A stretch of DNA of 64,000 nucleotides from contig JACVTC010000012.1 in the NCBI GenBank assembly GCA_016946835.1, forward strand, positions 265,001 through 329,000. The letters are read 5' to 3'. Below the pieces are notes generated by a model. That model saw only the letters and a program-made list of their open reading frames with translations. It was not told the DNA's origin and searched no databases. This document shows, one piece after another, positions 1 through 64,000 of this stretch. Source of the DNA: Neocallimastix lanati (nom. inval.). Its lineage: Eukaryota > Neocallimastigomycota > Neocallimastigomycetes > Neocallimastigales > Neocallimastigaceae. Made by a program: the position numbers and the translations under genes. The stretch's first letter is position 1; each line of letters starts with the position of its first letter.

Positions 1-2131
1 GCTTGAACGAAACGAACATTCTTCTTGAAAGCTGGACCGAACTTTGGCTTGTTAATTTCAATAACCCATCTGTCACGAACAATTGGTTCTGGAAGGGCTT
101 CTTGAACAACTAACTTTTCACCAGTTCTCTTTTGGTGAACAGTTAAATCGAAAGCGGAACGGTCAGCACAACCGACACATTCAATCCAACCCTATATTCC
201 ATAATAATAATAATTAAAATAAGTTAATTTTATTCATATATAAATTTTAATTTTATTTAATATAAAATTAAAAAATAATAAAGAGTGATTTTTATTAATT
301 ACTTACATAACTATTTAAGATTTCAGCATCCCAACAATCACCTATTTTTTATATATTTTTAAATTATTTAAATAAAAAAATTAATAAAAAATTAAATTTA
401 TGTAATATTTTTTGAACTTCTTTGTTTATAATTATTTTTTAATTTCAAAATATCTATAACTTTTTTTTCTTTATTTTTACATACAAGCATAGTGAGCCAT
501 TTCATTAGCCATGTGTTGTCTGAATCTTAATTTTTCGTGCTTGATACCAATCTTAATTAAGAAGAGGTAAATACGAGCAATGAAGTAACCTAAAGTTTGA
601 TTGTTAACCATACCCTAATTATAAACAGTTTATTAATATAATTCTCCTCACTATACTGTTCTAAATTAAAATTTTAATTAATATTATAAAAATTTATATT
701 TACAGATTCAACAGCCTTTCCAATGGTAGTAGTAACAGTTCCCTTACCTTCCATTTGGTTTTTGGCTGGGTAGAAAACAATTTCGATATCCTTAACTTCA
801 TCAAAACGATGGTGGTTCTTGTTTTGTGGATCAACAAAGTGTTCAATTTCAGCCATAGTGAATTCACTATTTAATTGTAATATTTATATAATTTATTTAT
901 TAATATCTATTTGCTTTTTTCATTTTTATACTATTCTTCAATAAGTAGTACTAAAAATTGAAATAAAATTTATATTTATTTATTTAAATAACAAATTGAA
1001 ATATTTACCGAACTCTTAAAAGACCTTGTCTTGGAGAAATTTCATTTCTGAAAGATTTACCAATTTGAGCAGAAGCAAATGGCATTGAACCAGTGTTGTA
1101 TTCTAAAAGACGCTTGAAGTTTAAGAATTGACCTTGAGCAGTTTCTGGTCTTAAGAAACTATTTATTTATTATAAATTAAAATTATTTTATTTAAATTGA
1201 TTTATTAAGAAATATCCTAATAATTACAATTTCAAAATAATACATATATAATACTAATGTTAATAATTTATTATTAAAAACTATACCCCTTTAAGGAACC
1301 AGTTGGACCTATTTGAGTTTCGAACATAAGATTGAATAAAGTACATTCACTAACTGGGTTACCAGCTTCTGGGGAAGTAATGTTGTACTTCTTAATTAAA
1401 CCATCAAGACCCTTTCCATCGTAATTATCAAGCTAATAAATTTATTTAATTTGATTTTATTTTAAATTTAATTTAATTTCATTATTTTTTTTTTATTAGA
1501 ATATTTTATAATATAAATAACAGTAAATTTATATTTATATATAACATTAAATTATATATTTCAATGCAATATATTATTTATAATTTTATTTTTTTATTTT
1601 TATTTTTATTTTTTATTTCGTTTAAAATAAAACATATAATTTCACATTTTAATATGAATTACTTACTTGTTCAATAACATCTTCATATTCCTTTCTAAGT
1701 TCATCAGAAAGTGGAGTGGCTGGTTGGGCCTTCTTACCCTTCTTACCCTTAGCTGGAGCTGAAGCCTTACCACTCTTAAGAAGTTCATCATCTTCTAATC
1801 TTTTCTTTAAAACGTTCTTGACTAAGTGATCGGCACGGAAAATTTCTCCATTCTTAGTATCCTTAACCATATAATCAGCGAACTTATCAACATGACCGGA
1901 AGTCTTAAGAACATCATATGGGGTTAACATAGTACAATCTAATTCAAGCATATCTTCTTCCATAACAAAATGTTGTCTCCAGAGATTTAAAATATTAGAT
2001 TGTAAAGCACAACCAGCTGGTCCATAATCATAAAGACCAGCAACACCACCATATGGACCAAAAGAAGGAGCATAGAAGAAACGCTTTAATAATAAAGCTT
2101 CTAATGCGGAACGATCGAAATTCTTAGCCAT
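1..2131 (-). CDS. GRS1: Glycyl-tRNA synthetase, cytosolic/eukaryotic type, 3' end outside window
   Basis: Charges tRNA-Gly with glycine (class II aminoacyl-tRNA synthetase). Seven exons can be joined in frame: 1667-2131, 1287-1432, 1009-1158, 704-866, 485-614, 307-341 and 1-191. They give about 426 residues; the anticodon-binding C-terminus lies beyond the window. The start is ATG at 2129-2131 ([19 protein letters not shown]). Visible hallmarks are the catalytic-core N-terminus ([18 protein letters not shown]), the [10 protein letters not shown] motif, class II motif 2 ([14 protein letters not shown] followed by [11 protein letters not shown]), and ADRSAFDL. A Lys/Ala-rich insert (KGKKGKKA) lies near residue 140. 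The six introns are 89-234 nt, all end in TAG, and use donors GTAAGT, GTATAG, GTAAAT (twice), GTATGT and GTAAGT. Codon use is far less A+T-biased than the surroundings, as expected of a highly expressed gene. Identification is confident; exact splice sites are inferred from conserved protein continuity. Confidence 0.95.
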
Positions 2132-2400
2132 TTTAACCTTTTTTTTTTTATTAAAAAATTATATTTATAATATAATTTTAATAGTGAAAGAAAGTGTAAA
2201 ATTTTAATATTTTGATTCTAACAATAATTTTATATTATATTTAAAAAAAAAAAAAAATTGATAATACATTTTGTAATTCATGTATTGGCCAATAATTAAT
2301 GAGTTATATTAATTTTTAATGTATTTAATATTCATCTTATACATTACGTATTATTGGTTTAGAATAATTTAATTATATATTCTAAAATATTTATTTAAAT

Positions 2401-2520
2401 ACAATCATCAATATTTAATAGTTATTATTATTATTATTAAATACAATCATCAATATTTAATAGTTATTATTATTATTATTAAATACAATCATCTATATTT
2501 AATAGTTATTATTAAATACA
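2401..2520. repeat. Tandem repeat, period 42, about 3 copies
   Basis: The unit begins acaatcatcaatatttaata and ends in a run of ATT triplets. It occurs at 2401, 2443 and 2485; the last copy has a shortened triplet run. Confidence 0.85.
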
Positions 2521-2837
2521 TATTAATAGTTTTTACTATTATTATTATTCTAATTATTATTTTTATTATTATTCTATTTTTTTATTAATATTTATTATTA
2601 TTTATAATTTATTTATTTATCATCGTAATAATATATTATAATAATAAATAAATAAATATTTTTATTATAAAATATAATATTATATAATTATTTTAATCAT
2701 ATTATTATATTATTATTATTAAAAAAAAAAAAAAATAAATCACAATTATAAATGATTGGCTAAAATTTATTTCTATATTAAATATTGATTCATTTGAAAT
2801 ATTAAAAAAATTTTTTTTTATAAACATTTTTTACCAT

Positions 2838-2912
2838 GATATAGATTTTATAATAATGAATAAGAATATGATATAGATTTTATAATAATGAATAAGAATA
2901 TGATATAGATTT
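2838..2912. repeat. Tandem repeat, period about 32
   Basis: Units of the form atgatatagattttataata followed by atgaataagaat occur twice complete and once truncated. Confidence 0.75.
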
Positions 2913-3394
2913 TTTATAATTATTCAAAACAAAATCATTTTAATATTAATTCTTTTTTTTTTTTTTTGAATTTAACAATATAGAATTTCAATTTACTTTT
3001 TAAATATTATGATTATATAGTTTTTTTTTTAAAAAAAAAAAAAAAACTATTAGGTTCTGTTTTTCGATATATAAAAAAAAAAAAAAAATATTATTCTCCA
3101 TATTAAATTGAATATAGAATCTATATTCAGCAATTATTTATTAATTAAAGTTTAATATGCCATATTTATATATATTTATATATATAATTTTTTTTTTTTT
3201 TTTTTTGATAATTAAAAACTTTATTTAATATAAAAATAATTAATTAATTCTTCAAATATTAAAAGTGACAAAAGAATATTGATTTTTTTTTTTTTTGAAA
3301 GTTTTTAAAAGGGCCTTTTTTATATTCCAAATACTGTTTTATTAATTTATTCTATCAAAAATTCTAACGCTTCTAATAATATAGTATATAATAA

Positions 3395-3545
3395 TAATAT
3401 TATATTATCATATTATTATTACTATTATTATTATTGTTATTATTACTAGTATTATTATTATTATTACTACTACTACTATTACAATAATTATTATTATTAC
3501 TACTACTACTATTACTATTATTATTATTAGTATTATATTATAATA
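3395..3545. repeat. ATT/ACT trinucleotide tract
   Basis: Interrupted trinucleotide repeat of ATT and ACT units with no coding context. Confidence 0.8.
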
Positions 3546-4550
3546 TCAAATAATTATAAATAAGCATTTTACTATATTTTTTTTTAATATTATACATATA
3601 TGGTTTTATTTATAATAATTAATATTATTTGAATTTTTAATCTTTAATCTTTAACTATTTCAGTTTATAAAAAGTTTTATATAAAGTTTCATGGGAAAGT
3701 ATACATTATTTAATTCATTATTTACTTTAATATGTTTTTTTTTTATTAAATAATAAATTACTAGAAGGTGGTTTTTAATTTTTTTATATAATTTTTTTAA
3801 ACATCTAATTTAAAATTTGTTAACAAAATAAATAAAAAATAAAAAAAAAAAAAAAATTAATATTTTAATTTCAAATTTAAAAGGATTTACTATATTTATA
3901 TTAAGCTATATTAATGATTGAAAATTATTTCATTAAAAAAATACTTATAATAAATAAAATTATAATTACCCAAAATAAATTTATTACTAAAAATTTCCAT
4001 AACATATCTATTCATATACACAAATTTAAATTGTATTATCTAATTTTATGGAAAAATATTTTTCTTTTATTTAATATATTTAAAAAAAAAAACATTTTTT
4101 AAATTATATTTTTAGTGAAAATTTAATTTAGAAATACTAAGCCAATAAAACAGAGACAAAATTAATAAATAAGAAATATATTGAACCTTCCTATTAGGAG
4201 TGATCTTCTATTATATTGGTACCTAAACGCAACATGAAATAGGACATATTTGTTGATTATCGAAAAATCGTCAAACTAACTCTTTTTCTCTCCTTTATAT
4301 TGGTGGAATATATTTGATAGTCTGAATTTTACCTCTTTAGATCTGTATTCTTGTTATAATTAAATACTTTTGAGTGAAGGAAGTACGGAAGTGGCTAACT
4401 TTATTATGAAATATTATAAAATATGGCAACTATTAATTCAAAATGGTGGCTTTTGGTTTAATTGTAACTACTTCAAAGTTCTATAGTGAAATGAACAGGA
4501 TTTTGTTCTCTTTAATAGGAAGCTGTGTATTTTACAAAATTGGGAATATT

Positions 4551-6295
4551 TTAATATACTCATTTTTTTTTTTTTTTTTTTTTTTTATATATATATGTAC
4601 ATAGCCGCCGCAATTATTGCGAACTTTAATTTTTATTTATTTTTTCTTTATAAAATACATGAATACTTTCAATTAATAAAAAATATTATTTTTTCTTTTA
4701 TAAAATACATGAATACTTTTAATTTTAATAAAAAATAAAAAAACACAGAATTAATAAAATAATAAATAATTATTATTTGTTCAATTTAAACATAATAATA
4801 ATTGAAATAGTAACGTGAAATAAAAAGTAATAATTAAAAATAATTGTATAAATAAATATTCAGAAAAAAGTTCATATGCAACGAATCTCACCTTCTTATG
4901 GATTAATATTTGAATTGACTATCTAAAAGAAATTATGGTCTTCTCCTTCAGAGGCATTGGCCCTGCTAGCCTGTCTTACTGCATTTTCAATGTTGACGTT
5001 CCTGGTTAGTTTGCGCTTATATTTTCGGAATAGTAACCCTTGCCGAGTACTAACCTGAGACATAATTTCTATAAAGAGAGCCGCTGATCGTACCAAGAAT
5101 GGCGTTTTTGAATAATCACCAGAAATGATTTGGTTCTTAAACAAAATATCCTATTCCTTTTTATAATTTAAGTCAATAATGTTTGAATCTCTTTTCACCA
5201 AAAGGGAAGTTATATAATTGGTACCACGTCACATATATATTTACACACTCATTATTCAGAAAAATACTTAAATTACCACGATTTTCACCGATTGAACTAT
5301 TCACTAATTTAGTAGTAACGATATTATAATTTTCACTATCACTAATATTAATATTCCTATTTTCATAACCACTATTTCTACTGTTATTAACAATATTATT
5401 TCTACTGTTAATATAATATACTTCGCTACTACTGTCAGAATCAGAACTTAATTCTATATTATTCATATCTGTGATAACAGTGTTTACATTACTATTTAAT
5501 ATTGGACAATATTTAGAAATTATATAAAATTTTTCATAAAGAATATCAATATCCTTAAAATATTTCATTCGAAATACAAGGAAAAGATAGCATTTAGAAA
5601 ACCAATGTTCCAATGGAGGATTACTATTTTTTCTATAACAACAAGGACACCTTTCAGGACAGTCTTCTTCAATCATTTTGGTGACTTTGACAACACGAAC
5701 ATCGAATTTATATCCACATCTGGCATGAAGTACCCATCGGAAGCTAATGTTAAATTCAGGATATTTAGAGTTTAGTTTAAGATACTCTCTAGTTTTCTCA
5801 AATTTATTTTTTTTTATAAGCTTTAGCTTTGATTGATTTTCCTGCCATATCTCTATCCCAGTAAAAGTTTAAAATTGTTCTTTTTGATGGAAATTTATCT
5901 AATTTGTCAGCTAAAATTTTACTTTCTTTATCCCATGCATGACGTCTACAACGAGATATATCTCTAAGTAAATCAGAGATAATACATTTTGAGTTTTTCC
6001 ATTTTTATAACACCTTACCTGAGCAATCGCATATTTCGCCGAAATAGGAGGAATGTTAAGTTTCTTAGAAAGGCAATAAAGGGTTGTAAAACTATTCCCT
6101 TTAGTAAATACTTTAATCCAGTATAATCCTGAATTAACTAGTGTCTGTGTACTTCTCGTTCTTTCTTTTGTTTGATCCAAGAAGAGGTGCATAATATGAA
6201 ACTTGTCCAATTACTACAGCTGAAAATAACATTCTTTTATAAGGGATAGGAATATGAGGATTCTTAAGAAATCCTTTTATGAATTAATATACTCA
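4551..6295 (-). mobile_element. 5'-truncated LINE-like retrotransposon with target-site duplication
   Basis: The insertion spans 4563-6283 and reads on the minus strand. It is flanked by the 12-bp direct repeat ttaatatactca (4551-4562 and 6284-6295). The 3' end carries a tail seen as about 24 consecutive T on the plus strand at 4563-4586. A 3' UTR of about 330 nt separates the tail from the ORF remnant and includes a CGCAA/TTGCG hairpin close to the tail. The element is 5'-truncated: only the C-terminal part of the polyprotein remains. A poly(A) tail, 5' truncation and a 10-15 bp duplication are the signature of target-primed reverse transcription. Confidence 0.8.
4923..6235 (-). pseudogene. 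C-terminal fragment of a LINE reverse-transcriptase polyprotein
   Basis: Open pieces lie at 5911-6210, then in another frame through about 5750-5960 (a run with CRRHAWDKESKILADKLDKF), then 5173-5676 and 4923-5144, so at least two frame changes break it. The most telling segment is a cysteine/histidine cluster around 5600-5650 (ERCPCCYRKNSNPPLEHWF then SKC). It matches the zinc-finger-like C-terminus (CxxC...HxxxxC) downstream of the reverse transcriptase in many fungal LINEs. An Asp/Ser-rich low-complexity stretch follows. No reverse-transcriptase catalytic motif remains. The family assignment rests on the zinc motif plus the LINE-type insertion structure. Confidence 0.55.
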
Positions 6296-7640
6296 AAAAC
6301 TATAAAATTATTTAGCAATTAATTCTATTAAACTTTTATATTAATATACTATTATTTATATTATAAATGATTATTCTATCAAATTCTTAATTTATCTTAT
6401 TATTTTTATTATATTTTTATCAATATGATATTTTATTCTTATTGAAATTATATTTTAATCCAATTTAAATCAATTATTAATATTATTTTAAAAATCAAAT
6501 TTATTTAGTAAATAATAAATCACTACAACTGTTCATTTATTATCAAAAATATTTTTATTCTATATTCAATTAGTAAAATCAACAAATTCAACTAAACCAC
6601 AAAATAATTTAAATATAAGTTTGATATAATATTTATATTAATCAAAAATTACAAAAAAACCTTAAAAATAAAATTAATCAATACCAAAGTTAAGCAAAAT
6701 TGTAACTCAATACATTAACAAATAAATTTTTATTTGATAAATTTATTTAAAATGTTATATTATTATTATTAATTTTGAAATCAAATATAAATAGTTGTAA
6801 AATTTTTATAAATTATTTCAAAATGTTTATATAAAAAAAACAAAAACTTTCAAATTATTTTCATTAGTTTTATATAAAATTGATACATCTTTTATAATAA
6901 ATTAATTACAATATTTATTTTTAATTATTCAAATAATGTTTTAGTTAAATAAGTTAATATAATAAAATACAACTAAATTAGTTTTATAAATAATCTAGTC
7001 AAGTATTATGTTAATTATATAATAAATAAAATATAAATATAAATAATAAATAAAATATGTGATAAATAAAAATAAAAAATAAATAAATAATAAATAATAA
7101 TTAATCAATAATTGAATAATTAAATAATTAAATAATTGAATAATTGAATAATAAATAATATATAATAAATAATAAAATAATAAATAATAAATAATAAATA
7201 ATAAATAATAAATAATAAATAATAAATTAATAAATAATAAATAATAAATAATAAATAATAAATAATAAATAATAAATAATAAATAATAAATAATAAATAA
7301 TAAATAATAATAAATAATAAATAATAAATAATAAATAATAAATAATAAATAATAAATAATAAATAATAATAAATAATAAATAATAAATAATAATAAATAA
7401 TAAATAATAATAATAATAATAAATAATAATAATAATAATAAATAATAAATAATAAATAATAAATAATAAATTTATAAATATATAAATATATAAATTATAA
7501 TGGAATAATAAATAATAAAAAGAGTATTAATATATAAAGAATGATAAATAAATAAATAAATAAATAATAAATAATAAATAAATTATATAATAATTAAAAA
7601 TAAATTATATAATAAATTATTAAACACAATAAATGAGAAC
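6296..7640. other. A+T-rich stretch without a gene
   Basis: No open frame or structured element was seen; the second half is the (TAA)n tract listed separately. Confidence 0.6.
7020..7480. repeat. (TAA)n / (AATAAATAAT)n microsatellite
   Basis: About 460 bp composed almost only of TAA and TAAA units, interrupted by single-base changes. Confidence 0.95.
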
Positions 7641-7664
7641 AACACATTAAAATATTTTATTTTT

Positions 7665-7937
7665 AAGATGGTTTTTATTTTGTTATACAATTTTTACTTT
7701 ATATATATACATGCTTATTTCAATATTATTGGTAGAATAACTTATTTTAATTTACATTAATTTTATATTATTTGACACTCCCCCTCAATAAAATATTTTA
7801 TTGTTAAGAATTTAAGATGGTTTTTATTTTGTTATACAATTTTTACTTTATATATATACATGCTTATTTAAATATTATTGGTAGAATAACTTATTTTAAT
7901 TTACATTAATTTTATATTATTTGACACTCCCCCTCAA
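7665..7937 (-). repeat. 149-bp tandem duplication of the PPT and 3' LTR start
   Basis: The segment running from aagatggtttttattttg to gacactccccctcaa occurs at 7665-7788 and again at 7814-7937 with very few differences. It contains the polypurine tract and the first part of the LTR. Two tandem plus-strand primer/LTR junctions in one element point to a local duplication after or during reverse transcription. Confidence 0.85.
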
Positions 7938-8012
7938 ATCTAACTTTCAATTTTATTTAGATATTAAAGTTTGATTTGATTAATAGTTATTATTATTATT
8001 CCTTATTTTTTA

Positions 8013-9500
8013 TCAGATTTTAAAAAGTAAATTATTTCTGAATCTATCCATTGATGTACTATTTAGGTATTTTGTGAATCCATCTGCTAGATTGTTTTCG
8101 GACTTAATATATTTTAATTTTATTGTACCTTTACTTATTAAATCTCTTACGTGGTGATATTTAGTATCAATATGTTTAGATTTTGCGTTAATTGATCTAT
8201 TTTGGCAATTGTAGATAGCGGCCTTATTATCAATATTTATAGTCACTGATTTTATTTTGATATTTAATTCTTTAAAAATGTTCATATACCACAAACTGTG
8301 TTTTGCACAATCACTAACACTTATATATTCCGATTCCGCCGTAGAAGTAGCAACGGCATGTTGCAATCAACTTCAGGTTTCGTAATGATGATCGATGACT
8401 CTTAGTTGGTAAGTCATCGATCATCATTACGAAACCTGAAGTTGATTTCCTTGTCTCTTCGTCCCCGGCATAATCAGCATCAGCAAAAACTCTTAAAGTT
8501 TTTTTATTTGAAAATTTTATACCATAATTCAAAGAACCCTTTAGATATCTAAAAATTTTCTTCACATTGTGCCAATCTTCTATTGTTGGGTTTTTACTTT
8601 TTCTTGAGGCTCTGACTTCTGAGAATATTATATCTGGTCTTGTACATACAGCCAAATATAGTAAGTTTCCTATGGCACTTCTATAACTTGTCTTATTGAA
8701 AGCTTTGCATCTATTTTTAATTTCATTTACAGGTTTTAAATTTCTTATTGGTTTAGTATTTAATAAATTGTATCTTTCAATTAATTCCTTTATATATCCT
8801 TTTTGGTGTAGGATATATCCGTTCTTTTGTTTTTCGAATTTTATGCTGATTATGAAATCAACTTCGCCTATATCTTTAATTTTGTAAATATTTTTTATCT
8901 GATCTTTCACATCTAATATTTCATTTTTCTTACCTATTATTAGAATGTCATCTACATACACTGTTAATATACAAATAATTTCTTTGTTTTTATTTTCTTT
9001 TATGTACACACAGGGTTCGCTAATGAGCTTTTAAAATTTATTTTTATTAATGTTTCATTTAATTTTTCGTTCCACTGGCGGCCTGCTTGTTCAAGACCAT
9101 AAAGTGCCTTCTTTAATTTCCAAAAGCCTTTGTTTTCCGGTGAGTATCCTTCCGGTAGTTTCATATAAATTTCTATCTCTAGGTCAGCATTTAAGTATGC
9201 TGCGTTGATGTCAATTTGAAATATTTCAAAATTTCTTTGTACAGTTAGGGCAACTATAACTCTAAGAGATTCTTGTTTTAATGTTGGCGAGAAAGTGTTT
9301 GAATAATCAATACTAAAACGTTGTGAAAACTCTTTCGCAACTAACCTGGCCTTTCGTTTTGTTATATTTCCATTTTCATCACGTTTACATTTGAATACCC
9401 ATTTGCATGATATAAGGTTGGGCTTTTTGGGAATATTGTTTATTGTTTGAAAAACATTTAAATTCTTCATATTGTTTATTTCTACTTTTATTGCATTCAT
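8013..9500 (-). pseudogene. Copia reverse transcriptase - RNase H, broken
   Basis: RVT_2-type domain. The segment 9000-9500 holds the RT start (CKWVFKCKRDENGNITKRKA, then ARLVAKEF and QIDINAAYLNA). The segment 8314-9009 holds the active-site motif TVYVDDILIIG and the CTRPDIIFS block, then RNase H up to STSGF. The segment 8013-8366 holds the rest of RNase H (STAESEYIS, KHIDTKYHHVRDLI, NNLADGFTKYL). The frame breaks near 9005 and at the inverted duplication at 8365-8447. Catalytic residues are still readable but no continuous protein can be made. Confidence 0.85.
8365..8447. repeat. Perfect 36-bp inverted repeat inside the RNase H region
   Basis: The arm at 8365-8400 is the exact reverse complement of 8412-8447, separated by 11 bp. 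It replaces the codons between the STSGF...LPT block and the QHAVATSTAESEY block that are present in the related elements. Confidence 0.95.
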
Positions 9501-9868
9501 CTATTCATCTTTATCTGGTAGGTTGAATATATCTTTATAATTTTGTGGTTCACTAAAATTTTTATTTATTGTCTTTTCTAATTTTGTTTTTTTTTGATTG
9601 TGGTATTAACTGTATTATCTTCATTTTTTCTTTTATTTCTTCTATCATTATCATAGATTGTGAGAAAACTAGTTGATGAGGTTGATTCAGAGTTTGTTAT
9701 GTTTTTATTTTTATCGTTATCACTGTGTTCTGTAATAGTTTGATCTGAATAAGTATTACTAACCTTATTGATTTTATTATTGAGTTCTATTGGTGATAAG
9801 GTGATTCTATTCTATAAATTGGAGTTATTGAAATTGTTAGTACTAAAATACTTACCGCTCCCCCTGAT
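9501..9868 (-). pseudogene. Integrase-RT linker of the copia element (low complexity)
   Basis: Minus-strand frames give Asn/Lys/Ser-rich sequence with stops, in the same place as the Asn-rich linkers of the two other copia elements in the window. Confidence 0.55.
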
Positions 9869-10852
9869 TTAGGAAGAGGGAATAAAATTCAAAAAAGTAT
9901 TAGGGATACGAGAGATAAGGTTAGAATCGGCGGGATTATCTTCGAAGAATTCTACAGATCTTGAGAAAATAATTTTGTTCGTTTCTAAATTAAGGATTTT
10001 ATAAGCTGAGGAGAGAGGATGGTAGCCAAGGAAAATACCGGGAAGAGCATTATTTTCAAATTTATTCCTGAAACATTTTGGTACGTAAAAGAAAACTTTG
10101 CAACCAAAGACCTTAAATTTTGAATAATCAACTTTTGACTTGAAAAGAACTTCAAAAGGAATTTTATTATTAATGCCTGAATGTGGGATTCTGTTATGTA
10201 TATAATTTGTAGTGTCAACGGCATATTCCCAAAATTGGTGACTAATCCTTGCGTCATTTAAAAGAGCTTTGGCAGAAGAAATTAAAGTTCCATTAAACCT
10301 TTTAGCACGTCCATTTTGTTGAGGATTGTGAGGTACTGTAAATTGCTGAGTGATTCCATGATTAATACAGAAAGATTTGAATCTGCTATTTTTAAATTCA
10401 GTACCATTGTCAGAAAATAATAGATTTGTTGAACATATTAGTAATGGATTTTGCCCAAACAAGAAATTTATCGAATACATCGCTTTTACTTTCGAGAAAG
10501 AATACCCAACCGAAACGAGAGAAATCATCAAGAATAGTTAAAAAATATAAATTGCCGAAGAGAGATTCGTTGATAGGACCTACTAAATCCATATGCACTA
10601 ATTCGAAAGTAGACTTTGCTTTGTTTTCTGATTTTTTAAAACTGAAGTTTTTCATTTTTGAATTGGAACAAACAGGACACTTTGATTTAATATTAATCTG
10701 AAGCAATTTATTTTTAAAGTGATTAATATTAAAATGTCCAAGGCGGCGATGCCAAAGGTTGATTTTGTCTTTTCTGGAGAGATTAGATAAACTGTATACT
10801 GAAGGAAAGTTTCTAATTTTATTAAAAACTTATGGGGTAAGTAGAAATCCAA
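9869..10852 (-). pseudogene. Copia pre-integrase zinc domain and integrase, broken
   Basis: The N-terminal zinc domain is readable (LWHRRLGHFN...CPVCSNSKMK, an HHCC pattern). It is followed by the integrase core: first Asp in ELVHMDLVGP, second in SDNGTEFKN, and Glu in a degraded GRAKRFNGT where relatives have GRAERF or GRVERL. The C-terminal part (DYSKFKVFGCKVFFYVP, PGIFLGY) is intact. A frame change lies near 10410-10530. The Glu-to-Lys change in the D,D35E triad would by itself abolish integration. Confidence 0.8.
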
Positions 10853-10880
10853 ACTATAAAAATATTTTGTAGATTTGACT

Positions 10881-11524
10881 TCAAAGTAGTAATTTTGTTG
10901 CTATGTTGATCATATATTGAAGCGAATGAATCGTTATTATAGAGACCATGCATCTTCTCTCGTGACCAACGGTAAAGGATTTTTCTAGTGTCTTCCATGT
11001 TTCAAAGGCGGTTTTTCCATGGCTTGCGATAATTTTTCTTGTTTCTTCACCTAGACTATTTATGATGATCCACTTTACCATAACGTCACTTTTAATATCC
11101 AGGAGGCTTGTTTCTTTGTCATATACCAGGCTTGGGTCAAATTGGTCAGTTAAACAATCATCAGGATCATCTTTGATGTCTCTTCTCCTAAGTTTTTTTA
11201 CCTTTCCTGTTAAGGAATAACTTACGAGGTTATTATTCATTAGTGATAAAGAATATTAGTTCTCCAAACTGGGCAGTTTTCCGTAGTTAATTCAACTACC
11301 CGGTTAAAATTTTCAGAATAAGTAAAATTGATTCCTTTTGGAATTGATTGTTCGTTTTCACTGACAAGGGTCGGTTGGTTTGATGTTTGACGTCTTCTCA
11401 TTTTGTTTTGACTTCTTAGATGTTGTGATTTTTTTGAAAAGAAAAATAATTTTATTACAAATATAATGAATATTATTAAGATGTATTTGAAGAGTTGAAA
11501 AAAAATTATTATTGAGCAATTCAA
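10881..11524 (-). pseudogene. Copia gag N-terminal remnant
   Basis: Two overlapping frames (ATG at 11399-11401, and 10881-11240) match the N-terminal half of the gag at 52358-53416: GINFTYSENFNRVVELTTEN, KLRRRDIKDD, VKWIIINSLGEET. The C-terminal half with the CCHC knuckle and the whole protease are missing, so a deletion joins gag to the pre-integrase region around 10850-10880. Confidence 0.8.
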
Positions 11525-13920
11525 GGTTATACAAATAATGTTATTATTTTCAGTATTTGCTTAATTAATTTCAATATTATATTGTTTTTTTTTTTTTTAT
11601 TTGATATATAATAATTATTTTGATTGGTTCAAAATAATTATTATTTTATTTTTTTTATTTTATTTTTTTTTTTGTTAAGTATTTATTGGGGAAGAAATAA
11701 AAAATGAAGTTTAATATTTTTATTGGATAATTTATATTCTTACGTATTAATATATTGTTTATTCAAATTAGTTCCATGAATCCATGTATTGCCATTTCAT
11801 TCAATATAATTTATAATATAATTAAAATATTGGTTAATTTATAATTTTTACGTATTAATATGTTGTTTATTTAAATTAATTCAGTGAATCTACGCATTGC
11901 CAATTTATTTAACACTATATATAATGAAATTAAAATATTTATTTATGTATTTAATAATATTCAGCACTATCGTTTAATAAACGCTGACCAATATTCAGCA
12001 CTATCTTTTAATAAACGCTGACCAATATTATGCACTATCTTTTAATATTATTAATTTCACTTATTAAAAGACGTAAAATAATAATAAAAATTTAAATATG
12101 ATTATCAAATAAAAATTAAATATAAATACTAACATAAATAATACAATTAATATTATATATTAATTATATAATTTAATAACAAAAAATAATTGAACAATGA
12201 AAATATTACATATATATATATTAAAAGAATTAAACTATATTGTATTTTAAATAATAAAAAAAAATAAAAAGAAATAAATGAAAATTATTTATTTACAAGT
12301 TTACTATTTACAAGACTTTTTATAATTTAATAAAGAAAATTACTTTTAATGTAATTATTTATTATTAGAAATAATTAAATACATGATTAAGTTAAAGTTT
12401 ATATTAATGAATTAATAATATATGAAAAATGAATATTTTTAATATTTTTTAAAACATTTTCAATAAGTTTTGTTAAAAATAATTGTTGATAATTTGTTTA
12501 TAGTTTTGATTATTATTTATTTATTATTGATTTTTATTAATTATATTTTTATATTAGAGAAATAACAAGAATATTTTAAGGTGGACTTTTGTTTATAATT
12601 AAGGTATAATTTATTATAAAATTTTACTTTGCATGAGCTTTTTCGATTTTAGGTTGGTATCGAAATATTTTTAAGTTTTAATTAATACAGCTTTTTTACT
12701 ATAATTTTTTCTAAAAAGTAGAATTTTGGAGAAGAGTTTAATTTAATTTTATTTTTAAGTTTATGGATGGTTATCCTTTTACTAATTTGATTTAGTTTAG
12801 ATTAGATTAAATTTTTTAATTTTATTAAGAGTTAATTTATAATTTCATTATATTTCAAAAATTTATATAACAGATACATGGTAAAATGATACCTATCCAA
12901 TGATATCATTATAGTTATGCAATGTATCTATAAACAGTTAACAATTTTTAGTACAGTTATTTTATTATATTTTATTATTAATTTCTATATTATAGTTTAA
13001 TTAATTTTTAGTTAGATAGTTTTATAATTAATTAATTAGTGAATTTATATAAACCAAACATGTATCCATGTATCTAATTATTAAATTATAATCATGTATA
13101 AATAAACCATGTACTTGAATCTGTAACGCATTAGCATTACTATTAATGAAATTTATATTAACAAAAATATTTTATTATTAAATAAAAAAAATAATTAAAT
13201 AATAAATTATAAATACTTAGTGAAAACCCAACTTCCTATTAATGGATAGAGTAAATATTATTGTGTTATATTATTTAAGTGTTGAATTATTATTATTTAT
13301 TAAAGAATAATAAAACTTTTTCATAGTAAAACTCTAATATAGAGTTGTTAGACTTTAACAATTTAAGAAATGTTATTTCTGGTATAGTTGCTAGTTATTA
13401 TTACCATGAATAAAACAAATTAAGGAATTGATTCATACTTATTATTAGTATTATTTTATTTTTTTAACATTAAATATATGGAAATTTCCTTATAGATCAA
13501 GAAATTAATAGAATTTCCTGATAATTCTTATGTTTAATTAAATAAAATTTATTTTATTATGTTTTCTCTTTTTACTAAATTCTTCAAATTTTAAGAACTT
13601 TTTGAAACTTTTATTTTTTTATATTTTGATAACTTAAACTATTTAAAAAAAGTATAGATATGGATAAAAATTCTTAATAAAAATGATTCTTTTCTTCTTT
13701 ATTTTTATTTTAATTATTATTTTATAAAAAAATATAATTTTTAATAAAACCTTTTTTTAAATATTAATACTATATAAATCCTTGCTGCTTATAGTACAAT
13801 AAGAAATATTATAAATAAAATAAATAAAAAAAATAAAATAAAACAAAAATGAAAGTTTGTATTAGTGTTTTTTTAAGATATTTATTATAAATTTTTTTAT
13901 AATATTAATAGTTTTATAAT
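11525..13920. other. A+T-rich stretch without a gene
   Basis: No credible ORF. It contains two similar copies of about 125 bp (near 11700-11820 and 11825-11940) sharing cgtattaatat(a/g)ttgttta, and the 34-bp repeat listed separately. It may include the lost 5' LTR of the copia element at 7.6-11.5 kb, but I could not match one. Confidence 0.5.
11955..12045. repeat. 34-bp tandem repeat, about 2.7 copies
   Basis: Units starting aatattcagcactatc and ending aaacgctgacc begin at 11955, 11989 and 12023. The first carries the small palindrome cgtttaataaacg. Confidence 0.85.
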
Positions 13921-13929
13921 CCACTGGAA

Positions 13930-15656
13930 CTTTATCTTGAAATTCTTATTTGACAATACTGAGGTTACTACATGAGTCCATTAGAGCTTTACCCTTGACC
14001 CTTGATAGCATCGATCAATATATCACCCTTAGAAATATCATATTCACTAAGTTCTATATTCTTACTTTCTGAGATGTGGTCAATATTTTTAATTAAAATG
14101 GTTGTGGTACAAACATTGCTAAAATATCAGAAATTTTGGTTTTAATCGTTCATAAATTTAATAGTGTTTAAATCTTCAATAACATAAGGTTTATGGTCAG
14201 AAATCATTTTAATGATTATTATACTCTTGGATCTTTTGATATGGAATTATTATTATTAGTTTTATATTTTACAAGATTGATTAACATTTAATTTAAAGGA
14301 TTATCTTGGTTTTCATTTTGAATAATAATTTCAGGTTCATTTTCATCAATTTCAATACAATCAATAGGAGATTCAGAAGTACTAGCTCATTCCTTATTTT
14401 GAATTTCTTTTTCATTCTCTTTTTCTTTGTTTACTAATGGTAAATGAATTTGAGTTTGAATCGTTTTTAATTTTGATTTTTCTTTTAATTCATTTTCTCT
14501 TTTCTTTCTTAAAACTGATGTGGCCATGAGTTTAGGACTATCTTCAAGACTCCTGTTAATTATTTTTTCCTTTTTTGGGTTCAGAGTCATCATTTTCCTT
14601 ATCTAACTTTCTTTTTATTGTTCCACAAAGATAATCAATAAGTTCTTCTTCTGAATTAGAAACACTAAAAAAGAAAAGAACTCATTTTCGTCTTCAAAAT
14701 AGGGTAACAATATTTGTACTTCTGGTGAATACGTGTCTGATTCATAGTTAATTTGTTCAGGCTCTGCAGTTGATTCTTGATGGAAACAATTTATATTGAT
14801 GATAGGAGTGCTTCTTCTCCCATTTAGTGATTTAAAGATCTATATTCAATATATTACTGACAATTCATATTAATAATCCTTTGTAATTTTGGACAATATG
14901 TTTGGTTATGACTATGTTCTTTACAGAAGAAACTATTATTAATGGCTTAAGCTTTCATTCTTCAGGTAAAGTCTGCTATATCGTCAGTATTTATCAGATT
15001 TTCTGTTTTCATAAAAATTATTTTTACTCTATATGATCTTCTTACAGTAGAACTAGAACTAGAATTACAGTTTTCATTTTCTGGTCTAAGAATTATTCTA
15101 TCATTTTTCTTAGCAACATAGAAAGCTTTTTCTTTAGAAATATCATCCTAGGTTTCTCTATTGTTTTTAAGAGAAACAACATAATATAAGCACTAATTTG
15201 GGCTTTCTTCTTTTTATTCAATTTAAAGAACAATATCTTTTAATAAATTTCTTTACTGTACTTTTTCGTTTCTTCTAATATTTTAAAGCTCGAATATCCC
15301 TGAGAAACTGATTTTGATTCTCTTTAATTCCATAAAACATTTCTAAGGTTTCTACAATTTTGACTATGGAGGGAAAATATTCTGTTTCCTATTCATCATT
15401 GGAATCCTCTTCATCATTGGAGTTGTGATTACCTTTGGCATTCTTCAGATCTTTAATAATTTGCCTTAGTTCTCCTTTAGATGGTTAAGACTCAAGCAAT
15501 AAAAGTTTTCTATGGATTGTTAAAGTCTTGTAAGTCAATCCATAATTGGATATCAGAAGACCAAAATTTAATATCTTGGCTTTTTTTGGTAAGAGGATCA
15601 ATATTCTTTAGTTATTTCTTGAGTTCTTTAAAATTTATTTGTTCATGTTGATTCAT
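13930..15656 (-). pseudogene. Degenerate Ty3/gypsy gag and protease
   Basis: The minus strand from an ATG at 15654-15656 gives MNQHEQINFKELKK followed, past stops, by a gag-like stretch (PLTKKSQDIKFWSSDIQLW). Near 14880-14950 a zinc-knuckle-like segment is seen (SFFCKEHSHNQTYCPKL). Near 13960-14030 there is a retropepsin active-site-like segment (KALMDSCSNLSIV, where intact elements have ALIDSGS). Charged low-complexity sequence lies between (ORF 14387-14593). Multiple stops and frameshifts are present, and the RT and integrase are absent. The assignment rests on the order gag, knuckle, protease. Confidence 0.5.
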
Positions 15657-16601
15657 TCTTGATAAATTTGAAAAATAATATAGATTTAATAATAATAGTT
15701 GATTTAGAAAAGATAATAATTTGATTACTTGAATATACTATTGAAGAAAGATCTTTGGAATTAATCTTAATGTAACGTTTTTTTACACTCAATAGGTCTA
15801 CACTAAGTAAAAATAATTTATTTTTTTAATAAAATATTTCATTATTTTTTTTGAATTATAAATTATTTATTATTATTAATTAGTGGTCATAATATTTCAA
15901 ATTATTTATTAACTAATTAATAAAAGCAGGAAGAAAAAATTTTTATTGATAAATTCACATTTATTAAAACTAATTAATAAAAGCAGGAAGAAAAAAATTT
16001 ATATTGAAAAATTCACATTTATTAATACTATTTCAGAAAACCAAAGTTTGAATTGATGAAAGTTCGAGAAATCGAGATTTCTTTCTAGAATATGAATATT
16101 ATAAAAAAATAAAAAAAAATAATTAATAAAATAGAACTTTCTAGCTTCATTCGATATGGAATTTCCAACAGAAGAAACTCTAGTACTTTCTTCGATAATC
16201 TAGTTGTATTGAACTACGATTATTATAGATTGGAAAGCGTATGAATCGAAGTTCGGCTTGATGGTCATAATGCGTTACCACCAGACTATAGTAACTATTT
16301 TAGTAACTTTAGACTTCGTTATATGGTCCTCTTCCAGGATTCAGATACTAGATAAATCTTAAAGTTAGGCAAAGTTTAGACTTTAAAAAAAAAATAAAAA
16401 TAAAATTAAAAATTTAAAAAATTTAAAAAAAATTAAAGAGTGAATTTTTCTAAGGGCTTATAATAATAGTTTGATAAGAATAATACATGGTATTAATATA
16501 ACATAAGGAAGCGAAAGTACCCAAAAGTACCCAATAGCAATAGAAAGAACCTAGAATATTCTAACCTTTCTTCTCCTCTTGATAAAAACAGTAAGGGTCT
16601 C
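15657..16601. other. Non-coding stretch, possible LTR/leader remnants
   Basis: It includes a direct repeat of about 45 bp (actaattaataaaagcagga at about 15912 and 15970). It also has a less A+T-rich block (about 16040-16370) with no open frame. As it lies upstream of a gypsy gag remnant it could contain that element's leader or LTR; I found no second LTR copy to prove this. Confidence 0.35.
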
Positions 16602-17042
16602 TTGCCTCCAACTTTATTTATGTCATATGGATTTGTATTATCAATATTATATAGAGTCCATTTTGATATTGTTTACTCGCTAATTGAATTCAAAAGGTGT
16701 CCTAAATGTCATTCCTATATTAGAATTCCCTCGAAAGAGAATTTTATAAATTCGGTGAAGAGTAGGATTGATAATTCAAGATATTTTAAAAATAAAAAAA
16801 TAGACCCCAAGAAAATAAATATTTTAGCCTTTTCCGTTAATGGTAATTCAGAGGTATATTCTTATGCTGTTTCTAATTATTTGTATAATTATAATTCTTC
16901 TTTTTCTTTCCTTATCATCATGCTCAATACCACTAAATTATATACAGTATCAAATTACAGATATGAATTTATTATCTCCTCATCATCTAATTTATTTTGT
17001 AAGGACAATCCTTTAGTGAAAGCAATATTTCTGACTATATAA
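16602..17042 (+). CDS. Hypothetical ORF of about 146 aa, probably a remnant
   Basis: I do not recognise this frame. It starts at a TTG, so the true start is uncertain. A CxxC pair (FKRCPKCHSY) is the only motif. The segment before it (FVLSILYRVHFDIVYSLIEF) weakly recalls the region ahead of the zinc cluster in the LINE remnant at 4.9-6.2 kb. It could be another LINE C-terminal scrap. No neighbour supports a function. Confidence 0.25.
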   Translation: MPPTLFMSYGFVLSILYRVHFDIVYSLIEFKRCPKCHSYIRIPSKENFINSVKSRIDNSRYFKNKKIDPKKINILAFSVNGNSEVYSYAVSNYLYNYNSSFSFLIIMLNTTKLYTVSNYRYEFIISSSSNLFCKDNPLVKAIFLTI

Positions 17043-17224
17043 TATTTTAAATTCTTTTTTGTTCAGAAACATCTTTATTATTTATAGATAATTATTGTTT
17101 AAATTTATATATTTATATATAATTTATATATATATATTTTATTATATATATATTTATAAATTTATGTTTTATATAAATATTTTTTATTATTTATGAAAAG
17201 AAATTATTATGATATAAAAATATA

Positions 17225-17440
17225 TATATATGTGTTAATAATATATGAAAATATTTATTTTAAGAATAATTATAATAATTTAAAATACTAAATTATTAAA
17301 CAAAAAATATGTTAATAATATATGAAAATATTTATTATAAGAATAATTGTAATAATTTAAAATACTAAATTATATAATTTATTAAATTAAAAATATATTA
17401 ATAATATGTGAAAATATTTATTTTAAGAAAAATAAATGTA
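17225..17440. repeat. Imperfect tandem repeat, three copies of about 70-90 bp
   Basis: The segment gttaataatatatgaaaata followed by tttatt(t/a)taagaata recurs near 17235, 17308 and 17396. Confidence 0.7.
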
Positions 17441-17740
17441 ATTTAAGTATTAATTAGCTAAAAGAGAAATTAAAACTAAAAATAGTTAAAAAATTTACTT
17501 CTAAAAATATATGAGAAAAAGTATAAAAGAAAATAAATTTAACATAAAAAACGACAGTTCTTTAACTCGTTAAAAAAAAAAAAAAAAGAATATTAATAAA
17601 ATAAATAAAATTAATATTATAAATAAATATTATTTATTTATTTATAATTGGGTGTTACTTCATATAAACTTACAAGTTCATATTTTAATAAATAAAATAG
17701 TAATATTTAAAATATTCTATAATAATAAATCTTTTAACAA

Positions 17741-17930
17741 TTTATATATTTAAAAATTTAAGTTTTATATATATATTTTTTATTACTTATATATTTAAAA
17801 ATTTAAGTTCTATATATATATTTTTTATTATTTATATATTTAAAAATTTAAGTTCTATATATATATTTTTTATTATTTATATATTTAAAAATTTATACTT
17901 AAAAATTTATGTTTTATATATATACATATT
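17741..17930. repeat. Minisatellite, period about 45, four copies
   Basis: Units beginning ttatatatttaaaaatttaa and ending in atttttttatta repeat at about 17741, 17788, 17832 and 17877. Confidence 0.85.
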
Positions 17931-18064
17931 TAGTTTATATTTTTTTTAAAAAAAAAAAATATTTCATCAAATCAACTAATTTTATTGATTTCTTTAATCC
18001 ATGTAATAAATTAAAATTATTTATTTTTATCTTTATTTTAAATTTAAAGTAATAATTTAATTAC

Positions 18065-18095
<31 letters not shown>

Positions 18096-18200
18096 TTATG
18101 TAGATGTAAAAAATTTTTATTTACATTTATATTTCTTAAATAAAATGATAATAATATACGTTTTCATAAAGTAAAATTAATAAAAGTATTTATAAATAAA

Positions 18201-19060
18201 TGACTAAAGAATATTTTTCTGAATCAGACATTAATTTTATTTGTAATAAAATATATAATCCATTTTCTAATGAAATTGTTCATTTCAAGTATACATTGAA
18301 AATCTACTTTCAGAAAATTAGAAAATTTCTTGAATAAAAAAGGAAATCGCCAAATTTTAAACCAGAAGAATTTGTTAAAATGGTTATAAATCATATTAAT
18401 TCACATAAAGTGGCAGCAAATACTCATGTTGGAATTCTAGCGGCTCAGTCAATTGGAGAACCGGTCACTCAATTAGCTTTGAGTTGTTTTCATAAACTTG
18501 CAGGCGATGATACGATTAATGGTTTAAAAGAGTTGGTGTAAGTTAACTTATAATAAAACTGAGTTAAGTGTAGACGAATTTTATTTAAAACCAGAAATTA
18601 TGATGAAGATTCAAAAGATAGAATTTTTAAATAGTTTTAAATATATAAATTTAAAAGATATTGTATTAGATATTGTTTATGACGGTTTTAATTTACGTTT
18701 TTATCTTATTCCCATACCGTTTTTGCCATTAGACTTCATCCTCTCATCATACACCAAGCTATTAAACAATATTTAAAAGATTCTAATAGCATTCTTGGAA
18801 AGTGAGATTCTTCATTTAATCTTTAGAATCTTTATATTGAATTTAAAAGCCCAGCTTCAAAAATATTAGACTAGTTAGATAGTAATGGTATAGAATATGT
18901 TGTTGAAGAAGATATATTATGTGCTTATAAAGTAAAAGAAAATTGTCCTAATAACATAATATACTTGGAAAGTGATGATGAATACGATGATAAATATGTT
19001 TTAAGTGATAACGAACAGAATAAAAATGAATGAAAAAATGAAGAAAAATATCATACCGAA
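18201..19060 (+). pseudogene. RNA polymerase largest-subunit-like fragment, broken
   Basis: From an ATG at 18201 several frames with stops can be read. One segment (18415-18500) contains THVGILAAQSIGEPVTQLAL, closely matching the near-universal GxLAAQSIGEPxTQMTL block preceding the trigger loop of eukaryotic and large-DNA-virus RNA polymerase largest subunits. It is followed by CFHKLAGDD...LKELV where relatives have TFHFAG...PRLKEI. Further pieces keep some order (HPLIIHQAIKQYLKDSNSI; EYVVEEDILCAYKVKENCP). In-frame TAA, TGA and TAG codons and frame changes are present and the rest of the subunit is missing. It could be a decayed paralogue, a retrocopy or an endogenised large-DNA-virus gene; I cannot decide. 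Confidence 0.5.
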
Positions 19061-19347
19061 ATTAATAAGAAAATTTATATTTACTACCATTAAAAATAAA
19101 TAAATATATAACTACATTATAAGTATAAATTTTATTAATAAATAGTTTAAATATTTAATATTTTTATTTTTTGTTGATACAGAATAATAAATATATGATA
19201 ATAAATTTGGCATAGGGATTAAATTATTATAAATAATTATGGAAAATAATTTTGAAAATTTATCATTTTTATTAATAAAAAAAATTTATTCTTTATAATC
19301 AGACTCTTTTATTATGAAAAATTATTATATAAAATTACACTTTAAAA

Positions 19348-19584
19348 ATGGAAAAAGTTGAACAAAATACGGAAAATTTTTATAAAGAAATAAATGGTGA
19401 TTGTAATATTGAAAAATTAAAAAATATTGCTAATGAAAAAATATTTTTATACGAGACTTTATTAAGTATAATAAAGTTTTCCTATATTAAAGTAATAAAT
19501 ATTAATTTACTTTCATTAATGGTTAAATTAAATAAAAAAAATATATATAAATTAATTTCTAATAAGAAATACAATAAAAACTAG
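19348..19584 (+). CDS. Small hypothetical ORF (78 aa)
   Basis: Begins MEKVEQNTENFYKEINGDCN, a Lys/Asn/Ile-rich frame ending just before the SINE-like insertion. No motif is recognised. The composition is what A+T-rich DNA gives by chance, but the ATG and the acidic, non-repetitive N-terminus keep it possible. It lies about 290 bp downstream of the polymerase-like fragment on the same strand and might be part of that decayed locus. Confidence 0.25.
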   Translation: MEKVEQNTENFYKEINGDCNIEKLKNIANEKIFLYETLLSIIKFSYIKVININLLSLMVKLNKKNIYKLISNKKYNKN

Positions 19585-19590
19585 ATTAAT

Positions 19591-19775
19591 ACATAAATTT
19601 ATACTTTCCTTTGAGGATCGCGTAGGGTGCTTCTATATGGAGTTTCTTTGTTTCTTTGCTTATGGGAAGTTGAGAGCGCTGACGCAGTACTGGTATGGCA
19701 GTTAATCATATCATAACATATGTGGGAGACAAATGTCTTTAGTCTATAAAAAAAAAAAAAAAAACATAAATTTAT
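19591..19775 (+). mobile_element. SINE-like retroposed short sequence with poly(A) and TSD
   Basis: A block of about 145 bp (19603-19747) that is far less A+T-rich than its surroundings, followed by about 16 A (19748-19763). It is flanked by the exact 12-bp direct repeat acataaatttat (19591-19602 and 19764-19775). It contains several small stems (gcg/cgc around 19678, actg/cagt around 19690, gac/gtc near its end), suggesting a structured RNA source. It does not look like a tRNA, 5S or a spliceosomal RNA that I recognise, and I see no clear A/B box. Confidence 0.7.
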
Positions 19776-20026
19776 GCTTTTACTACATTTCTTAATTAAA
19801 ATAAATTTATTATTAATTAGAATTTTTATTTCTATTTGATTTCATTATAGTATTTTTATTTATCATTTTTTTTATTTAATCTTTAACCAATAAAGTCATA
19901 TTAATTTGATAATAATAATATTTATTTATATATATATACACTACTTTTTTTTTTTTATATATATTAATTCTTATTCTTATTTCTTATTCTTACAAATTAA
20001 TTGATTAATTTATATATTTATATGAA

Positions 20027-20059
<33 letters not shown>

Positions 20060-20078
20060 GTAAAAACTTTAATGAAAA

Positions 20079-21117
20079 TTATAAATACATAAATTCAGAT
20101 AATCTTAGCCACATAATTAGTATTTTATAAATTGGGGATAATCCTTTTTCATTTTTATTAATTTTTTCATGTGGAATAATTATTGTCCATTGTAAATTTT
20201 TAAGTGTTTCCATTTCATAGTCAGGAATAGTTTCATTTGTCCAAAACCAAGCATAATTTGTTCTATAAAAATGAATTGGAAGAATGGACTTATTCCCTTC
20301 TAATATAAATACTTTATTATCTTTTCGGTTTACTAAATTATGATTCTTTAATTCTTCATAATTTTCTGGTGATAATTCATTAACAATACCCATAGTATTA
20401 TTAATTTCATTTTTCCTTTTTCTTTCGTAAGTTGTAATTATTGCATTTTTTGCAATACTTAATCTTGTTGAATAATTATCATTTCCGCTTGTAGATTTAT
20501 GAATTCCAACTACATGTAATGAATTGTTAATTAGTGGAGATCCAGAAGATGCAAAATAGGTGGAGCAATTATGAACAATATTACATCCTGATATAGATTT
20601 AATTATTCCGATTGAAGCCGATAATTTTTGTATATTTTCATTTTCTTGTAAGTTTTTATCTTTTGGTTCATTAGCTGGATATTGAATAACCATGATAGGG
20701 TCAGTTATTACACATTCTCTATCATCTGCAGTAAGGAAATACGGAGTAATTCTATTAAAAACTTCATTTTTTAATTCAATAAAAGTAACATCAATAAATT
20801 CATCAGTAAAAATAAACTTTATATCATTTGATTTTATTGAAATATTTTCTTTTCTTTCTTCAAAATATATTTCAAAATTTTGACTTTCTCCATTTATTAC
20901 ATGATTATTTGTCATTAATCCATATATTATTATGTCATTATATTGAAGTTTAACAAAGAAACCAGTTCCAAACATTTTTTTTCCATGTTTAATAAGTTTT
21001 ATAATACATACAGATTTATTTGAAATATCTTTGATATCATCAAAACTTGGAATTGGTTGTAAAACTTTTTTTGGATCATTTTCATTATATATATAATTCT
21101 CATCAATACTTTTATTT
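20079..21117 (-). other. Last exon of gene B: trypsin-like serine protease module
   Basis: The chymotrypsin-fold triad is visible: His in GLMTNNHVING (about residue 1812), Asp in EFIDVTFIEL (about 1849) and Ser in TYFASSGSPLINN (about 1931). The SGSP motif corresponds to GNSGG/SP of DegP-like and other non-digestive family members, and LHVVGIHKS follows at the usual distance. The intron before it is phase 2 (exon ends AAAAA, donor GTAAGT; acceptor TAG at 21118-21120), the only non-phase-1 module junction in the gene. This suggests that the protease, or the ankyrin-protease pair, was joined separately. A C-terminal extension of about 100 residues after the protease core is unrecognised. Confidence 0.8.
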
Positions 21118-21323
21118 CTATATTAATTATATTATGGAATTATTTAATAATTATATTTATATAATTATTAATTTATAAAATTAAAGTTTTTTATTAATCA
21201 AATTTCAAAGATATATATAATTATTGAAAAGTATATATATATATATATAAAATATGTATATGTATTTTAATTATAAAGTAATTATTTCGAATAAAATGAA
21301 TTTTAATTTTTAAATTTAAATAT

Positions 21324-21359
<36 letters not shown>

Positions 21360-24349
21360 TTTTAAATATATATATATAAAAGATGTAGTTTATAAATTTA
21401 AATAAATATCAAGACTTACTTTTTTGTTATTGGTTTTCCGTTTTCTTCATGGTAAATTTCTTTTTGATTTAATCCTTTATTACCAGAATCATTATCAAAG
21501 GATTCATCATCATCATATGTAATATTTAATGTTGAATTTTTTATTTCATCTTCATTTATAATATTTTTTTCTCTTAATAAATTTAGAATTTTACTATTAT
21601 TAAGATATTCAGCAAAAGCTTTTGCAATGATTAATGGAGTATTTTTGATTTTATCTTTAACATTAATATTGTCATTTTTTTCGATTAATTTAGAAATAAC
21701 CTCTTCTTTAATAAAATAACATGCAACCAGTAATGGTGACATATTATATTCCCCTTTATAATTAATATCTGCATTATTATCAATAAGTTTTTCAAATATA
21801 TTTATGCTATTTTTATTTACTAATTTGGATGCCATAATTAATAGAGAATTTTGATATTTATTTTTTATGTTAATATCTGTACCATATTCAAATATTTCAT
21901 TTATTGTATTAACATTATTATTTTTACATGCATCTATTAAAATTTTACATTCATAATCAAATAGTATATTCTCTATATTCTTGTAATCTTCATTTTTAGC
22001 AATATACTTGTTGATTTTTTTTAATTCATTCTTTTCAATTTTAACGCCTTTTTCTAATATATATTTTACAACATTTTCCATCTTGTTTTTACAAGCAATG
22101 TATAATGGTGTTTTATTATTTTTTGCTATTTTTATATTTAAATCTGCACCCTTATCAATTAAATATTTAATTATAGGGAATTTTTGCTTATATAATGCAC
22201 AAATTAAAGGAGTTTCACCTTTATTGTTTTTTACATTTATTGTCGCATTATTTTCTACTAAATATTTTACTATTGGAAGATCACAATATTGAACTGCAAT
22301 TAATAATGGTGTATTGCCAGCATTATCGCTTACATTTAATTCTGATCCATTGTCAACTAAATATTTTATTACAGAATAGTAATTTTTTGTGCATTCTGTT
22401 ATTAAAATATCATTTAAATTTTTTCCATTGTCGATTAATTTTTTAATAGAGTCCATTTCTTTATTTTCTTCTATTTTTTTTTCCATTAATTTGTCTATTT
22501 TTTCTTTAAGTTCACTTTCATTTTTATAAATTATTTTAATATTTTCATTATATTTAATAAATAACTCAATTAATTCATTCATTATCCCAAAAATATTATC
22601 AATATCAGTTTCATTTATTTCTAATGTAATATTGTTTTTATGAGCATATTCTATTAACTTTTCTGCCATATTTAAATCATTATAATACCTAATTGCGATT
22701 AAAAATGGATAATATCCATAATTATTTTTCTCATTTAAATTTAATTTAATATCATTTTCATTCGCATATTGAATAATTAATTTAACTATTTCATTATTGT
22801 TTTTTAACAACGCTAGTAAAATTGGATAATTTCCATCTTTATATTTTTCATTTAAATTTAATTTATTATTTTTATCTTTTTCAGTTTCTATAATTGATTT
22901 AATTTCATCTATATTATTATTTTCTATTGAATTTTTAAATTTAATTTTTATTTTTTCTTCTATTTCTTTTTTAGGCTCAATATAATTTATTTCCTTTTCT
23001 TTATATGTTTGATAAAATGTACGTCCATCTTCAATTTTAAAAAGTGTTGCAATAGCCCAATATCCTGCTTCTGAATCTATCACCTTTATATAATCTCTAA
23101 CTCCATTAAAAATTTTTCCAATTTTTGCACTATGCTTTCTTAATGGATGCCAATATGCAGAAAGTATATCTGTATTTTTATTAGTAAATATACTAATAAA
23201 AATACCTGATCCTGAATTTGTTTTTCCTGTAAAAGTCCAATTATCATTAGGGTCATATATAAAATCTGTCTTACTTATAATTTCATTTTTGAAAATTTCC
23301 ACTGCTTTTTCTATGGTATATATTTTTATATTATCTTTTTCATTATTTTAAAATATATATAAATATTATATTAAAAAAATTAGTTTTATTAAAATTAAAA
23401 ATATATATTATATTAATTAATATTTAAAACCATACCATTATTATCTGTTTGATATATTCTTAAATAACATCCAACAATAAATTCATTCATTAGAGGTTCA
23501 TTATTATTAATATTTACAGAAATATTTTCTGTTGTTGTGTATAATCCGTGAACTTTAATTAATTTCGATGAACCTATGAAAGTCATAATATTAGAAATAT
23601 TAAATTTTTAATTAATATATATATATATATTTAATTAAAAATTGTATAAATTACAAACATAATATATATTAAATTTTTAAATAAAATACTTTTTATATTA
23701 TAAGATCTGTAATCATTTTTTTTTCTCACTGCAAAAACATAACTAATGTATGGATTCCCAAAATCTTTTTTATTTTTATTTTCAATATAATCTAATGTTA
23801 ATTCAAACGTATTATTATTTTTTGATTCAACAGTAAAATTCCTTTAATGAATTATAATTATATATTATTTTTATGTATATATATAAATTAATATTTTTAT
23901 AATAAAATGGCAGTTTTAAATTTTAATAAAAAAAAAAAAAAAAAAAATTAATATATATAAATACCAATCATAACATCCAAGATTAAAATCATTATCTGAT
24001 ATGCTTTTATTATTTAAATTTAAACTATATTCAAAGAAACTTTCTGCATATAAAGCAATTCCATAATCATTTATTATATGATTTCTTATTATATTAATAT
24101 AATTTTCTTAAATAAAAAATAAAAAAATTATATAAAATTAATATAATTTCATTTAAAATTTTAGAAAAAATAAATTTTATTTTATGTATTAATAAAATAT
24201 AATACCATATGAAAAATCTTGGGTTATTTTATTATATAATTAATAAAAAAATATTATTTTATTATAATTAGTTTATATAAATTAATAAATAAATTATAAA
24301 TATAATTTTTTATTATCAATATTTTAATATAAATAAAATCTATTTTAGT

Positions 24350-24392
<43 letters not shown>

Positions 24393-26054
24393 CAACATAC
24401 CTTTAATATAATAAATTCGCATATATATTCCACCAATTATCTCTGAATGGTTTTTATTAAATTCTTTAAAATAATCTTTTATACTATTTAAATTAATAAA
24501 TTTATCTATAGTATATTTTTTTATTGTCTTTATAGATGAATCAGAGTCATTTGTAGTATCAGTATTAAAATATAAAAAATTATTTGTTGCTATTAATATA
24601 TATTTAATTTAAATTATTAATAATAATTACAAAAACAATATTATCTCTTTTTTATTGGTAAATATTATTATTAATTTTTTTTTATCTTTATAATATTTAT
24701 TATAAACAAACCTTTAGTTTTAAAGAATGAATAATCTTTACAATTTCTAATGTAAAATACTAAGTTTGTTTTTATAATTTTATTTAACAAATTCATATTT
24801 TCTAATTGAAATGAAAGATACTGTTGTCCTTCAATTAATTTTTTTTCAATTGATAAATTCCTAAATATTTATAAGAAAACAATTATAAATGTAAACTTTA
24901 TTAAACTCAAATAAAATTTTATTTCATTTATATTTATATATTACCAATTATTGATGCCATCATTGAAATCATTATTGGAAATGGTATAATTATTATTAAG
25001 TTTAAAAATTTCATTAAAACTTAAATTAATTTCATTATACTGCTCTTTCATAATTTCTTTTTCATTTTTATCATCAATAAAACTTTCAATCTTGATTTTA
25101 AATTCATCTATTATATAAATATATTAAAATTTATAGAAATTGATAATTTTAATTAAAAATGAATAAAAGAAATAACTATTATTAAAATAAAATAAAAAAA
25201 ATTTTTTTTTTACTTTCATTATTATTTTTATATCTACGAAGATAAATCCCTACAGTTAACTTATTATCTTTTAAAATCTTTTCATTTAATTTATTCACTT
25301 CAATTAAATCAGTTATTTCATGATAATAATCGATATTATTAAATCTGAAAGTTGCTTTTATATTTTTAATTAATATTTATTGACAGATTTAATATTATTT
25401 TATTATATAGTAACAATTAATAATAAATTATATAAAAAATAAAAATTCAAAAATTTTCATATTATTATATTATTATTAAATTTTTATAAAAATTAACTTT
25501 TGCGTACTATTTTTGGCTTCATAACTTTCATATGATAAAGAACCATCATATTTTCGTATATATAAAACAAATACAGTAGGAACATTAAGATTAAACTGAT
25601 TATCTTCATTATATTTATAATTATTGTCAGAACTATAATATTTTAATGCATTATAATTTTCTAAAGCCATTGAAACATATTCATCTTTTTTATCGGAGCC
25701 ATGAGGATATAAAGTTAAATTCCTGTATAATAAAGTTTTTTTTTTTTAATTTATGAATATACAACATATATTTATTTCGTATTTTTAATTATAATAATAT
25801 TACCAATTAAGGCCACATAACTTAAAATTTTCTTTTGTATTTTCATTTTTTAATCCTTTCCAGTTTTCTATATCCCATTCAAAAATATCTTCAGATAGTA
25901 AATTCTCATCTGATAATTGGAAATTAACTTTAAATATTGTCATAATAATTTTAGTGTCTAACAATATTTTAATATAAATAATTTATATGTAATTAGAAAT
26001 AGAATTCGATTTTTTTTTTTTTTTTTAAAAAAAAAAATTACTTATATTTCATTG

Positions 26055-26088
<34 letters not shown>

Positions 26089-26509
26089 CAAAAGATCTCT
26101 TTTTTTTAATACTATTTTGAGATGATTTTATTGAATATATTTCTTTATCATTGGTATTTTCTTTATACGTTTTACAATATGAATATCCAAATTCATTATC
26201 AGCTTCATTAATAGCTATAGCCCAATATCCTGCATCCGATATTTCATTTTTAACATCAGTTTTAATACCATTAATTTTTTGGCCAATAATTCCTTCATGC
26301 CTTCTTAATGGATGCCAATATCCTGATATCATATAACTATTTTGATTAATATGAATGAATATTCCTGTTCTAGAATCTTTTTTTAAAATTAATGTCCATT
26401 TTTCTTTAGGATAAAATGTTATATTTTTTTCATTTAATTTTTCTTCAAAAACTTCCATTGCTTTTTCAGCTGTTAATGTTTTGATATTATCTTTAATGAT
26501 TTTAATTAA

Positions 26510-26559
<50 letters not shown>

Positions 26560-27213
26560 ATTTTTAATCAAAACCTATAAATTATATTATTTAGTAATAT
26601 TAATTTATTATTATTATTATTATTATTTTAAATCTTACTATTAATATCAGTTTGATATATTCTTATATAAACACCAACAATTAAATTATTTATTTTCAAT
26701 TTATTATCATTATCAGAACTTATAAACGATTTTTCAATAATTTCTTTATTTTCATCAGAAAGTTTTATAAATTTAGTTGAACCTAAATGAAATCGATATA
26801 ATAATAATAATATATTATGTAAAAATAAACATTAATAAAGAAATCTTTTTTATTTTTTATTTTTTCTATTTTTCTGAATTTTAATGTAATTATTATATTA
26901 ATTTTAATGAATTTATAGTTATTTTTGATTTATTGCATTCTATTATATTTTTATTTATATAATTTTATAATTTTTAATTATTTATTCAACAAATACTTTT
27001 TATTTCATATATTTGGTAAGCATCTATTTTTCTTAATATAAAAACGTAATTTATATAAGGATCACCACAATTATTATTTTTTTTGCCAAGATATTTTAAT
27101 TTTAAATCATATCTATTATTTATCAATTCAACATCAAAATCCCTTATCCAAAATTCAGTTATATATATTAAACAATAAAATTAATAAATAATTTTTATTA
27201 TATTTTTTATTAT

Positions 27214-27256
<43 letters not shown>

Positions 27257-29415
27257 AATGTAAAAATCAATACCATGAATATTCTCCTATTGTATAATTA
27301 ATACTGTTATAAACTCCATTACTATTAAAAGTACTTTCAAAATAATCTTCAGCGTGTGTAACAACACTATAATCATTGATTATATTATTTCTAATTTTAT
27401 TATAATAATTCTCTATTATAATAAAAAAATTAAAATTAATATAATATTTTACATCATATTATTAATATTTTTATATTATTACAAATATTTTACCTTGGGA
27501 AAAATCTTATATAATTAGGAATTTATTATTATTATTATTATTATTATAATTATAATTATTATTAGTTGTAGTATGAGAATAAGTATGATAATCATTATTA
27601 GTATCAGTATTAGTATTTTTATTATTAGTTTTATTAATTTATAATAATGAATTACGATTAAAATATTTAATACAAAAATAATTTTATACCTCTTTTATTA
27701 TAAATACATAAATATATTCCAACAATAATTGAATCAAAACTTTTAAATCTTTTATTTAATTCTTCGATTTTTATAAATTTATTCATTGTAAAATCTTCAA
27801 CTAAATTAATGGACATATTATTATTGCTCTCACCAAAATAAACGAAATTTTCAGTTGCTAAAAATATAAAATACAATAGTTTTATCAAAATATAATAATT
27901 TATATTAAATTAAAAATGATTATTAAAAAAAAAAAAAAAAAAAAAAATAAACATTTATAATAAAATATTAAAAATCCAAATATTAACCTTTCGTTTTAAA
28001 AAATGAATAATCTATGTTGTTTCGAATAAAAAAAACTAAATTTGTTTTTATATAGTTAATTTCATTATTATTATTATTATTATTATTACTAGTATTATTA
28101 TTATTTAATAATTGAAATGAAATATAAAATTCATTATTTAATTTTTCTTTTTTTACAACAAATTCCCTATTATAATTTTTTTTATATAAAAAAAATAATA
28201 ATTAATTTAATAATTAAAATAAATTATTAATTTTATAATAAATATTTATCTAATATTTATTTTACCAATCCCAATTTTCCGATGAATTAGTTATAGAATC
28301 TTTTTTTGAAATTTCATCAAATTTAATTTCGAATTCCTTGTAGTACTTTTTAATAATAAAATTATCATTTTTGTTATTTATATAACTTGCAAGTTTATTA
28401 CTAAACAAAACTTTATAGATATAATGACATAAATATTTTATTTTAAAAAATATGTAATAATTTTAAGTAAAATATTTTAACTTTTATAATTTTATAATTT
28501 CTTTATTATTTAATTTATACCTTCATCATTATTTTTATATCTAAAGAGATATACACCCACAGTTAATTTATTATTCTTTAATAATTCCTCAATTTTCTTT
28601 ATTTCTACTAATTGATGTACTCCATAATAATAATTATTATTGTCATACGTAAAACTTGCTTTCAATATTTAAAAATTTTGAATATTATAATTATTACGTA
28701 CCCATTTATTTTTAGTTATATTAGTTTATAGTTATAATTTTATAATAATTATAATAATTGAAATAATTTAATATTTAAAAAATAATTATAATAAATACTT
28801 TGTTTTGCCTCATATTTGGAAAAATCATCATTTTTTCGTAAATACAAAATAAACCTGGTAAACACATTAATATCATATTGATTATCATCATTATATTTAT
28901 AATTGTCATCATAGTTGTAATAGTTTAATGCATCAAAATTTTGTAAAAATAATGAAATGTATTCATTATTTACGTCAGAACCATTAGGAAATAAAATTAA
29001 ATTCCTATATAAATATTATTGTTTTCATTATTATTATTATTATTAATTAATAGTTTTTTTTTAAAAAATTATCATTAACATTAATATTATTTATAAATTT
29101 CAAAAAAAAATTAATAATAATATTATTTATTATATTAATTTTATAATAGTAAAATTACCAATTAAGTCCACATAATTCAAAAGTTTCACTTTCATTTTCA
29201 TTCTTTAAATCTTTCCAATTTTCAATATTCCATTCAAAAATATCTTCATTTATTAAATCTTCATTTGTTATTTTAAATGATTTTTTAATTTCTTCCATAA
29301 ATGTTTTTATTTCCCCTACAAATCATATTTTAAAATCAAATTTATATTATATAATTATTTTATTAATAAATTAAATTATAATAATTAAATAAAATGAATT
29401 ACCATCAGTATCCAT
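20079..29415 (-). CDS. Gene B: (3xMATH + unknown domain)x2 - ankyrin repeats - trypsin-like protease
   Basis: A 24-exon gene reconstructed from a 13-nt first exon (ATG at 29413-29415) to TAA at 20079-20081. The exons sum to 6258 nt, exactly 2086 codons (about 2085 aa), which supports the model. Approximate layout: MATH-like domains 1-3 at residues 1-482, unknown domain 483-616, MATH-like 4-6 at 617-1101, unknown domain 1102-1225, ankyrin repeats 1235-1700, chymotrypsin-fold protease about 1780-2000. MATH hallmarks include DIFEWNIENWK, CGLNW split by an intron, LILFPNG and YISLFL. No transmembrane segment or signal peptide is seen, so it is probably cytosolic. The gene lies downstream of gene A in the same orientation. 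Joining units 3 and 4 is inferred from donor and acceptor sites of matching phase with only 131 nt between. Function is not known: inference is ligand-controlled proteolysis. Confidence 0.75.
21420..23334 (-). other. Gene B exon 23: unknown C-terminal domain copy 2 plus ankyrin repeats
   Basis: A single 1915-nt exon. The first part (23334 to about 22990) is the fourth copy in the window of the unrecognised domain (AYWHPLRKHSAKIG, SEAGYWAIAT). After a charged linker, roughly ten to eleven ankyrin repeats follow. The clearest are NAGNTPLLIAVQYCDLPIVK, NNKGETPLICALYKQKFPII and NNKTPLYIACKNKMENVVKY, with the canonical TPL..A and ..V.YL positions. The repeats end in an acidic linker (YDDDESFDNDSG) before the protease exon. 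No start codon is needed here: the first codons are read through from the preceding exon. Confidence 0.85.
21420..25957 (-). other. Unit 4 (gene B): exon map of the second MATH triplet
   Basis: Exons: 25804-25957, 25508-25722, 25214-25354 (MATH 4); 24945-25107, 24712-24860, 24401-24589 (MATH 5); microexon 24206-24217, then 23965-24106, 23690-23841, 23436-23573 (MATH 6); 21420-23334. The first exon uses the acceptor TTAG at 25958-25961, joined to the phase-1 donor GTATTT at the end of unit 3 (26083-26088). MATH 4 is canonical (DIFEWDIENWKGLKNEN, LTLYPHGSDKKDEYVSMALE). MATH 5 and 6 are divergent and are assigned by parallel exon structure and the IYxRIY terminal strand. Confidence 0.75.
26089..29415 (-). 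other. Unit 3 (gene B): exon map of the first MATH triplet and unknown domain
   Basis: Exons: 29403-29415 (start), 29159-29315, 28799-29004, 28521-28658 (MATH 1); 28266-28410, 27988-28166, 27690-27857 (MATH 2); microexon 27494-27505, then 27274-27412, 26997-27142, 26639-26782 (MATH 3); 26089-26490 (unknown domain; MISGYWHPLRRHEGIIGQKI, SDAGYWAIAI). The first exon encodes only MDTD plus one base. The intron between MATH 3 and the last exon holds a run of roughly 45 A. An in-frame stop occurs at 26042 if the last donor is not used. Confidence 0.75.
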
Positions 29416-30332
29416 ATTGTTAACATTATTTAATTTCTAAATTAATAGTAATAATGATAATTATATAATTAATATCATGTATAATATATGTATAATATCT
29501 TTAAGGTTTATATTTTTAATTATTTATTGTATTATATACTAAATACAAGAAGATTATTTAATGTATTATACACTAATACAAGAAGTTAAAAATTTTTATT
29601 ATAAATAAAGAATATATCCAATCTTACAATCCAATCTTAACAAATATTAAATTTAAAAAATTATAATAGTTTAAAAACAATTTTTATATACAATTATAAT
29701 AATTATAAAAATTTAAAATGACAAAATGCAAATGGAATAATTATTAACAAATTATTAAAAGATTTGCTCATTTGGAATATTAAACTTTCAAATTATTAAA
29801 TATATATATATATATTTTTTTATAAATATTTTTGATATAAAGTATTTCTTTATTTTTTTTTATTTTTTTTTTATTATTAATATTTTTGATATAAAGTATT
29901 TCTTTAATTTTTTTTTTTTTTTTTGAATAAAGTTTTAAAAGTTTTAATAGAGAAAGTAATTTTTTTAATATATATGAATAAAGTAATTTTGTTTCATTTA
30001 CTGTATATTATAATTTTTTTATTTTATAAATATTTTATATATATATTTTTCACAAAAAAAAAAATTAATAATAAAATATAATTAAATTATAATATAATAG
30101 AATATAATAGGATAATAAGTACAATAAAAAAAAAAAAAAAATTCAAAAATTTTAATATAAATGTATCTATATAAGTTTTTGATATAATATTTAAAAAGGA
30201 TGATCATTTTCTTTGTTATATTTTTTATTATAATTATGGTCTAATTTTTTAAATATTTCTTTCATCTATCTTTGAAAGGGATTAATGTATATATATATAC
30301 AGAGAGCGAGAAACAATAGTGTTAAAAATTTT
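29416..30332. other. Intergenic region between genes A and B
   Basis: About 0.9 kb, A+T-rich, with a short direct repeat (tatttttgatataaagtatttcttt at about 29827 and 29881). It should contain the gene B promoter and the gene A 3' UTR. No coding signal is seen. Confidence 0.6.
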
Positions 30333-32012
30333 TTACTCCTTAATTGTATTATAAAAAGTATGACCATTTTCAATTCTATGATGTATAGCGATAGCCCAAT
30401 ATCCTGGTTCTGATTCAACTATTTTTATATAATTTTTAACACTTTTAACAATTTCTCCAACTATTCCACAATGTTTTCTAAGTGGATGCCAATATGCGGA
30501 AAGCATATTTTTATCATCAAAGATACTGATAAAAATACCTGATCCTGAATTTGTCTTTGCTGTATAAGTCCACTTATCATTAGGGTTATATATAAAATCT
30601 GTGTTACATATTATTTTACTTTTGAAAATTTCCATTGCTTTTTGTGCGGTATATGTTTTAATATTATCTATAATTAAAATAATTAGTAGAAAATAAAAAT
30701 AATAATAAAATTATCATTATAAAAATTCTTACCATTATTATCCGTTTGATATATTCTTAGGTAAATGCCAATAATTAAATTGCTTATTTCTAATTTACTA
30801 TTATAATTGGAATTTATAAATGAATTTATAATAATTGTATTATTTTCCTTATCGATTTTAATTAAATCAGTTGAATCTTAATATTAATATTATAATATAT
30901 ATTATTTAGAAAAAAAAATAATAATAATAATGATAATATTTTAATTAAATGTTTTTTTATGGTATATCAATTAATAATAATTTTTATATTATGTATAAAT
31001 ATATATTTTTTTTTTTTTAAAAAAAAAAAGTATTGCTTTTTATATATATTACTTTCAATTTTATAAATTTCATAATTTTCTGATTTTCTTAATACAACAA
31101 CATAATTAATATAGGGATCACCATAATTAGAATTTTGATCATTTTTACCAGTATATTTTAAAGTTAAATAATAAGATTTATCTTCTTTTAATGTGACATC
31201 AAAATGCCTATTTTAATTTCATAATTATAAATAAATATTTAATTATTATTTTAATTTTAATTACGTTTATATATTTTAAATAATTTTATATAAAATTTTT
31301 ATAATTTAAATTATATAAATAATTGAAATAATTGGAATAGTACCATGAATAATTTCCAAGGTTAAAATCAATATTAGAATATATTCCATTATTGTTAAAG
31401 CTACTTTCAAAGTAATTTTCCGCATGAAGAGTAATACCATAATCATTTTTTATATTATTTCTCATAATATTAATATAATTATCTAGCATAAAAAAAAAAA
31501 TTTTTTTATTTTATTTAAATCAATATAATATTTAATATTTATTAAATTAATATATCTTTATTTCAATAATTGATTATACCTTTCGCTAAATCTTTATTAA
31601 AGAGTTTTTTTTATATATAATTTTTATTATCATAATTATTGTTATTTTTGATGTTTGCATTATTTTTGTTTTTAAAATAATTATAATTTTTTAAATAATA
31701 AAACGAATGAAATATATTAAAGATATATTATTATAAATATTTTAATATCTAATTAAATATTTATATAATTATACCATTATTATTATAAATGCATATATAT
31801 ACTCCAGCAATTATTGAATTGCAATTACTGAATAATTTTGATAATTCTTCTATTGTTAAAAACTTATCCATTGTAAAATTATCAATAAATTTAATAGATA
31901 AGTAATTGTCGTTATTATTAGTCTCACCAAAATATATAAAATTATTGGTTCCTATTAATATATGATTAAGAAATTATTAATTAATATTAAAAATTAAATA
32001 AAAAAAAAACGA

Positions 32013-32046
<34 letters not shown>

Positions 32047-32874
32047 CTTAAATAGATTATTTTTTTTTATTAAATAATCTTTATTGTTTAAATAAATTAT
32101 ATTATTAAACAATATAATTATATATATATATATATATATATAAATTAAAAAATTAAAATAAAATTGATAAACTGACCTTTCGCTTTGAAATAAGAATAAT
32201 CTGTATCATTTCTAATATAAAATACTAAATTCGTTTTAATTGCTTTACCTATATTCTTTAGATTTGAAATCTTAAATGAAATAAAATATTTATCATTTAT
32301 TGATTTTTTCTGAATTGATAAATTCCTAAAATTATGTTTTAAGTAAAATTACCTATTAATTAAATTATATAATTTTTTTAAATAAATATAATTATTTTTA
32401 TATATCATACCAATTATTTTGATTATCGTTAAAATCTTCATCTTTAATTATATAATCATTGTTATATTTTAAAATATCATGAAGACTAACATTAAATTCC
32501 TTATAATATTGTTGTAAAATCATTTTTTCATTTTTATTATCAATGTAACTTTTAATTTGTTTTCTAAATTCATCTAATATTATATATATATTAAATATAA
32601 TATATATATATATATATTATATTTTTGAAATTTGAATAATTTAGTGAATTTCAAATTAACTTATTATAAATAAATTAATAATAATTGATTATAAAAATAT
32701 ATATATATATTTTATTTAAAAAAAATTTATACCTTCATTGGTATTTTTATATCTACAAATATAAACACCAACAACTAACTTATTATCTTCTAATAATTGT
32801 TCATTAATTTTTTTTATTTCAGCTAATTCTTGTATTCCATGATAATAATTAATATTATCATACTTGAAACTTGC

Positions 32875-32909
<35 letters not shown>

Positions 32910-33552
32910 ATATATATATTATTAAATTTATATAATTATTAAATTTATATAATAAATATTATAAAAATAATAATGACTAATTAATATACATAAAGTAGCT
33001 TTTATATATATATATATATATATATAAATAGAAAAATAAAATTTATAATAAAAATAAAGTATAAAAGTATAAACATGTACTTTCTTTTGCTTCATATTTT
33101 GATAAATCATTACAGTGTCGTACATATAAGACATACTTTACGTATACGTTTATATTAAATTGGTTATCATCATTATATTCATATTTATCATCAGAGTTAT
33201 AATATTTTAAAGCATCAAAGTTTTCTAAAAATAACGAAATATATTTTTTTCCTTTATTAGGAAATAAAATTAAGTTCCTATAATAATAATTAATATATTA
33301 TTATTATTATTATTATAATTACTATTAATTAAATTAATTTTATTTTATTTTTATTATTATTATTAATTTTAAATTATATTATGATATGATATAATTACCA
33401 ATTAAGTCCACATAAATTAAACAATTCACTTTTTTTTTCTGGAATTAATCCGTTCCAATTTTCAATATTCCATTCAAAAATGTCTTCTTGTAATAATTTA
33501 TTACTTTGAAAATAAAATCTATTTTTAATTTCATTCATAAACAAATATTTTT
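30333..33552 (-). other. Unit 2 (gene A): exon map
   Basis: Exons: 33399-33552, 33081-33277, 32733-32873 (MATH 4); 32411-32573, 32177-32325, 31775-31951 (MATH 5); microexon 31580-31591, then 31344-31482, 31053-31207, 30733-30876 (MATH 6); 30333-30667 (unknown domain, LSAYWHPLRKHCGIVG, SEPGYWAIAI). MATH 4 reads DIFEWNIENWNGLIPEKK, LILFPNKGKKYISLFLENFD. The intron at 32874-33080 contains T and TA runs. Confidence 0.75.
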
Positions 33553-36500
33553 CTTTATATAAAAAAAAAAAAAATTTAGATTAATTCTTTTTTATACATA
33601 AGAAAATATTGACATATTTATAATTTTTTTTACCATTTGAGTCCTCCGGTTCACAAATATAATTATCCAATGAATTTATTTCATTATTATTAACAATATA
33701 ATCTTTTAATGTTCTATAATAGGTACATCCATATTGATTATCGGCTGTATTAATAGCTATAGCCCAATATCCTGCATCCGATATTTCATTTTTAACATCA
33801 GTTTTAATACCATTAATTTTTTGACCAATGATTCCTTCATGTCTTCTTAATGGATGCCAATATCCTGATATCATATAAGTATTTTGATTAATATGAATAA
33901 ATATTCCTGATCCAGAATTTGTTTTTAAAATTATGGTCCATTTTTCTTTAGGATAAAATATTATGTTTTTTTCTTTTAATTTATTTTCAAAAATTTCCAT
34001 TGCTTTTTCAGCGGTATATGCTTTAATATTATCTGTAGTTGTAATTTTAATAATAATAATATTATTAATAATAATAAATTAGTAAAACTATAACTTCAAT
34101 TATTAATAATATAAATATATATTTAAATCTTACTATTATTATCAGTTTGATATATTCTTATATATACCCCAACCATTAAATCATTTACTTTCAATTTATC
34201 ATCATTTTTATAATTTATAAATGATTTTTCAATAATTTTATTATTTTCCTTTGAAAGTTTTATAATTTCACTTGAATCTAAATGAATGAATTATATGTTT
34301 AAATATTATAATATTATATTATTTTATAATATTTTATTAATATTATATAAATACTTTCTTTTTTTTTTTTTTTTTTAATACAAAGTTGAATGTAATATAA
34401 AATTTAAATATTAAGTATATTATATTATTATTATATATATATTGAATTGTTAAATACTTTTTATTTTATATACAGTATAGTCATCCAATTTTCTTAATAT
34501 AAATATATAATTAATATAGGGATCACCACAATTAGTATTTTGATTATTTTTACTAATATAAGTCAAAACTAAATCATAAGAATTATCTTCGTTTAACGTA
34601 ACATTTAAATTCCTTTTTTTTTTTAAAAAAAAAAAAAATTTAAAAGATTTTATATACATCAATTATTTAAATATAGAAGAAATTTAGTGAACTTTAAATT
34701 TTTTCATTTTTTGTTATTATTAAAATTTTGAAGTAATCATAACAATAATATTTAGAATAATTTAATAATTGGAATAATAATAATAATAATACCATATATA
34801 ATTTCCAATTTTAAAATCAATATCAGAATAAATTCCATTATTATTGAAATTACTTTCAAAGTAATTTTCAGCATGTATAGTAATACCGTTATCATTTATT
34901 ATATTGTTTCGTATGATATTAAGATAATTTTCTTTAATAAAAATATTTATTTTAATTAATATAAAATTTTCATATATTTCAATCATAAACATTTTATTTA
35001 ATATATTAATAAAAATCTTTATACCTTTTGGTAAGCCTTTATATTAATATATATTATTATTATTATTGTTATTGTTATATATTATAAAATATATATTTAT
35101 ATATTATTTATTAAAAGTAGATATTATATAATATATAATAATTCATTAAATAGATATTAATCTTTTACCATTATTATTATAAATGCATATATATACTCCA
35201 GCAATAACTGAATCGTAATTTTCATAAGTCTTTATCAAATTATCTATTTTTATAAATTTATCCATTGTAAAATCTTCTCTATAATTTATTAATGAATTAT
35301 TGTTATTTAAACTATTATTCCCAAAATAAACAAAATTATCAGTTTCTATTTAAAATTGAAACACAAAATTCATAATATGATAAATATTAATAAAAAATTT
35401 TTATTAATTTATATTAACCTATTCAATAAATAGTTCAATTTTTAATACATTATTAAATTATTACTATACGAACCATTTGTTTTAAAATATGAATAATCTT
35501 TATTATTTCTAATAAAAAATACTAAATTTGTTTTAATTACTTCATCATTATTAGATTTATTTAATAATTTAAATGAAATGTACGATTCATTATTTATTAT
35601 TTCTTTTTTTAAAGAAAAATTCCTAAAATTATAAAATAAATTTAGTATTATATATTATTACACAAATTTTAATTTTATTAAATATAAAATAAAATAAAAT
35701 AAAAAGAAAAAAAAAAAAAAAAAAACTTTTATTTTATATTTATAATACCAATTATAATTATAGTCTTCGAAAGTTTCAAATAATATTTCAGAATTATTAT
35801 TTAATTTTGATAAATCCTCAAACTTTATTTCAAATTCTCTATAATCTTGATGAAGAATGTATATTTCATTTTTATTATTTATGTAACTTTTAATTTTATT
35901 AATAAATTCCTCTATAATATGAAACATTAAAAAAAATATATTATAAAAAAAATAATTATATAAATTTAAATAAAAATTTAAGTATTAAAATTATAAATAG
36001 AAATTTTATAAATATAAACCGTAATTAAATTTATACCTTCATCATTATTTTCATATCTGCATAGATAAATACCAACAACTAATTTTGTATTATTCTTTAA
36101 TAATTTTTCGTTAAATTTCTTAATGTCAATAAATTCCTGTATACCATGATAATAATTATAATTATCAAACTTGAAACTTGCTTTTGAAAATTTATATAAA
36201 AGTTTTGTTTATATTATTATTATTTATATAAAAATATTATTTAGTTTTTATTATAATTTTGTATATACCATTAATAAGAAATTTACTATTTTTAAGTTTA
36301 TATTATTACAAATAATGAAGAAATATAATATTTGAATTTTTGAAAAAAAAAAAAAAAAAAAAAGAAAATAAAATTAAAAATATATACTTTCTTTTGCTTC
36401 AAAATTTGAAATATTATCATATTCTCTTATATAAAAAGCAAATTTTGTGTCAACATTTATATTGAATTGGTTATCATTATTGTATTTATAATCATCATCA

Positions 36501-37124
36501 AAATTATAATATCTTAAAGCATTAAAGTTTTCTAAAAATAATGAAACAAATTCTTTTTTTGTCTTAAAACCACTAGGATATAATATTATATTCCTATGTA
36601 TGATTTACATAAATAATATTAGTATGATTATCAATAACTATTTTTATTATTGTTTTAAATAATATTTATTATTATTCTTTTATTTATTCTTATTATTATA
36701 TATTATTATATTATTATTATTACTATTACTATGTTACTATGCTTTATTATTAAAATTATTATTATTATTATTATGTTTTATTATTATATATTATTATATT
36801 ATTATTATTACTATGTTTTTATTATTATTATATTTAGTAGTAGTAGTAGTATTTGCATTAGTATATTAAGTATATTCATAATGAAATTACCAATTTAGAC
36901 CACATAATTTAAAAATATCACTTTTATTTTCATTTGATAATTCTTTCCAGTTTTCAATATTCCATTCATAAATATCTTCATAAAGTAAATCCTCATCTGG
37001 GAAATCAAATTTCTCCTTAAGCTTTTTTACAAAATCTTCTTTTTCTATTATTTAAAAATTTTAGAATTTAATATTATTTTATATCAGCTATTGCTACAAT
37101 ATAATATTTACCGTTTATATTCAT
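30333..37124 (-). CDS. Gene A: (3xMATH + unknown domain)x2, no protease
   Basis: A 23-exon gene reconstructed from ATG at 37122-37124 (13-nt first exon encoding MNIN) to TAA at 30333-30335. The exons sum to 3621 nt, exactly 1207 codons (about 1206 aa). Layout: MATH-like 1-3 at residues 1-485, unknown domain 486-618, MATH-like 4-6 at 619-1095, unknown domain 1096-1206. It parallels gene B exon by exon, including the 13-nt first exon and 12-nt microexons, but stops after the second unknown domain (FYNTIKE) where gene B continues into ankyrin repeats. No membrane or secretion signal is seen. MATH domains bind peptides, often in ubiquitin or TRAF-like pathways; the role here is unknown. The alternative of two separate genes is disfavoured: only 81 nt separate the last usable donor of unit 1 from the first exon of unit 2. 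Confidence 0.75.
33634..37124 (-). other. Unit 1 (gene A): exon map
   Basis: Exons: 37112-37124 (start), 36891-37044, 36388-36593, 36037-36180 (MATH 1); 35749-35911, 35474-35622, 35169-35345 (MATH 2); microexon 35025-35036, then 34793-34931, 34458-34612, 34134-34277 (MATH 3); 33634-34032 (unknown domain, MISGYWHPLRRHEGIIGQKI, SDAGYWAIAI). The final donor GTAAAA (33628-33633) is phase 1 and joins the acceptor AAG at 33553-33555. Without splicing the frame would stop at 33581. Confidence 0.75.
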
Positions 37125-38171
37125 ATTTCTTAATATTTTTCAATAAATAAACAAAAAACAAAATATTAACAAAAATTATAAAACGTCTCTACTTTTCTCA
37201 AATTTCTATTATACATAAAATGAAGAAATTCACCATTTTATATTTTTTTTTTAGACATAATATGAAGAAATGTATCTTTTTTTTTTTTTTTTTTGTTAAA
37301 TTTTAATTTATATGTAATTTTTTAATTAACAAGAAAAACTTTATATTAATTATTTATTTTATTTTTTAATATATTTTAATCATTAAATATTAAATATATT
37401 TTAATATATTATTAATCAATTTCTAATTTATTAAATTTATATAAAAAAAAAAATAAAAAATTTTAAAATTAATTATCATTAATAAAATTTGATTTTATTG
37501 AAAAGTTTATTTATTAATTAAATTTAATTAAAAAGGTAATTACAAGGTATAAATAATATAGAGTCACTATTTTTATATATATTTAAATGTGGCGTAATAA
37601 AAATAAAACATTTTTCTATTATTAATGTATTACTAATATTTTGATCATGTGAGTAATAATAAATTATTCGAGGGTGGTGCGTTTCTGAATGTGGCTATAA
37701 AAATATATATATATTTTCATTTCGGAACGTGGCTTATATTTTTTTATAAATTTTTATATATGAAAATAATATTTAAAACATTAACATAAAATAACATACA
37801 TTTTTTTGAAAAAATAATTATTAAAAAAATATTTAAAATGTGATATATTTAAAAAAAACTGATGATTTACTAATATATTTAATTTGCCATATTCTGAAAA
37901 TTTTTATTTATTTATTAATTTTATTTTTTTATTTTTTTTATTTATAATTTTTTATTTTTTATTATCAAATATATATATATTAAATTATGAAATTATTATA
38001 AAATAAAATATTTATTTAATTATTATTTATTTATTTATTTATATAAAAAAAATTATATATAATACGCCATATTAAAAATGTGGCTTATAATCAACAAGTG
38101 CGGGTCCGAAATATTCTATGATTATTAATAAAAACTAAAATTACTTATTAAATTATTTTCATATTTTAACA
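37125..38171. other. Stretch upstream of gene A, no gene, with a recurring GTGGC motif
   Basis: Expected to hold the gene A promoter. A short motif of the form AA(T/C)GTGGCxTATA appears at 37586, 37688, 37726 and 38077, and again at 38244 inside the neighbouring transposon end. Its complement-like form GCCATATT appears near 37886 and 38065. No ORF. Confidence 0.5.
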
Positions 38172-38289
38172 GAATGTGATGCATTTCGACGGGAGTATTG
38201 CATTTCGACATAATTTATGTTTGATCATTTATTCATGTATTACAATGTGGCTTGTAAAAATAAATGAATAGGAATAGGGTTAAATTTAT

Positions 38290-38860
38290 TTTTATTTTTA
38301 TTTTTTTTTTTTTTTTTTAATTTTAAAAACATTTACAGTAAAAAAAATATATATATATAATAAAGTAAATAAAAAATAAATAAAAAAAAAAAAAAAAATA
38401 AATAATAAAGTAAAATATAAAATATAAAAAAAAGAATAAAGTAAAATAAAAAATAAAAAAAATAAAAAATAAAGTAAAATAAAAAATAAAAAAAATAAAA
38501 AATAAAGTAAAATAAAAAATAAAAAAAAATAAATAATAAAGTAAATTATAAAATATAAAATATATAAAAAAAAAAGTAAAATATAAAATAAAAAAAAAAT
38601 AAATAATAAAGTAAATTATAAAATATATAAAAAAAAAAGTAAAATATAAAATAAAAAAAAAAAAAGTATAAAATAAAATATAAGATAAAAAAAATAAATA
38701 ATAAAGTAAAATATAAAATAAAAAATAAAATAAAATAAAATAAAAAAAAAAAAAAAAAAAAAAAGAATAAAATAAAATATAAGATAAAAAAAAAATAGAT
38801 TAAAACAAAAAAAATTAAAATATAAAAAATAAAACTTTTAATTTAAAATATTTATAATAA
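38290..38860. repeat. A-rich low-complexity tract (AAAATAAA/AAAGTAAA units)
   Basis: About 550 bp of A runs broken by T and G, between the left terminal repeat and the left transposase gene. The matching place in the right arm is only about 130 bp, so the tract expanded or contracted after duplication. Confidence 0.85.
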
Positions 38861-40282
38861 ATGGATGATCAATTAGAAATAAGTGAAACTAATAAAGAAA
38901 AAAACCAAATCATTGTAAATAGAAAATATAAATTTAATTTATGGTATATAACGAATAATACAAAAATATTCCAATGCACTAAATGTAAAACAGTTAAAAA
39001 ATGTAAATTTTACATTATTCTAAATGATAATAATAAAGTAATAAAATATGAAAACAAACATACTCATCCAGGAAAAGAATATGATGCATCTGTATCAATA
39101 GTAAAACATAAAATGAAAAATGAAATAAGAAAAACCTCAATCCCATTTGATATAAATCCAAAACATATATAATGAAATATTTGAAGAAATTGGATTGATA
39201 TGCCCTGAATATATTTCAATTAAATCCCAAATATCAAGATATATTAAAAAACAACTACCTCCTGATATATATCAAAATTTAATGAAATTCCAGATAAATC
39301 TGAATATTATATAAACGAAAGAGATGAAAATTTTATGATATACAAAAATTCTAATATTATAATTTTTCAATCATCATTTCCCATTCCAAACAGAATTGTC
39401 TATAAAATACAACGAACATATGTTTGCTGATGGTACATTTTATATTACACCAATATTTGGTTATCAAGTGTTTATAACAAGAGTATTTGCTCCAGAAATA
39501 AATAGTTTTTATACTACATCACTATCTATATTAAATAATAAAGAACAAGCAACCTATGAATTGTTATTTGAAGAATTAAAAAAGAATGAAAGTAATTATA
39601 ATAATAATATTATAAGTAATTATAATAATAATATTATAGTTATACCAAAAATTTTGCATTGTGATTTTGAAAAAAGTATATCCAATGTTTCCATTAAAAT
39701 ATTTCATAATATTACTATTAAATATTGTGTATGGCATTATAAAAGATCGTTTGAAGTTCAAAAAAATAAATTATGTTATAATGAAGTTGAAAATAATCAT
39801 AAAATTTATTTGTTATATAAAGCTATTACAAATTTTCCTATTATAAATCCTGAATATATATTTGATATTTATAATTATATTAAAATTATACGTCAAATAT
39901 ATAATTATTTCAATTTTTTAAATTTTTTGGAATATTTTAATAAGACTTATTTATATAAATATGATATTCAATATTGGAATTATTATAACGATATAAACCA
40001 CATAACAAATAATGCTTCAGTATCTTTTAACAATTACTTAAAAAAATTGTTTTACAAAAAACCTTCTTTTTATGAATTGATTTATCATTTAAAAAGAGAA
40101 GAATCTTTATCTTACAATAATTACAAAAGGAAAATTGAAGGAGTTTGGAAAAAAAAAAAGAATATTAACAAAAACTGATGAAATCAATGATTTCATTAAA
40201 AAATACAAAATAAAAGGAATCCGATTAATTGATAAAAAATGTGAAAAAATGATATCATTGATTTATGGTATAAATGTTTAAT
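38861..40282 (+). pseudogene. MULE transposase, left copy, frameshifted
   Basis: The N-terminus (38861-39172; starts MDDQLEISETNKEKNQIIVN) carries a FLYWCH/WRKY-like zinc domain (FQCTKCKTVKKCKF...KHTH). The frame breaks at 39165-39175, where the right copy has two more bases. The core continues at 39396-40178 with the first catalytic Asp in MFADGTFYITP, the second in ILHCDFEKSISN, and the CVWHYKRS block typical of MULE transposases (C..H after the second Asp). A further frame change follows near 40160 in an A run. Probably inactive. Confidence 0.8.
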
Positions 40283-41283
40283 AGAATTAAATACACTCTA
40301 AATATATGAATAATAATTAACTAGAATATATATAGTTTAAATTATATTTATATCAATATATTTTATTAATATCAATATCAATATATTTTATTAATATCAA
40401 TGTCAAAATATTTCATTAATATCAATATCAATATTTAAATTTTATTAATAATAAATATTTAATATTATAATAAATTTTATTTTATTATTTAATTAATTTA
40501 ATAATAAAATATATAATTTTATTTATTTTATTTGAATAAAATAAAATGGAAAGGTTTTATTATTAAAATATTTAATAATAAAATATAATAATAAAATAAA
40601 ATTAAAAAAAAAATAAAAATAAAATAAAATTCTCAACAGAAAACTTATTTATTCTTTTTTTGTTTTTATTTTATTTTTTTAATGCTAAAATACATTTATT
40701 CTTTTATTTATTCTTTTTTTTGTTTTTATTTTATTTTTTTAATGCTAAAAAACAATAAATAAAATAAAAACTAAAAAAAATAATAAATAAAAGAATAAAA
40801 AAGTTTTCTGTTATTTTATTTTTATTTTTATTTTCATTTTATTTTACTATTATATTTTATTATTAAATATTTTAATAATAAAACCTTTCCATTTCATTAT
40901 ATTTAAATAAAATAATTAAAATTTTATATTTTATTACTATATTAATTATATAAAAAAATAAAACTTATTATAATATTAAATATTTATTATTAATAAAATT
41001 CAAATATTGATATTAATATTAATAAAATATATTGATATTGATATTGATATTGATATAATTTATAATATTAAATATTTATTATTAATAAAATTCAAATATT
41101 GATATTAATATTAATAAAATATATTGATATTAATATTGATATTGATATAATTTATAATATTAAATATTTATTATTAATAAAATTCAAATATTGATATTAA
41201 TATTAATAAAATATATTGATATTGATATTGATATTGATATAATTTAAACTATATATAATCTAGTTAATTATTATTTATAAATT

Positions 41284-42694
41284 TAGAGTTTGTTTAATTC
41301 TAATAAGCATTTATATCATAAATCAATGATATCATTTTTATCATATTTTTTATCAATTAATTCTGATTCCTTTTTTTTGTATTTTTTAATTAAATCATTG
41401 ATTTCATCAGTTTTTGATAATAATATTCTTTTTTTTTTCCAAACTCCTTCAATTTTCCTTTTGTAATTATTGTAATACAAAGATTCTTCTCTTTTTAAAT
41501 GGTAAATCATTCATAGAAAGAAGATTTTTTGTAAAACGATTTTTTTAAGTAATTATTAAATGATTCTGAAGAATTATTTGTTATTTGGTTTATATCGTTA
41601 TAATAATTCCAATATTGAATATTATATTTATATAAATATGTCTTATTAAAATATTCCAAAAAAAGTAAAAAATGGAAATAATTATATATTTGATATATAA
41701 TTTTAATATAATTATAAATATCAAATATATATTCAGGATTTATAAAAGGAAAATTTGTAATAACTTTATAAAACAAATAAATTTTATGATTATTTTCAAC
41801 TTCATTATAATATAATTTATTTTTTAAACTTCTAACAATCTTTTATAATGTCATATAAAATATTTAATAGTAATATTAGAAAATATTTTAATTGCAGCAT
41901 TGGATATACCTTTTTCAAAATCACAATGCAAAATTTTTGGGGTAACAATAATATTATTATTATATTTAATTGCATTCTTTTTTAATTCTTCAAATAACAA
42001 TTCATAGGATACTTGTTCTTTATTATTTAATATAAATAGTGATGTAGTGACAAAACTATTTTTTCTGGAGCATATACTCTTATTATAAATACTTGATAAC
42101 CAAATACTGTCGCAATATATATGTACCATCAGTAAACATATTTTCGTTGTATTTAATAAGCAATTCTGTTTGGAATGGGGAATGATGATTGAAAAATTAT
42201 AATATTAGAATTTTTGAATATCAATTTTCTTCTCTTTCGTTTATATAATATTCCAATTCATCTGGAATTTCATTAAATTTAGATATATCAGGAGGCAGTT
42301 ATTTTTTTATATATTTTGATATTTAGGATTTAATTGAATTATATTTAGATCATATCAATCCAATTTCTTCAGATATTTCATTATATATATGTTTTGGATT
42401 TATATCAAATGGGATTGAGGTTTTTCTAATTTCATTTTTTATTTTATGTTTTACTATTGATACAGGTGCATCATATTCTTTTCCTGGATGAGTATGTTTG
42501 TTTTCATATTTTATTACTTTATTATTATCATTTAGAATAATGTAAAATTTACATTTTTTAACTGTTTTACATTTAGTACATTGGAATATTTTTGTATTAT
42601 TCGTTATATACCATAAATTAAATTTATATTTTCTATTTACAATGATTTGGTTTTTTTCTTTATTAGTTTCACTTATTTCTAATTGATCATCCAT
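41284..42694 (-). pseudogene. MULE transposase, right copy, inverted and broken
   Basis: Nearly identical to the left copy but on the opposite strand. The N-terminal zinc domain is at 42350-42694 and here continues in frame past the left copy's break (NPKHIYNEISEEIGLI). Further pieces are at 41851-42129, 41507-41776 and 41316-41510. Different frame breaks from the left copy show independent decay after duplication. The first Asp region around 42110-42130 is damaged. Confidence 0.8.
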
Positions 42695-42973
42695 TTATTA
42701 TAAATATTTTAAATTAAAAGTTTTATTTTTTAATTTTTTTTTTGTTCTAATCTATTTTTTTATCTTATATTTTATTTTATTCTTTTTTTTTTATTTTCCT
42801 TTATTATTATTATTTTTTTTTTACTATAAATGTTAATAAAATTAAATTATAAAAAAAAAATAAAAAATAAATTTAACCCTATCCTATTCACTTGTTTTTA
42901 CAGGCCACATTGTAATACATTAATAAATGATCAAACATAAATTATGTCGAAATGCAATACTCCCATTTTAACA

Positions 42974-43277
42974 ATCATAAAATATAAATTTATTTAGTGT
43001 ATAATTTTACCTTATTAATTATTTTAATTAAATTTCATGATTCAATTTTTTTTTTTTAACATTCTTTTCGTAATTACAAATATAATTTATGTATGTTGGA
43101 AATAACTTAAATAGTAAATAGTATATAGTATAAAATAATTGTGTACTATATATTTATGTATTGATATGAGAATCATATGAATGTATAATAATAAAAAAGA
43201 ATCATATAATATTAAATAAAGTGTTCTTAGTGAAATAAATTAAAAATAAATAAAAATTAAGTGTAATAATCTAACAG
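42974..43277. other. A+T-rich stretch, probably 5' LTR remnant of a copia element
   Basis: It ends at the primer-binding-site-like sequence at 43278, so it should include that element's 5' LTR, but the LTR start is not identifiable without its 3' partner. Confidence 0.4.
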
Positions 43278-43297
43278 ATTACGAGTCTCATTGACTC
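43278..43297 (+). promoter_or_regulatory. Primer binding site of a copia remnant
   Basis: ATTACGAGTCTCATTGACTC differs at one base from the corresponding site (20 nt) of the copia element at the right end of the window, and lies about 110 bp before the gag-like region. See the half-tRNA finding. Confidence 0.65.
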
Positions 43298-43385
43298 TAA
43301 AGTATCGATAATTAAATAATAGTGATTTAAATAAAAAGATTAATATTTTAATATTTATATTAGTAAAATAAAAAAAATTAGTAGT

Positions 43386-44660
43386 AATGAATCAAACACT
43401 CCAATATATATATTAAATAATACAAACTATAGGGAATGGAAACAAGAACTATACTTGTTTTTAAAAGACAAAAGATTGGAGCAACATATTCTACAGGAAG
43501 CATTAAAGTAGATACATATGTCAGAAATTGATAAAGAAGAAAATATAGAAAACTATATACGTGTAGATGGAACTTCTAATATGTATTCTACAAAAGGAAC
43601 AAAAGAAAAAAACTATTAAGGATGATGCCACAACTAAAATACATATCCTTGGAAGTATAAGAGAAGAATTAACTATGAGTATAAACTTTATAACTTGCAC
43701 CGCGTTTGAAATATTTATTATGATTATGAATATCAATTTAAGTACAGAGAAAGTAAGATCTAAAAGCATAAAAGAATCTTTAAAAAAATCAAATATGATC
43801 CAGAAACTGTCCTCATATCAATATTCATTTCTAAAATGAATATAAAATTTAGAGAGTTAAATGAACTAAAAGGAAAAGGTTACGGATAGTGAAAATTTTA
43901 GATATTTATATAATGCTCTTCTAGAAGACTTATCTAACAAAATAAATTTATTTTAAAATCAAGATTCTTGGAGAATACTACCCAACGCCTAATAAAATTG
44001 GTTGAAGAACTTAAATATTTTAATGAATTTAAAACAAATAGGAAAGATGATTCTGATGCCTTGAACACAGAAGTTAAAATAAATAAAAACAATAATAGTG
44101 ATAACTCAAAAAATAACAGTAAGATTAGACAATGTAATTTCAACAACAGTAGAAGAGGAAGTTACAGGGGACGGTACAATAAACAAAATCACGTATTTCA
44201 TAAGAAAGATAAAAATAATATTAAGTGTTGAACTTGTGGAAACTATGGCTATTACTCAGACGAATGTTGATATAATAATAATAATAAGCAAAGAGGAAGA
44301 GGCTCATATAGAGGGAAATACCACAAGAAGAAAATAGAGAATAATAGTGTTACGGTTTCATATACCAATAATGATGATAAATAAGATAGGCATGAAAACA
44401 ATTATATGGAGGATTACAGTAATAACTTCAGCTTTGAAGCAAATAATACAGATATTAATAAAAGCTTATTACCCTTCAAAAGTCTAGAATGTTATACTTT
44501 AAATAACAGTGATAAAATAGCAAATAATAATAAAAGCAATAATAAAGAAAAAAAATGAATTACATTCATGGACTTAGGATTCTGGGGCTTTTTATCATAT
44601 GACAGGGAATCTAGGTGTAATGATTACTAAATGTAATAATCATATTAAGTACTATTACAT
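43386..44660 (+). pseudogene. Copia gag and start of protease, truncated by the gypsy element
   Basis: The gag N-terminus is readable in one frame near 43410-43510 (NNTNYREWKQELYLFLKDKR) and continues in other frames (ORF 43567-43839, then 43968-44231). A degraded CCHC knuckle lies at 44226-44268 (CGNYGYYSDEC). Near 44560-44640 the protease active site is visible (DSGAFYHMTGNLG, then ITKCNNHIKY). Homology stops at about 44650, where the gypsy LTR begins, so the gypsy element probably inserted into or was joined to this copy. Stops and frame changes show it was already decayed. Confidence 0.65.
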
Positions 44661-45595
44661 ATAATGATTATTAACTTCAACTTAACAACTAATTCATTAA
44701 GTTGAGAAAATAAAATAAAATAAATTTTTATCTATATTGAGTTTATTATAAAATTATTTATAATAATAATACGAAACACAAAAGAAGAAATATTCCTTTA
44801 AATTTGGTTTATAAAATATATTTTAAAATAAAATTCTTTTATTATTTTATTAAAATTAAAATATAAATTGTTATTATTATAACTATGTTTTTTATAATAA
44901 TAACTCTTGATTTCCTAAAGAGAACTCAAGAGCTTTATTTATATTTTTTTGTGAAAATAAGGTTAAATAAAAAAGATTTTCTAATCTTAATAAATATCTT
45001 ATCTAGAAAAAGATTAGAAGAAAAAACTAGATAAGTTTTTTGATTGATATTCTATTCATATCGATCATCGTATATATTAAGCAAGAACCAAATATATTAT
45101 TATATTTGGATAAAACCTTAAAATACCAATTTTCTATATTTTAATTTAGATCATCCAATAAAAGGAAAAATAAAGAATAACCGAATCTGGTCTAAATTAA
45201 TCTAATTTTCTAAATATCATTAAAATCTAATTTAAACTTATAAATATAATACCATCTTTTAAACTAAAATATAAAATTATACAAATACGGAAACTTATTA
45301 ATTATTCTTTTTAAATGTACAATGTAAAAAGTAAATAATAGTTAATGTTTTACATTAAGTTAATAATTAAGTGGAAAATTTAAATAAATTATTAATATTA
45401 ATAAGTGTATAAATAATAATTATTTAATTAAATTTTCTAATATTTTAAGTGTATGAATAATTATAATTTTAATAAATTTGATAATAATATTTCAATGTAT
45501 GAATTAGTTATAATTTAAATAAATTTATTATTATTAATAATTATAAAGACTAAGAAATAATAATTATTTATTAGTAAATAATTATTATTTCTTAC
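44650..45595 (+). repeat. Gypsy 5' LTR
   Basis: It shares long blocks with 49524-50525, including gttaaataaaaaagattttc / gttaattaaaaaaatgtttt and the stem-forming segments described in the findings. Its end (TTCTTACA, 45588-45595) is clear; its start is approximate. Confidence 0.75.
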
Positions 45596-45602
45596 ACTAA
45601 AA

Positions 45603-45621
45603 TGGTAGACTCGGGGTGAGG
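45603..45621 (+). promoter_or_regulatory. Gypsy primer binding site
   Basis: TGGTAGACTCGGGGTGAGG, beginning with the TGG that pairs with the CCA end of a tRNA, 7 nt after the LTR end. The donor tRNA is not identified. Confidence 0.55.
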
Positions 45622-45630
45622 CTTAAGTTA

Positions 45631-45677
45631 TTTAAAATCAAGCAGGGGGATCAGGATTACTCTGCTTTGATTTTAAA
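45631..45677 (+). promoter_or_regulatory. Leader hairpin after the gypsy primer site
   Basis: tttaaaatcaagcag (45631-45645) can pair with ctgctttgattttaaa (45662-45677) with one unpaired T. The 16-nt loop is gggggatcaggattac-like. It lies between the primer site and pol, where packaging or dimerisation signals are usual in LTR elements. Confidence 0.6.
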
Positions 45678-45726
45678 ATAAAAAAATATTTCTTTTAATA
45701 AAATTTTTTTTTTATTTATTAATATT

Positions 45727-48689
45727 TTGAAACCTGAAGAATACTCAGAAGGAATTGTTGTTCGATTACCAGTAAAAATTAATGATTATGAATTTAATGC
45801 AGACTTTAGAATTATTGAAAAGGAAGACTCTTTTTATGATATGTTAATAAACTTTAAAACTCAAATCGATCATTGTTTATTTATTCATCCAACCTTAAAC
45901 AGTCTATGTAAACTTTTTTCAGAAAGTGAATACGAAGAAATAGCAAAAATAAATAATCAATATTATGATGAAGAAAATATAATCTGCACTATTAGAAAAG
46001 TTAAAGAAACGAATAATGAAAAGGAAATTATAAAGGAATTAACTCCAATGGAATTTATTGAAAGTGATGAATTTTTAAATACCTTAAATAAAGATTATAA
46101 AGAACAAATTATTAAAATTCTCAAAGAAATGATTGACATAGTTGCTACTTCAACGGAAGAACTAACTCCTTCTAAACTTTCACCACATAAGATAGGTTTA
46201 AAAGCTAATGCAAAGCCAGTAAAATTAAGAGGTTATAGGTTAACTAAATTAAAATCAGATATCTTAAAGAACTTACAAAGCTTATTAAGAAAGGACTGAT
46301 AGAACCATCCTGTTCAGAATGGTCATCTCCAGTAGTACTTATTCTTAAACATAATAGAAAGTGGCGCTTGTGCATTGACTACTGAAAAGTCAATGATATG
46401 ACTGAAAAAGATTCTTATTCAGTTCCATATATAGATGAAATTTTTGATAGTCTCGGAGGAGCTAAAATATTTACAAACTCTTGATTTATTTTCTGGTTTT
46501 AACCAAATCTTAATGGATGAAGAAAGCGTTGAAGTAACCACTTTTACTACTAAGTTTGGAAATTATCAATTTAAGGTTATGCCTTTTGGACTTACTGGAG
46601 CTCCCTCAACCTTCCAAAGAGAAATGAATAAAATTTTATTCCCTTTTATTGGTGAATTTGTTTACGTATTTATTGATGATGTTTTAATATATTCCAAAAG
46701 TATTGAAGAACATTTAGTCCATATTAAACAAGTCTTAGAAGTATTTAAAGAAAACAAGTTAAAAATTAATATTGAAAAATGCCATTTTCTTCAAACTGAA
46801 GTTGATGTATTAGGTCGCAAACTTAATACTCAAGGATTAAGTCCCATGGAAAGCAAAATAACAGCTATTAAGAAGTGGGAAGCCCCTTCATCACTTCATG
46901 AATTAAGATCATTCCTTGGAGCAGTAGGATATTATCGTGATTTTATTCTTAAATATGCTCAAATTACCTCACCTTTATGTAAATTATTGAAAAAAAAATA
47001 CTAAATATATATGGAATAAAGAACAACAAGAAAGTTTTGAACTTCTAAAAGAAAAATTAATTAATGCACCTATTCTAAAATTTCCGTTATTTGACAAACC
47101 TTTTATTATTAGAACAGACGCTTCGTATAATGGAATTGGTGGAGTTCTTTTACAAAAAGAAGAAGAAACCGGTAAGGAGCATCCAATACACTTTATAAGT
47201 AGAAGTTTGAAGAAAGCTGAAAAGAATTATGGTATCACAGATTTGGAAGGAACAGCTTTATTCTATTGTATGACTAAATTTAAATCTTTTATTGAAGGAA
47301 ACCCATTACCTACAACTATTTACACAGATCATAAACCATTAATTGGTTTATTTAAGAATAAAGAACCTTTGAATGCAAGGTGTCTAACCGCTAGTATGCT
47401 TGGAATTAATATAAAATATGAATCAGGCAAAAAGAATGTGTTAGCTGATGTTCTTTCAAGAATGAAAAGTAAGGAAGAGAGAAAGATATTATTAACAAAA
47501 ATTACTAATGGAAATAATGAAGAATTATTATCTAAAGTTATAAAGGAATTTATTAATGAAAAGTTTACTGTTATTGATGGTGAAGATTACTTTATCGACA
47601 ACGGAAATTATAGAAAATTAATAACGGATGAAAATGAAAAATTTAAATTAATTTTAGAAGCTCATAATATTGGCCACGAAGGATATTACAAAACATATCA
47701 AAGACTTAAGAAAAACTTTTATTGGAATCATATGATTAAAGATATCAAAAGAATTGTTAGTAATTGTGAAAAATGCCAGTTAAATCGTCCTCAACCATAT
47801 CCAGAACCAACTGAAAACCATCCAACTAAAGTAGAGGGTCCCTTTGTGCATTTAGGATTAGATATTATAGGACCGTTACCAAAAACAAGAAATAATAATC
47901 AATATATTATAGTAACTGTTGATTACTTTATCAAATGGGTTGAAGCCGAACCCACTGAAAAACATAACTTCCTCTGAGATAATTAAATTTTTAATAAACG
48001 TTTTTGCAAGACATGGTGTGCCTCAAGTTATTACTAATGATAATGGAGTCCAATTCACTTCTGATATGACTAAAATCTTTCTTGATCTTTATGATGTATA
48101 TATTAAATTTGTAGCTACTTACCACCATGAATCAAATGGTCTTACTGAAAATCGAAACAAAGAAATTGGAAAATTACTTCGTTTATTAGGAAGGAAAAAT
48201 CAAGATTGGGATGAAGTTTTACCTTCTGCTCTATGGGCACTTCGAACTACCAAAAACACAGCTACTGGACATTCTAGTTTTGAATTAGTATATGGAAGAG
48301 AAGACCAACAGCCTTATGATATAGCCATAAGAACAATTGAAAATACAGGTAAATCATATGATGAAATTTTAATGGAAAAATTTGTTCGTCATTATCAATG
48401 GACTAGAGAAGCATGCGAAAATGTGAAGAATGCTAACAAGTATTGGGCAACAAGACGAGAAGAACAAATAAGTATGAAAAAAGGAAAAGAATTAAAGGTT
48501 GGTGATCTTGTTCTTGTTAGAAACTTTAGCCGCACTAAGCTAGAACCATATTACAATGGACCATTTAAAATTTTAAAAATTCAATTCAATACAGCAACTT
48601 TAATCGATCAGAAAACTAAAAAACAACTAGACAGGAATATTCATTTTAAAAATTTAGTAAAGTTTAACTCCGCTTACAGAGAAGCTTAA
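45727..48689 (+). pseudogene. Gypsy pol (protease end, RT, RNase H, integrase) with frameshifts
   Basis: Frames: 45727-46299 (protease end and RT start; no canonical ATG), 46283-46480 (KGLIEPSCSEWSSPVVLILK, with TGA where relatives have Arg in DYRKVN), 46435-47004 (RT core; MPFGLTGAPSTFQREMN, active site YVFIDDVLIYSKS), about 47000-47520 (RNase H, IRTDASYNGIGGVLLQ, YTDHKPL), 47520-47977 (integrase zinc domain H..H..CEKCQLNR, first Asp LGLDIIGPLP) and 47919-48689 (second Asp ITNDNGVQF, Glu in SNGLTENRNKEIG). Breaks lie at about 46290, 46390, 46470, 46995 (an A run) and 47970. All catalytic residues of RT and integrase survive. It ends KFNSAYREA. Confidence 0.9.
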
Positions 48690-49523
48690 GTCTTCGTCGG
48701 GGCATCTTGATAAGAATGTACTAAATAATGCATTCTTAATTAAATCTACGATTTATTTCTAATATATTATGTGTACATTATTATTTTTGTACTTTAATAA
48801 ATTTTTAAATTCAAGGATTAAAAATTAAATCAAAAATTATATTAAACTTTATATTTTTATATTAAATCTTATATTAATATTAATAGTAATATTTTTATAT
48901 AATTAAAACTTATATTAGCAATATTAATAATAAATCTTATTTTTTTTATTTTTATATTAATAATGAAAATTTGTATTAATAATATTTTTATATATTGATA
49001 ATTAAAAATTTATATATTATATTTTAACTTTTATTATAAAATTTTATATCGAAATGTTTTATTTTATATTGACAAATATTTTATTTTATTAAAAACCTTT
49101 ATATTAGAATAGTATTTTTATTTTTATTTGAATTTTTTAACAGATTGTAATAATAATTATAGGCAATTAAATAAATTCTTATTAGTAATATTTTAGATAG
49201 ATTATAAAAAAAAAAAAAATGTTTTATAAATATTATAAATGTATATTATCTATATTGTTATAATTAAATTTTATATAATTGATTATAAAAATCAATTTAA
49301 ATTTAGTTTTTTATAAAAAAAAAAAAGAAAATAAAATGTAATTTAGTGGCAAGAATAACTTTTAAACCTTGAAAAAAAATTATAAATAGTTGTAAATTTT
49401 GCTACCAATTTTTAAAAATCAATCAATTAATAAAATTAATAAATAAAATAATAAATAAATAAAAAAAATTTGTGTTTCTTTTACTTTTATTTTTATTTAT
49501 TTCTCTAAAATCTTAACATTATG
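48690..49523. other. Gypsy 3' untranslated region
   Basis: Between the pol stop and the 3' LTR, A+T-rich with no ORF. A purine-rich stretch near 49318-49340 (aaaaaaagaaaataaaa) is the best but weak polypurine-tract candidate. Confidence 0.5.
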
Positions 49524-50525
49524 TGTAATAATTTAATTATAAGATTAATTATAATTAAATTATTAATTGCAACTTTATAATAACTTAATAAAAATTATTA
49601 TTAAATTGAGACAAATATAATAAGGTTTTATACTTATTTTAATATTGAGAGTTTATTATAACTAATTATAATAAACAATTAGCAAAGGTAACACAGATTT
49701 GTTGTAAGAAGAAAATTTTATTTATTAATAAAAATAAATTTTAAAATAAAAAATAATATAAATAACTATCTTTATTATTTTTAAAAAATATAAATATTTA
49801 ATATTGTTATTATGATTGATATATAATAATTGTTATATTATAATCGTTATAATAATAACTCAAGAGCCTTATTTATATTTTTTTTTTTTGAAAAATAAGG
49901 TTAATTAAAAAAATGTTTTCTAATCTTAATAAATCTCTTATCTAGGAAAAGATTAGAAAGAAAAACCTAGATAATACTTTTTGATCGATATTCTATCCAT
50001 ATCGATCGTCGTATTAATTAAGTAAAACCAATTACTTCCATAAAGTAATTGGAAAAACCTTAATTAACCGATTGGTTAATCTAATCTAATGATTGAAAAT
50101 AAAAGAATAAGAATAAAAGATATTTCGATCATATAAATATGAATTTACATATATAAGGAAAACAATATATATATAATATTAAATTATGTATTAAACAAAA
50201 TATAAGATATATTATAAAATACAGAATACATTTTACAATATAGAGTAACGTTTTAGTTACATAGTTTAATTTAACTAAATTACTAAACTGATAAATTTAA
50301 TATCTAAATGAATGATTAAATAAATTATTATTATTTAAATGCATAAAAACTATTTATCCAAATAATTTTTTAATACTAAATTAAATAAATACTTAATATA
50401 ATATTAAATAAATTATTAATTATAATTAAGTGTACGAAAGTAATATGATTTAAATAAAGTTATATTATTATAACTTAACTAAGAAAATATAATTATTTTG
50501 TTAAAAATAATTATAAATTCTTACA
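49524..50525 (+). repeat. Gypsy 3' LTR
   Basis: Partner of 44650-45595. It starts TGTAATAATTTAATTATAAG and ends TTCTTACA. It lost one arm of the CTCTTGA/TCAAGAG hairpin that the 5' LTR retains. Confidence 0.75.
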
Positions 50526-50729
50526 TTATGTGTGTAAGAAACTATTAAATAAATTATATTTTAAATAGTTTCTTTTATGATTTAAAAATTTAAAAGATTA
50601 AAAAATATTTAAAAAAAAAAATAATTAAAAAATTAAAAGAGTTTATTCAAAAATATATTAAAAAAAATTAAAAAAAAAATTTTTTTATTTAAATTGAATT
50701 CTTAAAATTCTTTATTAATATATTTTTTT

Positions 50730-51247
50730 TAAAATAATAACTCTTGATTTCCTAAAAGGAAATCAATCGTTCTTTTATACATTTTGATTTATTTAATAAT
50801 TTCTTTATTTTAATAATTATTATTTAATTATTTATTAATTTTTATTACTAATAAGTTATTATTTGTTTTATTTTTAATATATTTTATTTATTAAAATTTA
50901 ATCATTTGTTATCTATTTTCATTTATTTTTTATTTAATTATTAATTGAAATTATTTAATTTGTTCATTATTTATTTTGTTTATATTAAATATATATTGTT
51001 AATTTATTATTTAATAGACTGTACTAGTCTAATTGGTAATTCATCAGGAAAAGACTAGCAGAAAAACCTGATGAAATGATAATGTGATTTATTGATATTA
51101 AATAATAATAAAAAACCAAATTGTCATTGGAAAAAAAATTATTATTTAATTTTTGATATTAATAGTAAATTAAATTTTTATTATACTTAATTTTAATTAA
51201 TATAAATATTTATTTATTTTGGTAAAATTATTTATATTATTGGTTTC
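50730..51247 (+). repeat. Third, divergent gypsy-family LTR remnant
   Basis: It shares the opening aataactcttgatttcctaa with the 5' LTR and keeps the same interleaved stem layout at 51024-51075, although the stem sequences differ. It is interrupted at its right side by the copia insertion at 51248. Confidence 0.65.
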
Positions 51248-51451
51248 TGTTAAAATATATTTACTATATTTCATTTTATATTAACCAATCAATTAGTTTA
51301 ATAAATAATATTCATGTATAAAAGCTTTCTAAATGAATATGTTTTTCTTTAGTTCTATTTTTATAAAAAATATATTAATAAATAATATAATATCTATAAT
51401 ATAAATAAATTAAACTATTATTTAATTATATAAACATTAATGTGTCTAAAA
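51248..51451 (+). repeat. Copia 5' LTR (204 bp)
   Basis: Begins TGTTAAAATATATTTACTAT and ends gtgtctaaaa. Compared with the 3' LTR, two A/G differences are seen (near 51325 and 51437). The end is AAAA rather than the usual CA. Confidence 0.95.
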
Positions 51452-51452
51452 G

Positions 51453-51479
51453 ATTAAGAGTCTCAATCTACTAATTGAG
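51453..51479 (+). promoter_or_regulatory. Copia primer binding site, tRNA-Lys half type
   Basis: Starts ATTAAGAGTCTCAATC one base after the LTR. Its complement reads like the D-arm to anticodon-loop part of a tRNA-Lys(CUU), ending TGAGACTCTTAAT; the final 13 nt are identical in the element at the right end of the window. Confidence 0.6.
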
Positions 51480-51673
51480 TTTGAATTAAAATAAAGTTAA
51501 GTTATAATATAAATTAAATTTTTCTATTTTTACTTTTCAATAAAACCAAAGAACTAATAAATTATTATTTTTATTATTTATTTTATTTTATTTATTACCG
51601 AATCAAGTCCGTAAGAAATAAAGATATTTTTTTTTTAATCAACAATAAATAAAATTATAGTTAAATTGTCAAA

Positions 51674-51860
51674 TAATAAAATTAATATCATCAAAATGAA
51701 AAATTTATTGTCAACTGATGATATTAATATTAAAAATAAAATAAACATAGTATCATCAAGATGAAAATTAAATAGTCAACTGATGATACTAATATTAAAT
51801 TAAATTAAATCTAATATCATAAAGATGAGAAATAAATAGTCAACTGATGGTATTTAGATA
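51674..51860 (+). repeat. Three tandem hairpin repeats in the copia leader (period 64-65)
   Basis: Each unit has a stem (51683-51692 with 51717-51726; 51748-51757 with 51782-51791; 51812-51820 with 51846-51856) around a loop ending in gtcaact. The second unit has a G-C pair where the first has A-T. Confidence 0.75.
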
Positions 51861-52357
51861 AATTTGAAACTAAAATATTATTAATATAAAAAATATAAAT
51901 AAATTAAAATAATAATAAAAAATTAATTATATGTATTAAATAAAATTTTGAATAAATCACATTATGCAATATATCAAATATATTAAAATGAAACTATAAA
52001 ACTAATCAATGAATAAAAAAATAAAAAATCTAATCAAATAATAATCACCTTTTATTTAATCAAAATTAATAATAAATTAAATAATATAAATGCCTTATTT
52101 ATTAAAGTTTGGTATTACAACACTAAATGAGATAAAAATTGTAACAAATTAATTAAATCAAATTTAAGTAAAAATTAAAATGAGAATCTTTAATATAACA
52201 AATTAATACTAATAAATTAATAAAAATTAACAGAATTAAATATTATAATATTTTTTTTTAAAAAACTACTAAAATATTTTTATTAATTGAGATATTAAAA
52301 AATAGTTATAATTAATTTAAAACAATAATAAAAATTTAAGATTTCAAAGTACTCGAA

Positions 52358-53416
52358 ATGGCTGGAAGAAGAAGAAACCAAGAACAAGTTATCAACCTCA
52401 CCGAAGAAGATATTACACATAACGGAATAACCTTTAATTATTCCGAAAATTTCAACCAAATTACTGAACTAAATACAGAAAACTACCCTGGTTGGAGAAG
52501 AAAAATTCTGTATTTGCTAACAATAAATAAATTAACCAAATATGTCCTTCATCCAATTGTAAAGAAGTTAAGAAAGAGAGATATAAGAGAAGAATTAACA
52601 GATTACCCGGAAGATCAATTTGATAGTTCGTTAGTTTATGAAAAGAACACTAAAAACATTGATATAACTAACGACATCACGGCCAAATGGATAATCATAA
52701 ATGGGCTTGGAGAACAAACACAAAAACTAATAAATGGAAATGAAAAGACCGCTTTTCAAATTTGGAACATCTTCCAAGAATCGTTTACCAAAAGCAAGGA
52801 AAGAAGAAAAATCGAAATCCAAAACAAAATTGAAACAATGAAGTTTGACACCAAGACCAATATAAATATATTCATTGCCAATTTTCAAAATTTAATAGAC
52901 GAACTTGAGAAAATTGACAATGACCTTAGTATAAATACAAAAATCGGCATTCTAAATAGAAGCTTACCCGAAGATCTAAGGTGGATAAACGTCTTTCAAC
53001 ATAAGAGTTGGGAATCATGCTGTTCATACGTTAAGGAAATCATCCCTAATATCGTTTTATCTAATTTAAAAGAAAAAAATTCCATTCAGGAAAACAACAA
53101 TAATGTTCTCTTCAATGCTGAAACAAGAAAGAATAAGAATTATCGAAACAATAATAGAACTAAAAGTAAAAGAAAAAGCCTCAAAAGGAGTAGTGGAAGA
53201 TGCAACTATTGTGGAAGAAGAGGACATTACTTCTATGAATGTAAATTCAGAAAAAATAATTTATATAAAAATCAAAACAAAAATAAATTTAATAGAAGAA
53301 CTAAAAACAAAAGAAAATTTCAAAACGATATTAATTATGTGAACACTAATGATGCCTCTTCAAGTAATTATGACACAATATACGCGGACGCCTTTACTAA
53401 AGATTATAATACATAA
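52358..53416 (+). CDS. Copia Gag (352 aa)
   Basis: Structural nucleocapsid protein of the retrotransposon. The start is the ATG in actcgaaATGGCTGG; the frame is open to TAA at 53414-53416. The N-terminal half is the copia gag domain (NYSENFNQITELNTENYPGW, AKWIIINGLGEQTQ). Near residues 285-298 there is a CCHC zinc knuckle (CNYCGRRGHYFYEC), and a basic Asn/Lys-rich region surrounds it. It looks complete and is the only intact gene of this element. A similar gag, truncated, is at 10881-11524. Confidence 0.9.
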   Translation: MAGRRRNQEQVINLTEEDITHNGITFNYSENFNQITELNTENYPGWRRKILYLLTINKLTKYVLHPIVKKLRKRDIREELTDYPEDQFDSSLVYEKNTKNIDITNDITAKWIIINGLGEQTQKLINGNEKTAFQIWNIFQESFTKSKERRKIEIQNKIETMKFDTKTNINIFIANFQNLIDELEKIDNDLSINTKIGILNRSLPEDLRWINVFQHKSWESCCSYVKEIIPNIVLSNLKEKNSIQENNNNVLFNAETRKNKNYRNNNRTKSKRKSLKRSSGRCNYCGRRGHYFYECKFRKNNLYKNQNKNKFNRRTKNKRKFQNDINYVNTNDASSSNYDTIYADAFTKDYNT

Positions 53417-54600
53417 AATAATATTGAATTAAATTACTATAACGTTACAGTAATTTAATTCAATAAAAATTTAATATCCATATGCAAATTACTAAAAGAA
53501 AATTACAAAATTGTTTTTAATAATTCAAATAATAAATCATATGCAATCATTTACAATAGCAACAATAAAAGAATAGTTAATATCACTGCAACCAAGACTA
53601 ATACATTTAAAATTTGGTTTTCCAATAATAAAATAAATCTCATTAATAATAACAATCAACATTATAATTTAGAAATAAATTTCACTACACCAAATGCAGT
53701 AAAGAGATTAAATTTATGGCATAGAAGATTATGTCATTTTGATATTAGTCATATTAAAAATAAATTATTAAAACTTAATACACCAGTTAATCAATGCCCA
53801 ATTTGTATGAATTCAAAACTTAAAAATAAACCATATAAGCAAGCAATAAATAAGTCGAAACATATATTTGAATTACTTCACATGGACTTGATTGGTCCTC
53901 TTCCTGAATCACTTTATGGTAACAAATATCTTTTTACAATCCTCGATGACTATTCACGCTATGGATGGACTTTGTTTTTAAAATCTAAAAGTGACACCTT
54001 TAACTCATTTTACAATTGGTTTTTAAGTATTAAAAATAAGTATAATACTAGAATTATATATATTCGAACGGATAATGGTACAGAATTTTGTAATAATAAT
54101 TTTAATTTATTCTTTAAATCTTACGGTATTAAACATCAACTAATTGTACCATATAACCCACAACAAAATGGAAGGGCGGAACGCTTCAATGGCACCCTAA
54201 TTAATTCCGCCAAAGCCATGCTGAATGACTCTAAACTTAGTCACCAATTTTGGGAAGACGCTACATCTACGGCTAACTATATACAAAGGAATAAATATGA
54301 AAATACCTTATGAAATAATTAACAAAACAAAGGTCAACTACTCAAATATTAAAGTATTTGGATGCAAAGTTTATTTCTTTATTCCTAAAGTCTTTAGATC
54401 TAAATTTGATAACAATACTAAACCAGGGATTTTTCTAGGATACTCTGAAAACCCATCAGCTTACAAAATGTTAGATATTACTACTAATAAAATAATTCTA
54501 TCTAGATCTGTTGCCTTTTTCGAATCCAATCCTGGAAACAGTTATCTTAAAGAATGCTCACCTGAATTTTCCAATTTTATTCCTGATCACGAAATCAGGG
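53417..54600 (+). pseudogene. Copia pre-integrase and integrase, protease deleted, one frame break
   Basis: After gag the frame goes directly into the segment that normally follows the protease (NLISICKLLKENYKIVFNN), with no DSGA motif, so protease is lost. The zinc domain is at about 53715-53815 (LWHRRLCHFDIS...CPICMNSKLK). The integrase core has Asp in LLHMDLIGPLP, Asp in RTDNGTEFCNNNF and Glu in QQNGRAERFNGT. At about 54290 sequence is missing between ANYI and MKIPYEI with a frame change. The C-terminal part (KVFGCKVYFFIPK, PGIFLGY) follows in the frame of 54225-55658. Confidence 0.85.
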
Positions 54601-55380
54601 GAGATAATACATATAATACATATTATAATAAAAATACATACGATACCAATACATATAACATTAATCATAATATTCAACAAAAATTAACTAAAATTGATTA
54701 TCCAGGTTCTAATGAATTTCTTAATTCAGAAAACATCCTAAGTAATTCACCAATATTAAATAATAGCAATATACAAAATACATACGAAGATATAATCAAT
54801 AAAAATAATTCTAAGAATAAAAGAAAATATAACAAAAAACAAAGAAATAATAATCACAGTAACAATAATAGTAACAATAACAATGAAAATATCAATAATG
54901 ATAATCATAACAATAATTTCATTAATAATAATACAAATAATAATAATATAAACAATAATAATAATAATAATAATAACATAACCAATAATAATAATACAAA
55001 TAATAATAATATTATCAATAATAATAATACAAATAATAGTAATAATAAAATTAGAAATAATAATAATATTATTGGAAATAATAATAATAATATTGAAAAT
55101 AATAATAATAGCCAAAATAGAGAAGATACTAATAATAAAATAAATGATAATACAGCCAATAAAACAATCAATAACAATAATAATATTGAAAACAGCAGAG
55201 TAAATGACAACACAATTATCAATAAAAATTATATTCAACGTAATGAAAACGAAATTATAAATACTTTATTGACTAATAACAATTCATTTAAATTAAATAA
55301 TATCGAGACCAATAATAAAAAAAGAACTATGAATATTATAAATGAAAGTAATAACAAAAGAAGAAAGACAACAAATACCT
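54601..55380 (+). other. Asn-rich integrase-RT linker
   Basis: Long AAT/AAC coding repeats give an almost pure Asn stretch (about 54850-55200) within the open frame. The opposite strand shows an Ile/Leu-rich shadow ORF with no meaning. Confidence 0.8.
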
Positions 55381-56471
55381 TAAGAGAACCAGAAAATTAT
55401 AAAGACATTCAAAATTTAACTGATAGAAAAGAGTGGATTAATGCAGTAAATGAGGAATTAAGTAATATGAAAAACTTAAATGTATTTAATACAATTAAAT
55501 ATATACCTAAAAATGCCAATGTAATTTCCTCACTATGGATTTTCAAATATAAAAGAAATGCAAATGGCGAGATAACAAAAAGAAAGGCAAGATTGGTAGC
55601 ACGAGGTTTTACCCAAGAATTTGGAATAGATTTTCATGATACTTTTGACCAACGTTAAAACCCGACTCTATCAGAATTTTAACTTCAATTGCTGCTCAAA
55701 ATAATTTTAATATAGAACAAATTGATATAAACGCTGCTTATCTTAATGCCAAATTAAGTGAGAATATTTATATGAAACCTCCAGAAGGTCACCCAGATTT
55801 TAATAGAAAATACTGGAAATTAAACAAGGTTATATATGGTCTGAAACAAAGCGGTCGAGAATGGAACAAAGAAATTAATAAATTTTTAACTAAAATAGGA
55901 CTTAGAAGAATGGTAAGTGAACCATGTATTTACGTAAAAAATGGTAAGAATAAAAACATTTATGTATCGTCGGTATTTGTGTTGATGATATTTTAATCGC
56001 TGGAAAGGAGAATGAAATTAAATATATAAAAGAATGTTTCAAAAGAAAATATAAAATAAAAGAAATTGGCGACGTGGATTTCGTTATCGGAATAAAATTT
56101 GTTAAACACAAAAATGGTTATTTTATACATCAAAGAAGATACATTATAGAAGTTTTAGAAAAATTAAATATGAATAATGAAAAACCATTAAGAAATACAA
56201 AACCAATTACAGACGACAAACTTAGAAATATAAAATTTAATCAAACTACTTACCGAAGTGCAATAGGAAATTTACTCTACATTGCTATATGCACCAGACC
56301 TGATATTCTATTTTCGGTAAGTAAAGCAGCAAGAAAATTAAATAATCCGAATATGGAAGACTGGAACAATGTCGTAAGAATACTAAGATATCTTAAAGGA
56401 ACAACGAGTTACGGGATAAACTATACAAGGAAACTAGGAATAGAAGCCTTTGTTGATGCCGACTTTGCAGG
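55381..56471 (+). pseudogene. Copia reverse transcriptase, frameshifted
   Basis: RVT_2 start at 55430-55650 (WINAVNEELSNMKNLNVFNT, KRKARLVARGFTQEFG). A break occurs near 55650. It then resumes with QIDINAAYLNAKLSENIYMK and YGLKQSGREW, breaks again at about 55965 at the active site (CVDDILIAG in the next frame, a Cys where Tyr is usual), then VIGIKFVKHKNGYFIHQ through CTRPDILFS and RNase H start AFVDADFAG, where the solo LTR is inserted. Confidence 0.85.
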
Positions 56472-57184
56472 TGTAAAGATGTGATTATCCCAATCACATT
56501 TTAAATTAAAAATTTTTCTTGTGTAATTCAAAATTGTAAATTATTCTTTGATTTATAAAATAATAAACAAAGTAAATAAATCATATGAACTAAAATTTTG
56601 AATTATATTCTTAAGCCACAAGATAAATTTTTAATGTAATAATTTTTATAAAATTTAATTCTGAGAAAATTATTGTTGTAAAATAATTTAAATGAATTAA
56701 TTAAAGTTTAAAACAAAATAAATTAATAATTTATTTTGTGAAAATTAAGTTTCAAAATTTAATCATGACTCCTTTAACATTGTTTTTAAATCGAAAATAA
56801 ATAAAGACTTTACTTATAATATTAAAATAATAAATAGATAATAAATGTACTTAATTTTAATTATTTAGTATTTAGTTTAATTAATAATTATATTTTTCTA
56901 AATTTAGCTATAGTTTATAAATTTATTATTTAATAAAATTCATTAGAATAGTTTTATATTAAAATATATGTAATTTAAATAAAATAATATATTATCAATG
57001 TATTTAGGAAAAGTATAAATAGAAGATACTTTTCACATTTTTTTCTCGATGTAATTGTTATTTTTAACAAACAACTATTAAATATTAATAAAATATATTT
57101 TTAATAAAAATATTTTTTTTAAATAAAATTTTATTGTATTCTTTTGTTATTGTAATCTATTTTAGTATTTTCCTTTACAGCAGG
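56467..57184. mobile_element. 708-bp solo LTR with 5-bp TSD, inside RNase H
   Basis: The insertion 56472-57179 begins TGTAAAG and ends CTTTACA (7-bp inverted termini) and is flanked by gcagg (56467-56471 and 57180-57184). It contains a TATA-like promoter context (aaaagtataaatagaagata near 57010), no ORF, and a perfect TGTGATT/AATCACA hairpin near its start. These are the features of an LTR left after recombination between two LTRs. Confidence 0.85.
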
Positions 57185-57604
57185 AGACACTGAAACCAGA
57201 AGATCAAAGACAGGTTTTTCAGTAACCATGGGCAACGCACCAACTAGCTGGTGTTCCAAGCTACAACAATGTGTGTCAACATCTACCGCAGAATCGGAGT
57301 ATTATAGTCTGAGTGAATGTGGCAAGCACTGCATTTGGTATTTAAACTTAATGAAAGAATTATACTATAATATTAAATGTATTAAAATAAAAATAGATAA
57401 CAAAGCTGCCATATTCAATAGCAAAAATCAATCCATTAATCCGAAGACAAAACATATTGATATAAGAATTCATTATATTAGAGAAATAATAAATAAAAAT
57501 TTTATAAAATTATAATATATTCAATCTCAAAATAATTTGGCCTATGGATTCACTAAATATCTGAATAACACTCATGGAAAAATTCAGAAATTCTTTGTTA
57601 TATA
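57185..57604 (+). pseudogene. Copia RNase H, C-terminal part
   Basis: Resumes exactly where the solo LTR interrupted (DTETRRSKTGFSV), with CVSTSTAESEYYSLSECGKH, KIDNKAAIFNSKNQ and KHIDIRIHYIREII. A TAA at about 57513 and later substitutions (LAYGFTKYL where relatives have LADGFTKYL) add to the decay. Confidence 0.85.
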
Positions 57605-57680
57605 AAATTGAGGATTTAAAATTTTAATTCTAAAAAATATAGTTAAAATTAAACAAATGTAACATTGAAACGAAGTTTCA

Positions 57681-57692
57681 TTTGAGGAAGAG
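57681..57692 (+). promoter_or_regulatory. Copia polypurine tract
   Basis: tttgaggaagag immediately precedes the TG of the 3' LTR; it primes plus-strand DNA in this family. Confidence 0.85.
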
Positions 57693-57896
57693 TGTTAAAA
57701 TATATTTACTATATTTCATTTTATATTAACCAATCAATTAGTTTAATAAATAATATTCATGTATAAAAACTTTCTAAATGAATATGTTTTTCTTTAGTTC
57801 TATTTTTATAAAAAATATATTAATAAATAATATAATATCTATAATATAAATAAATTAAACTATTATTTAATTATATGAACATTAATGTGTCTAAAA
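57693..57896 (+). repeat. Copia 3' LTR (204 bp)
   Basis: Partner of 51248-51451 with two differences. Confidence 0.95.
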
Positions 57897-57965
57897 GTTT
57901 CTTAAAATGGAAATCTAGAATTTAAATTTATAATAAATAGTAATTTTAGAATATGATATTTAATT

Positions 57966-58167
57966 AAAGTTTATATAAAATTTTATTTAGTATTTAATAA
58001 TTAAAGTTTATATAAAATTTTATTTAGTATTTAATAATTAAAGTTTATATAAAATTTTATTTAGTATTTAATAATTAAAGTTTATATAAAATTTTATTTA
58101 GTATTTAATAATTAAAGTTTATATAAAATTTTATTTAGTATTTAATAATTAAAGTTTATATAAAATT
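57966..58167. repeat. 37-bp minisatellite, about 5.5 copies
   Basis: Units beginning aaagtttatataaaatttta start at 57966, 58003, 58040, 58077, 58114 and 58151 and are virtually identical. The last unit is cut after 17 nt by the 3' LTR of the next element, so the element inserted into the array. Confidence 0.95.
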
Positions 58168-58409
58168 TTTTAAAATTATTTTGTTTTAATTAAACACTTT
58201 TTATTTATTTTATTAAGTTCTTATTTTTTAATTATAAAAAATATTATTATTTTTATATCAATACATTTACATAATACAATTATATTTTTGTACTAACTCA
58301 TTGTTATAATATATATAAACCTCAAATATTTAGTAAACATATACAATATTTATTTTAAATATATTTTAACTTAATAATTAATAAATTATAATAAACTTTA
58401 TTTTTAACA
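58168..58409 (-). repeat. Copia 3' LTR (242 bp)
   Basis: On the minus strand it starts TGTTAAAAATAAAGTTTATT just after the polypurine tract and ends TTTTAAAA. Its terminal 148 bp recur at 63853-64000. Confidence 0.9.
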
Positions 58410-58420
58410 CTCCTCCTAAA
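58410..58420 (-). promoter_or_regulatory. Copia polypurine tract
   Basis: TTTAGGAGGAG on the minus strand, directly followed by the TG of the 3' LTR. Confidence 0.85.
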
Positions 58421-58437
58421 GTTTAGTTCTGATTTAT

Positions 58438-59290
58438 TTAGAATTTTTCTAATATAGATTCTCTGAATTTATTCATTAGGTTCGTATTTAAATACTTTGT
58501 AAAACCGTCAGCTAAATTATCCATAGACTTAACGTACTTTAATTTGATTCTTCTTTCCTTAACTAATTCTCTTATGTGGTGATATTTTATGTCTATGTGT
58601 CTTGATTTAGGATTTATGGTTTCGTTTTCGCAATTGTATATAGCAGCTTTATTATCAACGTTAATATTAATATAATTTTGCTTTATATTTAGTTCATTAA
58701 ATATATTTTCATACCATAGACAGTGTCTCGCGCATTCATCAATAGCATAATATTCACTTTCAGCTGTGGATACCGCTAAAGACCTTTGCAATTTCGAATA
58801 CCACGTTGTAGGGGTTGAATCAAGCAAAATTAGGTAACCTGTAGTTGACCTCCTGGTCTCCTCATCTCCTCCGAAGTCAGAATCGACATAGGCTCTTAAG
58901 TCCATTTTTGCGTCCTTTCTATACCTTAAACCATAGTTTGGCTTTCCTTTCAAGTACCGGAATATCTTTATTACGTTTAGCCAGTCTTCGTAAGTAGGAT
59001 CCTTTGATCTACGTGATGCTTTATTTACGGCAAACATAATATCGGGCCTAGTACAGAGTGCAAGGTATAAAAGTGTCCCTATAGCTTGTTGATATCTTGT
59101 GATGTTAAATTTTTTCTTTCTCAACTTTTCGTTTTTCTCTGGTATCATGTTTGAAGATATCTTATATTTATTTATATCATATTTATCGAGCATATTTTCG
59201 ACATACCTTTTTTGTTGTAATAAATAACTGTCCTTCTCTTTTTCGAATTTGATACCTATAATAGTATTTACATTTCCGATATCTGTAATG
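58438..59290 (-). CDS. Copia Pol, end of RT and RNase H (separated by a 1-bp shift)
   Basis: Continuation of Pol. The RT end has CTRPDIMFAVNKASR, and RNase H has AYVDSDFGGDEETRRSTTGY, STAESEYYAIDECARH, NVDNKAAIYNCENE and KYHHIRELV, ending LNTNLMNKFRESILEKF. The frame is +1 relative to the main Pol ORF; sense continues from about 59310 across a run of seven A (minus strand) where six would keep the frame. Either an assembly or sequencing slip, or a single inactivating mutation. Confidence 0.9.
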
Positions 59291-62200
59291 TTGAAATACT
59301 TTTTTTAATAAATTTTTAGTATTATTTATTTCATATTCATTACCTGTTAGTAATATGTCATCAACATAAACTGTTAATATACATGTTAATTTATTTTGAT
59401 TGTTTTTCTTCATATAAACACATGGTTCACTCATTAAACGATGAAATCCTATTTCTTTTAATTTTTTATCAAGGGTATTGTTCCATAAACGTCCAGATTG
59501 TTTGAGTCCGTAGAGGGCCTTTTTGAGTTTCCAGTAGCCTTTTCTATGATACTCAGCACCTTCAGGTATCTCCATATACACTTTTTCATCTAATTCAGCA
59601 TTTAAGTAAGCTGATTTTATATCAATTTGGTAAATGTTGAATCCATTTATCACTGCTAATGCCGTGATTGTCCTTAAGGAATCATACTTTAAAGTAGGCG
59701 AATAGGTATTGTTGTAATCCACACCTTGTTTTTGGGTGAAACCTCTAGCCACTAATCTGGCCTTTCTTTTGTTTGTGGTGTTGTCTGAATTATATTTATA
59801 TCTAAAAACCCATTTTGGAGTTACAATATTATAATTTTTTGGTACTTTACTTACCACCTCGTATACATTTAAATCTTTCATACTGTCTAACTCATCCTTT
59901 ACCGCTTTGAACCATTCCTTTTTATCAGCTTTAGTATATATATCTTTATAATTAAATGGTTCACATAATTTCTCATTCACTGATAATAGTGAATATACAT
60001 TATTGGTTTTATTAGTAGATAACGTATAATTATCGTTTAATATATCGTTTATATTGAAGGATTTTGATTTCTTATTATTATGATTGTTATTATTTTTTTC
60101 ATCTGTATCTTTGTATTTTCTTTTTATTTTTATAATTTTATACTTCTTATTGTGTATGTTTATATCTTTTATTTCATTTACATTCGTGTTATTTGTATTT
60201 TGTTTATTTGAATTTAATTCTGTTTTTTCAATTTGTTCATTGGAATTTTCATTTAATTCAGCATTTCTTTTGTTAATTATGTTTTGTTGGTTTGAATTTA
60301 TATTAAATTCAATATTTCTTTTATTGTTATCAATATTAATTTCATTGTTTACATTATTGTTGTTATTATAATTATTATTATTATTCCCAATTATTTTATT
60401 TTCGTTTATATTTAAATTTAAATTATTTAAATTATTATAATTACTATTTATATTTTCATTGTTAATGTTTACATTATTTGCATTGTTAATGTTTGCATTA
60501 TATGAATTGTTTTGTTTATTTAATTCATTTAAATTGTTTAAATTGTCTTGGTTAGTATTTAAATTATTTTTATTATTGTTTATACCTTTATCATTTAAAT
60601 TTTTTAAATTTGGGTTTAAATTTGAATTTAAATTATTACTTTGATTATTTACATTAACATTAATGTTTTCTTCACTATTGTCAATGTTTGTAGTGTTATC
60701 ATTTAAATTATTATTTTTTATATTATTATAATTTAAATCATTATTACTTACTTGATATGGTCGATTTAAATTATTAAATTGAGCATTTTTGTAATTGTTT
60801 AAATTATTTAAATTATTATAATTAATATTATTTAAATTATTATTTTTATAATTACCGTAGTGAAATTGACCATTATGTTCATTTAAGGAATTATTATAAC
60901 TTTCATTTTGAATGTAATTATTTTTATTTATATAATTTAAATTTGAATTTTGATTTTGAAAATTTTGAAATGGGTAATTTAAATTATTTATAAAAGGTAA
61001 ATGGTCACTTGGATAATTATAAATTTTGTAATTTAAATTATTTGGATATAAAATATTATATGGATCAATTGTATTGGTTGGTTGGTTTAAAAATTTATTT
61101 TGATCCATATTATTATTAATTTCATTATTAATTTCTTTATTTACATTTATTGTTTCATTAATTTTTGCGTTATCCAAATTATTATTTAATTTATTATTTT
61201 CTGTGTAACCTATATTTTCATTATTTTCTTCTTTATTATAGTCACTGTTTAATTTCATTTGTTCTTCTTCTTCTTCCTCTTCATCCATAACTCTATTAAA
61301 GTAAAACATTTCTGGTGTAGAAGGGGGGGCTGAAGCATTTCCTGGAACATCTTCAAAAAATTCTACAGTTCTTGATAAAATTATCTTGTTATTAGTAGTA
61401 TCATAAATTATATAGGCAGTTGGGTTTGTTTCGTCATATCCAAGAAATATACCTGGAAGTGATGTTCCATTGAACTTTTTTCTGAATTGTTTAGGTACAT
61501 AGAAGAATGCTTGACATCCAAACACCCTGAATTTGTCATAGTCAACTCTTCTATTATATAATTCTTCAAAGGGTACTTTATTATTGTTACCTGCATGTGG
61601 TAACCTATTATGAATATAATTTGCGGTTCTTACTGCGTCCTCCCAGTATTTATGATTAAGTTTTCCTCCTTTCAACATAGAACCAGCATTGTATATTAAT
61701 GTACCTTGAAGTCTTTCCACTCTTCCGTTTTGCTGTGGATTATAAGCTATACTGTTTTGATGTTCTATACCATTTTCGTCATAGAACTTGTCGAACTGGC
61801 TATTGCAAAACTCAGTTCCATTATCGGTTCTGATATGTTTGACATTATAATTGAAGATATTTTTTATTCTTTTGTACCACTTTATGAACATGTTAAATGT
61901 ATCGGCTTTGCTTTTCATAAAATACACCCATGCATATCGTGTATAGTCATCTAATATTGTGAGAAAATATTTATTTCCATAAAGGGAAGTATCTGGAGAA
62001 GAAACTGTGTCCATATGAATTAGTTCGAAAGGTTCCTTGCTATTATTAATAACCTTTTTGTATGGTTTGTTTTTCATTTTATATGAACATATATTACAGC
62101 CTTCTTTTATTTTAATAGTACTTAGTTTATCCTTAATATTATCTATGTTAGCATGACCTAAACGTTTATGCCATAATTCAAAATTATCTACGTTAAAAGC

Positions 62201-62803
62201 CTTTATGATATTGTCGCATTTTATTGCATTATTTGTATTGTGATTATATTTTATCTTATTTTTAAATGTCCAAATTTTATATATTCTTGAGCTATTTGAT
62301 TTTGTTGTCGTTATTCTTTTTCCTCCTGGATCAAATATGGTTACTAAATTTTTGTTATTATGACTGTAAAATAAAGTTTTGTAGCCTTCATCGCTTAAAT
62401 TATCCATTGATAATAGGCTTCTCTTAAATTCTGGTATATACAATACATTCTTTAATTTAATTTCGTTATTATTAATGTATCCTATATACGTACCAATGTA
62501 TGTAGCAGCAACTGTATTACCGTCAGCGAATTGGATTATTTCATTGCATTTTCTTTTATTAATCAATGTATCAGAATTATTAGTCATATGATATGTAGCA
62601 CCGGAATCTATCGTCCAACTAACTATACTTTTTGGAATTTTCTTTGGTTCTGTTAATTTCGATAGATAGTAGCTACTCTTGATATTCGCTGGAAGTGTTA
62701 CTTTGTTTACACTGGTATTTCTTTTATTTTCTTTATTTTCTTTAGTAGTATTTTGGCCTCGGTGCCATGGCACTTGATGATTCTCCTTCGTCATCAGTAT
62801 CAT
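59183..62803 (-). CDS. Copia Pol: protease - integrase - reverse transcriptase
   Basis: Open frame of about 1200 codons in the +1 frame relative to gag. Protease motif SWTIDSGATYHMTN (near 62600). Pre-integrase zinc domain LWHKRLGHANID...CNICSYKMKN. Integrase triad: Asp in LIHMDTVSSP, Asp in RTDNGTEFCNSQF, Glu in QQNGRVERLQGT. A linker of more than 350 residues is extremely Asn-rich (about 60000-61300). RT has WVFRYKYNSDNTTNKRKA, QIDIKSAYLNAEL, YGLKQSGRLW and the active site TVYVDDILLTG. The last 30 or so residues are out of frame after the A7 run near 59310. The first methionine in this frame is probably not used; expression is expected by frameshifting from gag. Confidence 0.95.
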   Translation of the reverse strand: MILMTKENHQVPWHRGQNTTKENKENKRNTSVNKVTLPANIKSSYYLSKLTEPKKIPKSIVSWTIDSGATYHMTNNSDTLINKRKCNEIIQFADGNTVAATYIGTYIGYINNNEIKLKNVLYIPEFKRSLLSMDNLSDEGYKTLFYSHNNKNLVTIFDPGGKRITTTKSNSSRIYKIWTFKNKIKYNHNTNNAIKCDNIIKAFNVDNFELWHKRLGHANIDNIKDKLSTIKIKEGCNICSYKMKNKPYKKVINNSKEPFELIHMDTVSSPDTSLYGNKYFLTILDDYTRYAWVYFMKSKADTFNMFIKWYKRIKNIFNYNVKHIRTDNGTEFCNSQFDKFYDENGIEHQNSIAYNPQQNGRVERLQGTLIYNAGSMLKGGKLNHKYWEDAVRTANYIHNRLPHAGNNNKVPFEELYNRRVDYDKFRVFGCQAFFYVPKQFRKKFNGTSLPGIFLGYDETNPTAYIIYDTTNNKIILSRTVEFFEDVPGNASAPPSTPEMFYFNRVMDEEEEEEEQMKLNSDYNKEENNENIGYTENNKLNNNLDNAKINETINVNKEINNEINNNMDQNKFLNQPTNTIDPYNILYPNNLNYKIYNYPSDHLPFINNLNYPFQNFQNQNSNLNYINKNNYIQNESYNNSLNEHNGQFHYGNYKNNNLNNINYNNLNNLNNYKNAQFNNLNRPYQVSNNDLNYNNIKNNNLNDNTTNIDNSEENINVNVNNQSNNLNSNLNPNLKNLNDKGINNNKNNLNTNQDNLNNLNELNKQNNSYNANINNANNVNINNENINSNYNNLNNLNLNINENKIIGNNNNNYNNNNNVNNEINIDNNKRNIEFNINSNQQNIINKRNAELNENSNEQIEKTELNSNKQNTNNTNVNEIKDINIHNKKYKIIKIKRKYKDTDEKNNNNHNNKKSKSFNINDILNDNYTLSTNKTNNVYSLLSVNEKLCEPFNYKDIYTKADKKEWFKAVKDELDSMKDLNVYEVVSKVPKNYNIVTPKWVFRYKYNSDNTTNKRKARLVARGFTQKQGVDYNNTYSPTLKYDSLRTITALAVINGFNIYQIDIKSAYLNAELDEKVYMEIPEGAEYHRKGYWKLKKALYGLKQSGRLWNNTLDKKLKEIGFHRLMSEPCVYMKKNNQNKLTCILTVYVDDILLTGNEYEINNTKNLLKKVFQHYRYRKCKYYYRYQIRKREGQLFITTKKVCRKYAR

Positions 62804-63746
62804 AGTCCCTTAGATCATTTATGGAATCTGCAAATTCGCAGTAGGTTTCTGATTTTTTGTTGATAGCGTTATTGGCGTGTGTTCTGTTATTGCCTTTATT
62901 ATTCTTATTCTTTCTATTGTGCCAGCAATTCTTTGCTATATGGCCTATCTTCCCACATATAAAGCATTTCCTATTTTCTTTATTGTTATTGTTCTTGTTA
63001 TTGCATCTGTTGTATTCTTTACTTTTATGTTGAGTCCTGTTATTTACTTTGGTTGTATTTAAAATGACTGCTGCTTTGTTTCTTTGTTTATTTTTAGATT
63101 CTTCTTTTAAATATTTTATATATGGAATTGTTGTTTTCAAGAGGTTACAACTTTCAGTGTATTTTTTCTTGGTTGAAATAATATTTGTTTCTATGATAGT
63201 TTCATAAGGTAACGAGAAATACAAGATATTGTATTTCTTTTCTTCAGATAGTTCTTCACCAAGTACATAAAGTTCTCCAAAAATTCTATCTAATTCGGCA
63301 ATGAATAATGATATATCTGAATCTTTTTGATATATCAAAGCTTCCAGTTGATTATTTAGTTCGTTTTTCTTTTCTTCGTCAGATTTATTATTCCCTTCCA
63401 TTATGATTTTCCAGATATCATAAGCGGTATTTCTTCTGAAATCTATTTTAGTTTTCATTTCTTCTGAAATGCTATTACTTATCAAATATTTCGCGGTAGC
63501 ATCCTTTCTAATCATTTCCTCGGTAACCTGTTCCTCATAATATAAGATATGAGTATTTCTTACTTTTATATGGTTGTTTCTTTTGTTTTCCGGAATTTCG
63601 TCCTTTTGTAATGTTTTTAATAATCTTTTGTCGATATATTCTATGACACCATTTATCTGCAAGACCATTTCCATGTCAGGTAACCAAATGTTATAATTGT
63701 CTTTCGTCAACATTACTTTTGTTGCCGTTACGTTTGATATGCTCAT
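62742..63746 (-). CDS. Copia Gag (334 aa)
   Basis: Starts at ATG 63744-63746 (MSISNVTATKVMLTKDNYNI). It has the copia gag fold signature (NYNIWLPDMEMVL, ATAKYLISNSISEEM, AYDIWKIIME) and one CCHC zinc knuckle (CFICGKIGHIAKNC) near residue 255. An acidic tail (DYDTDDEGESSS) precedes the stop. It is intact, but differs strongly in sequence from the gag at 52358, so it is another copia lineage. The stop at 62742-62744 lies within the overlap with Pol. Confidence 0.95.
   Translation of the reverse strand: MSISNVTATKVMLTKDNYNIWLPDMEMVLQINGVIEYIDKRLLKTLQKDEIPENKRNNHIKVRNTHILYYEEQVTEEMIRKDATAKYLISNSISEEMKTKIDFRRNTAYDIWKIIMEGNNKSDEEKKNELNNQLEALIYQKDSDISLFIAELDRIFGELYVLGEELSEEKKYNILYFSLPYETIIETNIISTKKKYTESCNLLKTTIPYIKYLKEESKNKQRNKAAVILNTTKVNNRTQHKSKEYNRCNNKNNNNKENRKCFICGKIGHIAKNCWHNRKNKNNKGNNRTHANNAINKKSETYCEFADSINDLRDYDTDDEGESSSAMAPRPKYY
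62756..62762 (-). promoter_or_regulatory. Candidate +1 frameshift site, CCG-AGG-C
   Basis: In the gag-pol overlap, 12 nt before the gag stop, gag codons CCG AGG are followed by C. Slipping forward by one base would read GGC and enter the Pol frame. The layout resembles the Ty1 (CUU-AGG-C) and Ty3 (GCG-AGU-U) sites. Proposed from sequence and analogy only. Confidence 0.5.
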
Positions 63747-63831
63747 TTTAGACTGAATATTGCTATTATTTCTATATAAAAAAAATTATTTTATTTTTAT
63801 TGTTTACAACACTACAAATATTCTTACATAT

Positions 63832-63851
63832 GAGTCAATGAGACTCTTAAT
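63832..63851 (-). promoter_or_regulatory. Primer binding site, tRNA-Lys half type
   Basis: On the minus strand ATTAAGAGTCTCATTGACTC begins one base after the LTR. Its complement ends ATGAGACTCTTAAT, the expected anticodon arm of tRNA-Lys(CUU). Confidence 0.6.
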
Positions 63852-63852
63852 C

Positions 63853-64000
63853 TTTTAAAATTATTTTGTTTTAATTAAACACTTTTTATTTATTTTATTA
63901 AGTTCTTATTTTTTAATTATAAAAAATATTATTATTTTTATATCAATACATTTACATAATACAATTATATTTTTGTACTAACTCATTGTTATAATATATA
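63853..64000 (-). repeat. Copia 5' LTR, partial
   Basis: Matches the last 148 bp of the 3' LTR at 58168-58315; the first roughly 94 bp would lie beyond the window. Confidence 0.9.

What the first reader, a model, noticed from the sequence alone, without database searches (positions are those of the whole stretch)
20079..29415. A 2085-aa protein combining six MATH domains, ankyrin repeats and a trypsin-like protease
Seen: 24 exons join in frame to exactly 2086 codons. The protein runs from MATH-like domains through two copies of an unknown domain and about ten ankyrin repeats into a protease with His, Asp and Ser in order. Known: MATH domains bind peptides (TRAFs, Ubp15/HAUSP, SPOP), ankyrin repeats bind proteins, and trypsin-like peptidases act as effectors in some NLR-like and anti-phage defence proteins. 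Inference: this may be a sensor with a proteolytic effector (immunity, allorecognition or stress). I know of no described family with this order.
Basis: partly seen in the sequence, partly recalled or inferred. Interest (0 to 1): 0.88.

Follow-up and report, generated by a model that had tools for sequence, protein, structure and literature searches.

The report
Gut-fungus receptor-like protease with bacteriocin-like domains
A gut fungus seems to encode a giant intracellular protein in which peptide-binding MATH domains alternate with domains that resemble a bacterial antibiotic peptide and lead through ankyrin repeats into a protein-cutting enzyme, which looks like a sensor wired to a protease.

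Summary
The architecture is real and richer than reported. Order: (MATH x3 + one domain) x2, ankyrins, protease. Intron phases repeat with the modules; a second allele keeps 42 of 42 splice sites and the frame.

The 'unknown domain' is lactococcin-972-like: a profile of nine bacterial members ranks its four window copies first of 412 ORFs; profile-profile E is 1.2e-5, 0 of 200 shuffles reach it. Ankyrins plus protease are the common half: 62 protease matches in this genome, ankyrins upstream at 35 of 38 places examined, and one locus with both in one open frame. The protease is V8/Spl-like; of 26 full-length members 26 keep His, 26 Asp, 25 Ser. A diverged gene on contig C741 also looks like MATH-ankyrin-protease. 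Gene B next door repeats the MATH/lactococcin part but stops before the ankyrins.

Best reading: an intracellular sensor with a protease effector, working like HET-Q2-type ankyrin proteases of other fungi.

The parts
28521..29415 (-). Gene A start and MATH unit 1 (type 1)
   Evidence: ATG 29415; exons 29415-29403, 29315-29159, 29004-28799, 28658-28521; Pfam MATH_2 E 2.6e-12
27690..28410 (-). MATH unit 2 (type 2, divergent)
   Evidence: exons 28410-28266, 28166-27988, 27857-27690; hhalign to type 1 prob 91, E 1.1e-6
26639..27412 (-). MATH unit 3 (type 3, divergent)
   Evidence: exons 27412-27274, 27142-26997, 26782-26639; hhalign to type 1 prob 92, E 7.2e-7, to type 2 prob 95, E 1.5e-8
26089..26490 (-). 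Lactococcin-972-like domain, copy 1 of gene A (one phase 1-1 exon)
   Evidence: PF09683, 19.0-20.6 bits, below the cut-off of 22; profile of nine bacterial members E 0.0031
25214..25957 (-). MATH unit 4 (type 1)
   Evidence: exons 25957-25804, 25722-25508, 25354-25214; 56% identical to unit 1
24401..25107 (-). MATH unit 5 (type 2)
   Evidence: exons 25107-24945, 24860-24712, 24589-24401; 44% identical to unit 2
23436..24106 (-). MATH unit 6 (type 3)
   Evidence: exons 24106-23965, 23841-23690, 23573-23436; 44% identical to unit 3
22997..23334 (-). Lactococcin-972-like domain, copy 2 of gene A; same exon as the ankyrins
   Evidence: PF09683 E 0.0028, 18.7 bits; profile E 0.00075; open frame 21416-23347
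21420..22996 (-). Ankyrin repeats and acidic linker
   Evidence: Pfam Ank_2 E 8.1e-42, 5 stretches; Ank_4 7 stretches
20079..21117 (-). V8/Spl-like serine protease plus conserved C-terminal tail, stop codon at 20079
   Evidence: Trypsin_2 E 4.1e-12; family profile against PDB: SplB 1.4e-10, V8 5e-10; triad His1804, Asp1841, Ser1923
30333..37124 (-). Gene B: paralog with the same MATH and lactococcin-like layout, stop after the second lactococcin-like domain; exon model approximate
   Evidence: splice model of 21 exons; open frames; its UDs 52% and 67% identical to gene A UD2
33704..34033 (-). Lactococcin-972-like domain, copy 1 of gene B
   Evidence: PF09683 22.3 bits with its neighbours in the frame, cut-off 22; profile E 0.00049
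30336..30668 (-). Lactococcin-972-like domain, copy 2 of gene B, at its C-terminus
   Evidence: profile E 0.00038, best of 412 window ORFs; Pfam alone weak in its frame (14.3 bits)

Best explanation
Gene A encodes a cytosolic sensor-protease of an anaerobic gut fungus. Shown by sequence: the order (MATH x3, lactococcin-972-like) x2, ankyrins, V8/Spl-like serine protease; no secretion signal by hydropathy; an intact catalytic triad; a large ankyrin-protease family behind it. Inferred: the MATH and lactococcin-like modules are the ligand-binding face, the ankyrins are the scaffold that holds the protease or its target, and binding releases or concentrates the protease, which cuts a partner protein, perhaps after an acidic residue because Thr190 and His213 of the V8 pocket are conserved. 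Gene B carries the binding half alone and could act as regulator, decoy or sequence donor.
For: Architecture and phases; MATH; lactococcin-like domain; ankyrins and protease; 62 protease matches in the own genome; ankyrins upstream of the protease in 37 of 40 pieces, that is 35 of 38 distinct places; His 26/26, Asp 26/26, Ser 25/26, Thr190 26/26, His213 26/26 in the full-length members; SplB, V8 and glutamyl endopeptidase as nearest solved structures; a second gene, C741, with MATH-like exons, ankyrins and protease (one of its two joined units MATH_2 E 0.0036, 18 bits against a cut-off of 32); hydropathy; a gene-conversion-like tract between genes A and B in UD1 (nine sites in a row, 0 of 100000 shuffles), as where binding modules are exchanged; precedent of ankyrin plus serine-protease receptors in fungi.
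Against: No transcript, structure or ligand. Between the two alleles dN/dS is 0.84 and, with UD1 left out, not distinguishable from 1 (p 0.79); nonsynonymous to synonymous counts do not differ significantly between MATH and protease (p 0.21). No nucleotide-binding (NLR) switch was found, so how binding would control the protease is unknown. I looked for no gasdermin or other substrate. A V8-like pocket normally needs a free N-terminus (recalled), which a fused C-terminal protease lacks unless cut.
Confidence: 0.5

Rival explanations
1. Substrate-targeted regulatory protease: the MATH domains (as in USP7 or SPOP, recalled) bind the protein to be cut, and the whole works in housekeeping signalling or turnover rather than in sensing intruders.
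For: MATH domains bind short peptides in known cases (recalled); dozens of ankyrin-protease paralogs would suit many substrates.
Against: Lineage expansion, 13 of the 62 matches on contig C379 and 7 on C88, and lactococcin-like modules are unusual for housekeeping. MATH was seen in only 2 of 11 loci with several kb upstream (gene A and L052, against L039-L046 and L051, some partly masked).
Confidence: 0.28
2. Antibacterial weapon: the lactococcin-like domains are bacteriocins, as suggested for gut fungi (PMC8106346) and Trichomonas (PMC12612818), here embedded in a precursor.
For: Domain similarity; prior reports of lactococcin-972-like sequences in Neocallimastix and Caecomyces and in Trichomonas, two of six with a predicted signal peptide.
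Against: No signal peptide by hydropathy; in gene A the copies lie between MATH exons or are fused in frame to ankyrins.
Confidence: 0.1
3. Two genes joined by mistake: MATH-lactococcin-ankyrin and a separate protease gene.
For: The last intron (302 bp) is the longest of the 21; no transcript data.
Against: Ankyrins precede the protease at 35 of 38 places, at C57 in a single open frame, although that copy ends before the C-terminal tail; splice sites kept in the second allele.
Confidence: 0.06
4. The lactococcin-972 resemblance is chance; the domain is an unrelated fungal fold.
For: Most Pfam scores lie under the cut-off of 22 (14.3, 18.7, 19.0-20.6), NCBIfam matched one of four copies far below its cut-off (15.6 against 32.1), the PDB chain 9hkj came second at E 0.87, and with five near-identical bacterial members hhalign gave prob 7.6%, 1 of 100 shuffles scoring higher.
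Against: With nine members: prob 81%, E 1.2e-5, 0 of 200 shuffles; the four copies rank 1-4 of 412 ORFs, E 0.0004-0.003, next 0.87. Invariant S-x-Y-x-H, second H and A and near-invariant G over all 13 sequences aligned.
Confidence: 0.08

Closest known systems
HET-Q2-like (Q2L) serine protease receptors of fungi
   Same: Serine protease next to ankyrin, TPR or WD40 repeats, multidomain, abundant (passages of PMC10197012).
   Different: Protease there is subtilisin-like S8; here V8/Spl-like S1. MATH and lactococcin-like modules are not mentioned in the passages seen. A neighbouring gasdermin was not looked for here.
Lactococcin 972 family bacteriocins
   Same: Core with S-x-Y-x-H, second His, G and A.
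   Different: The bacterial ones are small peptides with a leader; here parts of a large protein without a signal peptide by hydropathy.
Lactococcin-972-like 'bacteriocins' of gut fungi (PMC8106346) and Trichomonas (PMC12612818)
   Same: Same domain family in eukaryotes that live among bacteria (passages).
   Different: Described as antimicrobial peptides; here part of a MATH-ankyrin-protease protein. Whether the Neocallimastix calls are the same genes was not testable.
V8 / glutamyl endopeptidase / Spl proteases (S1, V8-like)
   Same: Nearest solved structures (E 1e-10 to 1e-8); Thr190 and His213 kept 26/26.
   Different: Those are secreted bacterial enzymes (recalled); here C-terminal to ankyrins, with an extra conserved tail without a Pfam match above cut-off in the three members tried.

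Membership tests
MATH domain | Pfam MATH profile match | tested here: met
   3 of 9 units hit MATH_2 (best E 2.6e-12, 47.6 bits, cut-off 32); types 2 and 3 only through hhalign to type 1
Lactococcin 972 family (domain level) | PF09683 over gathering score | tested here: inconclusive
   1 of 4 window copies over (22.3 vs 22), the others below or not listed; stronger support from profile comparison
Lactococcin 972 family (bacteriocin) | small secreted peptide with signal sequence | tested here: not met
   domain of a large protein; N-terminus hydrophilic, highest KD19 1.25
Trypsin-like (S1) peptidase, V8/Spl type | Trypsin_2 match and His-Asp-Ser triad | tested here: met
Trypsin-like (S1) peptidase, V8/Spl type | cleavage after Glu | not testable with these tools
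   only pocket residues were compared
Q2L gasdermin-activating proteases | S8 subtilisin-like protease domain | tested here: not met
   protease is Trypsin_2
Q2L gasdermin-activating proteases | gasdermin gene within 10 kb | not tested
   no gasdermin profile was run on the neighbourhood
NLR (NACHT or NB-ARC receptors) | nucleotide-binding domain | tested here: not met
   no NACHT or NB-ARC among the families listed in Pfam scans of the ankyrin and protease exons, the UDs and the MATH units

The most novel reading that the evidence does not exclude
A bacterial lipid-II-binding bacteriocin fold was taken into the cytosol of a gut fungus and, together with MATH arrays, turned into the recognition part of a receptor that fires a V8-like protease: an immune receptor of anaerobic fungi built from the bacteria's own weapon, with an effector-less twin next door that exchanges sequence with it.
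Probability: 0.12. Interest if true: 0.9.

Novelty: new variant of a known kind. Interest (0 to 1): 0.66.

Why it matters
Immunity of early-diverging fungi is little known. Here is a large ankyrin-protease family in a gut fungus, one branch of which carries MATH and lactococcin-972-like modules. If it is a receptor, the ankyrin-plus-serine-protease plan arose with a different protease in a lineage far from Podospora. It also raises the question whether some lactococcin-972-like sequences of gut fungi, now read as bacteriocins, are domains of large intracellular proteins, which is directly testable.

Tried and rejected
PF00917 over the own genome found nothing and its controls rang nowhere, so it says nothing; protein queries were used instead. 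Viral contigs with the lactococcin-like alignment, the protease alignment and the Bacillaceae lactococcin alignment: 109, 33 and 12 pattern matches, 0 confirmed relatives. Phages: no match for the protease. Plasmids: 9 weak protease matches, 7 of them Rhizobium, 21.8-27.2% identity, not followed. PDB chain fragment against plasmids: no match. PDB with the MATH profiles: types 1 and 2 none, type 3 five matches at E 0.67 or worse, none a MATH protein. First lactococcin profile test with five near-identical members was inconclusive and was repeated with nine. Selection between alleles: no significant result. An acidic linker before the protease suggested self-cleavage, but the single-frame paralog at C57 shows no long acidic linker, so I do not claim it.
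Full report
Setting. The window is C24:265001-329000 of a 199 Mb, 762-contig genome. The genome gives 150 scored matches, of 1440 candidates, to the fungal dockerin domain CBM_10; such dockerins in number are a hallmark of anaerobic gut fungi (recalled), so Neocallimastigomycota is very likely. No tool names the species.

Gene model. Intron phases are 1, then 2,1,1 three times, 1, then 2,1,1 three times, then 2: each MATH unit is three exons, each lactococcin-like domain starts in phase 1. A second copy of the region on contig C747, which I take as the other allele, keeps 42 of 42 splice sites; its exon indels are 3, 18, 21, 3 and 3 bases and it reads 2089 aa to one final stop. The splice search run on C747 alone overran that stop (33 exons, 2347 aa). 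The second lactococcin-like domain and the ankyrins lie in one 643-aa frame.

MATH. Nine units were scanned (six of gene A, three of gene B): 3 hit MATH_2, best E 2.6e-12. As profiles of three, types 1 and 2 have no PDB match to E 1 and type 3 only chance-level ones, but the three types align with each other (prob 91, 92, 95).

The unknown domain. Its four window copies all match PF09683 lactococcin_972, best E 3.6e-4; single scores seen are 14.3, 18.7 and 19.0-20.6 bits, below the cut-off of 22. In a six-frame scan of the own genome PF09683 gives 7 matches up to E 10: gene B copy 1 and its allele reach 22.3 bits in their frame, gene A copy 1 and its allele stay just below, C566:22121 has 27, C323:504200 has 22 and C212:1287280 19.8 bits; the other two window copies are not listed. 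The NCBIfam model matches one of four (E 0.015), and a lactococcin 972 family chain, 9hkj, is second in the PDB behind a malate dehydrogenase (E 0.87): not significant alone. A first profile comparison with five near-identical Bacillaceae members was inconclusive (prob 7.6%, 1 of 100 shuffles higher). With nine members (the type member from pBL1, Streptococcus, Enterococcus, Lactobacillus, two alike from Macrococcus, three alike from Bacillaceae) it gave prob 81%, E 1.2e-5, score 32.1 against at most 21.2 in 200 shuffles, and an HMM of the nine ranks the four domain exons 1-4 of 412 window ORFs (E 0.0004-0.003; next 0.87). S, Y, two His and A are invariant over all 13, with a near-invariant G. 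By direct sequence search at E <= 0.001 the domain is found only in genes A and B and their alleles (8 matches).

Ankyrins and protease. Ank_2 E 8.1e-42, Trypsin_2 E 4.1e-12. The protease exon has 62 matches in the own genome at E <= 0.001, some of them pieces of one gene or alleles. In 40 fetched pieces (38 distinct places) where the protease was found again, 37 (35 places) have ankyrin matches upstream of it; L033, L041 and L045, the last largely masked, have none. L047 and L053 were dropped from that count because the script did not find the protease again; L053 is the same place as L028. 26 ORFs are full length, 20 partial ones left out: His 26/26, Asp 26/26, Ser 25/26, position 190 Thr 26/26, position 213 His 26/26. 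The family profile finds 28 PDB sequences to E 0.01, first SplB (1.4e-10), V8 protease (5e-10) and glutamyl endopeptidase. That Thr190 and His213 favour Glu at P1 is recalled. At C57 a single 2500-aa frame holds 57 matches to my long ankyrin profile and the protease core, ending before the tail. C741 has MATH-like exons, ankyrins and the protease (own MATH exon profile E 3.8e-5 on one exon; MATH_2 E 0.0036, 18 bits against a cut-off of 32, for one of two hand-joined units, none for the other): probably a second, diverged MATH-ankyrin-protease gene.

Gene B (about 37124-30333) has the same N-terminal plan and stops after its second lactococcin-like domain. At sites around UD1 where A and B of the window differ, the C747 allele of A follows A at 72, B at 15 and neither at 9; nine B sites stand in a row, 0 of 100000 shuffles, which looks like gene conversion. 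Between alleles of A dN/dS is 0.84 (95.5 nonsynonymous, 24.5 synonymous differences); with UD1 left out it is not different from 1 (p 0.79).

Function. Hydropathy shows no signal peptide or membrane span. The best-supported mechanism is binding by the MATH and lactococcin-like modules, scaffolding by ankyrins, proteolysis by the C-terminal domain. Everything after the anatomy is inference. In other fungi the serine protease HET-Q2 cuts a gasdermin, and HET-Q2-like proteins often have ankyrin, TPR or WD40 repeats beside the protease (passages of PMC10197012). A paper on fungal NLR effector domains, PMC9815663, has none of the whole words trypsin, peptidase and MATH.

Prior print. PMC8106346 (passages) reports antiSMASH bacteriocins similar to lactococcin 972 in N. 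californiae and C. churrovis; PMC12612818 (passages) reports such domains in Trichomonas, with two conserved His. PMC8778642 (passages) notes ankyrin expansions in Neocallimastigomycota. Six searches for the present architecture or its parts gave 2, 0, 0, 1, 0 and 3 papers; none describes it in what I saw (passages of PMC8106346 and PMC8778642, listings of PMC6683665 and PMC11878562). The library holds open-access papers only.

Noticed in passing
L053 (C57:1645628-1653600): One 2500-aa open frame with 57 matches to an ankyrin profile and a C-terminal trypsin-like protease core.
   Followed up: partly
G000:C566:22121-22243 and C323:504200-504277: Further PF09683 lactococcin_972 matches (27 and 22 bits) outside genes A and B; letters could not be fetched.
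   Followed up: no
last about 100 aa of the protease exon, window 20079-20400: Conserved C-terminal tail (LFYRTN-x-x-WY and a final WL at 80% or more over 26 full-length members); no Pfam match above cut-off in three members tried.
   Followed up: partly
G000 contigs C742, C39, C56, C756, C2, C212, C1: Further weak MATH-like exon matches, not near the listed protease exons.
   Followed up: no
window 8314-10537 (-), 45682-48689 (+), 52340-56484 (+), 58438-63785 (-): LTR retrotransposon genes; one frame of each stretch was scanned (RVT_2; RNase H and integrase zinc binding; rve; copia gag).
   Followed up: partly
window 39363-40178 (+): MULE transposase-like frame (E 1.2e-4, below cut-off).
   Followed up: partly
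window 1649-2158 (-): Exon that looks like the start of glycyl-tRNA synthetase; the name is recalled, Pfam gave no match.
   Followed up: no
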